Shown here one piece after another: positions 1-61,365 of a DNA stretch of 61,365 nucleotides. The stretch lies in NCBI RefSeq assembly GCF_013280595.1, contig NZ_JAAATY010000048.1, positions 1 through 61,365 of the forward strand. Reading direction: 5' to 3'. The position numbers and the translations under genes were made by a program. The notes under the pieces were generated by a model. It was given only the letters and a program-made list of their open reading frames with translations, did no database searches and had not been told where the DNA came from. This stretch comes from Kibdelosporangium persicum. GTDB lineage: Bacteria; Actinomycetota; Actinomycetes; Mycobacteriales; Pseudonocardiaceae. The first letter of the stretch is position 1; each line of letters opens with the position of its first letter.

Positions 1-308
1 GGCTGAAAATGAATATCCGCGATCACCGGGATCTGCGACTTCCGCGCGATCGCCGGCAACGCCTCCGCGTCATCCTGCGACGGACACGCCACCCGCACAA
101 TGTCACACCCCGACGCGGTCAACTCCGCGATCTGCTGCAACGTCGCATTCACATCCGCGGTCACCGTGGTGGTCATCGACTGGACCGACACCGGGAACTC
201 GCTACCCACACCCACCGACCCGACCATCAACTGACGGGTCTTACGGCGCTCCGACAGCACCGGCGGCGGCAGCGACGGCAACCCCAGGTGCACGGTGTTC
301 GCACTCAT
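1..308 (-). CDS. ispG: 4-hydroxy-3-methylbut-2-enyl diphosphate synthase (IspG/GcpE), N-terminal part
   Basis: The 3' end lies outside the window; about 102 N-terminal residues are present. They match the IspG opening closely: a PPPVL segment, then RRKTRQ, then VSVQSMTTT, then DVNATLQQI, then PSQDDA and IPVIADIHF. IspG is an iron-sulfur enzyme of the MEP pathway that turns MEcPP into HMBPP using reduced ferredoxin or flavodoxin. A GGGAGG site precedes the ATG. It lies 85 nt downstream of the methyltransferase on the same strand, so it may be co-transcribed. With the DXS at 20-22 kb it suggests a dedicated isoprenoid supply, although it could be the only chromosomal copy. Confidence 0.93.
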
Positions 309-393
309 CACGATCGCCTCCCGCTCACCGGGCGGCGGGCAACTGCGTGCGAACCCCTTCGAACCCCACTGTGGCCCGTACCGCGGCCTTCCA

Positions 394-1320
394 TCAGCGC
401 TCGGGTTTTCTGGCGACCACGAGGACGTAGTCGGCCTGTGCCATCGGCTGGCCGGCCACCCGCTGACCGACCTCGTCAAGCAGGTACTTGCGGTACGTCG
501 GATAGATCATCCTGCTGATGCGGGCCTTGAACGCCGGGTCGTCGATCCGGCTCACCATGTAACGCCGCCACGGCTCCCAGACGTCGTCCCGGATCGACCG
601 GATCGTCACATCGGTGAAGCCGAGCGCGGTCAGCCTCCGGCTGTACTCGTCCGCGGCGTACCAGTTCTCCTTCGACGTGCCGTTGAAGAAGCTGTCCTTC
701 TCCCACTTCTGCTTGGCGGCCGTCGGTGTCTGGTTCTCCTGCGCCGTGAGCGGAATGATGTCGGTCACCGCGAAGATACCGTTGGGGCGCAGGACCCGGT
801 GGGCGTGTTCGAGGAACTTCTGCCGTGGGGCGAACTGGACCAGCGCCTCGATGGAGACCACCTTGTCGAAGGTCTCCGCTCCGAACGTCAGCTCCGTCGC
901 CGATCCCTGCAGGAACCTCACCCGGTCGGCCACACCTTTGGCCTGTGCCAGACGGCGCGCCTCGCGGACGTGCAGCGGTGTGATGTTCACACCGACGATC
1001 TCGGACACGCCGGTCGTCTCCAGCCAGCGGACGTCCTGTTCGCCATAGCCGAAACCGGCGTCGAGGACCCGGTCGCCGGGTTTCAGTTCGGCGGCCCGCC
1101 CGACCAAGTCGACCATCGCCTCGCACGCGTCGTCGACGATCTCACAGCCGTCCACCCAGTACCCGAAGTTCAGGTACCGGGTCCGCTCGGTGAGCAGCAG
1201 GAGGTCCCAGACCTCACAAATCCGTTGGGCGCGCTTCGTCCCCGTCGAGAGCTCGGCCTGCAACAGCTTGCCGAGCAGCCGGAATTCCTTCCGCAATGGG
1301 TATTTCGTTGTCGTCAGCAT
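394..1320 (-). CDS. SAM-dependent class I methyltransferase
   Basis: This is a 308-residue protein with a Rossmann-type SAM site: motif I reads [10 protein letters not shown], followed by an acidic loop near VGVNITPLH and a [12 protein letters not shown] segment. The overall layout resembles the EryG/sugar O-methyltransferase and small-molecule C/O-methyltransferase families. I chose the ATG at 1320 because the protein becomes typical from there; the upstream extension to 1587 is low-complexity shadow sequence. Its target is probably a hydroxyl of the terpenoid or of the sugar added by the glycosyltransferase at 9.6 kb. That assignment is inference from context. Confidence 0.85.
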
Positions 1321-2280
1321 GTCGTCACACCCCGGTTGGTCCGCCGATTGGCAGTCGCGAGATCGAGCACAACCGGCTCGGTGCCCTGTTGCGCATGTGG
1401 TTGATGATTTCCTGTGGCTCGTCAGCGCCGCGCTCATCGCCGTGACGGCCGCCCGAGTGTCACAACCGGGCGCGACATCCCACGTCCGCTGCGGCGTGGT
1501 ATGTCCACCGCGCTGTCGGCGCGACGGCCACGACGGTTCGCGACCGAAGCTAGCAGGAAGTTGATCTGTTCGACTGCGGGCACGCAAACCACGGGGGGAC
1601 CCGGCAGTCCGGCGCCGGTTCGTCGAGGTCAGGAGACTGCCCGGCTACAACATGCTGTTCGAACAGCCGGATGGCGCACTCGAACGCCTGCGTCGAACCG
1701 ACGAGTACGTCGCAGTCCCCCCGACCGTACGCAGACTGCCGAGCTCGCCCGGTCGACACGATCTCCTGTGGTCGTGTTCGCTCGCAGCGCAAGGTGTGGC
1801 CGGGCGCATTCAGTCGTGCCTGAATAGCTTGACGGACGTGCCGGACATCGACAAGTTGAACCTCGGGAAAGGAACGCCGGGGGATGAAGAGTTTTCAGTC
1901 GCGTAGCAAATGCCATTTGCCGCCGTCAGCATTTCCACGCAGGACGCACAAGGCCGCCGACCTGCGACAACCGCGCGGACGACCACGTCCAGAGCCGCGC
2001 AACCGGCGGTTAGGCGAAGTAGTTGCACGGGGTGCACAACCTTGTTACGGTCTGGGATCGGTCGTCCCGAATGGGACATGGAACCTGGGGGCCACGATGG
2101 ACAATTTCTCGTTTTCGCCACGATGGCACAGGATGTGCAGCTGACAGTGACGGCGAATCAAGCCGCCCGGAGCTGAGCTCTCGGCTTGACGAGCTCGGCA
2201 TGCCCGGACGCGGGCGCCAAGGCGCACCACGTCCGTCAGTCAATGCTGGCCAATTCACATCCTTTGCCGGAGTTCTTGAC
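1321..2280. other. Gene-poor stretch between methyltransferase and regulator
   Basis: About 960 bases contain only short overlapping open frames on both strands, none with recognisable domains. The divergent genes on either side mean that promoters for both must lie here. I cannot point to a convincing -10/-35 pair. Confidence 0.5.
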
Positions 2281-3888
2281 ATGGATCCTCTTTTAGGCGG
2301 CGCCGAGAATCGGCGGAACGGTGACTTCGCTCGTCTCATCCGCACCCTCCGGGTACGAGCCGGCCTCACCCAGGAGGAACTGGCCGATCGCGCCGGCCTG
2401 GGCGTGCGGACCATCTGCGACCTCGAGCGCGGCAAAACCGCCAGACCGCAACGCAATTCGGTCACGCTGCTCGGGAAAGCCCTCGGCTTGGACGGCGACG
2501 ACCTCGGCGAGTTCCACCGGCTGGCCCGCCGGCCGACGGCCGTCCGGGTGCCCGCCGAGACCGATGCCCTGATCAGCGGGATGCCGGGCACGACGAGGCC
2601 GCGGCTGGTTTCACCCGCGCTGACCGGACGGTCACACGTGATCGATCAGGTGTCCGCAGCCCTCAGGGACGTGCCCACCGCCACAGCCGCTCCCAGACTC
2701 GTCGTGCTGACCGGCGGCCCCGGGTCTGGCAAGACGACCATCGCGACTCACGTCGCAGCCCATGTCCGGGACCGTTTCCCGGACGGACAGTACTATTTGG
2801 ACGCTGCGGACGTCGATCCGGCGCTACTGGTCGACCGGCTGTCGCGCATACTCGGCGTCGAAACGGTGGACGCATCGGCCGCTCTGGAGGATCGAGCGCT
2901 GCGACTACGCGCCGCCCTCCGCCACCGGCAGGCACTTTTCGTCATTGACAACGTTGTCAACGAGGCGCAGATTCGTCCGTTACTCGCGGCTGACGGTGCC
3001 TATGTGATCATCGCCGTCTCCTGGCGACGACTCAGCGCCATTGCGGACGTTCAGACGATCCGGGTACCGCCGCTGGATCACCGGTCCGCGATCGAACTGT
3101 TCGTCGCGGCGAGCCGCCACACGGTGAAGGCCGAGGACGACGAAGCCATCTCGCTCGTGGTGAAGCACTGCGATCACTTGCCTTTGGCGGTGTGGATCGC
3201 CGGCACGAAGGCAGCTGATCGGCCGTACACATCGTTGCGCCGTCAGGCCGAACGACTGCGGCAACCGGCGAACCGCCTGGATCGGCTGATCGTCGGTGAC
3301 CGCAGTGTGCGGGCCTCTTTCGACAGCTACTACCGCGAACTCGATGCCGCACACCAGCGGGCGTTACGGCTGATGGCCGTCGTCGACGCACCGACCTTCC
3401 CCGCGTGGGCCGCCGCCGCTGTCCTGGACCTGTCACTCGACGAGGCCGAAGAGCTGCTGGACGGGCTCGTGGAGGTGAACCTGGTGCAGGTGTGCGGCAT
3501 GGACGAATCCGGTACCGTCCGCTACCACCTGCCGACGCTGCTGCGTGCCTACGCGCACGAGGCCTCCCGGCGGACTGATTCGTCGAAATCGCGGCGCAGT
3601 GCCTTCCGCCGCGCCGTGACCGCCTGGTACGTGCTGTCCGAATTGGCCGGACGTGCGCTGTCGGGAATGCACGTGCCTCGCACTCTGCCCGACCGGCCAG
3701 GCGTCAGCTGGGCGGTGACCGAACTGGTGCGGCGGGACCCCGCCGCCTGGCTGCGGGCCGAAGGTGCGGCATTGTCCGCTGTGCTCCTGCAGGCGCACAC
3801 CGAGCGGATCACCATCCCCCGTGATTACCTGCTGCCACCGGGAGATCACGACGCATGCGGCAACGGCCGTCATCGGACGACCATCTGA
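2281..3888 (+). CDS. XRE-family HTH / NB-ARC regulator with TTA codons
   Basis: This 535-residue regulator has an N-terminal XRE helix-turn-helix (about residues 15-70, core LTQEELADRAGLGVRTI), then a STAND ATPase: P-loop GGPGSGKTT near residue 145 and Walker B LFVIDNV near residue 220. A winged-helix-like region follows, but no long TPR tail. The ATG at 2281 is preceded by GGAG at a spacing of 10. Three in-frame TTA codons (2293-2295, 2980-2982, 3364-3366) are conspicuous in this high-GC DNA and suggest bldA-dependent translation. It is probably a pathway regulator of the adjacent terpenoid genes, since it precedes them on the same strand. Confidence 0.85.
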   Translation: MDPLLGGAENRRNGDFARLIRTLRVRAGLTQEELADRAGLGVRTICDLERGKTARPQRNSVTLLGKALGLDGDDLGEFHRLARRPTAVRVPAETDALISGMPGTTRPRLVSPALTGRSHVIDQVSAALRDVPTATAAPRLVVLTGGPGSGKTTIATHVAAHVRDRFPDGQYYLDAADVDPALLVDRLSRILGVETVDASAALEDRALRLRAALRHRQALFVIDNVVNEAQIRPLLAADGAYVIIAVSWRRLSAIADVQTIRVPPLDHRSAIELFVAASRHTVKAEDDEAISLVVKHCDHLPLAVWIAGTKAADRPYTSLRRQAERLRQPANRLDRLIVGDRSVRASFDSYYRELDAAHQRALRLMAVVDAPTFPAWAAAAVLDLSLDEAEELLDGLVEVNLVQVCGMDESGTVRYHLPTLLRAYAHEASRRTDSSKSRRSAFRRAVTAWYVLSELAGRALSGMHVPRTLPDRPGVSWAVTELVRRDPAAWLRAEGAALSAVLLQAHTERITIPRDYLLPPGDHDACGNGRHRTTI

Positions 3889-4230
3889 TCGTCCTGCTGT
3901 ACTGACCTGTTGCCGAGCCGGCCCCGTCTGCCTTCCGTCACTCGTCGCGTGCGGGCAACCCGCCCGCGGCAAGATTGCCGACTTTGCCGTCCGGCGCAGC
4001 CGACCGGGCCGGATAAGACGAGGTCAGCATGAACGTTCCGACAGCACCTACGGCCGCGCGCAGCGTGCGGCCGCCGTCCAGTCCGCCTCCCGGCCTCATC
4101 CGTAATGTCTGACGCGATGGTCACCTGATACCGCTGTGTCACAGCGGAATACGGCGATTGTCCGGCGCGGCGGAAGCGCGGAGCAGGCATCCGAATCACC
4201 CTACGACGGTGACACCATGGAGTGATCTAC
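3889..4230. other. Intergenic leader ahead of the terpene operon
   Basis: This 342-base gap shows no supported gene. It holds the palindrome listed at 4131-4147 and presumably the promoter of the terpene cyclase operon. A GGAG at 4219-4222 is the ribosome site that selects the GTG at 4231. Confidence 0.5.
4131..4147. promoter_or_regulatory. Perfect palindrome upstream of terpene cyclase
   Basis: An 8-bp inverted repeat (CCGCTGTG and CACAGCGG) surrounds one central T, about 84 bp before the cyclase start. It is a plausible operator for a dimeric regulator, but could also be a chance hairpin. Confidence 0.35.
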
Positions 4231-5952
4231 GTGAACAAGCCGGTTATTGGTTCACCAGCAACCGACCTCGGCGTGGCTGACGCCGCGAAGAAAGCGATCG
4301 CGTACCTGTACTCGCGTCAACGCGCGGACGGCGCGTGGACAGACCGTCTGTCCTCGTCCACGGTTTCGACCGCGCTGGGGTTGTTGTCGCTCGCTCGCGC
4401 CGACGACAAGGCGCACCGGGACCGGATCGAGCGCGGGCTTGAGTGGCTCAAGCGCAACCAGCGCGCGGACGGCGGCTGGAGCATGGCTGATGACGACCCG
4501 CCCAGCAGCCCGGGCATGACCTCGTTCGCGATCGCGGCGCTCTACGGCCTCGACCGGGACGGCTCCGCCGAGCTGATCGAGCGCGGGAAGCAGTTCATCG
4601 AGGGCAATGGCGGCTACACGGTGATCCCGGGGATGCGGGACAAGGGACCGAAGACCTGGCCGGCCGCCGCACCGATCGCGTGGTCCCTGGTGGGGCTCAA
4701 GGACGTCAGTGAGCAGCCGCCACAGGCGGTCGAGGCCATCCTGCTGCCGTCGTGGTTGCGCAACAAGGTGTCCATCGCACTGCCGGCGATCCTCGCGCTG
4801 GGCATCATGCAGGCACGAGCGCGTACCTCCAGCTTTCCACGACGGCTGCTGCAGCGGCTGGCAGAGCCGAAAGCGCTGGCGTGGCTGCGATCCGCCCTCG
4901 GCCCCAACGGAGGTGTCGAGGAGTGCGCGATGTTGTCCGCGCTGATCTTCCTCGGCCTGCACTCCGCCGGTGTGGGTGAGGACATCCAACAGGCGTCACT
5001 GAAGTACTTGCTGGACAACCAGCGCGAGGACGGTTCGTGGCCGATCGACCGGGATCTGGAGATCGCCGTCACCTGCTACACCGTGCTGGCGCTGGCCGAG
5101 TTCGGCGACACTGCCGACGAGCCGAGACTACGGCCGACACGCGACTTCCTGTTGTCCACGCAGTGGACCACACCGTTCACGCCACTCAACATTCCAGCGG
5201 GCGGGTGGTCGTGGAACGTGCCATCGGGCTGGCCGGAGTCCGAGGACACCGCGGTCGTGCTCAGCACGTTGAAGCTCCTCGGTCTGACCGAGAGCCACCC
5301 GGCAGTCGCCGACGGGCTGCGGTGGCTGCGGTCCCGGCAGAACCGGGACGGGTCATGGTCGGAATGGGTCCGCAATTCCTCACTGTTGAACGACAAACCG
5401 TGCGTCGGCGTGACGGCGCACGTGATCATGGCGCTGGAGCAGCACGGCGGCCCACACGGTCCGCGCACGCCGATCGGCAAGGCACTGCGGTACTTCGAGC
5501 GCGTCCAGCAGCCCGACGGCGCCAGCCCTTCGCTGTGGTTCCGCGACTCGGTGCACGGAACCGCGAAACTCCTCGAGACCTATGCGGAACTCGGCGCCGT
5601 GTCCGATCCGGCCGCAGTTCGGGCGCGTGAGTGGCTACTGGCCAACCAGCGGCCGGATGGCGCGTGGCCGCTCACCGTCGAGGTGGGAGTGGAGGGTGGC
5701 ACCGTCGAGGAGACGGCATGGGCGCTCTACTCACTGCTTCGAGCAGGGGTTCCGGCGTCGGACGACGCCATCGTTCGCGCGGTGAAGTGGTTGGTCGGCA
5801 AGCAGAACACGGACGGGACTTGGACACCGAGCCCCGTCGGGCTCTACTTCGAGGATCTCTGCTACAGCGATGACCTGATCGCCCACTCCTACGCGCTCAG
5901 GGCACTGGGGCGATGGTTGACCTGCGCGGGGCATCCGGGAACACCGGCATGA
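4231..5952 (+). CDS. Class II (squalene-hopene cyclase-like) terpene cyclase with altered DxDD
   Basis: The 573-residue protein is built of alpha/alpha-barrel repeats with at least six QW-type motifs (QRADGAW, QRADGGW, QREDGSW, QNRDGSW, QRPDGAW, QNTDGTW). That is the beta-gamma architecture of bacterial class II diterpene cyclases and hopene cyclases. The protonation motif should read DxDD before TA; here the segment is WPESEDTAVV, so the motif is ESED, with Glu at the catalytic middle position. The neighbouring GGPP synthase suggests a C20 substrate. Epoxide-initiated cyclisation is possible, given the FAD monooxygenase in the cluster. I selected GTG 4231 over GTG 4222 because of the GGAG at 4219. 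The stop overlaps the next P450 start (ATGA). Confidence 0.88.
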   Translation: MNKPVIGSPATDLGVADAAKKAIAYLYSRQRADGAWTDRLSSSTVSTALGLLSLARADDKAHRDRIERGLEWLKRNQRADGGWSMADDDPPSSPGMTSFAIAALYGLDRDGSAELIERGKQFIEGNGGYTVIPGMRDKGPKTWPAAAPIAWSLVGLKDVSEQPPQAVEAILLPSWLRNKVSIALPAILALGIMQARARTSSFPRRLLQRLAEPKALAWLRSALGPNGGVEECAMLSALIFLGLHSAGVGEDIQQASLKYLLDNQREDGSWPIDRDLEIAVTCYTVLALAEFGDTADEPRLRPTRDFLLSTQWTTPFTPLNIPAGGWSWNVPSGWPESEDTAVVLSTLKLLGLTESHPAVADGLRWLRSRQNRDGSWSEWVRNSSLLNDKPCVGVTAHVIMALEQHGGPHGPRTPIGKALRYFERVQQPDGASPSLWFRDSVHGTAKLLETYAELGAVSDPAAVRAREWLLANQRPDGAWPLTVEVGVEGGTVEETAWALYSLLRAGVPASDDAIVRAVKWLVGKQNTDGTWTPSPVGLYFEDLCYSDDLIAHSYALRALGRWLTCAGHPGTPA

Positions 5953-7262
5953 TGGTGGCCACCGGACTGCCGCCTGGCCCGGCGTTGCCCGCCATGGCCC
6001 AGACCATCTTGTCGGTCACCAACCCGTTGTCGTTCGCAGACCGGTGCAGAGCCAAGTACGGCGACGTGTTCACCATGCGTGTCTTCCCGGTCGGGCAGGT
6101 CGTGTGTGTCTCGGACATCGGCATCATCCGGGACATCGTCACGTCGGACGGCAGTGTGTTCCGGGCCGGCGAGGCCAACAGCGTCATCGAGTTCGTCGTC
6201 GGCCGCAACTCGTTGCTCATGCTGGACGGTGGCGAACACATCCGGCGCCGCCGGGTGCTGCTGCCGCCTTTCCGCGGCGCCAGCGTGCGCGGGCACCAGC
6301 GAAGCGTCGGCCAGATCGCCGCCGACTGCGCCCGGTGGTGGCCGGTCGGCCGGCCGATCCGGCTGCTGCCGAGGATGCAGGAGATCACCCTCGAAATCAT
6401 GATGCGGTCGGTCTTCGGCATCACCGACCTCGCCAGGCTGGCCGGCTTGCGCACGCTGGTCCCCCAACTGCTGCACATGAATCCGGCGATCATGTTGTTC
6501 CCGCCGTTGCGCCGCGACCTCGGCCCGCGCAGCCCTGGCGGCCGGTACGCCAGGGTCAAACGGGCTGTCGACGGAATCATCCACCAGGAGATCGATCGCA
6601 GACGACGCGATACGGCGGGGACAACCGGAGAAGACGTGCTGTCCGGTCTGATGGACGTACGCGACGAGCACGGCGCGCCATTGAGCGACGAGGAACTGCG
6701 TGACCACCTGGTGACACTGCTGGCAGTGGGTCACGAGACCACAGCGACCTCGATGTCATGGATCTTCGAGCGGCTGGTGCGGCACCCCCGGGTGCTCGCA
6801 CGGCTACGAACGGAGATCGCCGAGTCCACAACGGACGAACCAGAATACGTCGACGCGGTGATCAACGAGACACTCCGGCTGCGCCCGGTGGTCAGCGATA
6901 TCGCCAGGGTGGCGACCACGGACACCAGAGTCGGCGGCTACCACGTCCCCCGCGGCACGATGATCGCGTTGTCCATCTCCGCGATCCACCGGTCACCGGA
7001 CCAGTTCTCGGCACCGGAAGCGTTCCGGCCGGAGCGATTCCTCGACGGCGAGACGGCACACGAGGTGTTCCTGCCGTTCGGCGGTGGCCCGCATCGTTGT
7101 CTCGGCGCGAGTTTCGCGATGATGGTGATGCGTCGCGTCGTTCCCCGCATCGTCGCCGAGCTCGACATCCGTGCCGCCCGTCCCGAGCCGGAGAGCGCAC
7201 GTCTCACCGGCCCGGTCCTCACGCCTTCCCGCGGCGCGGAAGTGGTCGTGAGCCGAAGGTGA
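5949..7262 (+). CDS. Cytochrome P450
   Basis: A 437-residue soluble-type P450. The I-helix reads GHETTATS, the K-helix ETLR, and the haem loop FGGGPHRCLG with the cysteine ligand. The start overlaps the cyclase stop codon, so the two are translationally coupled, and this enzyme probably oxidises the cyclised terpene. A second ATG follows immediately at 5952. Redox partners are not encoded next door; the ferredoxin domain fused to DXS (20.1-22.1 kb) is one candidate. Confidence 0.92.
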   Translation: MMVATGLPPGPALPAMAQTILSVTNPLSFADRCRAKYGDVFTMRVFPVGQVVCVSDIGIIRDIVTSDGSVFRAGEANSVIEFVVGRNSLLMLDGGEHIRRRRVLLPPFRGASVRGHQRSVGQIAADCARWWPVGRPIRLLPRMQEITLEIMMRSVFGITDLARLAGLRTLVPQLLHMNPAIMLFPPLRRDLGPRSPGGRYARVKRAVDGIIHQEIDRRRRDTAGTTGEDVLSGLMDVRDEHGAPLSDEELRDHLVTLLAVGHETTATSMSWIFERLVRHPRVLARLRTEIAESTTDEPEYVDAVINETLRLRPVVSDIARVATTDTRVGGYHVPRGTMIALSISAIHRSPDQFSAPEAFRPERFLDGETAHEVFLPFGGGPHRCLGASFAMMVMRRVVPRIVAELDIRAARPEPESARLTGPVLTPSRGAEVVVSRR

Positions 7263-7285
7263 TCCCCTCCGAAAGAAGGACGCGA

Positions 7286-8302
7286 ATGCACAGTGTGGAA
7301 GCGCACGGCGCGGCGACAGCGGAACCGGACGGCGCCTCGTATCGGGAGACGATCAGCGCCGGGCTGGCCGAACGGTGGCCCGAGAACGGTGAACTGCTCG
7401 GCAGCATCTGCCACTACGCGCTGGTGCCCGCCGGGAAGCTGTTCCGGTCGACCCTGCTGATCGAATCCGCGCTCGCGGTCGGCGGCGACCCCCGGGTCGT
7501 GTACCCGGCGGCGTTGGGCGCGGAGTCCGGGCACGTGGCCAGTTTGATCCACGACGACATCATCGACGGCGACAACGTCCGCCGTGGCCGCCCATCAGTG
7601 CAGCACAAGTACGGTGTGGACAACGCGATTGTCGCGGGCGACGCGCTGATCTTCGACCTGTTCGCCGGTCTCGCCGAGTGCCAGCGCACCGGCGCCACGG
7701 ACAGCCGGGTGGTGTGGGCGCTGCGTGTGGTGGCGGAGTGCGGCATCGACCTGTGCCGGGGCCAGAGCATGGAGGCGGAGATCCGTGACCGGCAGGACTT
7801 CGAACTCGACTCCTACCTGACCATGGCCCGGCTCAAGACGGCCGCGCTGTTCCGTGCCGCGTGTGGCTGCGGGGCGATCCTGGCGGGCGGCGATCCATCC
7901 TCGGTGGACTCACTGAACACCTACGCCGTCGACTTCGGCACCGCCTTCCAGATCCACGACGACGTGCTGGCGTACACCGCGAGCGCGGTGAGCACCGGTA
8001 AGCCGGACACCAGCGACGTGCGCAACGGCAGGATCACGTTCCCGGTCGCGCTGGCGTACCAGTCGGCCATGGGCAGGCAGCGGCGCGCGATCCGGTCGAT
8101 GCTGTCCGAAGGAGGCGATGAGGCCGAGCGCAAGGCGGTCATGACGGAGATCTTCGCCGAGACCGGGGCACTCGAGCAGGCCGCGACGTCCGCCCGCGAG
8201 TACGCCGACTCCGCGATCAAGGCGCTGCACGAACTGCCGCACACCCCGAGCCGCGACCGGCTGACGGAATTCGCCGAGCTGGCCATCAGCCGCGACCACT
8301 GA
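7286..8302 (+). CDS. Polyprenyl diphosphate synthase (probable GGPP synthase)
   Basis: 338 residues of trans-isoprenyl diphosphate synthase. The first aspartate-rich motif is DDIID after LIH; the second is DDVLA after QIH, its last aspartate replaced as in many actinobacterial homologues. It should condense DMAPP/GPP/FPP with IPP. Chain length is not certain from sequence alone, but the partner class II cyclase favours C20. An AGAAGGA ribosome site precedes the ATG. It sits 23 nt after one P450 and 29 nt before the next, so it belongs to the same operon. Confidence 0.9.
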   Translation: MHSVEAHGAATAEPDGASYRETISAGLAERWPENGELLGSICHYALVPAGKLFRSTLLIESALAVGGDPRVVYPAALGAESGHVASLIHDDIIDGDNVRRGRPSVQHKYGVDNAIVAGDALIFDLFAGLAECQRTGATDSRVVWALRVVAECGIDLCRGQSMEAEIRDRQDFELDSYLTMARLKTAALFRAACGCGAILAGGDPSSVDSLNTYAVDFGTAFQIHDDVLAYTASAVSTGKPDTSDVRNGRITFPVALAYQSAMGRQRRAIRSMLSEGGDEAERKAVMTEIFAETGALEQAATSAREYADSAIKALHELPHTPSRDRLTEFAELAISRDH

Positions 8303-8331
8303 CCAGATCACCGGGCTGACAGGAGCAGCGG

Positions 8332-9600
8332 ATGCCGTTGTTGAAGGACCTCGGACTCACCACACGGATACACGCGCAGCGTGCGGTCATCTGGGCACTG
8401 GCCCGCACCGGTGATCTCTACAGCCAGGTGCTGGCCGGACAACACCTGGCCGACCCGTACCCGGTCTACGAGCGGATCCGGCAAGCCGGTCCGCTGTACC
8501 GCAGCAGGCTGGGGTTCCACCTCATCACCTCCCATGCGCTGTGCAACCAGGTCGTGCGTGATCCCCGGTTCGGCATGCGCACCAGCAAGGGCACCTCGCT
8601 GGGATTCGAGAAGTCGCAGTACGAGGCCGGCGGGCCACTGCTGAACTCGTTCTCCGAGACCGATCCGCCCGACCACACCCGGCTGCGCCAGGTCGTCGCA
8701 CCCGCGTTCCGGCCGAAGAAGGTCAGGGAGTACCGGGTCGGTGTGGAGAAGCTCGCCCACGAGTTGCTCGACAAGGTCGCCGGCCGAGACGAGTTCGACC
8801 TGATCGCCGATTTCGCCGCACCGCTGCCGATCGCGGTGATCGCCGACCTGCTGGGACTGTCCGGCGAGGACGTCGACACCGAACGCTTCGCCAGCTTCGG
8901 CGCCTTGTTCGGGCAGCTGCTCGACGGGGTGCGCAGCAGCGAACAAGCCGATCAGATCAAGGCGGCGACACGCGAGTTGAGCGAACTCTTTGAGCGGCTC
9001 ATGCGGGAACGCCGCGATTCCGACGGCACCGACCTGATCAGCGTGCTGTCGCGAGCGCAGGCACACGGCACGGTCACTGTCCCCGAGCTGATCTCGGCGT
9101 GCCAGGTGCTGCTGCTCGCCGGGTTCGAGACCGCGGTCAACCTGATCGGCAACGGGGTGCTGGCCCTGTTCCAGCACCCGAACCAGCGGGCGATCGTGCG
9201 GGACGACCTCGCGCTGATGCCGCGGGTGGTGGAGGAGGCGCTGCGGTTCGACCCGCCGGTCCAGTCGAACATGCGCATCAGCCACGACGACCTCGAGCTG
9301 GCCGGCGTGCGGTTCAAACCGGACACGCCGGTGCTCATGCTGCTGGGTGCGGCCAACCGTGATCCGGAGGTCTACGCGTCGCCGCACCGCTTCGACGTCA
9401 CCCGGACAGGTGAACCGGAACACCTGGCGTTCTCCGGGGGGATGCACTATTGCATCGGTGCGTCGCTCGCCCGGATGGAAGGCGAAGTGGCGCTACGGGT
9501 GCTGCTGGAACGGATGCCGGATCTGCGGCCCGCCGGGCCCGCCCAGCGGCGCCGGAGCGCCGCCATGCGGGGACTGTGGCGTTTTCCCGTGCGCCCCTAG
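8332..9600 (+). CDS. Cytochrome P450
   Basis: 422 residues. Visible motifs are the I-helix AGFETAVNL, the K-helix EEALR and the haem loop FSGGMHYCIG. The family resembles actinobacterial CYP107-type biosynthetic P450s. This is the last gene of the rightward terpene operon. Its stop codon TAG (9598-9600) shares the palindrome CTAG with the stop of the convergent glycosyltransferase, so the two genes overlap by three bases with no room for a terminator. Its substrate is probably the cyclised terpenoid, by context only. Confidence 0.92.
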   Translation: MPLLKDLGLTTRIHAQRAVIWALARTGDLYSQVLAGQHLADPYPVYERIRQAGPLYRSRLGFHLITSHALCNQVVRDPRFGMRTSKGTSLGFEKSQYEAGGPLLNSFSETDPPDHTRLRQVVAPAFRPKKVREYRVGVEKLAHELLDKVAGRDEFDLIADFAAPLPIAVIADLLGLSGEDVDTERFASFGALFGQLLDGVRSSEQADQIKAATRELSELFERLMRERRDSDGTDLISVLSRAQAHGTVTVPELISACQVLLLAGFETAVNLIGNGVLALFQHPNQRAIVRDDLALMPRVVEEALRFDPPVQSNMRISHDDLELAGVRFKPDTPVLMLLGAANRDPEVYASPHRFDVTRTGEPEHLAFSGGMHYCIGASLARMEGEVALRVLLERMPDLRPAGPAQRRRSAAMRGLWRFPVRP

Positions 9601-10751
9601 GCTTTCAGCCATGCTTCGACTTGCCGCGCGGCGCGGTCCGGGCCGCCGGCCGCACGCAGGGCACGGTGCATGCGGCCCAGCCGGGCGTGGATCCCCGGAT
9701 CGGCGCACACCGACTGCACAGCGCGGGCGAGTTCGTCCGCCGTGCAGCTGGTGCCCAGCTTGACCCCGAGGCCGAGTTCGACGATCCGGTCGGCGTTGGC
9801 GGCCTGTTCGGGCCGCTGGGGGATGACAACCATCGGCACTCGTTGGTCGAGTGCCTCCATCACGCTGTTCATCCCGCCGTGCATGACGAACGCCCTGGCA
9901 CCCGCCAACGCGGCCCGCTGCGACGGGACCCGGGTATGGACCTCGACGTCGCGCGGGATCTCCCCGAGTTCGCCTCGATCGACCCCGTCTCCGGTGATGA
10001 TCACCACCGAGGACGGCAGGATGGCCGCGGCGGACAAGCACCTCCGGAAGAATTCCGTGCCGCGGGTATGTGTGGTGCCCATCGACACGATCACCGGTGC
10101 CCGCGTGTCGCGTACCTCGAAGGTGTCGGGCTCGTCGAGGAAACACGGGCCGACGAACACATGACGGTCGTCGAACGTCTCACCGCTGTACTGGAACTCG
10201 CGCGGGATGAAGACGATGTTGCGCTCGACGCCTTCGAACATCCCGCGTACCACGTCAGGGATGCCCAATCCGGTGACGAACGACATCAGGTCGTCGTGGA
10301 ACGTTTGCAGTGCGGCCGGGTCACCTGCCGCGGTGCCGTAGCGGCTCTCCAGCGAGAACACCTCGTTCGACGCGAAGATCGGCGATGTCTGCACCTCGGT
10401 GATCCCGTGCTCGGCCGCGAACATCAGGCCGCCCCACGCCAACACGTCGAACAGCACGCAGTCCGGCAACCGGTCCGCCAGGTGTCCCCGCAGCGCGGCG
10501 TGCACCGCCTTGGCCTCGCCGAGCAGGCACGGCATCATGATCGACAAGTCGTCGTGGTGCTCGAGCGCCATCTCCGCCAGTGGTGACCGGTACTCGACGG
10601 GATCCGCCCCCGCCCGGCGGACCTGGTCGGTGAACCGCTCCGGGGCGGGGAACGTCACCTCATGGCCACGGCGCACCAGCTGCGCGGCCAGACTGAGGGA
10701 AGGGTTGAGGTGCCCCGAGTACGGTGCGGACACCACCGCGATGTGCGCCAT
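9597..10751 (-). CDS. GT1 (MGT/UGT-type) glycosyltransferase
   Basis: 384 residues with a GT-B fold: an N-terminal acceptor domain opening VVSAPYSGHLNP and a C-terminal nucleotide-sugar motif FVMHGGMNSVMEAL ending near PEQAANADRI. Such enzymes move a sugar from an NDP-sugar to a lipophilic acceptor, here presumably the terpenoid or the polyketide acid. No deoxysugar biosynthesis genes are visible, so a common cellular NDP-sugar is the simplest donor. It is the last gene of the leftward operon that begins at 16.7 kb. Confidence 0.92.
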   Translation of the reverse strand: MAHIAVVSAPYSGHLNPSLSLAAQLVRRGHEVTFPAPERFTDQVRRAGADPVEYRSPLAEMALEHHDDLSIMMPCLLGEAKAVHAALRGHLADRLPDCVLFDVLAWGGLMFAAEHGITEVQTSPIFASNEVFSLESRYGTAAGDPAALQTFHDDLMSFVTGLGIPDVVRGMFEGVERNIVFIPREFQYSGETFDDRHVFVGPCFLDEPDTFEVRDTRAPVIVSMGTTHTRGTEFFRRCLSAAAILPSSVVIITGDGVDRGELGEIPRDVEVHTRVPSQRAALAGARAFVMHGGMNSVMEALDQRVPMVVIPQRPEQAANADRIVELGLGVKLGTSCTADELARAVQSVCADPGIHARLGRMHRALRAAGGPDRAARQVEAWLKA

Positions 10752-10804
10752 TGTCTTCACTCCTAGTGGTTGCGACCGGAGGTTCGTTGGGGGTGTTCGG
10801 CGGA

Positions 10805-11524
10805 TCACCCGCAGCCGCCCGCGTGGCCGTCGTCCACCGAACCGTCCTTGCGCAGCCCGAGACGCTCAGCTCCGGCGGGAACGGGCGCGACGGAACTCTC
10901 GCGGCGGCGTTTGACCGCCTCGGTGAACGCCACCAGCCGGTCGACGCCCCAGAACTTCTGGTGCCGTAGCGTGAAGAAGGGCACCCCGAACACACCGTCC
11001 CGCTGGATCTCGAGCAGGGCTTGCACGCCTTGTGCCCGCATCAACGGATCGTCGGCCGCACCGGCGAGTTCCGAGCCGTCGATGCCCAGTTCGTCACCCC
11101 ACGACGCCACCACCGCGGGGTCGCAGACGTTGCGGCCCTCATGCCAGCGCGCGCGTGCCGCCGCGGTGATGAAGTCCTGGCCGCGACCGTGCCGGGCGGC
11201 GACCAGGTAGGCCAGGTGCGGGACCTCCCAGATCGGGTTGCGGTCGACCGGCCACCGGAAGCTCAGTCCGCGCTCGGCCGCGAGCCGCTTGACGTCCTGC
11301 AGGACGTACAGGCTCTTTGCCTTGGACATCGGTGTATAGGGGAACCTGCCTCCCGCCGCGGCGAGCAGCGCGGAACTGTGGCTGTCCGGCTCGAAGAACG
11401 GTCGCCAGTCCAGCTGCTCCGCCAGATCCCAGTGGTCGCGCAGCAGGTCGTGCCACGCCAGCCAGGAATACGGGCTGCGCAACGAGAAGTAGAACCGGGG
11501 CCGGACACTGCGCACCCCGTTCAC
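10805..11524 (-). CDS. DsbA-fold 2-hydroxychromene-2-carboxylate isomerase-like protein
   Basis: 239 residues of kappa-GST/DsbA fold. The N-terminus [13 protein letters not shown] carries the SPYS motif of HCCA isomerases rather than a CxxC disulfide centre; the cis-proline region is GVFGVPFF. Related proteins occur in highly reducing type II PKS clusters, where they are linked to polyene E/Z geometry; I recall this from the cinnamoyl-lipid systems. The GTG start overlaps the ketoreductase stop (GTGA). The role here is probably double-bond isomerisation of the ACP-bound polyene, by inference. Confidence 0.82.
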
Positions 11525-12267
11525 AGCACGATCCCGCCGTCCACCTGGAACACCTGGCCGGTGACGTACGCCGCCTGGCCGGAGACCAGGAACGACACCA
11601 TGGACGCGACCTCGTCCGGTGTGCCGAACCTGGCGAGCGGGATACGTCCGAGCATGTCGTCGGTGACGGCCTGCGACAGCCCGGCGGTCATGTCGGTCTC
11701 GATGAAACCGGGGGCGACCGCGTTGGCCCGGATCCCGTACCGCCCGACCTCCTTGGCCAGTGACCTGGTCAGCGCGATGACGCCGGCCTTCGATGCCGCG
11801 TAGTTCGTCTGCGCGGCGTTCCCGGTTATCCCGGCGACCGAGGAGATGGTGACCAGCACGCCCGTCCGGCGCTTCATCATCGGGAACACGACCGAGCGCA
11901 GCAGATGGCGCACGCCGTCCAGGTTGGCACGGAGCACGGCATCCCAGTCCTCATCGGACATGAGCACCATCGGGTTGTCCCGCGTGATCCCCGCCGACGT
12001 GACCGCGGCGTCGATATCGCCGAGTTCGTCCTCCACGCGTTCGACGAACCCCTTCACCTGGCCGCTGTCGGTCACGTCCACCCGGCAGGCCAGACACTCA
12101 CGGCCGAGTGCGCGAACCTCCTTCTGCACGGCACTCGCCGATTCCCCCTCGGCGCGGTAGCAGAACGCGACGTCGTAACCGTCGGCAGCCAGGCGCGTCA
12201 CCACCGCGCGGCCGATTCCCCGTGATCCGCCGGTGACGACAGCGACCTTCCTCGATGTCCGCGGCAT
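11521..12267 (-). CDS. 3-oxoacyl-ACP reductase (FabG-like ketoreductase)
   Basis: 248-residue SDR enzyme. The cofactor loop is TGGSRGIG, the catalytic tetrad includes SSVAG and YAASK, and the C-terminus ends VDGG. It reduces 3-ketoacyl-ACP with NADPH. It sits directly between the dehydratase and the isomerase, completing the beta-keto processing set of the type II PKS. No enoyl reductase gene is present, which fits a product that keeps its double bonds. Confidence 0.95.
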
Positions 12268-12276
12268 CGTCTCCTC

Positions 12277-13128
12277 CTAGCCGCAGTCACTGATCTCGCG
12301 GAGCGCGAGGACGAACGACTCGATCTCCAGAACCGGGGTGCCGTCCACCGAAGTGCGCCCGGTGACGATCGCGGTGTCGTCGAGGGCACGCACCATGGAC
12401 ACCTCGTGCACGAGCACATCGCCGGGTACGACACGGCCACCGAACGTGACGCCGTTGAGCGCACCCGCGAGTTCGACCTTCCCGGCTAGTACATCGGGAT
12501 TCGGTTGTTCCCACACGGCGAGCAGAGCAGCCGCCTGTGCACATGACTCCACCACGAGCGCGGGCGGATATTCGGCCGTGCCGACGCCGTCCAGGACGCC
12601 GTCACGGTGGAAGCACGGTTCCGAAGCCGAGACGACCTTGCGCGCCACCAGCGACTGCCCTGGTCGCACGTCGTCCACCCGATCGAGCAACAAGCTGGAC
12701 CGGCGGTGCGGGATGGTGAGCATGATGCGGTCGAGCAGGTGCCCGGCAGGCGAGACCACGGGCCTCTTGCCGAATCTCATGCGGAACTCCGCCACCCGGC
12801 CGGCGTCCGTGCGCGCCGTCGCCCTGACCGACGACCCGTCGCCGTCGGGGATCACCTCGACATCGGTGGTCACCCGCTCCCCCGGGCGGACGGGACGCAG
12901 GAACCGGGCGCGGTCCATCGCGACGAGTTCGCCCGGCGGCATCCGCTCCCATTGCCGGGCCGTGCGAGCGGCCGCTTCGAGAAGCATCACCCCCGGCAGC
13001 ACCGGAAACCCGGGATAGTGCCCGGCGAACACCTCGTCGTCCGGGTCCACCGTGAACGCCGAGGACACGCCTTGGGCCGACCGCGACAGCACTTCCACCT
13101 CGGCCGGCAGTGCCACGGCCGCTGTCAT
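12277..13128 (-). CDS. Double-hotdog 3-hydroxyacyl-ACP dehydratase (FabA/FabZ-like)
   Basis: 283 residues comprising two fused hotdog domains. The N-terminal half has the dehydratase segment GHYPGFPVLPGVMLLEA with His and Glu in the expected places. The C-terminal half starts with IPHRRSSLLLDRV and keeps VVESCAQAA, but its GHFP-type histidine segment is degenerate, so one active site may be structural. It dehydrates 3-hydroxyacyl-ACP to the enoyl form. The ATG overlaps the stop of the upstream hotdog-ACP gene. Confidence 0.87.
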   Translation of the reverse strand: MTAAVALPAEVEVLSRSAQGVSSAFTVDPDDEVFAGHYPGFPVLPGVMLLEAAARTARQWERMPPGELVAMDRARFLRPVRPGERVTTDVEVIPDGDGSSVRATARTDAGRVAEFRMRFGKRPVVSPAGHLLDRIMLTIPHRRSSLLLDRVDDVRPGQSLVARKVVSASEPCFHRDGVLDGVGTAEYPPALVVESCAQAAALLAVWEQPNPDVLAGKVELAGALNGVTFGGRVVPGDVLVHEVSMVRALDDTAIVTGRTSVDGTPVLEIESFVLALREISDCG

Positions 13129-14327
13129 GAAGAACCGCCGATCTTGCGCGCGAGCAGGTCATGGGTGGCCCGTACGGTGGTGATCAGCATTCGCTCACCC
13201 TCGGAGATCCTGACCTCGTAGCGCTTCTCCAACCGGGCCGTGATCTCCATCGCCATCAGCGAGTCGGCGTCCAGGTCGGCGAAGAAGTCCACGTCGTCGC
13301 CGACGGCGGAGGCGCCGACGTCGAGCACGTCCGCGATGAGCAGGCGCAGCTCCTCCTTGTCGAGCACGGTCGGATCACTCATCGGTTCCGCCTTTCCCGA
13401 CAGTGCGGCGACCATGGTCGTGTCGAAGGAGGCCAGCCGCCAGTCACGGCGGTTCTCGATGATCGCGTAGCCGTGGGTGATCCGGCCGGTCGACGTGCGC
13501 ACGAGTACGCCATCGCGAACCACGTAGGTGTCCATCCGCGCCGTGTAGGTGAGGTTCTTGAAGATCTCCTCGACGGTGAGGACCGTGTACAGCTCCTCCT
13601 CCATCCGTGCCTCGTCGAGCACCGTGACCTGCGACCTCGGCACGACCGGGATCAGGTTCCGCTCGTCGAGCAGCCGTTTGATCGAGATACCGCGGTCGGC
13701 CAGGAAGAGGTCGACGACCTCCTCCATCAGCCGGAGATAGCCGGACATCTGCAGGTACTCGGTGAAGTGGCAGTAGAAGTACGGGATCCGCCACCGCCAT
13801 ACGAAGGCGTTGCGCCCGGCGACGAGCGACTCGGCCACCGCCGCGGCGTCGACGACCACGTCGGCGGCTTGGGCACCCGACGTCGCGGTCAAGCGGTCGA
13901 CGGTGAAGCGAGCGAGGTCGGCGGGTGCGGCCACACCGCCGGTACGCAGTTTGACCTCCACTTCGGCCGTCGTGGCCTTGACCATCGTGTCGCGGAGCAC
14001 GCGCAGCACGACCGCGAAACGAAGCTCGTCCCCACCGGCGCCCCGGGCAGGCCGTACCTCGGCGTGCACCACGTCGTCGATGTGGAAGGCGTGCAGGATT
14101 CTCGTGTCGATGTGCACTACGTCGGTGCACAGACCGTAGTCCTCGTACAGTTTCCCGGCCGGCAGCCCCGCGTTCCGCAGGTGGCTGTAGACCGCCTCCT
14201 CAATGAGGTAGTTGACGTGTTTGAAGCCGATCCACGTGCAGATGTTGGCGCCCTCGTAGCGTGGTCGCAGCTCCACCGTGCTCGGTTCGGCCATTGCGGG
14301 CACAGTGGCCGGGGTCAGCGTCGTCAA
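13125..14327 (-). CDS. Tandem hotdog (thioesterase-like) protein fused to an ACP
   Basis: About 400 residues. Residues 20-300 form a tandem hotdog region of acyl-thioesterase type (GFKHVNYLIEEA; HAFHIDDVVHAEV). The last 85 residues are an acyl carrier protein with the phosphopantetheine motif DADSLMAMEI. I place the start at TTG 14327, which overlaps the previous stop (TTGA) and has GGGAG seven bases upstream; ATG 14294 is the alternative. An internal ATG at 13382, preceded by GGAAAGG, would give a free ACP of 85 residues. The fusion may hydrolyse or transfer the finished chain while holding it. Confidence 0.8.
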   Translation of the reverse strand: MTTLTPATVPAMAEPSTVELRPRYEGANICTWIGFKHVNYLIEEAVYSHLRNAGLPAGKLYEDYGLCTDVVHIDTRILHAFHIDDVVHAEVRPARGAGGDELRFAVVLRVLRDTMVKATTAEVEVKLRTGGVAAPADLARFTVDRLTATSGAQAADVVVDAAAVAESLVAGRNAFVWRWRIPYFYCHFTEYLQMSGYLRLMEEVVDLFLADRGISIKRLLDERNLIPVVPRSQVTVLDEARMEEELYTVLTVEEIFKNLTYTARMDTYVVRDGVLVRTSTGRITHGYAIIENRRDWRLASFDTTMVAALSGKAEPMSDPTVLDKEELRLLIADVLDVGASAVGDDVDFFADLDADSLMAMEITARLEKRYEVRISEGERMLITTVRATHDLLARKIGGSS

Positions 14328-15295
14328 GTCAGCTCCCTTGATCGCGGTCCAGCAGGGAAAGAAGCCGGGGCGGTGACCACCATGGCGGCCGTGGCCCCAT
14401 CGTCGCCGCACACCGCCAGCGCGTCACCGGCCCGTCGCCCGCCACCCAGCCAGGCCGTCGCGGCAGCCACTTGCAGGACGCCCAGCGCACCGGCGGCGTC
14501 TCCCAGGACGGCAGGCAGATCGTGCACCTCGGAGTCCACAGTGGTCTCCTGGGAGGAGAGCCGTAGCCCGATGCGGCCGGTCCCGGCACACGCTTCGGCG
14601 ATCGCGTCGGCCGCATCGGCGCGCTTGGCGTATCGGCCGATTCCCGCGTGGATCCTGGTTCCACTCGCGGCAGCCGACCTCGCCCCCGCCAACAGGATCG
14701 CCGCCGCGCCGTCGAACAACGCCACCGAACCGTCGTCACCGACCACGTGCCGGACCTCCGGCAGGTCCGGCTCGACGCCGACGACGAGGACCCGCGACAC
14801 CCTGCCCGCCGCGATCAGCAAACACGCCCGCCGCACCGCGTCCAGGCCGGACGTCCGGCCATTGCAGACAGTCACGTTGGCGCCACGCAAGCCGTGGGTG
14901 ATGGCCAGCCACGAGGCGATGACGTTGCTCGACGTGGCCGGCAGCATCATCGGACTGGTCCCGAGATAGGTTTCCTCGTCGATCGTGCGGACGGTCTGGC
15001 AGACGGTGTCGAGGTTGCCGTAGTTGGAGCTCGTCACCACTCCGAACGAATCGTCCGGAGTGGACGGCGTGACGACGTCGAGCACACCGGCGTCGGCGAG
15101 TGCGGCGCGCGCGGCGACCATACCGAGCCGGGTCGCACGGTCCTTGTAGCGCAATCCCCGGCCAGTCAGGGTGTCGGCCGGGTCCGGTGCGGCGGTGTCC
15201 ACGGGGCCGCGATCGAGCAAGTCGGCCGGGGTGGCCCGGCCGCGTACGGCGATTCCCGCCCCGGTGACGACCACCTGCGCGGATGCACGGGTCAT
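14324..15295 (-). CDS. Short ketosynthase-like protein without active-site cysteine
   Basis: 323 residues with thiolase-fold features (VVVTGAGIAVRG at the N-terminus, VLVVGVEPD mid-protein), but shorter than the usual 400. Where a ketosynthase has TACxxG this protein reads VCNGRTSG; by spacing to the glycine the nucleophile position is arginine, and no HGTGT motif is seen. It therefore looks like a chain-length-factor-type or regulatory partner of the KS encoded immediately upstream. Spacing between the two genes is 1 nt. A true catalytic role is unlikely. Confidence 0.75.
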   Translation of the reverse strand: MTRASAQVVVTGAGIAVRGRATPADLLDRGPVDTAAPDPADTLTGRGLRYKDRATRLGMVAARAALADAGVLDVVTPSTPDDSFGVVTSSNYGNLDTVCQTVRTIDEETYLGTSPMMLPATSSNVIASWLAITHGLRGANVTVCNGRTSGLDAVRRACLLIAAGRVSRVLVVGVEPDLPEVRHVVGDDGSVALFDGAAAILLAGARSAAASGTRIHAGIGRYAKRADAADAIAEACAGTGRIGLRLSSQETTVDSEVHDLPAVLGDAAGALGVLQVAAATAWLGGGRRAGDALAVCGDDGATAAMVVTAPASFPAGPRSRELT

Positions 15296-15296
15296 C

Positions 15297-16445
15297 TCAC
15301 GCCACCTTCTCGACGATCGCGACCGCGTTCAGGCCACCGAACCCGAATGAGTTGACCTGTGCGACCACCGGATCGGCGTGCACGGCGACTCGGCGGGCCA
15401 GCCGGAAGCCGGCGACCGCGGGCACCGGGTCATCCAGCCCGACGATCGGCGGCACGATGCCGGTGCGCATCGACTCGACCGCGGCGATCAGACTGTGCAA
15501 CCCGGATGCGCCGGCTGTGTGCCCGGTCATCGACTTGATCGCCGTCATCAGCGGGGACCGGCTCGTGGGCAGATCGAAGACCTCGGCCGTCGCCGCCGCC
15601 TCGGCCTCGTCGTTGAGCGGGGTTCCGGTGCCGTGCAACATGACCAGGTCGATGTCGGCCGGTCGAACGCCGGCCAGCCGGTGAGCCTGTCGCGTGGCGT
15701 CGGCGATGGTACGCGCGTTCGGCGCGGACGGGTGGTGGGCGTCGCAGTTCGCGGCGGCGCCGAGGATCCAGGCATGCAGCCGGCCGGACGGGCCTGGACC
15801 GTCCTGCTCACGCCGCACCACGACGGCCGCGGCACCTTCGCCCTGCAGCATGCCGCGGCGGTTGCGGTCGAACGGACGCACCGTGTCCGGCTCCTTCGGG
15901 TAGCACCGGTCCAGCAGCCCGTGGGTGCTCTCGGTGATCGAGTCCACTCCGGCCACCACGACGGTGTCCGCTTCGTTCAGGGCGAGCAGGTCCGTACCGA
16001 GCGCGAGGGCGTACAGCGAGGCTGAACACGCGTTGGCGACCGTCTCGGTGTGCACCGCCGCGAACCGGCTGCGCAGCATCCGGCCGAAGTTCAGGTCGCG
16101 CACGTCGAACGCTGTCCCATCCCGGTACATCAGCTCGACCGAACGCAGTTCGCGCAGTGTGGTGCCGACCACGACCGGGATCTCGCTGAGGTCCTCCCCC
16201 AGCCCGGCGTCGGCCAGCGCGGCCGCGATGGCTTGCTCCAGCCACGCGGTCGCCCGCAGCGGCACGTCCTTGCCGGCGGCCGGCCGGTCGTCGATCTCGT
16301 ACAACCGGCGGGCGCGGAACTTGGACCGGTCGAAGCCGCGCAGCTCGGCCAGCCCGCTGTGGCCGCTGACGAGCGAGTCGAAGATCTCGGCGACGTTCCC
16401 GCCGATGCTGGCGACCGCGCCCATCCCCGCCAGTGCGAAGCTCAA
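15297..16445 (-). CDS. Beta-ketoacyl-ACP synthase (second KS)
   Basis: 382 residues with an intact Cys-His-His set: ANACSASL, LHGTGTPLND and MTGHTAGASG. I place the start at TTG 16445, overlapping the ACP stop (TTGA), because the first strand (SFALAGMGAVASIGG) is then complete; ATG 16424 would cut it. Together with the short KS-like gene downstream it forms a second KS/partner pair in addition to the pair on the plus strand. It could serve initiation or a different elongation range. Confidence 0.9.
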   Translation of the reverse strand: MSFALAGMGAVASIGGNVAEIFDSLVSGHSGLAELRGFDRSKFRARRLYEIDDRPAAGKDVPLRATAWLEQAIAAALADAGLGEDLSEIPVVVGTTLRELRSVELMYRDGTAFDVRDLNFGRMLRSRFAAVHTETVANACSASLYALALGTDLLALNEADTVVVAGVDSITESTHGLLDRCYPKEPDTVRPFDRNRRGMLQGEGAAAVVVRREQDGPGPSGRLHAWILGAAANCDAHHPSAPNARTIADATRQAHRLAGVRPADIDLVMLHGTGTPLNDEAEAAATAEVFDLPTSRSPLMTAIKSMTGHTAGASGLHSLIAAVESMRTGIVPPIVGLDDPVPAVAGFRLARRVAVHADPVVAQVNSFGFGGLNAVAIVEKVA

Positions 16446-16711
16446 CGACCCGCTGCCTGTTCCACGACCTTGTAGACCCCCGCCAGGTTGACCATGGTGG
16501 CCAGCTCCGCCTGGTCGATGGTGATCTTCTCGGTGCGTTCCAGTGCGGCGAGGATCTCGATGGCCCGCAACGAATCGGCATCGTGGTCCTCTTTGAACAG
16601 CGACGTCTCGGTGACCGCGTCCTCGTCGATCTCCAGGATGTCGCACACGATGGCCTTGATCTGCTGCCGGCGTTCACCGGTCAGGCCGGCCGAGGTGTCC
16701 GGAGACGTCAT
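16442..16711 (-). CDS. Acyl carrier protein
   Basis: 89 residues with the phosphopantetheine attachment motif HDADSLRAIEIL and an acidic helical composition typical of type II PKS/FAS carriers. A GGAGCACG site precedes the ATG. It is the first gene of the leftward PKS operon and lies opposite the KS/CLF pair, so it is the likely carrier for chain growth. A second carrier domain is fused to the hotdog protein at 13.1 kb. Confidence 0.93.
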   Translation of the reverse strand: MTSPDTSAGLTGERRQQIKAIVCDILEIDEDAVTETSLFKEDHDADSLRAIEILAALERTEKITIDQAELATMVNLAGVYKVVEQAAGR

Positions 16712-16895
16712 GTCGTGCTCCAATCTGCGCTGTACTCCAGGAGAAGACGGATCACGTGCCCGGCACCTGTCCGTCCCGGCCGAGCCTAGGACCGGCCGCT
16801 GCACACGAGCTGTACGGCGGTTTCCGGGCACTGCACCCGGACTACCGGTCGTCCGCGCGGTCGAACACCGTTCCGGGTGCGGCACAATCCGGCTG
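16712..16895. promoter_or_regulatory. Divergent promoter region of the two PKS operons
   Basis: 184 bases separate the leftward ACP operon from the rightward KS/CLF operon, so promoters for both must be here. I see no clear palindrome or consensus promoter. Confidence 0.45.
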
Positions 16896-18104
16896 ATGAA
16901 CGCGCCACGACGAGTCGTGATCTCCGGCCTGGGTGTGCTTTCCAGCATCGGCTTGGGAGCCGATGCGTACGCGACCGGTCTGCGCACCGGGCGCAACGGC
17001 GCCAAGCCGATAACCTCCTTCGACACCACCGGTTTCGGGCACGGCACCGGAACCGAGATCACCGACTTCACCGCCGCCGAGTGGTTGCGCCGGGCCGACC
17101 CGGCCACCTTGGGCAGGGCTGCCCAGCTGTCGGCCGCGGCCGCGCGCCTCGCGGTCGAGGACGCCGGGCTGCCGGACAGCGCTCTGCGGCGACGGACACT
17201 TGTCAGTGTCGGAACCACCGACGGCGAATCGCAGGACTTGGACACCCTTGCCGCGCAACAGGTGCGTCGCGGGCCTGAACACATGGACCGGCGACTGGCC
17301 GGACGGGTGTCGGCGGGCCGCCTCGCGGCGGGAATCGTGCACGAACTCGGTCTCGCCGACACGGAGGCCATGACGATCGGCACCGCGTGCGCCGCGGGCA
17401 ACTACGCCATCGGCAGTGGTGTGGACGCGATCCGCGCAGGCGATGTGGATCTCGCGCTGTGTGGTGGCGTCGATGCGATGTGCCGCAAGACGTTCACCGG
17501 TTTCTACCGGTTGGGCGCGGTCGCGCCGGACACCTGCCGCCCGTTCGACCGCGACCGCGAAGGCATTCTGCCCGGTGAGGGAGCCGCCATCCTCGTGCTG
17601 GAGAGTCTGTCGGCGGCTCGTGCCCGCAACGCGCGCGTCTACGCGGAGGTGCTGGGCTACGGTCTCAACTGCGACGCACTCAGCCCGGTCGCGCCGGACA
17701 AGGCGACGCTCGCGGAGTGCATGCGGCTCGCGCAAACCGACGCCGGTGTCAGACCGGAGGACGTCGACTTCGTCTCGGCACACGGAACGGGCACGCGCGC
17801 CAACGACCTCACCGAGGCCAACGCCATCCGCGAGGTGTTCGACCGCCCACCCCCGGTGGTGTCGATCAAAAGCATGCTGGGGCACACCATGGGCGCCGCC
17901 AGCGCTCTCTCGGTCGCGGCAGGGGCGCTGGCGATCACGAAGGGCTTCATCCCGCCGACGATCAACCACCGCCACACCGACCCGGAGTGCGATGTGGACT
18001 GCGTGCCGAATGTCGCCCGCACCGCCAGTGTGGATGTCGTGCAGAACAACGCGCTCGCCTTCGGTGGCAACAACTGCGTGGTGATCCTCGGCCGATGCGA
18101 GTGA
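16896..18104 (+). CDS. Beta-ketoacyl-ACP synthase (KS alpha)
   Basis: 402 residues with a full catalytic triad: GTACAAGNY, SAHGTGTRAND and MLGHTMGAAS. The N-terminus VVISGLGVLSSIG is complete from ATG 16896. It condenses malonyl-ACP with the growing chain. It is followed after 10 bases by the cysteine-less partner, the classic KS-CLF order of type II PKS. With KR, DH and isomerase opposite, the pair probably builds a conjugated polyene acid. Confidence 0.94.
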   Translation: MNAPRRVVISGLGVLSSIGLGADAYATGLRTGRNGAKPITSFDTTGFGHGTGTEITDFTAAEWLRRADPATLGRAAQLSAAAARLAVEDAGLPDSALRRRTLVSVGTTDGESQDLDTLAAQQVRRGPEHMDRRLAGRVSAGRLAAGIVHELGLADTEAMTIGTACAAGNYAIGSGVDAIRAGDVDLALCGGVDAMCRKTFTGFYRLGAVAPDTCRPFDRDREGILPGEGAAILVLESLSAARARNARVYAEVLGYGLNCDALSPVAPDKATLAECMRLAQTDAGVRPEDVDFVSAHGTGTRANDLTEANAIREVFDRPPPVVSIKSMLGHTMGAASALSVAAGALAITKGFIPPTINHRHTDPECDVDCVPNVARTASVDVVQNNALAFGGNNCVVILGRCE

Positions 18105-18114
18105 GGAAGACGAC

Positions 18115-19185
18115 ATGGTGAACGGGTTCGCGTACGACCGGTCCGGGGATCTGGTCATCTCGGCGTGGGCGGCACTGTCCCCCTTCGGAGTGGGGGCGGA
18201 TGCCTTCGCCGACGGCCTGCGCTTCGGAAGCGTCGCCCTGACGGAGATCGAGGACGAGCAGGTGCCGGCCGACGTGCGGACGGCCGGCGTGATCCCGGAC
18301 TTCAGCCCGCGGACATCGCTGGGCCGCAGGGGAACGAGGTCGATGGACCGGGTGACGGCCATCGCCGTCAAGACGGTCGGCATGGTGGTCGAGCAGTGCG
18401 GCCCCGGGCTCATGGCGGCACCGGACCGGGTCGGTCTCACGCTGGGAACCGGTTCCGGCAGTGTGCAGAGCGTCATCGACTTCAGCAGGGACTCGCTCAC
18501 CGGTGACCGGCCGTACGACGTGGACCCGGCGCGGTTCCCCAACACCGTGATGAACAAGGCGGCGGCGGAAAGCGCGATATGGCACCATGTCCGCGGCCCG
18601 AACACCACGATCGCCGGGGAGAACGCGACGGGCTTGCTGTCGTTGAGCTACGCGGCCAGACTGTTCCGCAGCGGCCGCTGCGACCGCGTGCTCGTCGGGT
18701 CCGTGGAGGAATACACGCCCCAACGCGCCTGGTTGTCCTGGCACGCCGGGTTCCGTGCGCCGCTGGGTGAGGGCGCGGCCGTGTTCGTTCTCGAGCATCG
18801 GGATGACGCAGCCGACTCCGGCCGCACCGCTCAGGCGACTCTGGTGTGCACGCGGTTCCATGCTTTCCACGAACCCGCCGGATGCGGACCCGCCGTCACC
18901 CAGTGCGTCCAGAACGCGTTGCGGCAAGCCGAAGCACGACCTGAGGACGTCGCCATCGTGGCGCCGTCCGGCAACGACGACGAACTGGCGGCGTTGCAGG
19001 ACATCCTGCATGACCCGCAGTGGCTGCATTGCCGGCCGTTGCTCGGCGACACCTCGGCGGCCTCAGCGAGCTTCCAACTCGCCGCCGCACTCGTGGCCGG
19101 ACGGACGGCGGCGAAGGGCACGCTGGCCCTGATCACGAGCGTCGATCCGAGCGGCACCGCCGGCTGCGCACTGCTGCGGCTGTGA
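18115..19185 (+). CDS. Ketosynthase-like chain length factor (KS beta)
   Basis: 356 residues of thiolase fold. At the nucleophile the protein reads AGENATGLL; by spacing the cysteine is replaced by asparagine. The HGTGT element is also lost (VAPSGNDDE). This is the expected pattern of a chain length factor that dimerises with the KS just upstream and sets product size. Both halves of the fold are recognisable although it is about 50 residues shorter than aromatic-type CLFs. Confidence 0.85.
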   Translation: MVNGFAYDRSGDLVISAWAALSPFGVGADAFADGLRFGSVALTEIEDEQVPADVRTAGVIPDFSPRTSLGRRGTRSMDRVTAIAVKTVGMVVEQCGPGLMAAPDRVGLTLGTGSGSVQSVIDFSRDSLTGDRPYDVDPARFPNTVMNKAAAESAIWHHVRGPNTTIAGENATGLLSLSYAARLFRSGRCDRVLVGSVEEYTPQRAWLSWHAGFRAPLGEGAAVFVLEHRDDAADSGRTAQATLVCTRFHAFHEPAGCGPAVTQCVQNALRQAEARPEDVAIVAPSGNDDELAALQDILHDPQWLHCRPLLGDTSAASASFQLAAALVAGRTAAKGTLALITSVDPSGTAGCALLRL

Positions 19186-19202
19186 GCCCGGCGAGCCGCG
19201 AG

Positions 19203-20054
19203 TCAGCGCATCCGCCGCATCGCGCGCGCACGCCCGGCCGCCACGCTCGATCCGGACTCGCTCTGTGCCGCGCGGCGCAGAGCGACCCGCGCGACGGCCA
19301 AACCGGCAACCGCCCACGCACCGAGAACGCCCGCGCACGCCAGCTGCCGCCATGATCCCGCTATCTCCACGGCCGCCATGGCGTCGGGCAGCAACGCCGA
19401 ACGCATGCCGAGGCCGACCCAGTAGATCGGGAACACCTGTGCCACCCATTGCATCCACTCCGGGAACCACGTGACCGGGTAGAAGATCCCGGACAACGTC
19501 GTCAACCCCATGATCGGCAGCAGCATCAGCCCGAGACCGCGGGAGTCCGCCGGCAGCGACCCGAGGACCATGCCGAACGACATCATCGCGATCAGCCCGA
19601 GCGGCAGCAGCCAGCCGACCGTCGCCCAGAACGCGGTACCGCCGATCGAGACGCCGTCGAACAGCAGGACGCCGGCGACCATCAGCAGGACGACTCTGAT
19701 CAGGGTCAGTCCGCAGACCGAGATGACCTTCCCGGTGAGGTAACCGGTCACACCGTGCGGGATCGCCTTGGCCCGCAGCAACGTGCCGTCCTGCCTCTCC
19801 ACGATGAGCACCTGCGTGAGGTTCACCAGCCCACCGAGGACGATGTTCAGCCCGATCGTGCTCGCCAGCATGGTGCTGCCGAGCGACGCGTGCGTGCCGG
19901 GCATGCTGACGTCACGCAGGAGGAGCATGACGGTCAGCAGGAGCAGGGTGAAGAAGAAGTTGGTCGCCACGTCGCCGGGACTGCTCAACGACTGCGCCAG
20001 CTCGATCCGGCCACGGGTCACCCCGTTGCGCACCGCTGCCAGTGCCGGCTTCAC
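19203..20054 (-). CDS. ABC-2 type transporter permease
   Basis: 283 residues with about six hydrophobic spans, including [15 protein letters not shown] near residue 33, and the ABC-2 signature region [16 protein letters not shown]. It resembles DrrB-type drug exporters. The usual ATPase gene is absent on both sides and I found none in the window, so the ATP-binding partner must be encoded elsewhere. Its ATG overlaps the DXS stop (ATGA), so it is the last gene of that operon. Product export or self-protection is likely. Confidence 0.87.
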
Positions 20055-22063
20055 CGCACCACCCGCCGATCGCGGCGCAGGACGGCCTCGATGTCGTCAG
20101 CCAGTGCCGACGCGGTGAGGCCCATTGCGGCGAGGATCGCCGGTCGCTTGCCATGTCCTGTGAAGTCCCGCGCGGTCCCGTGCACCCGCACCCGTGTGTC
20201 CACACCGGAATCCCGGAGCAGGCCGGTGACCGCGTCACCGACACCGCCCACCCGGACACCGTCCTCGACCACCGCGACCAGGCCATGTGTCCGAGCCAGT
20301 CCGGCGACAGCCTCGTCGAGCGGCTTCACCCAGCGCGGATCCACCACCGTCGCGCCGATACCCCTCGTGGAGAGCATTCTGGCCGCCTCCACACAGACGT
20401 GGGCCATCACACCGACAGCGACAACCAAGACGTCCTGTGCGTCTCCGCGCGTCAGCACGTCCAGCCCGCCTATCGTGGTGATCGCGGGCAGATCCGCCGG
20501 CAGCCGGCCTTTCGGGTACCGCACCACAGTCGGCGCGTCCGAGATGGTCACCGCCTCGCGCAGCGACGAACGCAGTCTGGCGCCGTCACGCGGGGCGGCG
20601 ATCCGCAACCCGGGCACCACCTGCAGGATTGACAGATCCCACACGCCGTTGTGGCTGGCTCCGTCGTCACCGGTGATCCCGGCTCGGTCGAGCACCACGG
20701 TGACACCGAGCCGGTGCAGTGCCACGTCCATCAGCAGCTGGTCGAAGGCACGATTGAGGAATGTCGCGTAGACGGCCACCACGGGGTGCTGCCCGCCCAT
20801 CGCGAGCCCGGCTGCCGAGCCGATCGCGTGCTGCTCGGCGATTCCCACGTCGAAGGTCCGATCCGGGAACGCCTGGGCGAAGCCGGCCAGACCGGTCGGG
20901 TGGACCATCGCGGCGGTGACCGCGACCACGTCGGAGCGGTCGGCCCCGATGGCGACGAGTTCGTCGCCGAACACCTGTGTCCAGCTGGTCCCGGCGGACG
21001 GCATCTTGACGCCGGTGGCCGGGTCGAACAACCCCGGCGCGTGGAACCGCTCGACCTCGTCCCCTTCGGCGGGGTGGTATCCGGAACCCTTCCGGGTCAC
21101 GCAATGGACCACCACGGGGCGCCGAACTGCGCGCGCCGCACGGAATGTCCGTTCGAGCAGCTCGACGTCGTGACCGTCGACCGGCCCGTAGTACTCGAAC
21201 CCCAGGCTCTCGAACAGGTTCCGGTCACCCCCACCGGACGCGGTCAGCCCTGCCAGGTGCCTGGCCAGACCACCCGCGGTCGGCAGGTACGACCATCCGT
21301 TGTCATTCAGCACGATGATGACGGGACGCTCGGCAGCGGCCGCGATGCTGTTGAGCCCTTCCCAGGCCATCCCCCCGGTCAGTGCGCCGTCCCCGATGAC
21401 CGCGACGACGGCTGTGTCCGCACGGCCTTGCAGCTGGGCGGCCTTCGCCAGTCCGTCGGCGTACGCCAAGGCGGTCGACGCGTGTGAATTCTCGACCAGG
21501 TCGTGCGGCGACTCAGTCCGGCTGGCGTATCCGGACAGCCCGCCCTCCTGCCGCAGGGTGCCGAAGTCCGCCTGTCTGCCGGTCAGCAACTTGTGCACGT
21601 AGATCTGATGACCCGTGTCGAAGACGATATGGTCTTCGGGAGAGCGGAACACCCGATGCAGTGCGATGGTCAGCTCCACCACGCCGAGGTTCGAGCCGAG
21701 GTGCCCGCCGATTCGCGCCACCGTGCCGACCAGCCGCGCCCGGATCTCGGCGGCCAGTTGCGACAGTTGTCCGGCGGTGAGCGGCAACAGATCACGCGGC
21801 TCCCGGATCGAGCCGAGCAATGACACGTCCGGCTCGGCCGTCGTGATCACCCGGATGGACCCGGTCGGGCAGGCGCCGGCGGCATCCCGGATCTCGTCGA
21901 TGTCGTCAGGATGCGCCACTTCCCGTGTGGTCGGCTCGCTGATCCCGTCCGCCAGCCGGAAGAACCGGCCGGCCCGTTGCGCGCAGATGCCCGAGCTGAT
22001 GCAGGTCTGCTCGTCGACCTCGACGTGCAACTCCCGCGCTTCGCGGTCTTCGGTGGATGTCAT
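20051..22063 (-). CDS. dxs: 1-deoxy-D-xylulose-5-phosphate synthase with N-terminal ferredoxin domain
   Basis: 670 residues. From about residue 80 onward it is a [18 protein letters not shown], the thiamine diphosphate motif [13 protein letters not shown], and [11 protein letters not shown]. It makes DXP from pyruvate and glyceraldehyde-3-phosphate, the entry to the MEP pathway. The first 75 residues form a small ferredoxin with cysteines at 21, 27 and 65 (C-x5-C ... CP), the three-cysteine pattern of actinobacterial P450 ferredoxins. No stop or plausible second start separates the parts. The iron-sulfur domain could serve the cluster's P450s or the ferredoxin-dependent IspG. Confidence 0.93.
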
Positions 22064-23136
22064 CAGTAGACCCCTTCGGGAGCCGAGCGCACGACCTCCA
22101 ACGGACGGACGTTGGCGACGCCATCCGAAGGCCAGCGTCCCCCGGGGTCGTAGCGAACCGCCTGATCGCGCTCCAGGATGTTGGGCAGGAACAGGTCTTC
22201 GTGCAGCACCGTCAGCACGACCTGGCCGGTCGCGCCGTACGGAACGGTCCGCAGCCAGTCCGAGCGATCGGCCACCCGCATGGTGACCTGGGGGAAATTC
22301 GGGACGTAAGGCAAAAGTCCGCCGTCGTTCTCCGGTGGCAGGGATGCGGCATTGCCGAACGTGTTGCCGTAACTGGCGCCACAGATTCCGCCGTCGAGGG
22401 CGTCGACGAATCGGCGGCGCATCGCCGGCGTCAGCTGCGTTCCGCTCAGCCGCACGCCGCTCAACTCCGCCACGAGCTTCGGTTCCCGTTGCGCCAGAGC
22501 ACCGAACAGCGCGGGTGTGGTGTTGACGTAGTCGATCGGTTGGGTGTGCAGGACCGTGGCGATCTGGTCGACCAGGTGGTCGGTGTACTGCGCCGCCTCA
22601 CGCACCCGGCCGTCGCGCAACAACCGTTTCACCCACCTGGGGTCCATGTCGATCGCGTACGACCGGCCACCGAACAGCTCGGTGACCTCCCAGGTGCCGT
22701 TGCCGATCAGGTGCGGACCTGTCGGGGTGGCCTGCAGCCAGCAGCTGTTCTCGCGGAATCCCTCGGTGATGAACGACCAGGTCCGCCAGATCCCGCGGTG
22801 GGCCAGCATGGCCGGTGTGTAGAACAACCGGCAGGGGGTGCCCGTGGTGCCGCCGCTGTCCCACACCCGGCCGGTCAGCGGCCGGGGGACCGACCGCGGC
22901 ACGAGGTCGGCCGGGTCGAGTGACCGCAGGTCGTCCACCGGTGCCGGCCCGAATTCGACCAGTTGTTCGTAGCGGGTGATGTCGCCGGGATCGAAGCCGA
23001 GCCCGGCGAGTCTGCCGAGCCAGTACGGGCTGCCGCCGACCGGGTCGAAGTGCCGCCGAACTGTCCGCCTGGTCCAGTCGTCCAGGTCGGCCGACAGCCA
23101 TTCATCGCACCGCTCCATGAGGGAATGCCTGGACAT
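22063..23136 (-). CDS. PaaK-like adenylate-forming ligase
   Basis: 357 residues related to phenylacetate-CoA ligases: the P-loop-like motif [12 protein letters not shown], a GASYGNTFG segment at the A5 position, and a final YDPGGRW region. It is shorter than PaaK (about 430), with a reduced C-terminal lid. It probably activates a carboxylic acid, either a starter for the type II PKS or the released chain. The ATG at 23136 lies inside the end of the preceding gene, with GGAAAAGG just before it; ATG 23118 is an alternative. Confidence 0.78.
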
Positions 23137-24112
23137 GGCCCTTTTCCGCGTTCAGGTCGATGCCCAGGTCGTACAGCGAGTACGTGAACTGTTCGATGTC
23201 ATCGACGGTGGCGACTTCGAGGTTCGGGAACGGGAACTCGAACAGGGAGACAGGAAGCGCCTGGCCGATCGTGGCGGCGACTTCGACGCCGTAGGACCAG
23301 AGCCCGGCGATGGCGTGCTGCATCCGGGTTGTCACAACGGTGTTCAGCAGGATGTCCTGGCGAACGTCCTCGGCGCTGATCAGGCGGGCCTCGCGCAGCG
23401 ACGAGAACACCGGGATGTCCGGAGCCCGGATCTCCATCCGTTCGACGTACGGCTTCAGTTCATCGTGGACGAACTGCTGCAACGGACTGTGCCCGCCGTA
23501 CAACACACCTAACACCACAACCTGTTCCTCAGGTGCCTCGGCCGCCAGCTGCTGCAATGCGGTGCGATAGCCCGAGAGCAGCACCATCCTGGCATTGCCC
23601 TCGCGCACGTCGCCGTAGTCGGCCGCGAGGTGCACGTCCAGACGGCCAGGCCCGCAGTACCAGTCCAGGTCCGAGTCGTGCGGGATCCAGGCGAAGGCGA
23701 TGCCCCGCAACGGCTCGCCCACCGGGGCGAGCGGGATCTCCTCGAGGAAGTCCAGCAGCCGGAACAACTCCGGTCTGCTGATCGCGCCGCCGACGCACGC
23801 ACTGATCATCCCACCGAGACTGGATCCGGCCAGCACATGCGGGCGGATGCCGCGCGCAGCGAGCACGTCGGTGAGTCCGATCGAGAAGTACGCCTGCCGC
23901 ATCGTCCCCAGCTTCCGGTACTTGTGCTGGGTCTCGACGTCTTCAGTGTTGAGGTACGGTGTCAGGTCCTCGGTGAGCGCGTCACGCACGCCCAGGCCCG
24001 TCCAGTGCTCCACCTGCTCGCACAGCTGCCGCATCGACTCATACCGGTCGTAGAGCTCCCTGCCGAAGGGAACCAACGCCGTGCCGCCCCCGAAGATGTA
24101 GCCGACTGACAA
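23102..24112 (-). CDS. Malonyl-CoA:ACP acyltransferase-like protein
   Basis: 336 residues of the FabD/AT fold. The N-terminus YIFGGGTALVPFG matches the FPGQG position in altered form. The nucleophile elbow is GSSLGGM and the catalytic histidine lies in GGHSPLQQ. It would load malonate onto the type II PKS carriers, a function many such clusters borrow from fatty acid synthesis. It heads a leftward operon (AT, ligase, ferredoxin-DXS, ABC permease) in which neighbouring genes overlap. Confidence 0.88.
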   Translation of the reverse strand: MSVGYIFGGGTALVPFGRELYDRYESMRQLCEQVEHWTGLGVRDALTEDLTPYLNTEDVETQHKYRKLGTMRQAYFSIGLTDVLAARGIRPHVLAGSSLGGMISACVGGAISRPELFRLLDFLEEIPLAPVGEPLRGIAFAWIPHDSDLDWYCGPGRLDVHLAADYGDVREGNARMVLLSGYRTALQQLAAEAPEEQVVVLGVLYGGHSPLQQFVHDELKPYVERMEIRAPDIPVFSSLREARLISAEDVRQDILLNTVVTTRMQHAIAGLWSYGVEVAATIGQALPVSLFEFPFPNLEVATVDDIEQFTYSLYDLGIDLNAEKGHVQAFPHGAVR

Positions 24113-24484
24113 AGCGCCTCCCCATCAACAGTGCTGGTGCGTCACGGTGCTCAGAAAGGTTCATTGATCGGCCGGCCGCGCCGGCGTCGAGAACGACCCT
24201 ACAAACACGAAGTGCACGGCCACTGCAGTTGTCCTTCATCCACCGCGGGGATTCGTAGCCGGGTGGTGATCACGGCATACCGCCGGTGTGCGGCTTGGAC
24301 GCGTGCCCCGGTTCACCGCTGATGCTGCAACATCGGCAATCCACGAACCGGCAGGCACCGGTGTGCGAAGGAGATTGCCGCACATTTGACAGCGGCCGCA
24401 GCCGACCATAACGTCGACAGCACTCGTATCCGCGGCGTGACATCTGCCGCCGCGCTGGTCAGATCCGAACTCCCGGAGCGCGGA
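24113..24484. other. Divergent intergenic region
   Basis: 372 bases lie between the acyltransferase operon and the P450 at 24485. I see no gene or strong hairpin; promoters for both directions are expected. An upstream in-frame extension of the P450 to 24386 lacks P450 features and a ribosome site. Confidence 0.45.
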
Positions 24485-25648
24485 ATGCCCGAAAGCACGA
24501 ACCTGCCGCTGGATCGTCCCGACCGGTTCCGGCCACCGCCTGCCTACGCGGAACTCACCGAGAAGGAGCCCGTCGCGAAGGTGTCACTGCCGGACGGCGG
24601 TGAGGCGTGGCTGATCACCGGCTATGCCGCGGCCAAGGCAGTACTGGCGGATTCCCGGATCGGTGTCACCGCACCGGGCAGCGCCGACGCCGACGCCCAC
24701 TCACCGCTCGGTGAAGGCGCGAGCCACCAACGGTTCCGGCGACTGGTGTCCACTTTGCTCACCGCTCGGAGGGTCAACGACTTCCAGCCCCGGGTGATCG
24801 AGATCGCGCGCCGGCTGGTCAGCGAGATGCTCGCCAAGGGCCATGGCGTCGACCTCGTCGCGGCGCTCGCCCGGCCGTTGCCTCGTACGGTGATCTGTGA
24901 GTTGCTCGGCATAGAGATCGAGGACGAAGAACGGTTCCACACCTGGGTCGAGTCGTCGGTGGCCCTTGTGGTGCCGCCGGACGACCCTGAGGCGGTCGCC
25001 CGGTACGTCGCTTCGGCGCAGGAGTTGTGGGAGTTCATGACGGCCGCGGTCGACAAGCGCCACCGCGAACCGGATGACGGCCTGCTGAGCGCGATCATCC
25101 ATGGCGAACGCGAGATCTCCGCAGACGAGGTCGTTCTCACCGGCATCACTGTGCTGATCACCGGCTACATCACCACGGCGAACGCGTTGTCGGTGGGGAT
25201 CGTCGACCTGATCCGCGCACACGGCCTGGCCGGCTTGTCCACAGTAGAACAACTGGACCGGACGGCGGAGGAGATGCTGCGCAGGCAGAGCGGTCCCGGC
25301 AACGAGGCGTTGCCGCGCTGGGCGTGCGAGCATGTCGAGGTCGCCGGCAAGACCATCGAGGCGAAGGACATGGTGCTGGTCAGCCTCGAGGCGGCGAACC
25401 ACGACCCGTGCCAGTTCGCCGAACCGCACGACTTCGAACTCGCCCGCCGGGCCAATGCACACCTGGCGTTCGGCTACGGCAGGCACCATTGTCTGGGCGC
25501 CGGTCTGGCGCGCATCGAACTCCGGGCGGCCATCCAGGAACTCGCCGCGCAGTGTCCCACCCTGGCCCTGGCCACGCCCGTGGAAGAGATCCCGTGGACC
25601 GGCCACCATTTCGAGGACGGGCCGGCAGTCATCCCGGTGACCTGGTGA
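24485..25648 (+). CDS. Cytochrome P450 lacking the I-helix acid
   Basis: 387 residues. The haem loop is FGYGRHHCLG and the K-helix has EEMLR. The I-helix reads TGYITTAN where most P450s have GxE/DT, so the proton-relay acid is isoleucine. The short N-terminus begins at ATG 24485, chosen for GGAG seven bases upstream. Enzymes with this change can still hydroxylate if the substrate supplies a proton relay, or may do desaturation or coupling. It stands alone, ended by a strong terminator. Confidence 0.9.
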   Translation: MPESTNLPLDRPDRFRPPPAYAELTEKEPVAKVSLPDGGEAWLITGYAAAKAVLADSRIGVTAPGSADADAHSPLGEGASHQRFRRLVSTLLTARRVNDFQPRVIEIARRLVSEMLAKGHGVDLVAALARPLPRTVICELLGIEIEDEERFHTWVESSVALVVPPDDPEAVARYVASAQELWEFMTAAVDKRHREPDDGLLSAIIHGEREISADEVVLTGITVLITGYITTANALSVGIVDLIRAHGLAGLSTVEQLDRTAEEMLRRQSGPGNEALPRWACEHVEVAGKTIEAKDMVLVSLEAANHDPCQFAEPHDFELARRANAHLAFGYGRHHCLGAGLARIELRAAIQELAAQCPTLALATPVEEIPWTGHHFEDGPAVIPVTW

Positions 25649-25663
25649 CCAGACCTGGTCGAT

Positions 25664-25714
25664 CCGCACGCGAGTGGACACCCGGGGTACGCCCGGGTGT
25701 CCACTCGCGTGCGG
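25664..25714. terminator. Strong bidirectional terminator hairpin
   Basis: A perfect 23-bp inverted repeat with a 5-base loop (GTACG) lies between the convergent P450 (stop 25648) and dioxygenase (stop 25740). It works as a factor-independent stem for both directions, although it lacks a T-run. Confidence 0.85.
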
Positions 25715-25739
25715 GTCGACCGGCTTCGCCGGTGACCGG

Positions 25740-26600
25740 TCAGCCGACCGGCGCCGGCTCTGCCTGAGTGGCGATCCGCGCCAAGGCGTCCCGCGGATGT
25801 CCGCCCTCATAGAGGCCGAGCACCATCTCCGGCGAGTAGCCGAGCAGGTCCTGAACCTCCGGGGGCAGCCCGGCCGCCACCGCGGGCGGCACGCTCAACG
25901 ATGTGTTCTCCACCTGCCGCAGCCAGCCGACCTGGTATCCCAACGAGAACAGTCGCCGCGGCTGGTCCTCGGTCTCGTTCGCCCCGCCCGCGTGCACCAG
26001 GTCCGACCGGAACACCAGCGCGTCACCTTTGTCCATTGTGGCCTGCACGGCGTCGTCCCATGACGGCTCCGCGTCACTGCCGTGGCTGTCCAGCACGACC
26101 CACGTGGCCCCGTTGCGCTCGGTGAAGTCACTCATGGCGCCCATCACGGTGATCGCGACCGCGTCCGCACCGATCGGCAAGTGGTACCAGGCCGACGTGT
26201 CGCGGTGCAGTCCCTGCACCGGCTGACCGGGCCGCCGCTCCATGTACTCGCAGATGGTCAGCAGCACGTTGCTCGTCTTGTTGGCCAGTGCACGCCGGGC
26301 TGCCCCGAAGACATCAGGCTGGACCACCATTTCGGCGGCGGACGGGATCCGTCCGACCAGCCCGTGCAACGTCACGCTCTGCGGCCCCTGAAATCCGCCG
26401 AGAATCGACTCGGCCGCGTGTTTGCGGCGCTCGGGATTGCGCTCGATGTAGTCGTTGACCTCCGCGACGAACCGGTCGCACATCGCCGGGGAGAATGCCT
26501 GCCGCAGGACCGCCGCGCCCCGTTCTCTGATCGCCTCGTCCACTGCCGAGGTGTCGTACGGCCGAGCGAACCTCGGCACGGCCTTCGAACCACCTGCCAC
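25740..26600 (-). CDS. Phytanoyl-CoA dioxygenase family (Fe(II)/2-oxoglutarate) hydroxylase
   Basis: 286 residues of PhyH type. The metal motif is intact: HRD in GLHRDTSAW, the distal histidine in LVHAGGAN, and the 2-oxoglutarate arginine about ten residues later (PRRLF). It should hydroxylate, or otherwise oxidise, the terpenoid or polyketide. The GTG start at 26600 has a GGGAAGGGG purine run upstream. Compare the PhyH-like protein at 45.1 kb, which has lost the aspartate. Confidence 0.88.
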   Translation of the reverse strand: MAGGSKAVPRFARPYDTSAVDEAIRERGAAVLRQAFSPAMCDRFVAEVNDYIERNPERRKHAAESILGGFQGPQSVTLHGLVGRIPSAAEMVVQPDVFGAARRALANKTSNVLLTICEYMERRPGQPVQGLHRDTSAWYHLPIGADAVAITVMGAMSDFTERNGATWVVLDSHGSDAEPSWDDAVQATMDKGDALVFRSDLVHAGGANETEDQPRRLFSLGYQVGWLRQVENTSLSVPPAVAAGLPPEVQDLLGYSPEMVLGLYEGGHPRDALARIATQAEPAPVG

Positions 26601-26755
26601 GGAGAACCCCTTCCCTCAAAGAAAACACCGCGCCGGAGGCTAGCGCGGCATTCGCGACGGCGACAACAGTCGCATTCGAATGTGTTGACCGCGAACGAGT
26701 AACACTGCCAGCATTGCCGTGCATTGTGGACCGGTTGAACGGAGAGCTACCCGGA

Positions 26756-27802
26756 ATGACGACGACCGGGCCGCGCGGCGTGTCCTCACGGAGAACCGCG
26801 GTGAGCGGCAAAGTCATGGCCCACATCGAAACGTGCCGTCTCGACTCGAGTTTCTACGTCGGAATCGTCGGCGTCGCGGGCGCGCTGCTCGCCGAGGACG
26901 ACCCGGCGGTCTGGCAGCTGGTGGGTGTGTGGCTGGTACCGACGCTCGGTTGGCTGGCCTCGCTGTACGGCGGTGACTACTTCGACCGCGACCTGGATGC
27001 CATCGGCAAGCAGCACCGGTCGATACCGTCCGGGCGGATGAGTGCCCGCGAGGCCTTCATCGGGATGGTTCTGACCATTGTGCTGGGCGCCGCAGTCGCC
27101 ATCGCGCTCAACCCGATGAACATCGTGCTCGTGGTGCTGGCCGGCGGGCTCGGTTTCTCGTACAGCAAGTGGTTCAAGGCAAGGGGAATCCTCGGCAACA
27201 TCGCACGAGGCGGCCCGACGGCTTTCTCGCTCCTGCTCGGCGCGATGTCGGTGAGCGGCACCGTACCCGTCGACCTACTGCCTGTCGCGCTGATGTTCTG
27301 GCTGCACGACTCCTCGTCGAACCTGGTGGGTGCACTGTGCGACATGGACAGTGACCGGCGCGGCGGGTACGCCACTTTCCCCGTGCGGCACGGCGACCTG
27401 GCCACTATCCGGCTGGTGGCCGCGCTGGATGTCTGCTGGGTGGCGTTGGCGGTCAGCGTTCCGATCGGTTGGGAACTGGCCGGCAGCCGCGCGGTGCACT
27501 GGGGCATCTACGGCACCGGCATGGCCGTCGCCGCAACGCTCGCTGTCATCTCAGTCGCCATCCTCGCCCGTGCACCACGGCCGACGCCCCGGCTGGCCGG
27601 CTTGCGGGCACACGAGCTGATCGTCATCGAGCGCCTGTGGCCGCCATGTGTGCTCATCGCCGCCACCGCGGGCCTGCCGCTCGCTCTCGTCTTCTTCGTT
27701 CCGTCATTGGTGATCACCCGGTCAGCCCAGCTGATGATGCGCGGCCGGTACGAGCCCGGCCGAGTAGTCCGCAGGAACGACCTAGTCGAAGGAGCCAGCT
27801 GA
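26756..27802 (+). CDS. UbiA-fold prenyltransferase or UbiA-type terpene synthase
   Basis: 348 residues with about eight membrane spans. The first aspartate motif is GDYFDRDLD (DxxDxxxD, preceded by Gly instead of Asn). The second is CDMDSD (DxxxD). The family moves a prenyl chain to an acceptor in the membrane. A few members act as terpene synthases (PtmT1 of the platensimycin pathway is one precedent), which would suit a cluster with a class II cyclase but no canonical class I synthase. The ATG at 26756 has GGAGAG upstream. It is coupled to the FAD monooxygenase (TGATG). Confidence 0.85.
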   Translation: MTTTGPRGVSSRRTAVSGKVMAHIETCRLDSSFYVGIVGVAGALLAEDDPAVWQLVGVWLVPTLGWLASLYGGDYFDRDLDAIGKQHRSIPSGRMSAREAFIGMVLTIVLGAAVAIALNPMNIVLVVLAGGLGFSYSKWFKARGILGNIARGGPTAFSLLLGAMSVSGTVPVDLLPVALMFWLHDSSSNLVGALCDMDSDRRGGYATFPVRHGDLATIRLVAALDVCWVALAVSVPIGWELAGSRAVHWGIYGTGMAVAATLAVISVAILARAPRPTPRLAGLRAHELIVIERLWPPCVLIAATAGLPLALVFFVPSLVITRSAQLMMRGRYEPGRVVRRNDLVEGAS

Positions 27803-28968
27803 TGAGCGGACGACACGCCGTGGTGGCCGGTGCCGGAATCGGCGGACTGGCCGCCGCAGTGGGGCTGTCGCGTGCGGGCTGGCAGGTGACAGTCCTCGAG
27901 CAGGCCCGGAAACTGCGACCGGTCGGCGGTGGAATCGGACTGACGCCCAATGGCCTGCACGCACTGGACGCGCTCGGCGCGGGCGACCTGGTCCGGGCCG
28001 CCGGGATCGAGCAGGCGCACGGGGGTATCAGAAATCCCCGTGGCTCGTGGATTTCCCGGACGAACCTCGACTTCATCAAGGCGCGTTACGGACAACCGGT
28101 CACCGCGGTGCACCGGGCGGAGCTGATCGACGCCCTGGTCGGTCTGCTTCCCACCGGCACAGTCCGGACCGGCGCACGGGTGCTGACCGCGCACCCCGGT
28201 GGTCCGGACGCCCCGGCCGAGATCCACACCGCGGACGGCGGCTTCACCGCAGATCTCGTGGTGGCCGCTGACGGGATTCACTCAGTGCTACGGCAGGCGT
28301 TGTTCCCGCACCACCCCGGACTGGCCTACGCCGGGTACACGAGCTGGCGGTTCGTCCTGCCCGCCAGCGACATCCCGCCCGCGGGGGAGACTTGGGGCCG
28401 TGGCAAGAGGTTCTCCATCCTGCCGTTGGCGGGCGGCTTGGTGCACTGTTCCGCATTGGTAGTCCGCGGCCCTGGCAGTCACGACAGCGAGGTCAGCGGG
28501 AATCAGGCGAGCGCGTTGACCCGGTACTTCGGCGCGTGGCACTCGCCGGTGCCCGAACTCATCGCCGCCGCGGCCGCCCAAATCATCGTGCACGACGACA
28601 TCGAAGAGCTCGCCGCTCCCCTGCCGTCCCTGCACTCCGGCCGGGTGGCGTTGCTCGGCGACGCCGCGCACGCCATGACCCCCAACCTCGGATCGGCGTG
28701 CCTGGCTTTGGAAGACGCGGTCTGCCTGACGCACGCCGTGGCGTCGGGCTCGCTGATCGACGCCCTGGGTTCGTACTCGCGGACGCGCCGGCCGAGGAGC
28801 ATCGCGCTGGCGAGACTGTCGCGGCGGCTCGGCGCGATGGGCAAGATCTCGTTCCCCCCGGCGGTCGCGGTCCGCGACGCCGGATTCCGGCTGGCCGGTC
28901 TGGCCCCGGCCCTGACCGTGCGGACGCTCGACCGGATGATGGGCTGGCGGCCGCCGGCCATGTCCTGA
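27802..28968 (+). CDS. FAD-dependent monooxygenase (group A)
   Basis: 388 residues. The dinucleotide motif is GAGIGGLAAAVGL, a DG motif lies in VVAADGIHSVLR, and the FAD ribityl motif is GDAAHAMTPNLG. The sequence looks like PHBH-fold epoxidases and hydroxylases, including those that epoxidise terminal prenyl groups. It starts within the UbiA stop codon with GGAG in place, so the two form a two-gene unit. Epoxidation of a prenyl chain to prime the ESED cyclase is an attractive but unproven role. Confidence 0.9.
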   Translation: MSGRHAVVAGAGIGGLAAAVGLSRAGWQVTVLEQARKLRPVGGGIGLTPNGLHALDALGAGDLVRAAGIEQAHGGIRNPRGSWISRTNLDFIKARYGQPVTAVHRAELIDALVGLLPTGTVRTGARVLTAHPGGPDAPAEIHTADGGFTADLVVAADGIHSVLRQALFPHHPGLAYAGYTSWRFVLPASDIPPAGETWGRGKRFSILPLAGGLVHCSALVVRGPGSHDSEVSGNQASALTRYFGAWHSPVPELIAAAAAQIIVHDDIEELAAPLPSLHSGRVALLGDAAHAMTPNLGSACLALEDAVCLTHAVASGSLIDALGSYSRTRRPRSIALARLSRRLGAMGKISFPPAVAVRDAGFRLAGLAPALTVRTLDRMMGWRPPAMS

Positions 28969-29002
28969 CAGCCGCGTCCGAGCGATCCACGCGACAACGA
29001 AA

Positions 29003-29028
29003 AGGCGGCGGGTTGGCACCCGCCGCCT
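29003..29028. terminator. Bidirectional terminator hairpin
   Basis: An 11-bp perfect stem (AGGCGGCGGGT) with TGGC loop lies between the convergent monooxygenase and P450 genes. A short A-run on the left supplies Ts for the leftward gene. Confidence 0.82.
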
Positions 29029-29046
29029 CTGCCCAGCGCACAACCG

Positions 29047-30243
29047 CTACCACGTCACAGGCAACTTCTGCACACCGCGCGTGAGGTAGTTGTGCTTCCA
29101 GCCGATCCCCTCCTCCGGTACCGCCAGCCGCAGTTCCGGGAATCGGCTGAGCAGCGACCGCAGCCCGATCTCCAGCTCCGCCTTGGCCAGCTGTGCGCCG
29201 AGGCAGTAGTGCGCTCCCGCGCCGAAACCCAGGTGCGGATTGTGTGCCCTGGTGAGGTCGATCCGCTCGGGGTCGGTGAACACACGCGGGTCACGGTTGG
29301 CGGCTGTCGTCGACGCGATGAGCGCGTCGCCGGCCCGCACCAAGGTGCCGCTGAGTTCGACGTCCTCGACCGCGTAGCGCGGCGGTGCGCCGTGGACTTC
29401 CAGCGGGATCCAGCGGATCAGCTCGTCGACCGCGGTCGGCATGATCTCCGGGTGGTCCAGCAGCTGCTGCCGCAGCTCGGGCCTGGTGAGCAGCACGTAG
29501 ATCATCGTTGGCAGCTGAGTCCCCGCCGAGAGGTAACCGGCCACCAGAACCGTCATCGCGAGCATCGCGAGCTCGGTGTCGTCGATCCCCTGTGCGTGGC
29601 CGTCGGTGGCGATGACGCTCAACAAGTCGTTCACCGGCTCCGCGCGGCGGCGCAGCAGGAGCTCGTTGTGGTACTGCCACAGTTTCAACGCGGCTTCCTC
29701 GTCCGCATCGTCGGCCATGCCGTCCTCGGCCCACCGCCGGAACTGAGCGCGGTCCTCGTACGGCACACCGAGCACCTCACAGATGAGTGTGAGGGTCAGC
29801 GGGATCGAGAACATCTCCGCGACGTCGAACGGTTCGTTCCGCTTCGCGATCTGCTCGACGAGCTCGTCCGCGATCTCCACCACGCGCTCCTGCAGGCGCA
29901 GCACCGAACTACGGGTGAACGGCCCGGACACCAGGCCACGGAGCTTGGTGTGATCGGGCGGGTCCATGCTGACCATGCCGGTGCTGAAGTCCTCGGCGGT
30001 GCCCCTGGGTACGTCCTTCTCCCTGGCCATCGCACGGGAGAAGGACGGCGACCTGAGCACCGTCTGCACGTCCGCGTGGCGTGTCACGAGCCAGGCGTCG
30101 TCGCCGTATTTCAGCCGGATCCGGGAAACCGGCTCGTTCTCCAGCAACCACCGGTAGAGCGGATCGACGCCGACACCGACCACACCTCCGAACGGGAAGT
30201 CTCGCGGCTGCTTCAGAGTTGACGTGTCCGTCGTACTTGTCAC
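29047..30243 (-). CDS. Cytochrome P450 lacking the I-helix acid
   Basis: 398 residues. The haem loop is FGAGAHYCLG. The I-helix reads AGYLSAGT, without the acid of the usual acid-alcohol pair, and the K-helix has DELIR. The GTG start at 30243 overlaps the acyltransferase stop (GTGA) and has GAAGGGAA upstream. It is co-transcribed with the acyltransferase. Together with the P450 at 24.5 kb it makes two cluster P450s with this active-site change. Confidence 0.9.
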   Translation of the reverse strand: MTSTTDTSTLKQPRDFPFGGVVGVGVDPLYRWLLENEPVSRIRLKYGDDAWLVTRHADVQTVLRSPSFSRAMAREKDVPRGTAEDFSTGMVSMDPPDHTKLRGLVSGPFTRSSVLRLQERVVEIADELVEQIAKRNEPFDVAEMFSIPLTLTLICEVLGVPYEDRAQFRRWAEDGMADDADEEAALKLWQYHNELLLRRRAEPVNDLLSVIATDGHAQGIDDTELAMLAMTVLVAGYLSAGTQLPTMIYVLLTRPELRQQLLDHPEIMPTAVDELIRWIPLEVHGAPPRYAVEDVELSGTLVRAGDALIASTTAANRDPRVFTDPERIDLTRAHNPHLGFGAGAHYCLGAQLAKAELEIGLRSLLSRFPELRLAVPEEGIGWKHNYLTRGVQKLPVTW

Positions 30244-31535
30244 ACTGTTCCCTTCGTCGCCACCGCCTGGGTCGCGCGATTGTGTGCTTCCGATCGCAGA
30301 ATCCGGAGGATCTCCTCGCGCACGGCGGAGATCCGCCGTGCCGGGACAAGGGGGTCGGCATAGGACAACGCGAGGCACAGCGCGCCGTCGACCTCATGGA
30401 CGACGACCTGGATACCGACGTTGCCTATCCGATCCGTCGAGTTGAGGTGCACCGAGCTGAACCGGGCACCGTCCTGCGGTGCGGCGCCCGGCTGGCGGCC
30501 CATGTTCGACACCGAGAAGCTGTGCCAGAACGATGTCGACGGATACTCAGCTGCCAGCTGGATCTCCGCGCACAACTGGGCGACCGGGTAATGCGTCAGC
30601 GCGGACAAACCTTCCGCACGCCGCTTGGACAACTGGGCCGAGACGCTGGCCGCGCGCTCCCACAGGGTCAGCTCCCTGGACACCCACGCCGGATCGAACA
30701 CCGGGAAGTCCTTCATGTACACGCCGATCTCCTCGGCGGACACCGGGGGTTCGAGCGCGCCACGGACGTCGAACGCGCACAACGCGGGCAGCAGCAACGC
30801 GTCCGGGATCGTGGTGGCCAGCGCCTGCTGAACCACTGCCACGAAGAAGGCGTCCATCTTCACCTGAGCTGCCCTGCAGAGCGCGCGGACGGCCGTCAGG
30901 TCGTCGGCATCGAGATAGTCGACGAGGATCACCGTTCGCCGCCGGCCGGGCTCGGCCGCCTCGTCGAATGCCCATGCGCCCGCCGGTTGGCTCATCTCCA
31001 CCCCGCCGCCGGCAGCGGAGTGGTCCGGAACCATGTCCTCCATCGGCGGGCGGACAGGCAGCGGCTGCCTGGTCGCGGTCCGGCCGTTGATCCCGTCAGC
31101 CAGCTGCCGCATGAACGCCAGCACCGACATCCCGTCCACGATGGCGTGCGCGAAGGTCGCCACCACGGCGACCACTTCGGACTCCTCGGTGAGTACCAGC
31201 GCACGCCACACCGGCCCTGTGGTGATGTCGAGGTACCGGTCGTTCTCAGTCGCGAGCAATTCCTCGATCGTCCGCCCGGCGCGGTCGTGGACGGTCACTT
31301 CCACGTCGTCGAAGGACCGGTCGAACACGAACCGCCACTCCGGCGTGGCACCGGCGAGCCGCGCCCGCAACATCGGCTGCAGCCTGCACACCTCTCGCAG
31401 GCCGGTGAGGACGGCCGGCACCGGCACCGGCCGGTCCAGCTCGCCGCCGACCACGCTCTGTGTGCCGCCCGCGAATGCCACGTGACTCGCGATCAGCACG
31501 TTCTCAATCGGCCCGGCCAGTCGTTCGGTCGTCAT
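30240..31535 (-). CDS. Condensation-domain-type acyltransferase (PapA-like)
   Basis: 431 residues of the CAT/condensation superfamily with the catalytic motif HAIVDG (HxxxDG) and a later SFSVSNMG segment at the DFGWG-like position. Stand-alone members (PapA5 and relatives) esterify hydroxyls using acyl-ACP or acyl-CoA donors. The natural reading is transfer of the type II PKS chain onto the terpenoid or its sugar. ATG 31535 is chosen for GGAGG upstream. Confidence 0.83.
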   Translation of the reverse strand: MTTERLAGPIENVLIASHVAFAGGTQSVVGGELDRPVPVPAVLTGLREVCRLQPMLRARLAGATPEWRFVFDRSFDDVEVTVHDRAGRTIEELLATENDRYLDITTGPVWRALVLTEESEVVAVVATFAHAIVDGMSVLAFMRQLADGINGRTATRQPLPVRPPMEDMVPDHSAAGGGVEMSQPAGAWAFDEAAEPGRRRTVILVDYLDADDLTAVRALCRAAQVKMDAFFVAVVQQALATTIPDALLLPALCAFDVRGALEPPVSAEEIGVYMKDFPVFDPAWVSRELTLWERAASVSAQLSKRRAEGLSALTHYPVAQLCAEIQLAAEYPSTSFWHSFSVSNMGRQPGAAPQDGARFSSVHLNSTDRIGNVGIQVVVHEVDGALCLALSYADPLVPARRISAVREEILRILRSEAHNRATQAVATKGTV

Positions 31536-31568
31536 CTGCGCGCCTCCTGTCGCTGAGATCACCCTGTC

Positions 31569-31610
31569 CGCGCCCGTTCGACCGCGGCGGAAGCGGACTC
31601 GAACGGCGCG
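31569..31610 (-). terminator. Probable terminator after the StrR-like gene
   Basis: Arms CGTTCGA and TCGAACG, extended by GCGC pairing with one bulged C, give about 12 bp of stem directly after the stop of the regulator gene at 31616. Confidence 0.5.
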
Positions 31611-31615
31611 GTGGG

Positions 31616-32671
31616 TCAGCCCGATCGGCGCTCGGCCGACATCGTGCTGCGTTTCTTGAGCTGATCGGCCAGGTCCTGCCAGACCGCCGCCCGGCGCGAG
31701 GCAAGGACGGTCAGCACATCCAGGCAGTGCGGTGGAAGCCGGTGAGCCACACTCGTCCGCGCGTCCGCGTCCACTGGCCCGAATTCCAGCCAGCGCAACA
31801 GGGTTCGCCCGGTATCCGTGAACCGCAGCGCTGGATCCCTGCGCAGGCTCCGCAGCACGCCGAGCTCGTCCACCAGGTGCGGCGGCGGCTCCGGTTCGTC
31901 GTCCACGACCGGGTCGTCGACGGGTTCGGCCCGGTTCTGGTTCAGTGGCACCGGATCCAGGCCGTCGCGAATCCGCCGCCGGACGTCCAGCACGGTCGAC
32001 GGGGCGAGCCCGGCCTCACCGGCGATCTCCCGGAGCGAAGAGCCTGGGCGCTCCTTCAGCAACCGCGCCGCCATCCGGCGGCGGTCCGCAGTGTCCAGTC
32101 GTCTGAGCCTGCCGTCGATCCCTATCCGGGCCTCGGACTCGTCCGCGGCGACCGCCGAGCGGGCCCGGATGCCGCGCACGGTGGTCGCGGCCAGGTTGAC
32201 GATCGTCGCGATCATCCGATCGGACCAGTTCGGATGCGACTCGATGATCCGGGCCGCGGCGATCCTCCGGTCGGCGAGCGAGAGCGGTAGGCCGTGGGTC
32301 GTGTTGTGGCGCACGGCGACAGCGAACGCGTCGATCTCGTCACCGTCGTACCAGTACACGTCGATCTCGTCGTGACCACGCAGCACCGCGGCCCGCATCC
32401 GGTGCATGCCGTCCACGACACGCATGGTCGGCCGGTGCACGATGATCGGCGGCAACGGCGAAGGGGACTCGGCCAACGCCTTGACGTGCTTGTCCACCAC
32501 GCCTTCCACCCGTGGCGAGTGCGCGGGCAGCAGCGAGTCTATCCGTGACCGGCCTGTCTCGCACTGGCTCAACTGCCAGTCCAGCCAGCGGTGTGGCCTT
32601 CCGTCGGCCTGCCGGTCCGTTCGCCTCTTCCCCTCGGACACAGCGGTGAACTGGCGGCTGTCTCCACTCAT
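31616..32671 (-). CDS. StrR/ParB-like transcriptional regulator
   Basis: 351 residues. The N-terminal part has a ParB/sulfiredoxin-like fold with VVDGMHRMRAA and a preceding PPIIVHRP strand. The middle contains two helix-turn-helix-like segments (ADRRIAAARII; SSLREIAGEAGLAPSTV). This is the layout of StrR-type pathway activators of streptomycin and glycopeptide clusters, and a regulatory role fits better than plasmid partitioning since no ParA is near. ATG 32671 follows a GGGGGA site. Confidence 0.8.
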   Translation of the reverse strand: MSGDSRQFTAVSEGKRRTDRQADGRPHRWLDWQLSQCETGRSRIDSLLPAHSPRVEGVVDKHVKALAESPSPLPPIIVHRPTMRVVDGMHRMRAAVLRGHDEIDVYWYDGDEIDAFAVAVRHNTTHGLPLSLADRRIAAARIIESHPNWSDRMIATIVNLAATTVRGIRARSAVAADESEARIGIDGRLRRLDTADRRRMAARLLKERPGSSLREIAGEAGLAPSTVLDVRRRIRDGLDPVPLNQNRAEPVDDPVVDDEPEPPPHLVDELGVLRSLRRDPALRFTDTGRTLLRWLEFGPVDADARTSVAHRLPPHCLDVLTVLASRRAAVWQDLADQLKKRSTMSAERRSG

Positions 32672-32801
32672 GCACGATCCCCCAAAGAACCATTCCGCCC
32701 CGTCAGCGGGCCGTCCGCCCCGGCTGCCGTCGCCACCGTACGCGGCGCCGGAAGTCTTTCCCTGCAACAGCTCTGCACGTTGATTGCCGACGCGGCCGGG
32801 C

Positions 32802-34964
32802 TCAGGCGCCCACCATCCCCGCGGACACCGGCCCTGACCTGTAGCCGTCGAGCGCCGGCAGGCGCACGACCTCGTCCACGTTTCCCGGCACCGACCGCCC
32901 GCATTCCACGGCGTAGCGGTGCACCAGGTGATGCAGCCGGTACCGGCCGGGCAGGACCTGCTGGATCATGTGTGCCCGCGCCAAGGTGTCGAGCAGCATG
33001 TCAGCATCGCGTTGGTGCGTACCGATCAACGCGGCCGCCTCAGTGCGCGTCACGCCGTCCGCCGGGACCGAACCCAACGCGCGCAACAGCCCCTGTGACC
33101 GCGGGTCCAACCGTCGGTACGACAGGTCGAGGGCGGTACGGACCGACAAGTGGTTGTCTCCTTGGATGCGGAGCATGTCGAGCAAATCGCCCGCACGGAG
33201 CCCTTCGACGTAGTCCGACAGCCGGAGCCCTGGCTGTTCGGCGAGCTGGGCGCCGGCGACTGACAACGCCAACGGCACGTGTCCGCACAGTTCGACGAGT
33301 TCGTCCAGCGCCTCGGGTTCGGCCGCGCTTCTGGCCGCGCCGACGAGGCGGGTCAGCAGTGTGCGGCACTCGTCGCGCCCCAGCACTTCAAGGCTGACCG
33401 TTCGAGCACCGTTGCTCGCGACGAGCCCTGGCAACCTGTTACGGCTTGTCAGCAGCAGCACGGACGTGTCGTTGCCGGGCACGAGCGGCCGCACCTGATC
33501 GGTGTCGGCCACGTCGTCGAGCACGATGAGCATGGTGCGGTCCCGCACCATCGTCCGCCACAGCGCTGAAGCCTCCTCGGCCGAGTCCGGCACCTGATCG
33601 GCTGGCACGCCGAGGCTGCGCAGGAACTCGCCGAGCAGGTCCACGGGTTCCCGGCGTGCTTGCCGGGAATGTCCGCGCAGATTCGCGTACAGCTGTCCGT
33701 CGGTGAACTGTTCCCGTGTCTGGTGAGCCACCTGTAACGCCAGCGAGGTCTTACCGACACCCGGCATGCCGACGATCGCGACCACCGGCGTGGAGTCGTC
33801 GGTGAGCAACGTGGCTATCTGGCGCGCATCCCGGCTCCGGCCGACGAAACCCGACACCCGGGCAGGTACTTGAGCGGGCGGACGCGATCTCGACACCGCT
33901 CGGCGGCGACCGGTGGCCGGGTGCTCGGCAGCGGTGTCCTCCCGCAGGATGCCCAAGTGCACCGCCTGCAGTTCCGCTCCAGGAGCGACCCCGAGTTCCT
34001 CGGTGAGACTGCGGCGGATGCCCTCGAAGACCCGCAGCGCGTTGGCCTTCTGGCCGGATCTCACCAACGCCACCATCAGCCGGGCGTGCAGTCCTTCGTG
34101 CAGCGGTTCGTGGTACGACAGTTCGAGCAGGTGATCGATGACCTCGTCGTGCCTGCCGAGATCCCCGGCGATGTCCGCGTACGTCAGCGCGGCGCTGAGC
34201 CTGCGCTGGCTCAACGCGACACCAGCCGGGTGTTGGCGCAGCCGCGGTGCGGTGTCGGCCAGCAGCGGGCCGCGCCAGCAGTCCAGCGCCCGCCCCAGCA
34301 GCAGGAAGGCCAGTTCCTTGTCGGCGGCGGCCGAAGCGCGGGCCTGGTCGACGAATCCGCCGAACCGCAGGGAGTCGAGCTGGTTCGGCCCCACGAGCAA
34401 CTGGTAACCGTCGCGGGTGGCGACGATGTCCCAGTCGGCGTTCACACCGTCCTGCGTGCGCATCCCGAGCTCTCTGCGCAATCTCGACGCGTACGAGTGC
34501 ACCAGGCCGGTGCACGTGGCCGGCGGCGAGTTCTCCCACAGCACGTCGATGATCTCGTCGCGGCTGACCACCCCGCCGGCCTGCAGCGCCAACAGCCCGA
34601 GCAGGCAGCGCTGTTTGGATGACCCGATGTCGACCGGCTCGTCGGCGACTCGTGCGAGAAGCGGGCCGAGCACCCCGATTTCCGGTGCCGTCGCACTTTT
34701 GTGCGCGAAACCGGCGAGGTGGGGGTACGGCACCAGTGCCGGATCCAGGTCGGCCGCTTCGGCCAGCCGTCGCACCGACTCCGGCCGTGGCCGAGCGATC
34801 TGGCACTGTTCGATGTAGCGCAACGTTCGGACGCTCACCCCGGCGAGGCGGGCCAGCTTCTGCTGCGTCATCCCGATACTGATGCGTTGCGCGCGTAAGG
34901 CCTCGCCGAACATCGCCGGGCTCACGCCTGTGCCCTGGCCTACCGAAAGCCGCTTGTAGCCCAT
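32802..34964 (-). CDS. XRE-SARP-NB-ARC regulator
   Basis: 720 residues. Residues about 18-72 are an XRE helix-turn-helix (GMTQQKLARLAGVSVRTLRYIE). Next come an OmpR-like winged helix and a BTAD domain (about 95-330), the SARP module, and then NB-ARC with P-loop GMPGVGKTS near residue 400 and Walker B MLIVLDDV. It ends after the winged-helix region without the TPR tail of AfsR. SARPs bind direct heptamer repeats at 11-bp periodicity, which matches the repeats at 46.1 and 60.3 kb. The ATG at 34964 follows GGGGGG. Confidence 0.88.
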   Translation of the reverse strand: MGYKRLSVGQGTGVSPAMFGEALRAQRISIGMTQQKLARLAGVSVRTLRYIEQCQIARPRPESVRRLAEAADLDPALVPYPHLAGFAHKSATAPEIGVLGPLLARVADEPVDIGSSKQRCLLGLLALQAGGVVSRDEIIDVLWENSPPATCTGLVHSYASRLRRELGMRTQDGVNADWDIVATRDGYQLLVGPNQLDSLRFGGFVDQARASAAADKELAFLLLGRALDCWRGPLLADTAPRLRQHPAGVALSQRRLSAALTYADIAGDLGRHDEVIDHLLELSYHEPLHEGLHARLMVALVRSGQKANALRVFEGIRRSLTEELGVAPGAELQAVHLGILREDTAAEHPATGRRRAVSRSRPPAQVPARVSGFVGRSRDARQIATLLTDDSTPVVAIVGMPGVGKTSLALQVAHQTREQFTDGQLYANLRGHSRQARREPVDLLGEFLRSLGVPADQVPDSAEEASALWRTMVRDRTMLIVLDDVADTDQVRPLVPGNDTSVLLLTSRNRLPGLVASNGARTVSLEVLGRDECRTLLTRLVGAARSAAEPEALDELVELCGHVPLALSVAGAQLAEQPGLRLSDYVEGLRAGDLLDMLRIQGDNHLSVRTALDLSYRRLDPRSQGLLRALGSVPADGVTRTEAAALIGTHQRDADMLLDTLARAHMIQQVLPGRYRLHHLVHRYAVECGRSVPGNVDEVVRLPALDGYRSGPVSAGMVGA

Positions 34965-35584
34965 GAGTAGCCCCCCAGTATTGTACTTTGTTGCCGCCTT
35001 TGACACCGCACAATGTGAGCTGCAGGACTCCGGCACCCTCCCGTGCCTGGCCGCAGCGCTGGCGGATTCCGGCCCACCACTCGTTGTTCTCGAACTTCAT
35101 CGGAGCCGGCGACGACCGATGATCTTGCGGTCACGACACTAACGCCGGTTTCGCACCGGAGGCAACGTTGTGGACTTTTTTGCCTACCGGAACGGTTTCC
35201 GCAGAATTTCTGCCGCCGGTTCTGCCTGGACAGCACGCGGCGGGTGTCGAAGGATCGGCTGGATTCCCACGCTTCGCTGCTCAGCCGGACCCATGCGACG
35301 CGGCGCCGGAAGGTCCGCCGGACAACACGCCGTCCACAGTAGAAAGGAAGACAGCGGTGAGCTTCCAACCAACCGAATACATTGATCGGAAGCCGTTGCC
35401 GTGACGGCGCCGCGGCGCTAATGTGATCTTCGGGCGCCCGACACCCTGACGGGGCCCGCATCGGCGAGGTCCATCTCTGGGCGGCATCGATCGACCGTCC
35501 ACGTGTGCGTTCGAACTCGCATTCACGCTGCCCCGTCAAGCATTTCTCATACCGCATTGTTCTCCATGGGAGGTCGAGAAGGTA
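34965..35584. other. Long intergenic region
   Basis: 620 bases between the SARP gene and the secreted apoprotein. It has no domain-bearing frame. On the minus strand a TACAAT box (34980-34985) lies 15 bases before the SARP start and may be a -10 element. It is otherwise unexplained. Confidence 0.45.
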
Positions 35585-36049
35585 GTGCTGACGTCTAGCA
35601 AGGTTGGAATCACCAGGAAGGTGCTCGCGATAGTCGCGATTCTCACCGGCGTCGCCGTTTTCGGCGGGTCACCGGCGATGGCGGCTCCCGCGCCTGCCAT
35701 CACGGTCGACCCGACGAGCGGACTGACCGACGGAGACCGGATCGCCGTGTACGGCAGCGGCTTTCCAGCCGGTCAGGTCATCGCCGTCCTGCAGTGCAAC
35801 GACCCCGGCCACAACCCGGAGAAGATCGCTTGTGACCTCGCGGGACATGTGACACAGCCCGCTGACGCCGCCGGCGGTTTCATCGCGAAGCTGACGGTTC
35901 ACTCGTCGTTCGACGGCGTGAACCTGGTGACCGGGGAACCGACCGGCAAGGTGGACTGCGCTGTCGCACCCGGCTGCACGGTCTTGGCTGCCAACGTCGA
36001 AGGCGAGCCCGTTTTCGCCGAGCCTGTGCCGATCAGTTTCGGTAGCTGA
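35585..36049 (+). CDS. Neocarzinostatin-family secreted apoprotein
   Basis: 154 residues: a signal peptide (hydrophobic stretch to AMAAP, cleavage near residue 34), then a single immunoglobulin-like domain. TVDPTSGLTDGD matches the mature N-terminus of neocarzinostatin-type proteins, and two cysteine pairs sit where the family has its two disulfides (CNDPGHNPEKIAC and CAVAPGC). These proteins bind and stabilise labile enediyne chromophores outside the cell, but no enediyne PKS is in the window. It may bind the cluster's own lipophilic product. The GTG start has AAGG just upstream, and a strong terminator follows. Confidence 0.88.
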   Translation: MLTSSKVGITRKVLAIVAILTGVAVFGGSPAMAAPAPAITVDPTSGLTDGDRIAVYGSGFPAGQVIAVLQCNDPGHNPEKIACDLAGHVTQPADAAGGFIAKLTVHSSFDGVNLVTGEPTGKVDCAVAPGCTVLAANVEGEPVFAEPVPISFGS

Positions 36050-36057
36050 CAAGTAGG

Positions 36058-36103
36058 CGCCATGCGCTCGAACCGGTCCCCTCACCGGCTCGAGCGCATG
36101 GCG
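36058..36103 (+). terminator. Terminator after the apoprotein gene
   Basis: A 14-bp perfect stem (CGCCATGCGCTCGA) with further CCGG pairing inside, followed by TTTG, lies directly downstream of the stop. Confidence 0.8.
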
Positions 36104-36252
36104 TTTGCTGATGTGGGGAGGGATGGCCACCAGATGACTCGCGACGCGAACAGATCGGCACTGTGCCCGGGCACCTTGTCCGGCCGCATGTTCGAGCCGG
36201 CTGTCAGAGCCACCTCCCCGGACGGTGTGTCGGCCGGCGCCAGGGAAGCGTG

Positions 36253-37006
36253 ATGGAAATCGTCGGAAACGGTTTCCTGGCCGGGCATCTGCGGGATCGT
36301 GGACCGGCACCCGGACGTCGTCGTCATCGCCGCGGGCGTGTCGAGCACGTCAGCCCGGTCACTGGCCGAGTTCGCCCGGGAGCGGGAGCTGGTGCGAGAT
36401 GTGCTGCGGAAGTGCAGCATGTTCGGGAAGACTGTCGTGTTCCTCTCCACAGCTTCGCACGCGATGTACGGCTCAACGACAGATCCGGTGTCCGAGAACA
36501 CATCTGTACGCCCGGTGAGCCCATACGGGAGACACAAACGCGGTCTTGAGCAGTTGGTCATGGAGTCCGATGTGGATTGGTTGATCTTGCGGATCAGCCA
36601 CGTGATCGGGCCGGGTCAGCCGGCACACCAGCTACTGCCTGCGTTGATCGAGCAGATCCGTTCCGGCGCAGTGGTTGTGCACACCGGCGCACACCGGGAT
36701 CTGATCGACGTCGCCGACCTGATCGACTGCGTCGACGCGTTGCTACGCCGAGATGTCCGGCAGGAGATCGTGCACGTGGCCTCTGGAAGGGCGAACTCGA
36801 TCGAGTGGATCGTGGAGGCTCTCGAACACAGGCTCGAGACCCATGCCGAGCGGCTGTTCGTACCAGGCCCGGTGGTACGGACCCTGGTGTCCACCGACAA
36901 GCTGCGTGGATTCGCTCCGGACATCGTCGCGCGGACCGACGAGCCGCGTTATCCGGAGCACTTGCTCGACCGGCTACTCCACGCTTGCGACACGTGGACT
37001 CCATGA
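36253..37006 (+). pseudogene. NAD-dependent epimerase/dehydratase, frameshifted
   Basis: The N-terminal Rossmann segment MEIVGNGFLAGHL is in one frame from ATG 36253. The rest (HPDVVVIAAGVSSTSARS, then STASHAMYG, then SPYGRHKRGLE with the YxxxK pair, then GAHRDLIDVAD) is in another from about 36293. Skipping one base near 36292 rejoins them into about 251 residues. Either the gene is broken or the assembly has an indel; a GTG at 36299 would make a protein without the nucleotide-binding loop. The family is extended SDR; substrate unknown. Confidence 0.75.
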
Positions 37007-37069
37007 GATTCCGGCAGCGTCACCTCGTCGGTCCACACCGGATCGATGCTCGCCACGAGCCACGGCTGA

Positions 37070-38203
37070 TCACCACGTGACGAGCAGACTGTCCACACTG
37101 TACACGCTGCGCTGCACGTTCACCGGGACTTCGCTCGGATCGACCGCGAGTTTGAGCGTGGGGAACCTGCTGAACAGAGCGGAGAAACCGATGCGCATCT
37201 CGATGCGGGCCAGATGCTGCCCCAGACACTGGTGGACGCCGTGGCCGAACGCCAGATGACCGGACGCGGACCTGCCGAGGTCAAGGTCGTCCGGCCGTTC
37301 GAACCCGTCCCGATTGGCAGCCGGGATCGACACCAGCACTGACTCACCCTTCCTGATCACCTCGCCCCCCACTTCGACGTCCTCGATCGCGGTGCGATTC
37401 ACCTCGTACTGGACGATACTGAGGTATCGCAGCAGTTCCTCGACCGCGTTGTCGACGTCCTGGTTCAGCTTCGCCAACTGGGCGGGGTGCCGCAGAAGGG
37501 CGAATGTGCCGAGCGCCACCATGTTCGCGATCGTCTCGTGGCCACCGAACAGCAACGTTATCGCCACACCGGTGACCTCGATGTCGTTCAGGTCGCTGTC
37601 GGCGAGCAGACCACCGATGACGGTCTCCCCAGGATTGGCTCGCATGTCCTGAACGAGCTGGTACAGGTATCCGAACAACGCCTCTCCGGCAGCTTCACGG
37701 GTTTGGTCGTCGATATGTGGTTCGACCATGTCGTGTGACTTCTGCTCGAAGAACTCATGGTCGGCGTAGGGCACGCCGATGAGCTCGCAGATGACGCGCG
37801 CCGCCAGCGGCAAGGCGAAGGCCTGCACCAGATCCGTGGGCGGAGTCATGGCGTCCAGCAGCTCCGCCGTGATCTGTGCGATCCGCGGTTCCAGGGCTCG
37901 CATCCGCCGCAGGGTGAACTGGCCGGCCAGAAGCTTGCGGTAGCGCGTGTGCTCCGGTGCGTCCATGAAGTTGAACGACCCCGGCGGCAGCTGCGGCGTG
38001 GTGGCGTAGATCGGCGACCGCACCAGCTCAGCGCGCACGCTGAAGCGTGGATCTGTCAGCACTTTCCGGCCCTCTGCCCGCGTGGTCACGATCCAGCCCA
38101 ACGAGCCGTCCGCGTAGCGCAACCTGCTGACCGGTGGCTTGTTCCGCAACTCACCCGGAGGATCGAAGGGGTTGACCCGCGCGATCGGAAGTGCATCAGT
38201 CAC
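37070..38203 (-). CDS. Cytochrome P450
   Basis: 377 residues resembling CYP105/107 enzymes: I-helix FGGHETIAN, K-helix EELLR and haem loop FGHGVHQCLG. The GTG at 38203 is the first start that gives a normal N-terminus; it has a weak ribosome site. It converges with the frameshifted epimerase gene. It could belong to cluster 1 or be an unrelated leftover between the clusters. Confidence 0.88.
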   Translation of the reverse strand: MTDALPIARVNPFDPPGELRNKPPVSRLRYADGSLGWIVTTRAEGRKVLTDPRFSVRAELVRSPIYATTPQLPPGSFNFMDAPEHTRYRKLLAGQFTLRRMRALEPRIAQITAELLDAMTPPTDLVQAFALPLAARVICELIGVPYADHEFFEQKSHDMVEPHIDDQTREAAGEALFGYLYQLVQDMRANPGETVIGGLLADSDLNDIEVTGVAITLLFGGHETIANMVALGTFALLRHPAQLAKLNQDVDNAVEELLRYLSIVQYEVNRTAIEDVEVGGEVIRKGESVLVSIPAANRDGFERPDDLDLGRSASGHLAFGHGVHQCLGQHLARIEMRIGFSALFSRFPTLKLAVDPSEVPVNVQRSVYSVDSLLVTW

Positions 38204-38413
38204 GCCTGCATGGTACGTCTCCGGAAAACGCGCAGTTGTACATTGTCGACTATCGGGTCGCCGTGCCCGGCCGGATCTTTCGCCTCCCACACCGGCTTTC
38301 CTCCCCGAGGCGTTCGACCCCGCTGACGGGACGGAAGAAACCAGCGCCCAGTGCGGGCGAAACCACGTGCTTGCGATGGACTCCGGACAGGTTCCTGGTC
38401 GTCCTTGCGACGG

Positions 38414-38661
38414 TCAGATCTGGGCACGGCTCCACTGGTGATTGTTGCCGCGCACGTGTACTGCTGGATGTCGGCGGTGGAGCTCTCCAGCACGTCCAGG
38501 CACTTGCCGCTGTTCTGGTTGAGGATGCGGACGTAGCCGCTGCAGGCGTCCCGCAACTCCCACTTCTGGTTGCCGCCGCCGTTCCAGGTCCCACTGCTTG
38601 ATCTCGGCGTTGTTCGCCGTCGAGGCCGACACGACGTCCATCACCTTGTCGATGCGCCGCG
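38414..38661 (-). pseudogene. Ricin-type beta-trefoil lectin fragment
   Basis: Three frames carry consecutive pieces of a CBM13/ricin domain: DVVSASTANNAEIKQW, then SGYVRILNQNSGKCLDV and STADIQQYTC, then NNHQWSR before a stop. At least two frameshifts and a missing N-terminus show decay. It resembles the intact ricin domain of the GH5 enzyme at 39.5-41.0 kb and was probably the tail of another secreted glycosidase. Confidence 0.75.
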
Positions 38662-38741
38662 ATGCCGAGTCTGGCCGGCCAGTGTCTGGTTCTCAACGGT
38701 CTGTTCACGGTGACCTCCCGTGACCGGCGCCACCAATCGGC

Positions 38742-38753
38742 GTTAACGCTAAC
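38742..38753. promoter_or_regulatory. Palindromic operator, LacI-type
   Basis: GTTAACGCTAAC is an inverted repeat (GTTA-N4-TAAC) lying upstream of the ricin fragment. It resembles LacI-family sites used for sugar-hydrolase genes. Confidence 0.5.
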
Positions 38754-38892
38754 AGGATGCCGCCTCATCGCTCAAGAGCGAACATGGTTGCCTGCAAAGA
38801 ACTCCCGGCGACAAACCGACCGATCGATCACGTCGGCCGGGACATTCGCTTCGCTGGACATGCCGATGCGCCGAGGCTACAGTTGTCCGACT

Positions 38893-38910
38893 GATGTTAA
38901 CGCGAACATC
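38893..38910. promoter_or_regulatory. Palindromic operator, LacI-type
   Basis: GATGTTAACGCGAACATC is a perfect 6-bp inverted repeat with a 6-base centre, sharing the GTTAACGC core with the site at 38742. It lies upstream of the rightward GH43 fragment. Confidence 0.55.
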
Positions 38911-39137
38911 ACACCCTGCGCCGTAGGCGATCGGCTCTGCACGCGACCCGGCTCTGTCACATCGTCGTGAAGGAGGCCCAGTCATGCCCGTTTACCCTGC
39001 CCGCTTCCTGTCCCCAGTGGGAACTCCTGTGGCACAGAGGTTCACGACCTCACCTCAACACGTCGAGCCCTGGCTCTTCACCCATACCGTTGAGGAGAAC
39101 GACATGAAGCCCGCAAGAACAGCGCTGCTGTCCGCCG

Positions 39138-39438
39138 GTGACCTGGACCGGCGGCGGCCCGATGCCGGCCAGTTCGTGGGTGAAGAAGTCCACGCCGATC
39201 TTCCAGCGCAGTGACGCCAACGGCGTCTACGGCCCGGGGCACGCCTCCTTCGTCCGGTCACCCGACAATGCCGAAACCTGGGTCGTGTACCACGCGAACT
39301 CCTCTGCCAGCCAGCGCTGCGGCACCCACCCGCACCACGCGGGCCCAGAAGATCGACTGGCACTCGGACGGCTCACCCAACCTCGGCGTGCCGGTCAGGA
39401 CCGGGGTCTCGATCGCGGGTCCCTCCGGCGATTCGTGA
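39138..39438 (+). pseudogene. GH43-family glycosidase C-terminal fragment
   Basis: One frame reads TWTGGGPMPASSW, then IFQRSDANGVYGPGHASF, then WVVYHANSSAS. The next piece, TRAQKIDWHSDGSPNLGVPV, continues in a second frame to a stop. This is the end of an arabinofuranosidase/xylosidase-like GH43 domain broken by a frameshift, with the catalytic N-terminus missing. Confidence 0.72.
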
Positions 39439-39518
39439 CACCCCTTGTGGCGCTGTGGGATGCCCGCGGCAAGGGCGCCCCACAAGCCAGAGAAGCAGAT
39501 CTAGTGATAGGACACCTC

Positions 39519-41003
39519 ATGGCAATCATCAGGGCGATCGGTCGTACCCGGTCGCTGATAGCCGCTGCGGTGACGGCACTCACCGCGACGGCGGTCCTCG
39601 TCGTCTCCGCCTCGCCGGCCACTGCGGCCACCAGCCAGTTCCGAGGCATGAACTGGGCGGTGCTGGGTGACAACTTCAGCACCAGCCCGCTCGTCGTGCA
39701 GGGCCTGAGCCTGTCCGACAGCAACGCGACAGTACGGACCAAAGCCAACGCCCTCTACGACGACATGGCCGCCACCATGGGCGTCAACACCGTCCGGCTG
39801 CCGATCAACACCCACACTGTCGCCCATACGACCTGGTGGAACGCCTACCGCGGGGCCATCGACGCCGCCACCGGCCGTGGGTTCAAGGTCATTCTCGCCT
39901 ACTGGGAGGACGGCGCCGCTTCCGGCGGCCGGATCACCAACCTCGCCGCGTGGAACACGATGTGGTCCAGCGTGACCAACACGTACGGCTCGAACCCCAA
40001 CGTCTACTTCGAACCGATGAACGAGCCGCACGGCTACACATCCGCGGACTGGCGCAACGTCGCAGCGAACTGGCTGAGCTACCACACCTCCGCGGTACCC
40101 GGCCGGGTACTCATCGGCGGCACCGGCTACAGCCAGGACCTGCGGGACATCTGCAACGACAGCCGCTTCAACTCGACGCTGCTGTCGTTCCACCACTATG
40201 CCTTCTTCTACAGTCCGATGACGTACGACGCCTTCCGGAGCCACATCCAGACTCGCCTGGGCAACTGCGCCTCCCGCGCGGTCGCGACCGAGTTCGGCGC
40301 GCCGATGTCCACGGGCCTCAACTACGGCGACGCTGGCAGCTCTGACAACTTCGTGCGCCACATCCGCGCCATGGCCCAGGTCATGCGGGACAACCGGATG
40401 GGCGGCACGTACTGGCCCGCCCTCGGCGGCAAGCCGACCGGAAACCTCGGCTACGACCACTACTCGATGTACGCCCTGAGCGGCAGCGGTACCGATCTCA
40501 ACCTGACCATCCGCAACGCCTCCGGCGCCGACCGGCTCCGATACGCCTGGGGTGACAACACCGGAACGGAAACCGTCTACCGCATCGACGTACGCCACAG
40601 CGGCAAGGCCATGGACGTCCAACAACCGAACACCGAGAACGGTGCGCGCGTCGGCCAGTACACCTACGGTGGCAACGCGTGGCAGCAGTGGCAGTTCCAG
40701 GACTCCGGCCGCGGCTACTGGCGCATCATCAGCCGCCACAGCGGAAAGTGCCTAGACGTGGTGAACGCTTCCACCGCCGACGGCGCCGAGCTTGTCCAGT
40801 ACACCTGCGGCACCGGCACCAACCAGCAATTCCAGGTGATCACCAACGGCAGCTACTTCCAGCTCCAGGCCCGCCACAGCGGCAAATGCGTCGACGTACC
40901 GGCCGCATCGACCGCGGACGGCGTGATCCTCAAGCAGTACCCCTGCAACTCGGGTACCAACCAGCAGTGGTCGCGGACGGCTGTTACGGCGTCTGCGGAG
41001 TGA
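39519..41003 (+). CDS. Secreted GH5 glycanase with C-terminal ricin domain
   Basis: 494 residues: a signal peptide (RSLIAAAVTALTATAVLVV, cleavage near SPATAA), a GH5 catalytic domain with acid/base Glu in FEPMNEPHG and nucleophile Glu in VATEFGAP, then a ricin-type domain of three repeats (HSGKAMDVQ, HSGKCLDVV, HSGKCVDVP). It would cut a beta-glycan such as cellulose or mannan outside the cell. ATG 39519 has AGGA upstream. It is the only intact enzyme of the carbohydrate patch. Confidence 0.93.
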   Translation: MAIIRAIGRTRSLIAAAVTALTATAVLVVSASPATAATSQFRGMNWAVLGDNFSTSPLVVQGLSLSDSNATVRTKANALYDDMAATMGVNTVRLPINTHTVAHTTWWNAYRGAIDAATGRGFKVILAYWEDGAASGGRITNLAAWNTMWSSVTNTYGSNPNVYFEPMNEPHGYTSADWRNVAANWLSYHTSAVPGRVLIGGTGYSQDLRDICNDSRFNSTLLSFHHYAFFYSPMTYDAFRSHIQTRLGNCASRAVATEFGAPMSTGLNYGDAGSSDNFVRHIRAMAQVMRDNRMGGTYWPALGGKPTGNLGYDHYSMYALSGSGTDLNLTIRNASGADRLRYAWGDNTGTETVYRIDVRHSGKAMDVQQPNTENGARVGQYTYGGNAWQQWQFQDSGRGYWRIISRHSGKCLDVVNASTADGAELVQYTCGTGTNQQFQVITNGSYFQLQARHSGKCVDVPAASTADGVILKQYPCNSGTNQQWSRTAVTASAE

Positions 41004-41024
41004 CACTTCACGGCGTCGCCCAGG

Positions 41025-41134
41025 TCAGGGGTCGTCCACGAAGAACGTCATGCCGTAGCCGACCGGCTCACCGGTGGTGAAAAGTCGTGGTACACAAGCA
41101 CCTCCACTGGTCCGACGGCGGGCAGATCGGTCAT
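41025..41134 (-). pseudogene. Small broken coding fragment
   Basis: A start at 41134 gives MTDLPAVGPVEVLVYHDF and then changes frame to TTGEPVGYGMTFFVDDP before a stop, so a two-base indel is implied. The preceding frame (PVIPYTLVDQRVRLR, stop overlapping this ATG) also looks like a gene end. I do not recognise either. Confidence 0.35.
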
Positions 41135-41255
41135 CGCAGCCTCACCCTCTGGTCGACGAGTGTGTAGGGGATCACCGGTATGCCCACCGCGTTCGCCGGC
41201 CGAGCCGGAACCGGCGACAGTCCTCGGGTCGCCGTTCGCCGAACGTCCGGTGGTG

Positions 41256-41288
41256 CCGGTGTGCCCGTTCGGCGAACGGGCACACCGG
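41256..41288 (-). terminator. Terminator after small secreted protein gene
   Basis: Two 16-bp perfect arms around one central G, starting 8 bases after the stop codon of the leftward gene. Confidence 0.78.
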
Positions 41289-41295
41289 GAGGGGG

Positions 41296-41640
41296 TTACG
41301 CCAGGAAGTACCGGCAGTCCACGATCGCGTCCGGCAGGTAGGAGTCGACGGTGTTCTGGGCCTGTCCCGGTGGGACTGTCTGCATGCTGTAGAGGGTGCC
41401 GCGGTCCCAGTAGGCGACGCACATGTCGCGGTCGGTCCGGTTGGTGAACCGGGTCAGGTTGTCGTGGAACGCCGGCGGCAGGTCCCGGTACCAGGCATAG
41501 AGGTTCCCACCGACGCCGCCGGACCGGTTGACGTAGGCGTACTGCCCGCTGTCCGCGTGTGCCGCGGCCTGCATGCTGACGGCGACGCCTGCTGCGACTG
41601 CGATGGTGGTGAGGACGGCTCGCACCCGGTTGCCCCCCAT
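41296..41640 (-). CDS. Small secreted protein of unknown function
   Basis: 114 residues with a signal peptide (VRAVLTTIAVAAGVAVSM, cleavage near AAAHA) and a mature domain of about 85 residues with two cysteines (DMCVAYWD and DCRYFL) that may pair. The aromatic-rich middle (YAYVNRSGGVGGNLYAWYRD) resembles small actinobacterial secreted beta-proteins, but I cannot name the family. It ends at a strong terminator and lies downstream of the MetZ-like operon. Confidence 0.7.
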   Translation of the reverse strand: MGGNRVRAVLTTIAVAAGVAVSMQAAAHADSGQYAYVNRSGGVGGNLYAWYRDLPPAFHDNLTRFTNRTDRDMCVAYWDRGTLYSMQTVPPGQAQNTVDSYLPDAIVDCRYFLA

Positions 41641-41747
41641 TGCCAAGGAACTCACCTCGTGTCGAATCGGATCGATGTCGACACACACCGTGTCCGTGCC
41701 CTGATTCCAGTGTCAACTTCTTCAGCTGTGCCTGAAAGCCCTTGTGG

Positions 41748-42944
41748 TCAGCCGGCGAGTTTCCGGATCTGCGACTTCGCCAACGCCTGGTGCAGGTCGG
41801 CGAGCAGGTCCGCGGGGTCCTCCAGGCCGACCGAGAGCCGGACCAGGTTGGGTTTGATGCCCGCGGCGAGTTTCGCCTCGTCCGGCAGGCGGCCGTGTGT
41901 CGTGGTGCCCGGGTGTGTGATCATCGACTTGGTGTCGCCGATGTTCGTCGTGTTCGACACCAGGCGCAGGTTGTCGACGAACGTCCACGCCTCCCGTCGC
42001 CCGCCGGCGATCTCGAAGCTCACCAGTCCACCGTGCCCGGTCTGTTGCCTGGCCACGAGTTCCACCTGCGGGTGGTCCGGGCTGCCGGTGAAGTGCACGG
42101 CGTCCAGATCGTCCCTTTGGGACAGCCACGCGTAGATCTCCGCCGCGCGCTCGTCGTGCGCCCGCATCCGGATCGGCAGGGTTTCCAGTCCTTTCAGGAA
42201 GATCCACGCGTTGAACGGGCTCAGGCTCGGCCCCACTGTCCGCAGTACGCCGCGGACCTCCGCGATCAGGTCCTCGTCGCCGGTCACCACGCCACCGCCG
42301 CACCTGCCCTGGCCGTCGATGTACTTGCCGGCCGAGTGGATCACCAGGTCGGCTCCCATCGTGTGCGGGAGCTGGAAGACCGGCGTGCACAACGTGTTGT
42401 CCACGACCAGGAACAGGTCGTGTTCCCGGGCCAGCCGGCTGAGGAACCCGATGTCGGCCACCCGCATCAACGGATTGGTCGGCGACTCCACCAGGATCAT
42501 CTTCGTGGTGGGCCGGACAGCCGCCGACCATGCCTCGTTGTCCCGCACGTCCACGACCGTTGTGGACACTCCGAATTTCCGCATGTAGCCGCGGTACAAC
42601 GTCGTCGTGGTGCCGAAGACGCCTTCAGCGAGCAGGACGTGGTCGCCCTGCTCCAGCAACGCCAGGGACACCGCGATGTACGCGCCCATGCCGGAACCCG
42701 TCGCCACGGCGTCCCTGGCGCCTTCCATGGACGCGATGCGCTCCTCGAACGCGCGCACAGTCGGGTTGGTGAACCGGACGTAGACGTTGCCGGGCCGCCG
42801 TTGCGCGAACTTCTCCGCCGCGTCGAAGGCGTCGTCGAAGGTGTAGCTCGACGTCAGCGCAAGCGCCTCGCTGTGCTGGTCGTCGACGAACTGGTGCTGG
42901 CCGGTCCGCACCGCGTGCGTCGCCTGACCGAGTTCTGGTCGCAT
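41748..42944 (-). CDS. MetZ/CGS-family PLP gamma-replacement enzyme
   Basis: 398 residues of the Cys/Met-metabolism PLP family. The PLP lysine lies in HSAGKYIDGQGR, and IDGQGR is characteristic of O-succinylhomoserine sulfhydrylases (MetZ). Other conserved parts are RFTNPT, GSGMGA and VDNTLCTP. Such enzymes remove the acyloxy group of an O-acylhomoserine and add a nucleophile at C-gamma. A MetA-like acyltransferase two genes upstream could make the activated substrate. Within an NRPS cluster it probably builds a non-proteinogenic amino acid; the nucleophile is unknown. It lies 14 nt after the diiron enzyme gene. Confidence 0.9.
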   Translation of the reverse strand: MRPELGQATHAVRTGQHQFVDDQHSEALALTSSYTFDDAFDAAEKFAQRRPGNVYVRFTNPTVRAFEERIASMEGARDAVATGSGMGAYIAVSLALLEQGDHVLLAEGVFGTTTTLYRGYMRKFGVSTTVVDVRDNEAWSAAVRPTTKMILVESPTNPLMRVADIGFLSRLAREHDLFLVVDNTLCTPVFQLPHTMGADLVIHSAGKYIDGQGRCGGGVVTGDEDLIAEVRGVLRTVGPSLSPFNAWIFLKGLETLPIRMRAHDERAAEIYAWLSQRDDLDAVHFTGSPDHPQVELVARQQTGHGGLVSFEIAGGRREAWTFVDNLRLVSNTTNIGDTKSMITHPGTTTHGRLPDEAKLAAGIKPNLVRLSVGLEDPADLLADLHQALAKSQIRKLAG

Positions 42945-42958
42945 CACGTCGCTCCTCG

Positions 42959-43681
42959 TCAGGCCGGGATCAGCCGGCCCGCCAGGTATTCCTGGTACAC
43001 ACCCTCGTACATCTGGTAGAACAGCTCGCACGTGTGCGACACCGCGTACAGCGCTTCCTGCTGCATCTGCTCGGTCGTGCACATGTCCGCCACCAGGTCC
43101 AGACCTTGTTGTACGTGGTGGACGTCCTCGACCTGGTGCACCGAGAAGAACAGCAGATCCCTCGGCTGCAGGCCGTAGACGCGCTGGAAGATCTCGTCGC
43201 GGGACTCCGATCCCAGCGTCTCCAGGTTCTGCCCCTCGCTGGCGATGGTCACCGCGGCCGCGCCGACGTGGTAGCGCGCCGGGTCCTTCACCGCGTCCAT
43301 CCGGTAGTCGATGAGCTCCTGGGTCGCAGGCAGCGCCACGGCGGCGTCCCGGGTCTCGTCGTCGATCCCGATCGCGTGCAGGAAGTCCTGCATCAGCTTG
43401 ACGTGGTTCTTCGTCTGGGAGATCCGGCCGGTCTCCTCCTCGTACATGTTGTGCAGCAGCCTGCGCTTGTGCCGGGGAAGCGGGCAGTGGAAGAACAACG
43501 TCTCGATGTACTCGAGGAAGTGCTTCGTCAGTTGGTAACCCTGCAGCGCCACCTGTTGCAGGAACGGCAGGTTCGGGTTCTTCTCGTCCAGCAGCACCGT
43601 AAAGATCGGGTGCGAGATGGTCAGCTGCGCGTGTAACGTCTTCTCCAGTTCGTCGCGAAACTCGTCACGCGAAAGCAACAT
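42959..43681 (-). CDS. Haem-oxygenase-like diiron oxidase (HDO family)
   Basis: 240 residues, all-helical. The metal-site pattern is visible: Glu in MYEEETGR ten residues before His in KNHVKLM, a later Glu in ASEGQNLE, and HQVEDVHH matching HxxxDxxH. This is the UndA/BesC/SznF-type superfamily, whose members cleave C-C bonds, desaturate or N-oxygenate amino acids and fatty acids with O2. The ATG at 43681 has GGAGG upstream and overlaps the GNAT gene end. Its likely substrate is an amino acid made by the neighbours. Confidence 0.85.
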   Translation of the reverse strand: MLLSRDEFRDELEKTLHAQLTISHPIFTVLLDEKNPNLPFLQQVALQGYQLTKHFLEYIETLFFHCPLPRHKRRLLHNMYEEETGRISQTKNHVKLMQDFLHAIGIDDETRDAAVALPATQELIDYRMDAVKDPARYHVGAAAVTIASEGQNLETLGSESRDEIFQRVYGLQPRDLLFFSVHQVEDVHHVQQGLDLVADMCTTEQMQQEALYAVSHTCELFYQMYEGVYQEYLAGRLIPA

Positions 43682-44294
43682 CGTCCAACCTCCGTTGTTC
43701 CATAACCACGCCCGCACGCCGCAGGCGCTCATCGATGAACTCTGCGAGCCGCTCGACCGAGTGGCTCATGAAGTGCCCGCGGTGGCTGACACCGTCGACC
43801 CGGCTGTAGTCGTCGAGAATCCCGTACGTGGTGAAGCCGAACCGTCGCCACACCCGGTGTGCGGGGCTGTCCTCGCGGACGTCGATCTTCAGCGTCTCCA
43901 CGCCGAGTTCACGGGTGAGGCCGCAGACCGCCCAGGCGATCTCGCTGATCGCCGTGGTCCGCCGAACCCGCGGTTCCAGGTACGCCTTGCTCACGTCCGC
44001 GATGTGCCTGCAGTTGGGCATGGCCGTGAGGCTGACGATGCACATTCCCACAACACCGTCATCGTCGGAACCGAGCAGCAGGCAGTCCGATCCGCTGAGC
44101 AGCTTGTGCTCCAGGTCGCCGCAGAAGGTGGCCTTCTCGGCCGTGGTGAGCGGCTCGTGGAAGCCGAGGATGCCCTCGTCCTCGGCGCTCCGGGTCACCA
44201 TCGTGGTGACGTCTTCGCCGTACGAGCCGAGTTCCGTGTGCCAGCGCCACTTCCGGACGCCGGTGCTGGACCTCGCGATGACCACGTCAGACAT
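43665..44294 (-). CDS. GNAT-family N-acetyltransferase-like protein
   Basis: 209 residues. The central beta strand and acetyl-CoA loop region is DVSKAYLEPRVRRTTAISEIAWAV with the RRTTAI pyrophosphate loop, followed by GVETLKIDVRED and HRVWRRFGF. It could acetylate an amine of an intermediate or of the product for self-protection. The start at 44294 overlaps the MetA-like gene by eight bases. Confidence 0.8.
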   Translation of the reverse strand: MSDVVIARSSTGVRKWRWHTELGSYGEDVTTMVTRSAEDEGILGFHEPLTTAEKATFCGDLEHKLLSGSDCLLLGSDDDGVVGMCIVSLTAMPNCRHIADVSKAYLEPRVRRTTAISEIAWAVCGLTRELGVETLKIDVREDSPAHRVWRRFGFTTYGILDDYSRVDGVSHRGHFMSHSVERLAEFIDERLRRAGVVMEQRRLDDVAFA

Positions 44295-45090
44295 TGACAG
44301 CCCCCCGTACTGCGGCCAGCCAGTTGGCCGCGACCTTGACGGCGGGGCCGGCCCAGCCGTCCCCGGTTGCCCTGCGGACATCAGGGAAGGCGGCGAAGGT
44401 GTCAGGGCTGCGGCGCCGCCGCGCCCGCACCGAGAAGTCCGCCAGCTCGGCCAGCGTCTCGACGGTGAAGTACCCTGACGGAATGGTCGGGAAGTCGTCC
44501 GACTCCCGGCTGAGATACCGGCGGACATCTCGCCGGTACTCACGGAACAGCGTGTCCGGGAAGTACTCCGGATGCCCTTGGACGAACATGTAGCGGTCGG
44601 CGGCCGCGTACGCCCAATCACCGTCCACAGTGACCATCTGCGCTGTGACGCCCATCAGGTCCACGGTGTTCCAACGTGAGTGCGGCACGTGGACCACATC
44701 GGACAGACCGGCCGTCAGCGGCCCAGGGGCCACCGCGTGCTCGAACACGCCGATCCGTTTGGCCGGTAGTCGCCGCCGGGGCAACGCGTAGAGGTGGTTG
44801 AGCGCCGAGTGCGCCGACAGGCACGAGAACACCACCGGAGCCGATGTGGACTCCAGGATCCTGCCGACCACCGCGTGACACGGATCCTGCCGCAGATCGG
44901 CCGTGCTGGGTTCCGCGCCGGTGACCACCAGTGCGTCGAACGACTCGATCTCGGTCCAGTCGGAGTCGACCACCTGGGTCTCGGTGTCCGGATCAGCGGC
45001 CGAGATCCACGTGCTGAACTGCCTTCCCGCCAGTCCGCGCGCGGAGACCGCCATCAGGTCCACGATGCCGACCCGGTTCCTGCTCGCCAT
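44287..45090 (-). CDS. MetA-like homoserine O-acyltransferase
   Basis: 267 residues of the class-I-glutamine-amidotransferase-like MetA family. ALVVTGAEP is the early strand; the nucleophile Cys is in VFSCLSAHSALNHLYALP; RIGVFEH, PHSRWNTV and VQGHPEYFPDTL give the catalytic His and Glu. It transfers succinyl or acetyl to the homoserine hydroxyl. It is smaller than housekeeping MetA (about 310) and sits inside the NRPS-linked operon with a MetZ-like enzyme, so a biosynthetic rather than methionine role is likely. Confidence 0.88.
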   Translation of the reverse strand: MASRNRVGIVDLMAVSARGLAGRQFSTWISAADPDTETQVVDSDWTEIESFDALVVTGAEPSTADLRQDPCHAVVGRILESTSAPVVFSCLSAHSALNHLYALPRRRLPAKRIGVFEHAVAPGPLTAGLSDVVHVPHSRWNTVDLMGVTAQMVTVDGDWAYAAADRYMFVQGHPEYFPDTLFREYRRDVRRYLSRESDDFPTIPSGYFTVETLAELADFSVRARRRRSPDTFAAFPDVRRATGDGWAGPAVKVAANWLAAVRGAVNV

Positions 45091-45110
45091 GATGAACCCC
45101 CAGCACCGAG

Positions 45111-46031
45111 TCAGTTGAGGTAGATGTTCTTGCCGTGCCGGTCCGAACCGCTCAGCATCACGCAGGCGTGCCGGGAAATGTCGTGGTCGTTGCCGTCGAT
45201 GAAATCGCCGTGGTTGCGGTGCGGGTAGACGGTCACTTCAGGAATGGTGATCCGGAAGTTCATCGCCAGCCGCCGCGCGTCCTCGGTGGTGTTGGGCAAC
45301 GAACCGTGCATGACGCGATCGGTGAAGATGATGAACTGGCCCGCCTTCATTTCGATCGTGTCGACGTCGACGCCCTCGGCCACCGGATCGAAAATCGTTT
45401 CGCACGCGTAGCGGTCGGACAGTTCCGCGAGCCGCTCGGTGTCGCCGGCGCGCACGAGGTTGTCGTAGAAGACCTTGCCGAACACCGATTCGCTGAACGG
45501 GATCCGCTTCACCGGATATTGCTTCACGTGGGTGCCCACCGCGATCTGCATCGCGCCGTTCTCGGCTGTCACGTCGTCGAGTGCCACCCACACCGACAGG
45601 TTGAACAAGTCCGTGTAGAGCTGGTACTCGGGCGGCGGCTCGAGTGCGGGCTTGAACAGGCCGTACTCCTCGCCGGCGAACAGGCTGGACTGGTGCCAGT
45701 CGAGGGCGCCGTCCCTGGCCGCCTTGTGGAAGATCGACGTCCGCCACACCAGCAGGTTCTCTCCCAGCAACGGTTTGACCCGGCTGAGCACCTCGTTGCG
45801 GTACGGGATGGTCAGCAGGTTCTTGAAATGCAGATGCCAGTCGCGGTGGGTGGTGCGGTCGTAGATGGGCGATCGCAGCCTGCCGGAGAGGATGGTGTCG
45901 AATGTCGGCCGTAACGAGGCGATCTGGTCGGCGTCCAGCAGATCGAACGGGCCCAGGTAGCCGCGCTCGTTGAACTCGCTGATCTGTGCGTCCGTGAGTC
46001 CACTGCTCACTCGGGTTTCGGTATTGGTCAT
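45111..46031 (-). CDS. SyrB2/PhyH-type Fe(II)/2-oxoglutarate enzyme with HxS metal motif (candidate halogenase)
   Basis: 306 residues, the size of SyrB2-like chlorinating enzymes. The first metal motif is DWHQSSLF: His and then Ser where hydroxylases have Asp and halogenases have Ala or Gly. The distal His is in VMHGSLPNT, and the 2-oxoglutarate Arg lies in ARRLAMNFR. The middle (LSVWVALDDVTAENGAMQ, then GTH) follows the chlorinating-enzyme pattern. Losing the carboxylate opens a site for halide, so halogenation of a carrier-bound amino acid is plausible, and a stand-alone A and T exist nearby. Ser might also preserve another reaction. ATG 46031 follows AGGAAAGAG. Confidence 0.85.
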   Translation of the reverse strand: MTNTETRVSSGLTDAQISEFNERGYLGPFDLLDADQIASLRPTFDTILSGRLRSPIYDRTTHRDWHLHFKNLLTIPYRNEVLSRVKPLLGENLLVWRTSIFHKAARDGALDWHQSSLFAGEEYGLFKPALEPPPEYQLYTDLFNLSVWVALDDVTAENGAMQIAVGTHVKQYPVKRIPFSESVFGKVFYDNLVRAGDTERLAELSDRYACETIFDPVAEGVDVDTIEMKAGQFIIFTDRVMHGSLPNTTEDARRLAMNFRITIPEVTVYPHRNHGDFIDGNDHDISRHACVMLSGSDRHGKNIYLN

Positions 46032-46074
46032 GGCGTTCTCTTTCCTCGCTGTTGGGCACGGACACTAGGACCGG

Positions 46075-46118
46075 GTGGTTAGCGGCCGGTTACGTCAACG
46101 GCGTACAACTGGCGGTTA
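46075..46118. promoter_or_regulatory. GGTTA direct repeats in the divergent promoter
   Basis: GTGGTTA (46075-46081) and CCGGTTA (46086-46092) repeat at exactly 11 bp, 44-57 bp from the halogenase-like start. A third copy, GCGGTTA (46112-46118), lies within CGGTTAACCG about 55 bp before the MFS start. Heptamers with 11-bp periodicity are typical SARP sites. Confidence 0.65.
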
Positions 46119-46175
46119 ACCGGCGTGCCGGATGGTGGTATCCGTGGACTGTCCGACCCGACGGAAGTGGGCACG

Positions 46176-47411
46176 ATGACAAGAACAACCAGCCGCGTCA
46201 CCGCGTTCATGATCTTCGCGGTCGTCGTCAGTTTTGTGATCTCACTGGCCGGTTCGTCGCTCAAGACCGCGGTCCAGGTGCTGTTCCTGCCGATCGCCGA
46301 CGGTTTCGAGGTCAACCGCGGCACCCTGGCCATCGCGTTCACGGTGTTCTTCGTGGTGAACGGCCTGATCTCGGCGCCGATCGGGCACCTGGCCGACCGG
46401 ATCGGCGCCGTGCCGGTGATCGCGATCGGCGCGGGCGCTCTCGGCGCCGTGCTCATCCTGTGCGCGACAGCGACGCACATCTGGGTCTTCATCGCCGCGT
46501 TCGGGATCCTGGGCGCGATCGGCTTCACCATGGTGTCGTTCGTGCCGCTGGGCGTGCTCGCCGACCAGCTCTTCGAGGGCCGCGACACCGGCTTGGTCTA
46601 CGCGGTGCTCACCAACGGCGTCGCGGTCGGCTTCATCGTTCTCGTTCCACTGTGGACGCGTCTGAACACGGTGTTGTCATGGGACCAGATCCTGTTCGGC
46701 GCGGGGATCGTCTTCCTTGTCGTCCTGGTGCCGTTGTCGCTGATCCTGGTGAAGACCCACACGCGTCAGGAACGAGTGACCAGGCCCCGGTCCACCATGC
46801 GCGAGGGCGTACGGGCCACGCTGACGAACGCGCGGGCTCGCGCCCTGATCGCGGCCTTCATCGCGTGCGGCGTCACGATGGCGTTCATCGATGTGCACCT
46901 GTTCCCGCACATGCATGACCACGGCGTCTCACCGGGAATCAGTTCGCTGTCGGTCGCGGTGCTCGGCGTCCTGGAGATCATCGGCGGCCTGATCGCCGGC
47001 CGGCTGTGCGACCGCGGCAGGATCCGCGGCACGTTGACGGCCGGGTACCTGCTGCGGGCGGGCGCCATGGTCATGCTGCCGTTCTTCCCGTCCACCTTCA
47101 TGGTCATCGGGTTCGGCGCGGTGTTCGGCGTGAGCTACCTGGCCACGGTCGTCGCCACCACGGTCTGGCTGACGCGTGTCATGCCGCCCGGCACGCTCGG
47201 CACCGCCGTCGGTCTGCTGTGGACAGTGCACATGCTGGCCGTGGCCACCGGCAGCCAGGTCGGTGCCATCCTGGCCGACGTCCAGCACAGCTACCTGCTC
47301 ACCATTCTGGCCAGTGCGGCCATCACGCTCGGCGCGGTCGTCATCGTCGCCGCGCAACCGAGCCCGGACAGCAAGAAGACGGTCGTGGAGGAAGAAGCGG
47401 TTCGCCAGTGA
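46176..47411 (+). CDS. MFS transporter
   Basis: 411 residues with 12 predicted membrane spans and the motif-A-like loop GHLADRIGAVPV after the second span. It resembles the monocarboxylate/oxalate-formate branch of MFS exporters. The start is ATG 46176 with GGAAG upstream. It is divergent from the halogenase-like operon and shares the repeat-containing promoter, so it is probably a cluster exporter. A second MFS is in the NRPS operon. Confidence 0.88.
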   Translation: MTRTTSRVTAFMIFAVVVSFVISLAGSSLKTAVQVLFLPIADGFEVNRGTLAIAFTVFFVVNGLISAPIGHLADRIGAVPVIAIGAGALGAVLILCATATHIWVFIAAFGILGAIGFTMVSFVPLGVLADQLFEGRDTGLVYAVLTNGVAVGFIVLVPLWTRLNTVLSWDQILFGAGIVFLVVLVPLSLILVKTHTRQERVTRPRSTMREGVRATLTNARARALIAAFIACGVTMAFIDVHLFPHMHDHGVSPGISSLSVAVLGVLEIIGGLIAGRLCDRGRIRGTLTAGYLLRAGAMVMLPFFPSTFMVIGFGAVFGVSYLATVVATTVWLTRVMPPGTLGTAVGLLWTVHMLAVATGSQVGAILADVQHSYLLTILASAAITLGAVVIVAAQPSPDSKKTVVEEEAVRQ

Positions 47412-47417
47412 CGTAGA

Positions 47418-47448
47418 GGCGGTGGCCGGGTGTTTCCCGGCCACCGCC
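47418..47448. terminator. Bidirectional terminator hairpin
   Basis: A 13-bp perfect stem (GGCGGTGGCCGGG) with TGTTT loop lies between the convergent MFS and adenylation genes. Confidence 0.85.
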
Positions 47449-47452
47449 CGGC

Positions 47453-48988
47453 TCACGCCACCGGGGTGAACTCCCGGATCAGCCGCTTGCGGTCGACCTT
47501 GCCCACCGAGCTCAACGGGATCGAGTCGCGGTGCTGGAAGCCGCGTGGGTGCATGTACCCGGGCAACCGCCGCAGCAGGTCCATGAACTCGGCGTCGGTG
47601 ACCTTGTCGCCGGTGTACAGGCCGTGCAGGTCGACTTCGCCGTCGGCCGCGGGTACGGCGATCACCACCATCTCCGCGACCGCGGGGTGTCTGCGCAGCA
47701 CGGATTCGATCTCGCTCAGTTCGATCCGGTAACCGCGGATCTTGACCTGGTCGTCGATCCGGCCGAGGTGGACGAGCTCGCCGTCTTCCTTGCGGCATCG
47801 GTCCCCGGTCCGGTAGTAGTGCTCCGGGGTGAGCGACTCGGTGCCGTCGTGGACGCGGCCGTCGACGACGAACCTCCCGGCGTTCTGCGCGGGGTCCAGA
47901 TAGCCCGGGAAGCGCTGCGGGCCGCGTATGCACAGCTCGCCGTCGTCTGTCGGCTGCATGTCGCTGTCGAGCAGGATCCAGTCCACGTGGGGGTAGAGGT
48001 CCCCGATGGGCACTGTGCCGTTGCTGGTTTCGATCCAGTCCGCACAGTCGCGCGGGACCGCGTAGCCGGTGACGACCACGGTCGTCTCGGTCGGGCCGTA
48101 CGCGTTGGTGACAATCGAGTTCGGCGCGGCCTTGGCCCATGCCTCGGCGGCCTCGATGGGCAGCGCTTCGCCACCGAAGGACGTTCGCCGCAGCGTCGGC
48201 ATGCTGCCGGGCGGAAGCGCCCGCAGCCGCCGGGCGAACGAAATGACCGAGGGCGCTGACGCCCAGTGCGTGAGTCGCTTGGCGTTGACGAACTTCACCG
48301 GCGTGAAGACGTCCGCGCGTTGCAACACACAGAGCCGTCCGCCTGCGCCCCACGCACCGAACATCTCGATGATCGAGCCGTCGAAGAACAGCTCGAACGC
48401 ATGGGAGACACGGGACTCCGACGTGAACCGGTAGCGTTCGACGATGTGCTCGACGAACGCGTACATGTTCAGGTCCGTCGTCGGCACGCCTTTCGGTTTG
48501 CCCGTGCTGCCGCTGGTGAAGTTGATGTACGCGATGTCATCGTCGTGCCGCTGAGCCTGCGGCGGGATGCCGGCCACGGGATCCCGCCAGGTGTCGCCCG
48601 TCATGTCCAGGAACCGGCCGCACGCGTTGGCTCGGTACTCGGCCACGTCGTCCCCGGAACTGTGGTCGAGGATGGTGATGTCCAACGCGGCCTCGCCGGC
48701 GATATCGGCGTTCCGCAGGCCAGGCGCGGCCGGGTTGAGGGGCACGGGTGCGCCGCCGAGCCGCAATGCCGCAAGGTAGGCGATGTAGGTGACGGGACTG
48801 CGCGATGTGAGCAGGCCGACCCGGCGGGGCGGCGCACCCAGCACCTTGTGCATTCGCGCTGACATCCATTCGACCGCGGCTTGCAGTTCGGCGTAGGTGA
48901 GCTCGATTCCCGCGACGTCCAGCGCGATCCGTGACGGGTACTTCTCCGCGGACGCGCGGAACCACTCATAGGGGTGTGTCATGGTCAT
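47453..48988 (-). CDS. Stand-alone NRPS adenylation enzyme
   Basis: 511 residues with core motifs TSGSTGKPKG (A3), NAYGPTET (A5), YRTGD (A7) and the A10 lysine in SSVGKVDRK. No carrier domain is attached. My hand-read specificity residues are D-G-I-A-S-G-A-V-V-K, which I cannot assign to a known amino acid. It overlaps the NRPS stop (ATGA) and is the last gene of the operon. It probably loads the free carrier protein at 55.6 kb, giving the pair on which SyrB2-type halogenases usually act. Confidence 0.9.
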   Translation of the reverse strand: MTMTHPYEWFRASAEKYPSRIALDVAGIELTYAELQAAVEWMSARMHKVLGAPPRRVGLLTSRSPVTYIAYLAALRLGGAPVPLNPAAPGLRNADIAGEAALDITILDHSSGDDVAEYRANACGRFLDMTGDTWRDPVAGIPPQAQRHDDDIAYINFTSGSTGKPKGVPTTDLNMYAFVEHIVERYRFTSESRVSHAFELFFDGSIIEMFGAWGAGGRLCVLQRADVFTPVKFVNAKRLTHWASAPSVISFARRLRALPPGSMPTLRRTSFGGEALPIEAAEAWAKAAPNSIVTNAYGPTETTVVVTGYAVPRDCADWIETSNGTVPIGDLYPHVDWILLDSDMQPTDDGELCIRGPQRFPGYLDPAQNAGRFVVDGRVHDGTESLTPEHYYRTGDRCRKEDGELVHLGRIDDQVKIRGYRIELSEIESVLRRHPAVAEMVVIAVPAADGEVDLHGLYTGDKVTDAEFMDLLRRLPGYMHPRGFQHRDSIPLSSVGKVDRKRLIREFTPVA

Positions 48989-51900
48989 CCCTCTCGTGAA
49001 ATGGCTTTCGCCAGCCGCTCGGCCAGGATCGGGCCGATCCGCGGCATGGTGTCCGGCCGCAGCATGTCGTGGTGCCGGATCCCAGTTGGTACGAAGTCGA
49101 CGTCACCGTCGACGTACGGCCGCCATTGCTCCGCGGTCAGCCGGCTTCCACCCGCCACGAGCACGAGCACGTCGGCGGAAACCCGGCCGAGCCGGAGGTC
49201 GGCGGCGATGTCGTGGTGGTGCATCACGTTGTCCAGCAACAGTTCCATCTCGGCAGCCGTCAGGTTCGCCGGATCGACGTGCTTGAGCAGACCTGCCAGG
49301 TCCGGCGTTGCCGACCGCACCGGGTGCGAATCCAGCATCACCAGCAAGCCGACCTGGTGGCCACGGCGTTCCAGCACGGTGGCGACCGTGTGGGCGACGA
49401 TCCCGCCGAACGACCAGCCCAGCAGGTAGTAGGGGCCCTCAGGCTGGACGCTGGTGATGTGCTGGACGTAGTCCTCGGCCATCTCGTCCAGTGACGACGG
49501 ACGTGGTCCGGCCGTCGCCTGCACGCCGTACACCGGCATGTCGAGGTGCGTCAGCAACACCGCGTACGGCCAGCTGAATCCGCTCGCCGCGTGCATGCAG
49601 AACAACGGTGGCCGAGTGCCGGTGGCACGCAGTGGCAGCAACGTCGCGTAGGCGTTGCGGTTGCTTCCCTTGTCCAGGCGTTCCACCAGTTCCGCGACGG
49701 TCGGGGTTTCGAACACCGCGCGCAGCGGCAGTTCGGTGCCGAAGAGCGCGCGGACTCGGCTCACCAGTGTGGTGGCGAGCAAGGAATGGCCGCCCAGTTC
49801 GAAGAAGTTGTCGTCGATGCCGACGGTGTCGCGGCCGAGGACCTCGGCGTACAGTCCGCAGAGGACAGCCTCGTCCGGTGTGCGTGCCGGGCGGCCTGCT
49901 GTGCTGGAGTACTCGGGAGCGGGCAGGGCGTTGCGATCGAGCTTGCCGTTCCGCGTCAACGGCAGCGTCTCCAGCACCATCACCGATACGGGCACCATGT
50001 GCTCGGGAAGGCGTTGGCGGGCGAACGCACGCAGCGACACCGGGGACACGTCACGGGCGACGACGTACCCCACCAACCGGTCGTCACGGACCACCACCAC
50101 CGCCTGGTGGACATCGGGATGAGCGCGCAGTACCGCTTCGACTTCCCGGGGCTCGATCCGGAAGCCCCGCAGCTTCACCTGGTCGTCCGCGCGGCCAAGG
50201 AACACCAGGTCACCGGCTTCGGTCCACCGCACGACGTCACCGGTCCGGTACATCCGCGCGCCGGGCTGGAACGGGTCGGCCACGAACCGTTGCGCGGTGA
50301 GCGCCGGCTGGTTGAGATATCCCCGGGCCAGCCCCGCACCCCCGACGTACAGTTCGCCGGGGCAACCGACGTCAACCGGCCGCAGCCGCGCGTCCAGCAC
50401 GTAGACCCTGGTGTTGGCCATGGGTTTGCCGATCGGCACGGGACCTGGCGGGACAGGCGTGCCGGGTCCGATCCGATGCTGGGTGCAGTTCACGGTCGTC
50501 TCGGTCGGGCCGTAGGCGTTGATCACGGTCACGTCCGGATGCGCGGCCCGCCATCCGGCCAACGCCTCCCCCACCAGCGCCTCTCCCCCGAGGATCAGCT
50601 CGGCGGAGGGCGAGGACCGGGCGTCGAGCAGCGGCAGGTGGCTGGGTGTGGCCTTCATGGCCGTGCAGGGCGGGCTTGACTCGTCCAGTGCCGCCAGCAC
50701 CACGGTCCCGCCGACGGTCAACGGCACGAACATGCCGGTCACCGTGAGGTCGAACGAAACCGAGGAGTGCACGAGCACATCGCCGCGCAACCCGGGGTAA
50801 GCGGTTCCGGCGAAGGCGAGGTAGTCGGCCAGCGACCGGTGTTCGACTACCACGCCTTTCGGTCGCCCGGTCGACCCCGAGGTGTAGATGACGTACGCCG
50901 CGTTGTTCATGCTCAGCGCGGGAAGCGTGGCGTCGCCGGTCAGGTCCGTATCGGTCAGCACGAGCACGGGCCGGGCGTCGGCGAGCATGTACTCGATCCG
51001 CTCGGCCGGGTAACCGGGGTCGATCGGGATGTACGCCCCACCGGCTTTGAGCACGGCGATCAACGCGACCACCAGGTCCACCGAGGGCGGCATCATCACG
51101 CCGACGAACCGCTCCGGCCCTGCCCCACGCCGGACCAACGCTTTGGCCAGCCGGGTGGACCGCTCGTCCAATTCCGCATAGGACAGCGAGTCCGTGCCGT
51201 GACGCACCGCAGCCGCGTCTGGTGTGCGGCGCGTTTGCGCTGCGATCAACTCCGGCAACGTCTCCGTCGCGACGGTCGTGACGGTGTCGTTCCACTCCAC
51301 CACGATCTGGTGGCGGCGTGTGTCGCCGAGCAGGTCGGCGTCACTGACAGGTGTGTCCGGGCTGCCGGTCACGTGCCGGAGCAGACGGGTGAATCCGGCG
51401 GCGATCCGGCGGATGGTGGACCGGTCGAACAGGTCGGTCGCGTAGTCGATCATGCCGGTGATTCCGTCCGGCCCGCGTTCGGTCAGATACATCGACAGGT
51501 CGAACTTCGCGACCGGACGGTCGAACGGCTCCGCGGTGACGGACAGCCCAGGGACCTCCGGGTACGAGGCAGCCGTGCTGGTGACCGACAACATGACCTG
51601 GAACAGCGGATGCCGCCCGAGCCTGCGCGGCGGGTTGATCCCTTCGACCAGCCGCTCGAACGGGACGTCCTGCCGGGCGTACGCGGCCAGATCGGTGTCC
51701 CGGACCCGGGTGAGCAGGTCACGGAAAGTCGGGTCGCCCGACACATCCGTCCGCAGCACCAGGGTGTTGACGAAAAACCCGACCAGCCCGTCCAGCGCCT
51801 CGTCGGTGCGTCCGGCGACCGGCGTGCCGATCGGGATGTCCGTACCGCCGCCTGCTCTGTGGATGAGCGCCGCCAAGGCCGCCTGCATCACCATGAACAC

Positions 51901-54900
51901 GGTCGTCCCGGTCTGTGCGGCCAGCCGGGCCACGTCGTGACGCAGGTCCGCGTCCAGTTCGAACCGCACCCGGTCGCCACGATGCGACGCCACCGCTGGC
52001 CGTGGACGGTCCCTGGGCAGGTCGATCTCGTCCGGTATCCCGTCGAGCGCCTCCCGCCAGTAGTCGAACTGCCGGCTGATCAGGCTCTCCGGGTCGTCCT
52101 CGGCGCCGAGGAGTTCTCGCTGCCATAGGGTGTAGTCCGCGTACTGCACGGGCAGCTCTGTCCACTCTGGAGGATTTCCGGCGGTCCGGGCGGCATAGGC
52201 GTCGAACAAGTCCTGCCGCAGAGGTGCCATCGACCAGCCGTCGCCCGCGATGTGGTGGATGACGATCACCAGCACTGACTCCGTGTCGGCGACGCTGTGC
52301 AGCCACGCGCGGATCGGCAGTTCGGCGGACAGGTCGAACTCGTAGTCACCTGCTTGCGCCAAGCCCGGGGCTTCGGTGACCAGGGGGACGCCGAACGAAC
52401 TGAGGACCGTTTGCCGTGGCTGGCCGTCGACCTCGGTGAACACCGTCCGCAATGCCTCGTGGCGGGCGACCACGTCGTTGAGCGCCGCACGCAGTGCGGG
52501 CACGTCGAGCCGGCCTGACAGCCGGAGCGCGACGTGCAGGTTGTATGTGGCCGACCGGCCGTCGAGCTTGTCGAGGAACCAGAGCCGTCGCTGGGCGTAG
52601 GACACGGGAATGGCGTCCGGCCGGGCGGTCCGGCGCAGCATGGGGCGCCGACGCTGTGGATCCAGGTGGGGTGCCAGCCCGGCGACGGTCGGGTTGTCGA
52701 AGAGCGTCCGGATCGGCAGCTCCACGCCCATGACCGCACGGATCCGGCTGATCAGCCGGGTGGCCAGCAACGAATGCCCGCCCAGGGCGAAGAAGCTCTC
52801 CTCGACGCCGACCTCGGCACGGCCGAGCACCTCGGCGAACATGTCACACAACACCTGTTCCTGCGCGGTACGCGCGGCACGGCCCGTGATGCCCGCGGGT
52901 TCGAGCTCACCCGCCAGTGCCCCCAGCGCGGCACGGTCGACCTTGCCGGTGCGGGACATCGGGATCTCGTCGATCTGGTGGACCCGGCTGGGCACCATGT
53001 AGCCGGGCAGCCGTTCGCGCAGCAGCGTGAGATCGACTTCGGTGCCGGTGCCGACGAACAGCACCAGCCCGCCGTTGTGGGCCACCGCGACGCCCGGCAC
53101 GATCGACTCGATCTCACCGAGCTCGACCCGGTGGCCCCGGATCTTGATCTGGGTGTCCAGCCTGCCCAAGTACGTCAACGTCCCGTCGCCGGCCTGGACG
53201 ACCTGGTCGCCGGTCCGGTACATCCGGCCGCTGCCCGCGAACCGGTCGGGCAGGAAGCTCGCCGCGGTGCGCTCGGCGTCACCCGTGTACCCGTCCGCCG
53301 GGCAGCATCCGCCGAGGAACAACTCGCCAGGCACGCCGGGTGGCGCGAGATGGCCGGTCTGGTCGACCACGTAGGCCAGCACGCCGGGCAACGGCCTGCC
53401 GATGGGCACGTGGTCCGGCCAGTCGAACGGGTTTCCGCTCAGCTGGTGGGCGATCGCTCCGTTGGTCTCGGTCGGGCCGTACGAGTTGATCAGGGTGCAT
53501 TGCGGGTGCCGGGCGAAGAAGGCGCGGATCTCGTCGTCGATCAGCAACTGCTCGCCCGACACGCACACCTTCCGCAGTGCCGGGAACTGTGTGGCCCCGG
53601 CGGCGTGGACGAACGGGCGCAGCGCGGCCACAGGCAGGTAGACGTTGGTCAGCCGGGCACTGGCGACACGGTCCACAATGGCCGGGAAGTCCCGCCGGTC
53701 GGCCGGCTCCCGTGCCACCAACGTGCCGCCCGCGGCCAGGGTCGGCATGATCTCGTTGAAGGACACGTCGAAGCCGAGCGGCGCGTACTGCAGGAACCGG
53801 GTGCCGGGGCGCAGGTCGAACGCGTCGATCTGCCACGCGGTCCGGTTCAGCAACGGGCCGTGTCCCATCAGCACCCCTTTGGGGACCCCGGTCGAGCCCG
53901 ACGTGAACATCAGGTACGGCGCCGAGCGGGGATCGCCGCCGGGTGCGGTCGCGCCGCGGCCCGCGGCCAGCAGGCCGTGCAGACCGATCACGCGCACGCC
54001 TGGCAAGTCGATTCCCTGCCCGGCGGCGATCCGGCAGCGCGCCAGGCCCACGAGGGTGGTCAGGCGCGCGGCCGGGAGTGTCCGGTCGAGTGGCAGGAAC
54101 GTCGCACCACAGCGCAGGATCGCCAGCATGGCGACCGCGGTGTCGGACAACGTGTCCGTGGCCAGTCCGACGACGTCACCCGTGGCGACGCCATACCGGG
54201 CCAGGCCGGCGGCCGCCTGCCAGGCAGCATCGCTCAGTTGCCGATAGGTCAGCTCACATCCGGGTTCCTCGACAGCGACAGCGTCAAGCGGCGCTTCGTC
54301 GACCCAGTCGGTGAGGGTCGCCTTCGCCGGGAGGCGTTGCGGACCGGCGATCGGTGCGGCGTCCTCGAAGAGGTCCGCCAGCGTCCGCTCGCCCTCGGCC
54401 GTGGCTTGCTGGACCGCGGTGCGCAACGACGTCATCAGGGCGTTTGCGGCGGCCGGGGTGATCAGCTGCTGATCATGGTCGAGGTCGAGCCGCCACCTGC
54501 CGCCGACGAGCGTCACGCCGAGCCGCACGTCGAACTTCACCGTGCCGTTGCCCAACTCCCGCACCCCGGGGTCGTCGACCGTGTCCTGCATCGCCAGCAT
54601 CGCGGAGAACAGCGGATTGCGGTTGCCCACCCGGTCCCGCCCGGCCTCGGCGACCAGCCGGTTGAAGCTCAGGTCGACGTTGGCCCGGCAGTGCTCGACG
54701 GCCTCGCGCACGGTCTTGCCGACATGCTCGCCGACCGTCCGGTCCCACTCGACGTCAACCGTGACGGGCAGGGTGTTGACGAAGAAGCCGACCAGGTCGT
54801 ACGCGCCGACCGTCCGCCGGGACACGAACGGGCTGCCGATCAGCACACGGGACGCTCCGCTGTGCCTGGCCAGAACCGCGCCGTAGACAGCCGTCAGCAG

Positions 54901-55593
54901 CACGAAGGGCGTGACCTCGAATCGCCGGCACGTCTCCTGCAACAGCGTGGTCTCCGCCGCGGTCAGCGTCCAGGACTGGCGGACGGCGACGAAGTCCGTC
55001 TCGACCGGCCGGTTCGGTCGCGGCGCCAGTTCCAGAGGCGGTACGTCACGCAGGTGCGCCGCCCATGCTGTCGTCCGCTCAGCCGCGGTGTCCTTGACCC
55101 GGTTCTGCGCCTTGAGTTCACGAGCCAGCGCCGTCTCGCGGGCGATGCGGACCGCGTCGATGTCCGTCAGGTCACCGGCCAGGATGGCGCGCAGGTCCTT
55201 GGCCATCGGGCTGAGCGAGACGCCGTCGCTGACGATGTGGTGGCAGCAGAGCAGGATTCCGGCGCTGTCGCCGTCGTTGGTGTAGCCGAACCGGTAGGCC
55301 GGACCGGTGTGCAGGTCGAAGGCGTCCCGGCACAGTTCCTCGACGCCGGCGCCGATCCGGACCGGGACCTCGGCGGGTGGCGGCGCCAGCACCGCGTGGG
55401 TCTCGGGCAGGCGGGCGAACACCTGGCGCATCGCCGGCTGGATCGTCACCAGGACGGCCAGCGCCCGGCGGACGTCGTCCACAGGCAGGTCAGGGGGCAC
55501 GTCGAACCGGACGACCTCGTTGTAGATCCGGTGCTCTGGCACGAGCCGGTCGACGAGCAGCAGCCCCTGCTGGGACTCGGTGATCGGGAGCAT
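48985..55593 (-). CDS. Nonribosomal peptide synthetase, C-A-T-C-A-T-TE
   Basis: 2202 residues. C1 (HHIVSDG near residue 116), A1 (about 400-900, TSGSTGVPKG, NSYGPTET), T1 (GGHSLL near 938), C2 (HHIAGDG near 1114), A2 (about 1440-1900), T2 (GGHSLL near 1933), and thioesterase with GWSFGG near 2059. By hand, A1 reads D-V-N-V-C-S-S-G-A-K (unassigned) and A2 D-L-T-K-I-G-A-V-N-K, close to Asp/Asn codes with Lys at position 278. The leading C domain implies an upstream donor on a separate carrier. The product is a short peptide released by TE. No epimerisation, methylation or MbtH domain is seen. Confidence 0.95.
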   Translation of the reverse strand: MLPITESQQGLLLVDRLVPEHRIYNEVVRFDVPPDLPVDDVRRALAVLVTIQPAMRQVFARLPETHAVLAPPPAEVPVRIGAGVEELCRDAFDLHTGPAYRFGYTNDGDSAGILLCCHHIVSDGVSLSPMAKDLRAILAGDLTDIDAVRIARETALARELKAQNRVKDTAAERTTAWAAHLRDVPPLELAPRPNRPVETDFVAVRQSWTLTAAETTLLQETCRRFEVTPFVLLTAVYGAVLARHSGASRVLIGSPFVSRRTVGAYDLVGFFVNTLPVTVDVEWDRTVGEHVGKTVREAVEHCRANVDLSFNRLVAEAGRDRVGNRNPLFSAMLAMQDTVDDPGVRELGNGTVKFDVRLGVTLVGGRWRLDLDHDQQLITPAAANALMTSLRTAVQQATAEGERTLADLFEDAAPIAGPQRLPAKATLTDWVDEAPLDAVAVEEPGCELTYRQLSDAAWQAAAGLARYGVATGDVVGLATDTLSDTAVAMLAILRCGATFLPLDRTLPAARLTTLVGLARCRIAAGQGIDLPGVRVIGLHGLLAAGRGATAPGGDPRSAPYLMFTSGSTGVPKGVLMGHGPLLNRTAWQIDAFDLRPGTRFLQYAPLGFDVSFNEIMPTLAAGGTLVAREPADRRDFPAIVDRVASARLTNVYLPVAALRPFVHAAGATQFPALRKVCVSGEQLLIDDEIRAFFARHPQCTLINSYGPTETNGAIAHQLSGNPFDWPDHVPIGRPLPGVLAYVVDQTGHLAPPGVPGELFLGGCCPADGYTGDAERTAASFLPDRFAGSGRMYRTGDQVVQAGDGTLTYLGRLDTQIKIRGHRVELGEIESIVPGVAVAHNGGLVLFVGTGTEVDLTLLRERLPGYMVPSRVHQIDEIPMSRTGKVDRAALGALAGELEPAGITGRAARTAQEQVLCDMFAEVLGRAEVGVEESFFALGGHSLLATRLISRIRAVMGVELPIRTLFDNPTVAGLAPHLDPQRRRPMLRRTARPDAIPVSYAQRRLWFLDKLDGRSATYNLHVALRLSGRLDVPALRAALNDVVARHEALRTVFTEVDGQPRQTVLSSFGVPLVTEAPGLAQAGDYEFDLSAELPIRAWLHSVADTESVLVIVIHHIAGDGWSMAPLRQDLFDAYAARTAGNPPEWTELPVQYADYTLWQRELLGAEDDPESLISRQFDYWREALDGIPDEIDLPRDRPRPAVASHRGDRVRFELDADLRHDVARLAAQTGTTVFMVMQAALAALIHRAGGGTDIPIGTPVAGRTDEALDGLVGFFVNTLVLRTDVSGDPTFRDLLTRVRDTDLAAYARQDVPFERLVEGINPPRRLGRHPLFQVMLSVTSTAASYPEVPGLSVTAEPFDRPVAKFDLSMYLTERGPDGITGMIDYATDLFDRSTIRRIAAGFTRLLRHVTGSPDTPVSDADLLGDTRRHQIVVEWNDTVTTVATETLPELIAAQTRRTPDAAAVRHGTDSLSYAELDERSTRLAKALVRRGAGPERFVGVMMPPSVDLVVALIAVLKAGGAYIPIDPGYPAERIEYMLADARPVLVLTDTDLTGDATLPALSMNNAAYVIYTSGSTGRPKGVVVEHRSLADYLAFAGTAYPGLRGDVLVHSSVSFDLTVTGMFVPLTVGGTVVLAALDESSPPCTAMKATPSHLPLLDARSSPSAELILGGEALVGEALAGWRAAHPDVTVINAYGPTETTVNCTQHRIGPGTPVPPGPVPIGKPMANTRVYVLDARLRPVDVGCPGELYVGGAGLARGYLNQPALTAQRFVADPFQPGARMYRTGDVVRWTEAGDLVFLGRADDQVKLRGFRIEPREVEAVLRAHPDVHQAVVVVRDDRLVGYVVARDVSPVSLRAFARQRLPEHMVPVSVMVLETLPLTRNGKLDRNALPAPEYSSTAGRPARTPDEAVLCGLYAEVLGRDTVGIDDNFFELGGHSLLATTLVSRVRALFGTELPLRAVFETPTVAELVERLDKGSNRNAYATLLPLRATGTRPPLFCMHAASGFSWPYAVLLTHLDMPVYGVQATAGPRPSSLDEMAEDYVQHITSVQPEGPYYLLGWSFGGIVAHTVATVLERRGHQVGLLVMLDSHPVRSATPDLAGLLKHVDPANLTAAEMELLLDNVMHHHDIAADLRLGRVSADVLVLVAGGSRLTAEQWRPYVDGDVDFVPTGIRHHDMLRPDTMPRIGPILAERLAKAISREG

Positions 55594-55599
55594 CGCGGG

Positions 55600-55821
55600 T
55601 CACCTCATCTCGCTCAGCCAGGACTTCAGGTCGCCGACCGTGCGCAAGCCGGCCATCCGGGCGGCGTCGATCTCGGTGTCCTCGTCGGCGGCGACCTCGA
55701 CGGCCAGCCGCACCAAGGCCAGCGAGTCCAGGCCGGCCTCCCGCAACGTGGTCGTGTCGTCGATCGGTCCGTGGGCGTGGTTCGCGATCCGCGTGTCCAG
55801 ATCGGACATGTGTGTGGTCAT
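55600..55821 (-). CDS. Stand-alone carrier protein
   Basis: 73 residues with the phosphopantetheine motif GLDSLALVRL. It is short but complete. The ATG overlaps the LLM gene stop (ATGA), and it lies 6 nt before the NRPS start. It is the natural partner of the separate adenylation enzyme and the donor to the first condensation domain. A downstream ATG at 55809 is an alternative start. Confidence 0.9.
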   Translation of the reverse strand: MTTHMSDLDTRIANHAHGPIDDTTTLREAGLDSLALVRLAVEVAADEDTEIDAARMAGLRTVGDLKSWLSEMR

Positions 55822-56690
55822 GGCTGAGGCACCTTGTGAGAAGGGAGCAAGGGAAGCACGGCACGCTCGAAAGCCCGCGGGTCGCCCGCGTAAACGCCTT
55901 CGGCGCGGGGATGAGCCAGGACGACGTCGGTGAACCCGAGCGCGGCACAGCGTCCGACGAGGTCGGTCAGCCGCTGCGGCGAGCTGTACGGATCCGCGAC
56001 GATCCGGCTGAGGTTGACCAGTTTTCGCAAGCCGCCGCCGCGCAGGCGCTCCATCTGCCCGCGAAGGCGGTCGAACGCCACGGTCTCCGCCTCGAAAGCG
56101 TCCGGCCGGCCCGTGGTCACCCACATCTGGCCGAACTGAGCCGCCAGGCTCATCGCCCGCCGCCCGGCACCGGCGATGGCCAGCGGAATCCTCGGCTGCT
56201 GCACACATCCCGGGATCATCCGGACGTCGTCCGCCGAGTTGTACCGGCCCTGGAAGGTCGTCACCGGGTGCCGCAGCAGCCGGTCCAGCAGCGTCACGAA
56301 CTCCTCGAACCGGTTGGTTCGTTCCGGGAGGGACAGTTCGGGCCCACCGAGCGCGGTGCTGTCCGGCGGTGGCCCGCCCGCCCCGGCGCCCAGCGTGAAC
56401 CGCCCTTCGCTCAAGTGGTCCAGGGTCATCGCCTGCTTGGCCGTGACCACCGCGGAACGGAAGTTCGGTGAGGTGACAAGCGTTCCGATACCGATTCGGC
56501 TCGTCACGACGGCCGCCGCCGCCAGCGTTGTCATCGCGTCGAACCACGGGCGGTCTCGTAACGTCCGCCACGACAGATGGTCCAAAGTCCACGCGTGCGC
56601 GAAGCCCATGGCCTCCACCCGCTGCCAGACTTCGAGACCGGTTCGTCCCGGGTGTTCCGGCAGGACCAACACCCCCAATCGCGTGGTCAT
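55818..56690 (-). CDS. LLM-class (luciferase-like, F420/flavin) oxidoreductase
   Basis: 290 residues of TIM-barrel bacterial luciferase-like fold: opening GVLVLPEHP, SRIGIGTLVTSPNFR, and LSEGRFTLGAGAGG. Actinobacterial members of this size often use F420 but some use FMN. It lies between the exporter and the carrier protein in the NRPS operon, so it probably oxidises or reduces the amino acid or the peptide. Closely related enzymes include flavin-dependent hydroxylases acting on carrier-bound amino acids in NRPS systems. Confidence 0.87.
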   Translation of the reverse strand: MTTRLGVLVLPEHPGRTGLEVWQRVEAMGFAHAWTLDHLSWRTLRDRPWFDAMTTLAAAAVVTSRIGIGTLVTSPNFRSAVVTAKQAMTLDHLSEGRFTLGAGAGGPPPDSTALGGPELSLPERTNRFEEFVTLLDRLLRHPVTTFQGRYNSADDVRMIPGCVQQPRIPLAIAGAGRRAMSLAAQFGQMWVTTGRPDAFEAETVAFDRLRGQMERLRGGGLRKLVNLSRIVADPYSSPQRLTDLVGRCAALGFTDVVLAHPRAEGVYAGDPRAFERAVLPLLPSHKVPQP

Positions 56691-56691
56691 G

Positions 56692-57948
56692 TCACTCCTC
56701 GACCGCCGCGGCCCGGCTGGCCTGCCGGCGCAACGCCCAGTTCCCGGTGAGCACGGTCCCGACTCCGGCGACGAGGAACACCGCCCCGAGCACGAACCAG
56801 CCGGTCGCCCCCAGTTCGACGAGCAGACCCGCCATCACGCCGGGCGCGAGCATCAACGCGGCCGCCTGGCCGGTGTTGAACACGCCCTGGTACTCGCCGT
56901 GGGCGCCGTCCGGAGTCAGGCCGACCGACAGCCCGAGCCCGCTGCCCATGAACAGCAACTCCCCCGCCACGTGAATGGTCGCCGCGATCAGCAGGACCAC
57001 CAGAACCGTCGTGCCACTGCCGTTGTAGGTCGCGGCGAACGCCAGGCACGCCACAGCGAGCAGGATTCCTGACCACAAGCCAAGCCGCCCGGCGCCGTGC
57101 ACGGTCTCGCCGCGCCTGGTGACCCGGTTCTGGAACAGCACGATCATCACCGAGTTGAAGCCCACCAGCACGCCCATCACCCACGTCGGCGCCTGCGTGT
57201 GGCTGGCGATCCACAGTGGAGTGCCGGAGCTGAGCATGCCGAAGCACAACGCCAGCATGCCGTTGAACGCCGTGAGCACCAGGAACGGACGATCGCGCAG
57301 GACCAGCACGCGGCGCTTGACCTTGCGGTCCCGCAACGACTCGACGTGCGGTACCCGCCGGAGCAGCACGACGAAAACAATGTTCGAGATGCCGTAGAAA
57401 AGGATCATCGAGAGGTAGCCGATCCTGCTGTCCACCGCGAGCACGATCGCACCGAAACCCGCGCCGGCCACGATCCCTGCCTGCGTCATCACCCGCGTGG
57501 TGGACACGCTGGCCAGTCGTTCCGCGCGGCTGACCATGCCCGTGATCACCGCGGTGCGAATGCCGGGAATGGCCCGCTCGGCGGCCAGCATCACGCAGGT
57601 CACGATCACGATCGGCCAGAAGTCACGCACGAAGAGGAAGGACAGCACGGCGATGCCCTGCACCAGGCCGAGAGCGACGAGCATCTCGCGCGCACCCAGT
57701 CGGTCGGCGACATAGCCCAACGGCCCGCCCGCGATCATGCCGATCAGGCCCGCCGTGGTGATGCCGATCCCGAACTGCGCGGTCGTCAGTCCCAGCGAGC
57801 GGACGAAGAAGATCGCCCAGCACGTGAACCAGGCGCCCTTGCCGACCGAGAGGACCAGGGACGCCAGGTACAGGGTGCCAATCGGACGGCTCCACCACGC
57901 CACGGTCGTCCAGCCGGGCCTGCGTGCCGTGCCCTCAGCCAAGATCAT
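56692..57948 (-). CDS. MFS transporter (multidrug type)
   Basis: 418 residues with about 12 membrane spans. Motif A, GPLGYVADRLGAREM, lies after the second span, and the fold resembles drug-efflux MFS proteins. The start overlaps the TPP-enzyme stop (ATGA). Being inside the NRPS operon, it is a likely product exporter or immunity protein. Confidence 0.9.
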   Translation of the reverse strand: MILAEGTARRPGWTTVAWWSRPIGTLYLASLVLSVGKGAWFTCWAIFFVRSLGLTTAQFGIGITTAGLIGMIAGGPLGYVADRLGAREMLVALGLVQGIAVLSFLFVRDFWPIVIVTCVMLAAERAIPGIRTAVITGMVSRAERLASVSTTRVMTQAGIVAGAGFGAIVLAVDSRIGYLSMILFYGISNIVFVVLLRRVPHVESLRDRKVKRRVLVLRDRPFLVLTAFNGMLALCFGMLSSGTPLWIASHTQAPTWVMGVLVGFNSVMIVLFQNRVTRRGETVHGAGRLGLWSGILLAVACLAFAATYNGSGTTVLVVLLIAATIHVAGELLFMGSGLGLSVGLTPDGAHGEYQGVFNTGQAAALMLAPGVMAGLLVELGATGWFVLGAVFLVAGVGTVLTGNWALRRQASRAAAVEE

Positions 57949-58514
57949 CGCCCCTCCTGCGCGGCCAGTGCGGCGGTGAACCGCTGGGCGTGCCCGCCGA
58001 GGTCGCCGTCGACCCTGGCGGGAACAGGCGAATCCGGGCCGCTCACCACGCACCGGATGAACGTCGTCGTCGTGCAGCTTCGCAGCACCGTGCCCAGCCG
58101 CTCGGCGAGACACTCCGGGTCGGTGACCTGGTACACCCGTCCGTAGCCGCAAACCCATGCCAGTGCGCAGAAGTCCGGCCGGTTGGGCACGACCTGCCCG
58201 CCGGTGGAGTCGTACCGGCCGTCGTCCAGAACGATGTGCACCAGCGGCAGGGATTCCTGCGCTCCCGCTGTGAACAGGCCGACCGGGTTCATCAGCGCGC
58301 TGCCGTCACCGTCGACGACGACGGTGGGCCGGTTGGTCTGCTGGGCGATGCCGATGCCGATGGACGACGCCAGTCCCATCGACCCGGTCATGTAGAAGTG
58401 CGTCGCCCGGTCGGCGATCATCCTGGCGATCCGGCACATGTACCCGGTGCTGAACACGATCGGCTGATCCGGTGCCGTCGCGATGATCGTCCGCAGTGCG
58501 TCCGTCTTGTTCAT
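57945..58514 (-). CDS. TPP-dependent decarboxylase beta subunit (ComE/phosphonopyruvate-type)
   Basis: 189 residues. The thiamine diphosphate motif starts GDGSALMN and ends near VLDDGRYDSTGGQ; STGGQ is characteristic of sulfopyruvate and phosphonopyruvate decarboxylases. It forms the C-terminal half of the enzyme, with the alpha subunit encoded just upstream (4-bp overlap). The reaction is decarboxylation of a 3-substituted pyruvate to an aldehyde. Substrate is open: no PEP mutase gene is present, which argues against phosphonopyruvate. Confidence 0.9.
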   Translation of the reverse strand: MNKTDALRTIIATAPDQPIVFSTGYMCRIARMIADRATHFYMTGSMGLASSIGIGIAQQTNRPTVVVDGDGSALMNPVGLFTAGAQESLPLVHIVLDDGRYDSTGGQVVPNRPDFCALAWVCGYGRVYQVTDPECLAERLGTVLRSCTTTTFIRCVVSGPDSPVPARVDGDLGGHAQRFTAALAAQEGR

Positions 58515-58987
58515 GCCGACCACCCGAACGCGGACGGCGGAACCAGCAACGCGACCGGACGGCGCCTGCCGATGGGCAGGTCGGACGGGGTGACGCTCTC
58601 GATGCCCAGACCGCGCAACAGTGGTTCGGTCAGCCTGCCCATGACCTGGTTCTCCTGTGTGGAGTCGGGATGGACGCCGCGCAGGCTGATGACGAGCAGC
58701 ATCGGCAGCCGGTATGGCACGACCAAGGAGGCGAGCGCGTTGACCGACTGGCCGAACCCGGAGTTCTGCATCACCACGGCCGGGTACCGCCCGGCGAGCG
58801 AGGCGCCCGCGGCCATCCCGACCGCGTTGTCCTCTCTGGACACTGTGATCAGGCCGGCCCGCTTCTCGAGCACGTCGTAGAGCGGGGCCAGGATCCCGCA
58901 CGGGGTGCCGTAGAACGGGCCGAACCCGTTGTCCATCAGATCGTCGCAGAGGATGTTGGCCAGATCCACGGCGAGTGTGGTGGTCAT
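58511..58987 (-). CDS. TPP-dependent decarboxylase alpha subunit (ComD-like)
   Basis: 158 residues, the pyrimidine-binding half. It has GTPCGILAPLYDVL, the catalytic-Glu segment SREDNAVGMAAGA, and MQNSGFGQSVNALASL, all typical of ComD and the N-half of phosphonopyruvate decarboxylases. The split into two genes is as in archaeal coenzyme M biosynthesis. The start overlaps the PLP gene stop (ATGA), so PLP enzyme, alpha and beta are translated together and probably act in one route. Confidence 0.9.
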   Translation of the reverse strand: MTTTLAVDLANILCDDLMDNGFGPFYGTPCGILAPLYDVLEKRAGLITVSREDNAVGMAAGASLAGRYPAVVMQNSGFGQSVNALASLVVPYRLPMLLVISLRGVHPDSTQENQVMGRLTEPLLRGLGIESVTPSDLPIGRRRPVALLVPPSAFGWSA

Positions 58988-60255
58988 GCCCGCACCTCCG
59001 CCGGGGCGAGCAGGATCTCACGCAGGCTGTCGGCTCCGTCGATCCGGTGCAGCGTGTGCTCCGGGATCGGTACGAAGTCCGTGACGCTGTAACTGCCGGA
59101 GCCGTGCACGACGACTTCGTCGACATCGAGCAGGCCTCGGTCGATCCCGTTCAGGACGCCCGTCATCGCCATGACCAATGACCATTCCCGCAAGTCGTAC
59201 GGGTCGTCGGGCAGGCAGATCCCGGCGTTGGCAAGCAGTGTGCGGACCTCGGCGTACCGGCGAAGGCATTCGTAGCGGGACACGACAACGCCTCCACCGC
59301 CGTTCTGCCGGATGATCCTGTTCATCCGGGGTGACGTCGCGGGGTCGCGGGTGTAGAAGGTCGGCTCGAGGTCTTCGGCTGGATCGAAGGTGGTCCGCGG
59401 GTAACGCGGATCGGTGTCCTGGTGGTACAGCCCGGTTTCCGGGTCGGCGTGGTACTCCGGCGGCGTCATGTCGTACAGGCTGAGCACCATGTCCGGCGTG
59501 GCCATGTGCTGCACGAGGAAGTACTGGGACCCGGTTCCGTTGCCCAGCTGGGTCCCGAAGTGATGCCCCAGCAACCCGAAAGCGCTGGACACGGCGTGTG
59601 CGTGCGCCCTGGTTCCGTTGGCCGGCGGTTCCGCGAAGGCTCTGATCGCGTCGGCACATTGGTAGTTGGCCAGGTCGAGGGTGTGCCATAGCCGGAAACC
59701 CGTGGCGCGGAAGAGGTCCTGCGCAGTCGAGGTGGCCACCTGGCGTGCCACGGTCTTCACGTTCCCGTTGTCCAGTACGCACACAGGATTGTGCTCTTCG
59801 TCCAGCGCGGACGACCACAACTTCGGCGTGGACGTCCCCGGGACCACTGTGATGATCCGGAGCTGCTCCGGCGTGGCGAGTTCGGCTTGGTGAGCACGCA
59901 GAACCGCGTCACGTAACGCTGTCGCCTTGTTCGCGGAGGACGGTGTCAGGATCATCACCGGTTCCCCGGTGGTGTGGATATGCCGGATCGCACGGGCCAC
60001 GATCACCAGTGATGCCAATGTCTTGACGGTCCGGGTGGCCGGATTGCCCATCAGGTCGAGGAGTGTCACCCGAGTGCCCGCCATGACGCCGAGCTCGGCG
60101 AACCTGAGGTTCGCGACCTCGAAGTACCGCGCCAACCGGGCCGACGGCTCGGGCAGCGCGAACTCGGGCTCGAAGTCGGCCGTCCTCGGCCGGTGGCGCC
60201 CAACGTCCGACAGGGCGATGCGCAAGTGGTCGAAGTGATCCGCGTAGATGTTCAT
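58984..60255 (-). CDS. Threonine-synthase-like fold-type II PLP enzyme (uncharacterised)
   Basis: 423 residues. No close family is evident, but the layout follows threonine synthase/cysteate synthase: NPATRTVK puts Lys78 where NPTGSFKD has the PLP lysine; 28 residues later PSSANKATAL resembles the phosphate-cradle SGNT motif; and near the end VVVHGSGSYSVTDF resembles the C-terminal glycine-rich strand. Such enzymes do beta-replacement on activated serine or gamma-to-beta chemistry on activated homoserine. Position next to a sulfopyruvate-decarboxylase-like pair suggests cysteate or a similar beta-substituted alanine. It is the first gene of the NRPS operon. Confidence 0.65.
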   Translation of the reverse strand: MNIYADHFDHLRIALSDVGRHRPRTADFEPEFALPEPSARLARYFEVANLRFAELGVMAGTRVTLLDLMGNPATRTVKTLASLVIVARAIRHIHTTGEPVMILTPSSANKATALRDAVLRAHQAELATPEQLRIITVVPGTSTPKLWSSALDEEHNPVCVLDNGNVKTVARQVATSTAQDLFRATGFRLWHTLDLANYQCADAIRAFAEPPANGTRAHAHAVSSAFGLLGHHFGTQLGNGTGSQYFLVQHMATPDMVLSLYDMTPPEYHADPETGLYHQDTDPRYPRTTFDPAEDLEPTFYTRDPATSPRMNRIIRQNGGGGVVVSRYECLRRYAEVRTLLANAGICLPDDPYDLREWSLVMAMTGVLNGIDRGLLDVDEVVVHGSGSYSVTDFVPIPEHTLHRIDGADSLREILLAPAEVRA

Positions 60256-60306
60256 GGCCCCTCAGTCCCGTCCCGGATGACCTGCTCGTCCGGAACGTAA
60301 TGAGGG

Positions 60307-60324
60307 CCGGTTAGCGACCGGTTA
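60307..60324. promoter_or_regulatory. CCGGTTA direct repeat upstream of the NRPS operon
   Basis: CCGGTTA at 60307-60313 and again at 60318-60324, exactly 11 bp apart, 52-69 bp before the operon's first start codon. The layout and orientation match the repeat at 46075-46092. Confidence 0.65.
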
Positions 60325-60410
60325 AACCCGTTCAGGGATCGGCTCACTCCGCCGGCAGCAGGTGCGCCTCGGCCGCATCATCCATTAAGAGGTCTTCCCA
60401 CGAAGCCTAG

Positions 60411-60539
60411 ATCGTCGACCTGTGCCGGCGCGGGGATCGGTCGTGGGGGCGGGTCGCGCGGGATTTCGACCTGACCGAGACCGCGGTGCGGGCCTGGGTC
60501 AACCAGGCCGAACTGGACGCCGGGACACGCGGTAGGTAA
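60411..60539 (+). pseudogene. IS3-type transposase OrfA fragment
   Basis: About 42 residues, including RVARDFDLTETAVRAWVNQAE, are typical of the helix-turn-helix of IS3-family OrfA. The reading frame begins after a stop and ends early (TAA 60537-60539); the rest of the element is missing. Confidence 0.7.
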
Positions 60540-60628
60540 TCCGTACCTGAGGTGACATCAGGGAGCTGCGCGGGGTGACCGTCCCGGCCGTTCCCAGAGG
60601 GCCGCTTCCGCTGCCGGGGCACTTGCGG

Positions 60629-61086
60629 TCAGGCGAGGTTGGTGGTGAAGAACTCGTCGAGCCTGTCGAAGGGGATGAGGTGCTTGCGGTCGTACAGGTC
60701 GACGTGGTCCGCGCCGGGGACGATCAGGAGGTCGACGGTGCCGGGGCCATCGCCTGGACGTCCTCGGAGTAGTAGCGGGAGTGCGCGTCGGCACCGGCCA
60801 CCAGGAGGGCTTTGCGGGGAGCCAGCATGTCGATGTTGGTCATCAGCGGGAAGGCGAAGAACGACATCGGCGTGGTCGCGGTCCACGCGGTGGTGGAGTT
60901 GATCGAGCGCGGGTGGAAGCCGCGGTCGGTGCGGTAGTAGTCGAAGAAGATCCTCGTGATCGGGTCGGCGTCCGGGGGGAGCGTCTTGGGCAGGACGCGG
61001 TTGGTAGGGGCGACGTTGCCGTTCTGGTCGAAGGGGACCTCGTGGGAGAGCCGCGCGTAGGCTTCGTCGATTCCCGCTCGGTCAAA
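60629..61086 (-). pseudogene. Alpha/beta-hydrolase, truncated and frameshifted
   Basis: The readable part runs EVPFDQNGN, then DPITRIFFDYYRT, then LMTNIDMLAPRKALLVAGADAHSRYYSED in one frame. It shifts near 60745 to VDLLIVPGADHVDLYDR and ends with a stop at 60629. The catalytic-His strand is present (GADHVDLYD), but the N-terminal half with the nucleophile is gone, replaced at about 61085 by unrelated sequence. Confidence 0.72.
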
Positions 61087-61365
61087 AAGTTCATACGTTG
61101 GTTCGACAGCGGTACCGGCCGCGAGTCGGCAACCGAGTGCCTGCGCCGCGAGCTGGCTGAAGAGCTGGCCGAGGTCGGCCATCCGGAACTGATCGACTAC
61201 GTGGCTTCGCTGGAGTTCACCCCACTCCGGGTGGTCCAAACGGGCCCACGCCAAGAACCCGGCACCGACTATCTGCACCTGCGCCGGTTCGAGGTCTACG
61301 ACATCGCAGTGGCTCCAACCGGGGCCGCGGCCCAGTTCAAGCAGCGCCTGCTGGAGCTGGCCGAG
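61081..61365 (+). CDS. Nudix-like protein, 5'-truncated, runs off the window
   Basis: An open frame to the window edge encodes about 95 residues with WFDSGTGRESATECLRRELAEEL, a Nudix-box-like segment resembling the variant Nudix domains found beside nucleotidyltransferases. There is no start codon in the right place; the sequence joins the broken hydrolase at about 61085. It probably lost its 5' end in the same rearrangement. Confidence 0.45.

Follow-up and report, generated by a model that had tools for sequence, protein, structure and literature searches.

An operon-like gene set beside an NRPS in Kibdelosporangium persicum, with an unusual homoserine-derived amino acid as its probable product

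What product would call for a MetA-like homoserine acyltransferase, a MetZ-like PLP enzyme, a GNAT acyltransferase, a haem-oxygenase-like diiron oxidase (HDO) and an Fe/2OG enzyme, all encoded side by side? The question is raised by a stretch of 61,365 nucleotides from Kibdelosporangium persicum (contig NZ_JAAATY010000048.1, positions 1 to 61,365), hereafter the window, in which these five genes overlap or are closely spaced in an operon-like manner and adjoin an MFS gene, a lone adenylation (A) domain and an NRPS. The five-gene set put forward in an earlier sequence-only reading is borne out by the predicted families and the tight packing. We conclude that the operon probably converts homoserine to an unusual amino acid destined for a small peptide. 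The features are as follows.

41748..42944, minus strand: MetZ-like PLP enzyme (O-succinylhomoserine sulfhydrylase family), by NF006003, the cassette clade and diagnostic columns
42959..43681, minus strand: HDO, by PF14518
43665..44294, minus strand: GNAT acyltransferase, tabtoxin-resistance/PAT-like, by profile and fold
44287..45090, minus strand: MetA-like homoserine acyltransferase, by PF04204
45111..46031, minus strand: Fe/2OG (PhyH) enzyme with WHQSS replacing HxA/HxD, by PF05721, SyrB2/CytC3 alignments and a tree
46125..47411, plus strand: MFS transporter (MFS_1 4.7e-31), with relatives at other MetZ/SbnA-type loci
47453..48988, minus strand: stand-alone adenylation domain (AMP-binding 4.9e-61; TIGR01733 309.9 bits, slightly below the cut-off of 317.4)
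48985..55593, minus strand: NRPS, C-A-T-C-A-T-TE, by Pfam and motifs
55818..60255, minus strand: possible cluster extension of uncertain membership (LLM oxidoreductase, second MFS, TPP decarboxylase alpha-like, DUF6002), by profile matches

Results

The MetA-like protein passes the gathering score of PF04204 (101.3 bits vs 27) with a match that spans profile positions 96-288 of 298, and misses all the HTS equivalog cut-offs (182.2 vs 358, 75.9 vs 495, 66.9 vs 460.5). Its sequence contains the Cys and GHPEY motifs. Ser62 aligns with Gly111 of E. coli MetA, a position at which the acetyl types have Glu. This protein is the sole HTS found in the genome, which carries elsewhere one MetX-like gene and seven other PF01053 genes; the possibility that MetA and MetZ are the host's only methionine-type genes, which would have undone the original proposal, is thereby ruled out. 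Host methionine seems to be made via MetX and not via O-succinylhomoserine, which would explain the presence of a separate MetA-like enzyme in the operon. All five MetZ-bearing proteobacterial genomes searched (G785-788 and G790) have an HTS outside the cluster, so that O-succinylhomoserine could be supplied there without a cluster MetA. In Tsukamurella, no biosynthetic cluster is annotated in the region of metA.

The MetZ-like enzyme, whose gene starts at an ATG with an RBS-like GAGGAG ahead of it, passes the cut-off of NF006003 (O-succinylhomoserine sulfhydrylase; 532.5 bits vs 522) and misses that of TIGR01325 (478.7 vs 510.05). A single clade with support 100/99 joins six cassette MetZs in a tree whose outsiders were an OSHS of Pseudomonas annotated as such, three relatives without annotation (from Burkholderia, Caballeronia and Microvirga) and six paralogues from the window's own host (one more, L032 on C26, was left out). 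Fourteen diagnostic columns are fixed in all seven cassette MetZs and different in the four canonical-type rows, namely the OSHS and these three relatives. The residue before the PLP lysine is Gly206 in each of the seven cassette rows and Thr in the four canonical-type and six own rows; the window enzyme thus lacks the canonical Thr.

The HDO passes the PF14518 cut-off (88.7 vs 28.9 bits), and its predicted ligands, residues of the 3His/3carboxylate type, are invariant in all ten HDOs aligned. It appears to be nearest to CADD, not BesC, and misses the cut-off of TIGR04305 (CADD / self-sacrificing pABA synthase; 86 vs 200). The place of the sacrificial Tyr27/25 of CADD is held by F44 if no gap is assumed, and that of the sacrificial Lys152/159 by S177 if the aligned Lys is taken as sacrificial (relatives have F, V or L at the first place and S, A or H at the second); the HDO of locus L044 has a Lys one position off. 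Lacking both sacrificial residues of CADD-type pABA synthases, the window HDO should act on a small molecule. A plasmid search with the HDO gave one match, weak and partial.

By both profile and fold, the best relative of the GNAT is tabtoxin-resistance-like. The tabtoxin resistance protein (TTR), PAT and ArsN1 share its profile and fold, and GNATs of the TTR and PAT types confer resistance, whereas the window-type GNAT overlaps or is fused with the HDO, the two lying in one reading frame at 6 of 13 HDO loci. This arrangement suggests a role in the pathway as well, besides resistance. The likeness to TTR hints at an antimetabolite as the product.

The Fe/2OG enzyme matches PF05721 (6.9e-21) and, aligned with SyrB2 and CytC3, has WHQSS (HxS) at the ligand motif. 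In chlorinating enzymes HxA/HxG takes the place of the carboxylate ligand, as stated in the excerpts of one study (PMC12871659), and the window motif departs from this SyrB2-type pattern. It scores 129.6 against the TIGR01762 (chlorinating enzyme) cut-off of 226.3, which compares with 447.3 and 422 for two annotated chlorinating enzymes, and it groups in the tree with HxE/FxD Vibrio proteins. We therefore no longer treat it as an established halogenase, and the SyrB2-like label it had been given finds no support. Since HxS puts no carboxylate at the ligand place, halide-dependent chlorination may still occur, judging by the motif.

Thirteen HDO loci were compared, the window included, with 12-20 kb searched around the others. 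A GNAT stands beside the HDO at 11 of these loci; the partner enzyme is a MetZ at seven, nicotianamine-synthase-like at three (L018, L020 and L044, where it adjoins the GNAT/HDO) and SbnA-like at one, with none seen at two. MFS genes with 30-45% identity to the one beside the five genes occur at seven other loci. Besides a few bacteria related to the window's host, the core is present in Photobacterium, Colwellia, Methylobacter, Rhodanobacter and Tahibacter. In Photobacterium, where it forms a compact operon, and in Methylobacter, the locus has GNAT-HDO-MFS-MetZ, and the window NRPS and A domain have no match within the 12-20 kb searched. By tblastn, neither MetA nor the Fe/2OG gene is matched at any of the 12 other HDO loci over the 12-20 kb searched, which rules out the conservation of the five genes as a unit. 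Conserved linkage, on which the sequence-only reading had staked its proposal, thus holds for the GNAT/HDO core, whereas the full set was seen in the window only. The core is portable, with a possible carbon-chain-attaching enzyme swapped between loci.

Discussion

From these observations we infer a pathway, in its reactions, its nucleophile and the order of its steps. The MetA-like enzyme would acylate homoserine, probably with succinyl-CoA, to O-succinylhomoserine, and the MetZ-like enzyme would swap the gamma-acyloxy group for a nucleophile, most likely an amine, to give a 3-amino-3-carboxypropyl amine, R-NH-CH2-CH2-CH(NH2)-COOH. The HDO would oxidise this product or its acylated form, most likely by N-oxygenation or oxidative cleavage, and the GNAT would acylate the amino acid as a pathway step and/or as a shield of the producer against a toxic amino acid. 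The Fe/2OG enzyme would contribute one further oxidation, the MFS would export the product and the window NRPS would incorporate the amino acid into a small peptide. The probability of the whole sequence, from MetA through amine substitution, oxidation and acylation to a non-protein amino acid, is in our estimate about 0.5. It is suggested by the operon packing, the separate MetX-like and PF01053 genes, the cassette MetZ clade with its 14 columns, the nicotianamine-synthase-like (3/13) or SbnA-like (1/13) enzymes beside GNAT/HDO, the TTR-like GNAT and its one-frame arrangement with the HDO, the HDO without sacrificial residues, and Ser62 of the MetA-like protein in place of the Glu of acetyl types. 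Members of the MetZ, nicotianamine-synthase-like and SbnA-like families transfer 3-amino-3-carboxypropyl or 2-amino-2-carboxyethyl groups, and there are precedents for amines as acceptors.

Could the same genes serve a different chemistry? The Bes pathway combines the HDO, CGS-family and 2OG enzyme classes, all three of which are common with the window, and a halogenase, a C-C cleavage of the HDO type and an elimination by the CGS-family enzyme would lead to propargylglycine or a comparable amino acid with a terminal alkene or alkyne. We consider this very unlikely given the HxS motif of the Fe/2OG enzyme, its score under the chlorinating-enzyme cut-off and its grouping with HxE/FxD proteins, the lack of a relative of it in the DNA searched around the 12 other HDO loci, the apparent nearness of the HDO to CADD rather than BesC, and the presence of MetA, which such a route would not need and which, like the GNAT, is extra to the Bes set. 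While the MetA-MetZ route to a gamma-substituted amino acid is retained from the sequence-only reading, its parallel to Bes is accordingly weak.

A sulfur route, in which the MetZ-like enzyme yields homocysteine or an S-substituted homocysteine for fluopsin-like oxidation by the HDO, appears rather unlikely: the nicotianamine-synthase-like partners at other HDO loci belong to a family whose known members, to our knowledge, alkylate amines and not thiols, and the 14 cassette-specific residues, one of them adjoining the PLP lysine, set these MetZs apart from the four canonical-type rows. The GNAT could also be a mere self-resistance enzyme, with the HDO tailoring the NRPS peptide and MetA/MetZ boosting the supply of methionine or homocysteine. 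The resistance roles of TTR and PAT-type GNATs fit this explanation, and flux could rise with an extra MetA; it is nevertheless very unlikely in view of the Photobacterium and Methylobacter loci, where the GNAT, HDO, MFS and MetZ stand together although neither the NRPS nor the A domain of the window is matched in the 12-20 kb searched, and of the one-frame GNAT-HDO at six loci, which argues for a common pathway step.

How does the proposed pathway compare with known systems? Natural-product PLP gamma-substitution enzymes use CGS-type chemistry, in which a new nucleophile is added onto a vinylglycine ketimine (PMC10367076, in excerpt), and LolC is proposed to couple proline with homoserine (PMC4274035, in excerpt). 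CndF, Fub7, AnkD, Mur24 and the putative LolC have in common the cystathionine-gamma-synthase-type chemistry proposed for the window MetZ, whereas the window enzyme belongs to the O-succinylhomoserine (MetZ) branch, and the excerpts of these two papers describe no pairing with HDO and GNAT. According to a 2026 review (PMC13108848), function had been validated for only about a dozen HDOs. The window HDO shares the Pfam family and ligand-type residues, and the fold where matched, with CADD/PabS, HrmI, FlcE/FlcD, BesC, PolF and MboA, whose partner genes, as given in the source excerpts, are unlike those of the window. As the sequence-only reading had claimed, no described pathway with this combination of enzymes was found in the portions of open-access literature searched. 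The outcome is a hypothesis, open to test, of a small amino acid not found described in the same portions, and the compact Photobacterium operon is one place to look for it.

The odd-looking gene set has a recurring core, with the putative chain-attaching enzyme swapped among distant bacteria. Nicotianamine synthase and CntL put the 3-amino-3-carboxypropyl group onto an amine, and relatives of them stand beside GNAT/HDO at three loci; they are SAM-dependent, unrelated to MetZ and not present in the window. In very distant bacteria a quite different enzyme may thus attach the same carbon chain. Tentatively, and with more doubt than belief, we suggest that an aminocarboxypropyl transferase, an HDO and a TTR-like GNAT form a portable module whose product, an amine-linked 2-aminobutyrate in N-oxidised form, would represent a new class of antimetabolite or monomer, and for which one bond would be made from two unrelated donors (O-succinylhomoserine with a PLP enzyme, or SAM with a nicotianamine-synthase-like one), with a beta-analogue via the SbnA-like enzyme and MetA co-opted, in the window's host, for an otherwise missing O-succinylhomoserine pool.

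The PDB matches of the nicotianamine-synthase-like protein of L018 include NAS and CntL. Azetidine-2-carboxylate as a product of such enzymes was considered and dropped, as no azetidine synthase is among the seven PDB matches listed for L018 and as such a reaction would not be expected of a PLP MetZ. Locus L012 combines the SbnA-like enzyme with a racemase, for which a D-cycloserine-like logic was considered by analogy as a lead.

The operon and its NRPS neighbours

The sequence-only reading saw a five-gene run that may make an unusual amino acid near NRPS genes, with a halogenase-like enzyme among the five. The run itself is confirmed: on the minus strand the genes stand head to tail, overlapping at two junctions and 14–20 bases apart at the other two, with starts picked from RBS-like motifs and comparison with relatives. 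Its interpretation is partly supported; amino acid supply stands as a reading; the halogenase label is not supported.

Genes of the run (window coordinates)
46031-45111, minus, Fe/2OG (PhyH) enzyme, first of the five; family by curated models
45090-44287, minus, MetA-like homoserine acyltransferase; family by curated models
44294-43665, minus, GNAT; no match by itself to any Pfam or NCBIfam model, but the profile of its family and its own model both suggest tabtoxin resistance protein
43681-42959, minus, haem-oxygenase-like diiron oxidase (HDO); family by curated models, RBS-like GGAGG before the start
42944-41748, minus, MetZ-like enzyme; family by curated models, RBS-like GAGGAG before the start

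Upstream lie an MFS gene on the plus strand, a stand-alone adenylation (A) domain and an NRPS of 2202 amino acids (C-A-T-C-A-T-TE). Pocket codes, extracted by eye at the usual pocket positions, read DVNYCSSGAK for A1, DLTKLGAVNK for A2 and DGIATFAVVK for the lone domain; the A2 code is Asp/Asn-like, and we know of no specificity matching the other two. The lone A domain showed no carrier domain.

A sparse core with a changing partner

The HDO is rare. Within the family, 390 genomes yielded it in 3, our own included (E<=1e-20), and the seven same-genus genomes listed in that search lack it; among 396 genomes drawn from the phylum it occurs in our own only (1e-30). In the GTDB species collection, a pattern scan that reaches close relatives only gave 8 relatives among 44 matched stretches. 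At 1e-40, a search of the class (274 genomes) and family (117 genomes) to which Rhodanobacter belongs added one genome, G828, with two copies; the remaining matches were the already known L020 and L021 genomes. Thirteen loci result (the window, L012, L013, L014-L017, L018, L019, L020, L021, L044 and L045, the last two in one genome), whose neighbours were called by tblastn and family scans over 12-20 kb around each HDO.

GNAT accompanies the HDO in 11 of the 13 loci, the scans having detected it in neither L013 nor L045, and in six (L014-17, L020, L021) the two form a single uninterrupted reading frame. The putative chain-attaching partner varies: MetZ in seven loci (window, L013, L014-17, L019), a nicotianamine-synthase-like (NAS-type) protein in three (assigned by Pfam in L018 and L020, and in L044 through 38-46% identity to that pair) and an SbnA-like protein in L012 (290.5 bits, below the cut-off of 349.95). 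L021 and L045 showed none of these within 12-20 kb, and a further 40 kb around L021 showed none either. MFS genes occur in eight loci, exactly the eight PLP-type ones, and NRPS genes in four (window, L018, L020, L021); MetA-like and Fe/2OG genes are found in the window only. A sparsely found core with a swapped donor enzyme is not an ordinary arrangement, and we read it overall as supplying a noncanonical amino acid, which would go either to an NRPS or out as a free product.

Some of the loci have further neighbours. In L012 (7755-12470) GNAT, HDO and MFS genes precede an Asp/Glu racemase gene and face the SbnA-like gene, an arrangement reminiscent of D-cycloserine or opine-metallophore logic. 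Related dienelactone-hydrolase-family genes follow MetZ in the Photobacterium and Methylobacter cassettes (at 13259-14131 in L015); the ORF after this gene looks by eye like a GlxA-type regulator. About 4 kb past the Photobacterium cassette (L014:17389-20755), and in L017 too, are ORFs that by eye look phenazine-type.

The MetZ lineage and its probable substrate

Judged by its residues and tree position, the cassette MetZ is a separate lineage. In a 16-row tree, without L017 and our own paralogue L032 (frame not recovered), six cassette MetZs form one clade (100/99), apart from the annotated Pseudomonas OSHS, three unannotated relatives (Burkholderia, Caballeronia, Microvirga) and six own paralogues. 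All seven cassette MetZs agree at fourteen columns where the four canonical-type rows (Pseudomonas, Burkholderia, Caballeronia, Microvirga) differ from them. The most informative of these columns lies directly before the PLP lysine: the cassette enzymes have Gly, the canonical-type rows Thr, and Thr is present also in the six own paralogues. Overall identity, however, runs counter to a lineage of its own, since the window MetZ is 53% identical to Pseudomonas MetZ and 49-51% to the Photobacterium cassette MetZ. In the HDO tree, MetZ-type HDOs fall on one side of a weakly supported branch (71/72) and NAS-type HDOs are scattered, a pattern that would fit a swap of the partner enzyme.

The MetA- and MetZ-like genes might have been simply the genome's only methionine genes, an objection foreseen in the sequence-only reading; they are not. 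The host genome (10.35 Mb, 89 contigs) has eight PF01053 genes, the window's included, and contig C36 carries a MetX-like gene (423.6 bits, below the model cut-off of 500, which all seven ringing control genomes also fail) adjoining a PF01053 gene taken for the OAHS type. The window MetA is the sole MetA-type homoserine acyltransferase (HTS) found at 1e-10, and the host, with its MetX-like gene, may otherwise be without O-succinylhomoserine. In five proteobacterial genomes that carry MetZ (G785-788, G790) there is an HTS gene at another place, so these can supply it. Genome G190 goes against this pattern, since it has MetZ but the search found no HTS in it. At its locus (L013:8517-10369) a shortened HDO adjoins MetZ, and neither GNAT nor MetA was found there; given the shortened HDO and the GNAT not found, this cassette may be a decayed copy. 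In MetA-type enzymes, Glu at the position of E. coli Gly111 means acetyl-CoA use; the aligned residue in the window MetA is Ser.

Proposed product

Nicotianamine synthase and CntL attach a 3-amino-3-carboxypropyl group to an amine, and SbnA attaches a 2-amino-2-carboxyethyl group to glutamate. An amine is, to our knowledge, the sole kind of nucleophile with precedent in all three families (MetZ-type, NAS/CntL, SbnA). For LolC, a coupling of proline with homoserine has been proposed (PMC4274035; PMC10367076); PMC10367076 calls the enzyme biochemically uncharacterised. On this precedent MetZ-family enzymes appear able to take nitrogen nucleophiles, and analogy across the three families suggests that the cassette product would be amine-linked.

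The Fe/2OG enzyme

The halogenase label is not earned on sequence grounds. The enzyme is alignable with SyrB2 and CytC3, with HQS in place of their HQA, and scores 129.6 against TIGR01762, under the cut-off of 226.3 (two annotated chlorinating enzymes reach 447 and 422). In a nine-row tree, whose eight other rows all came from a plasmid collection (8 of 40 matching records), it joins at 100/100 two Vibrio proteins with HQE or FQD as the motif. With a serine there, the position of the carboxylate ligand stays vacant, which keeps halogenation conceivable. Relatives were found in none of 385 other genomes in the family search (1e-40).

The nearest relative found (HQE) lies in a Vibrio europaeus plasmid NRPS region (L048:1-19615), adjoining TauD, aminotransferase and Ldh genes. 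SyrB2-family relatives in Nonomuraea and Nostoc records (L061, L063) have WHQV as their halogenase motif, so the family includes HxV forms besides HxS ones.

Other features of the window

394-32767, separate biosynthetic cluster: terpene cyclase (squalene-hopene type), several P450s, UbiA, ketosynthases, FabA, DXS with a ferredoxin domain
25740-26600, that cluster's own PhyH gene
39138-41003, GH5-type cellulase with a ricin-type lectin domain, between the two clusters
58511-60255, small sulfopyruvate/phosphonopyruvate decarboxylase alpha-like protein (98.6 bits; cut-off 147.95), its gene overlapping a DUF6002 gene close to the contig end
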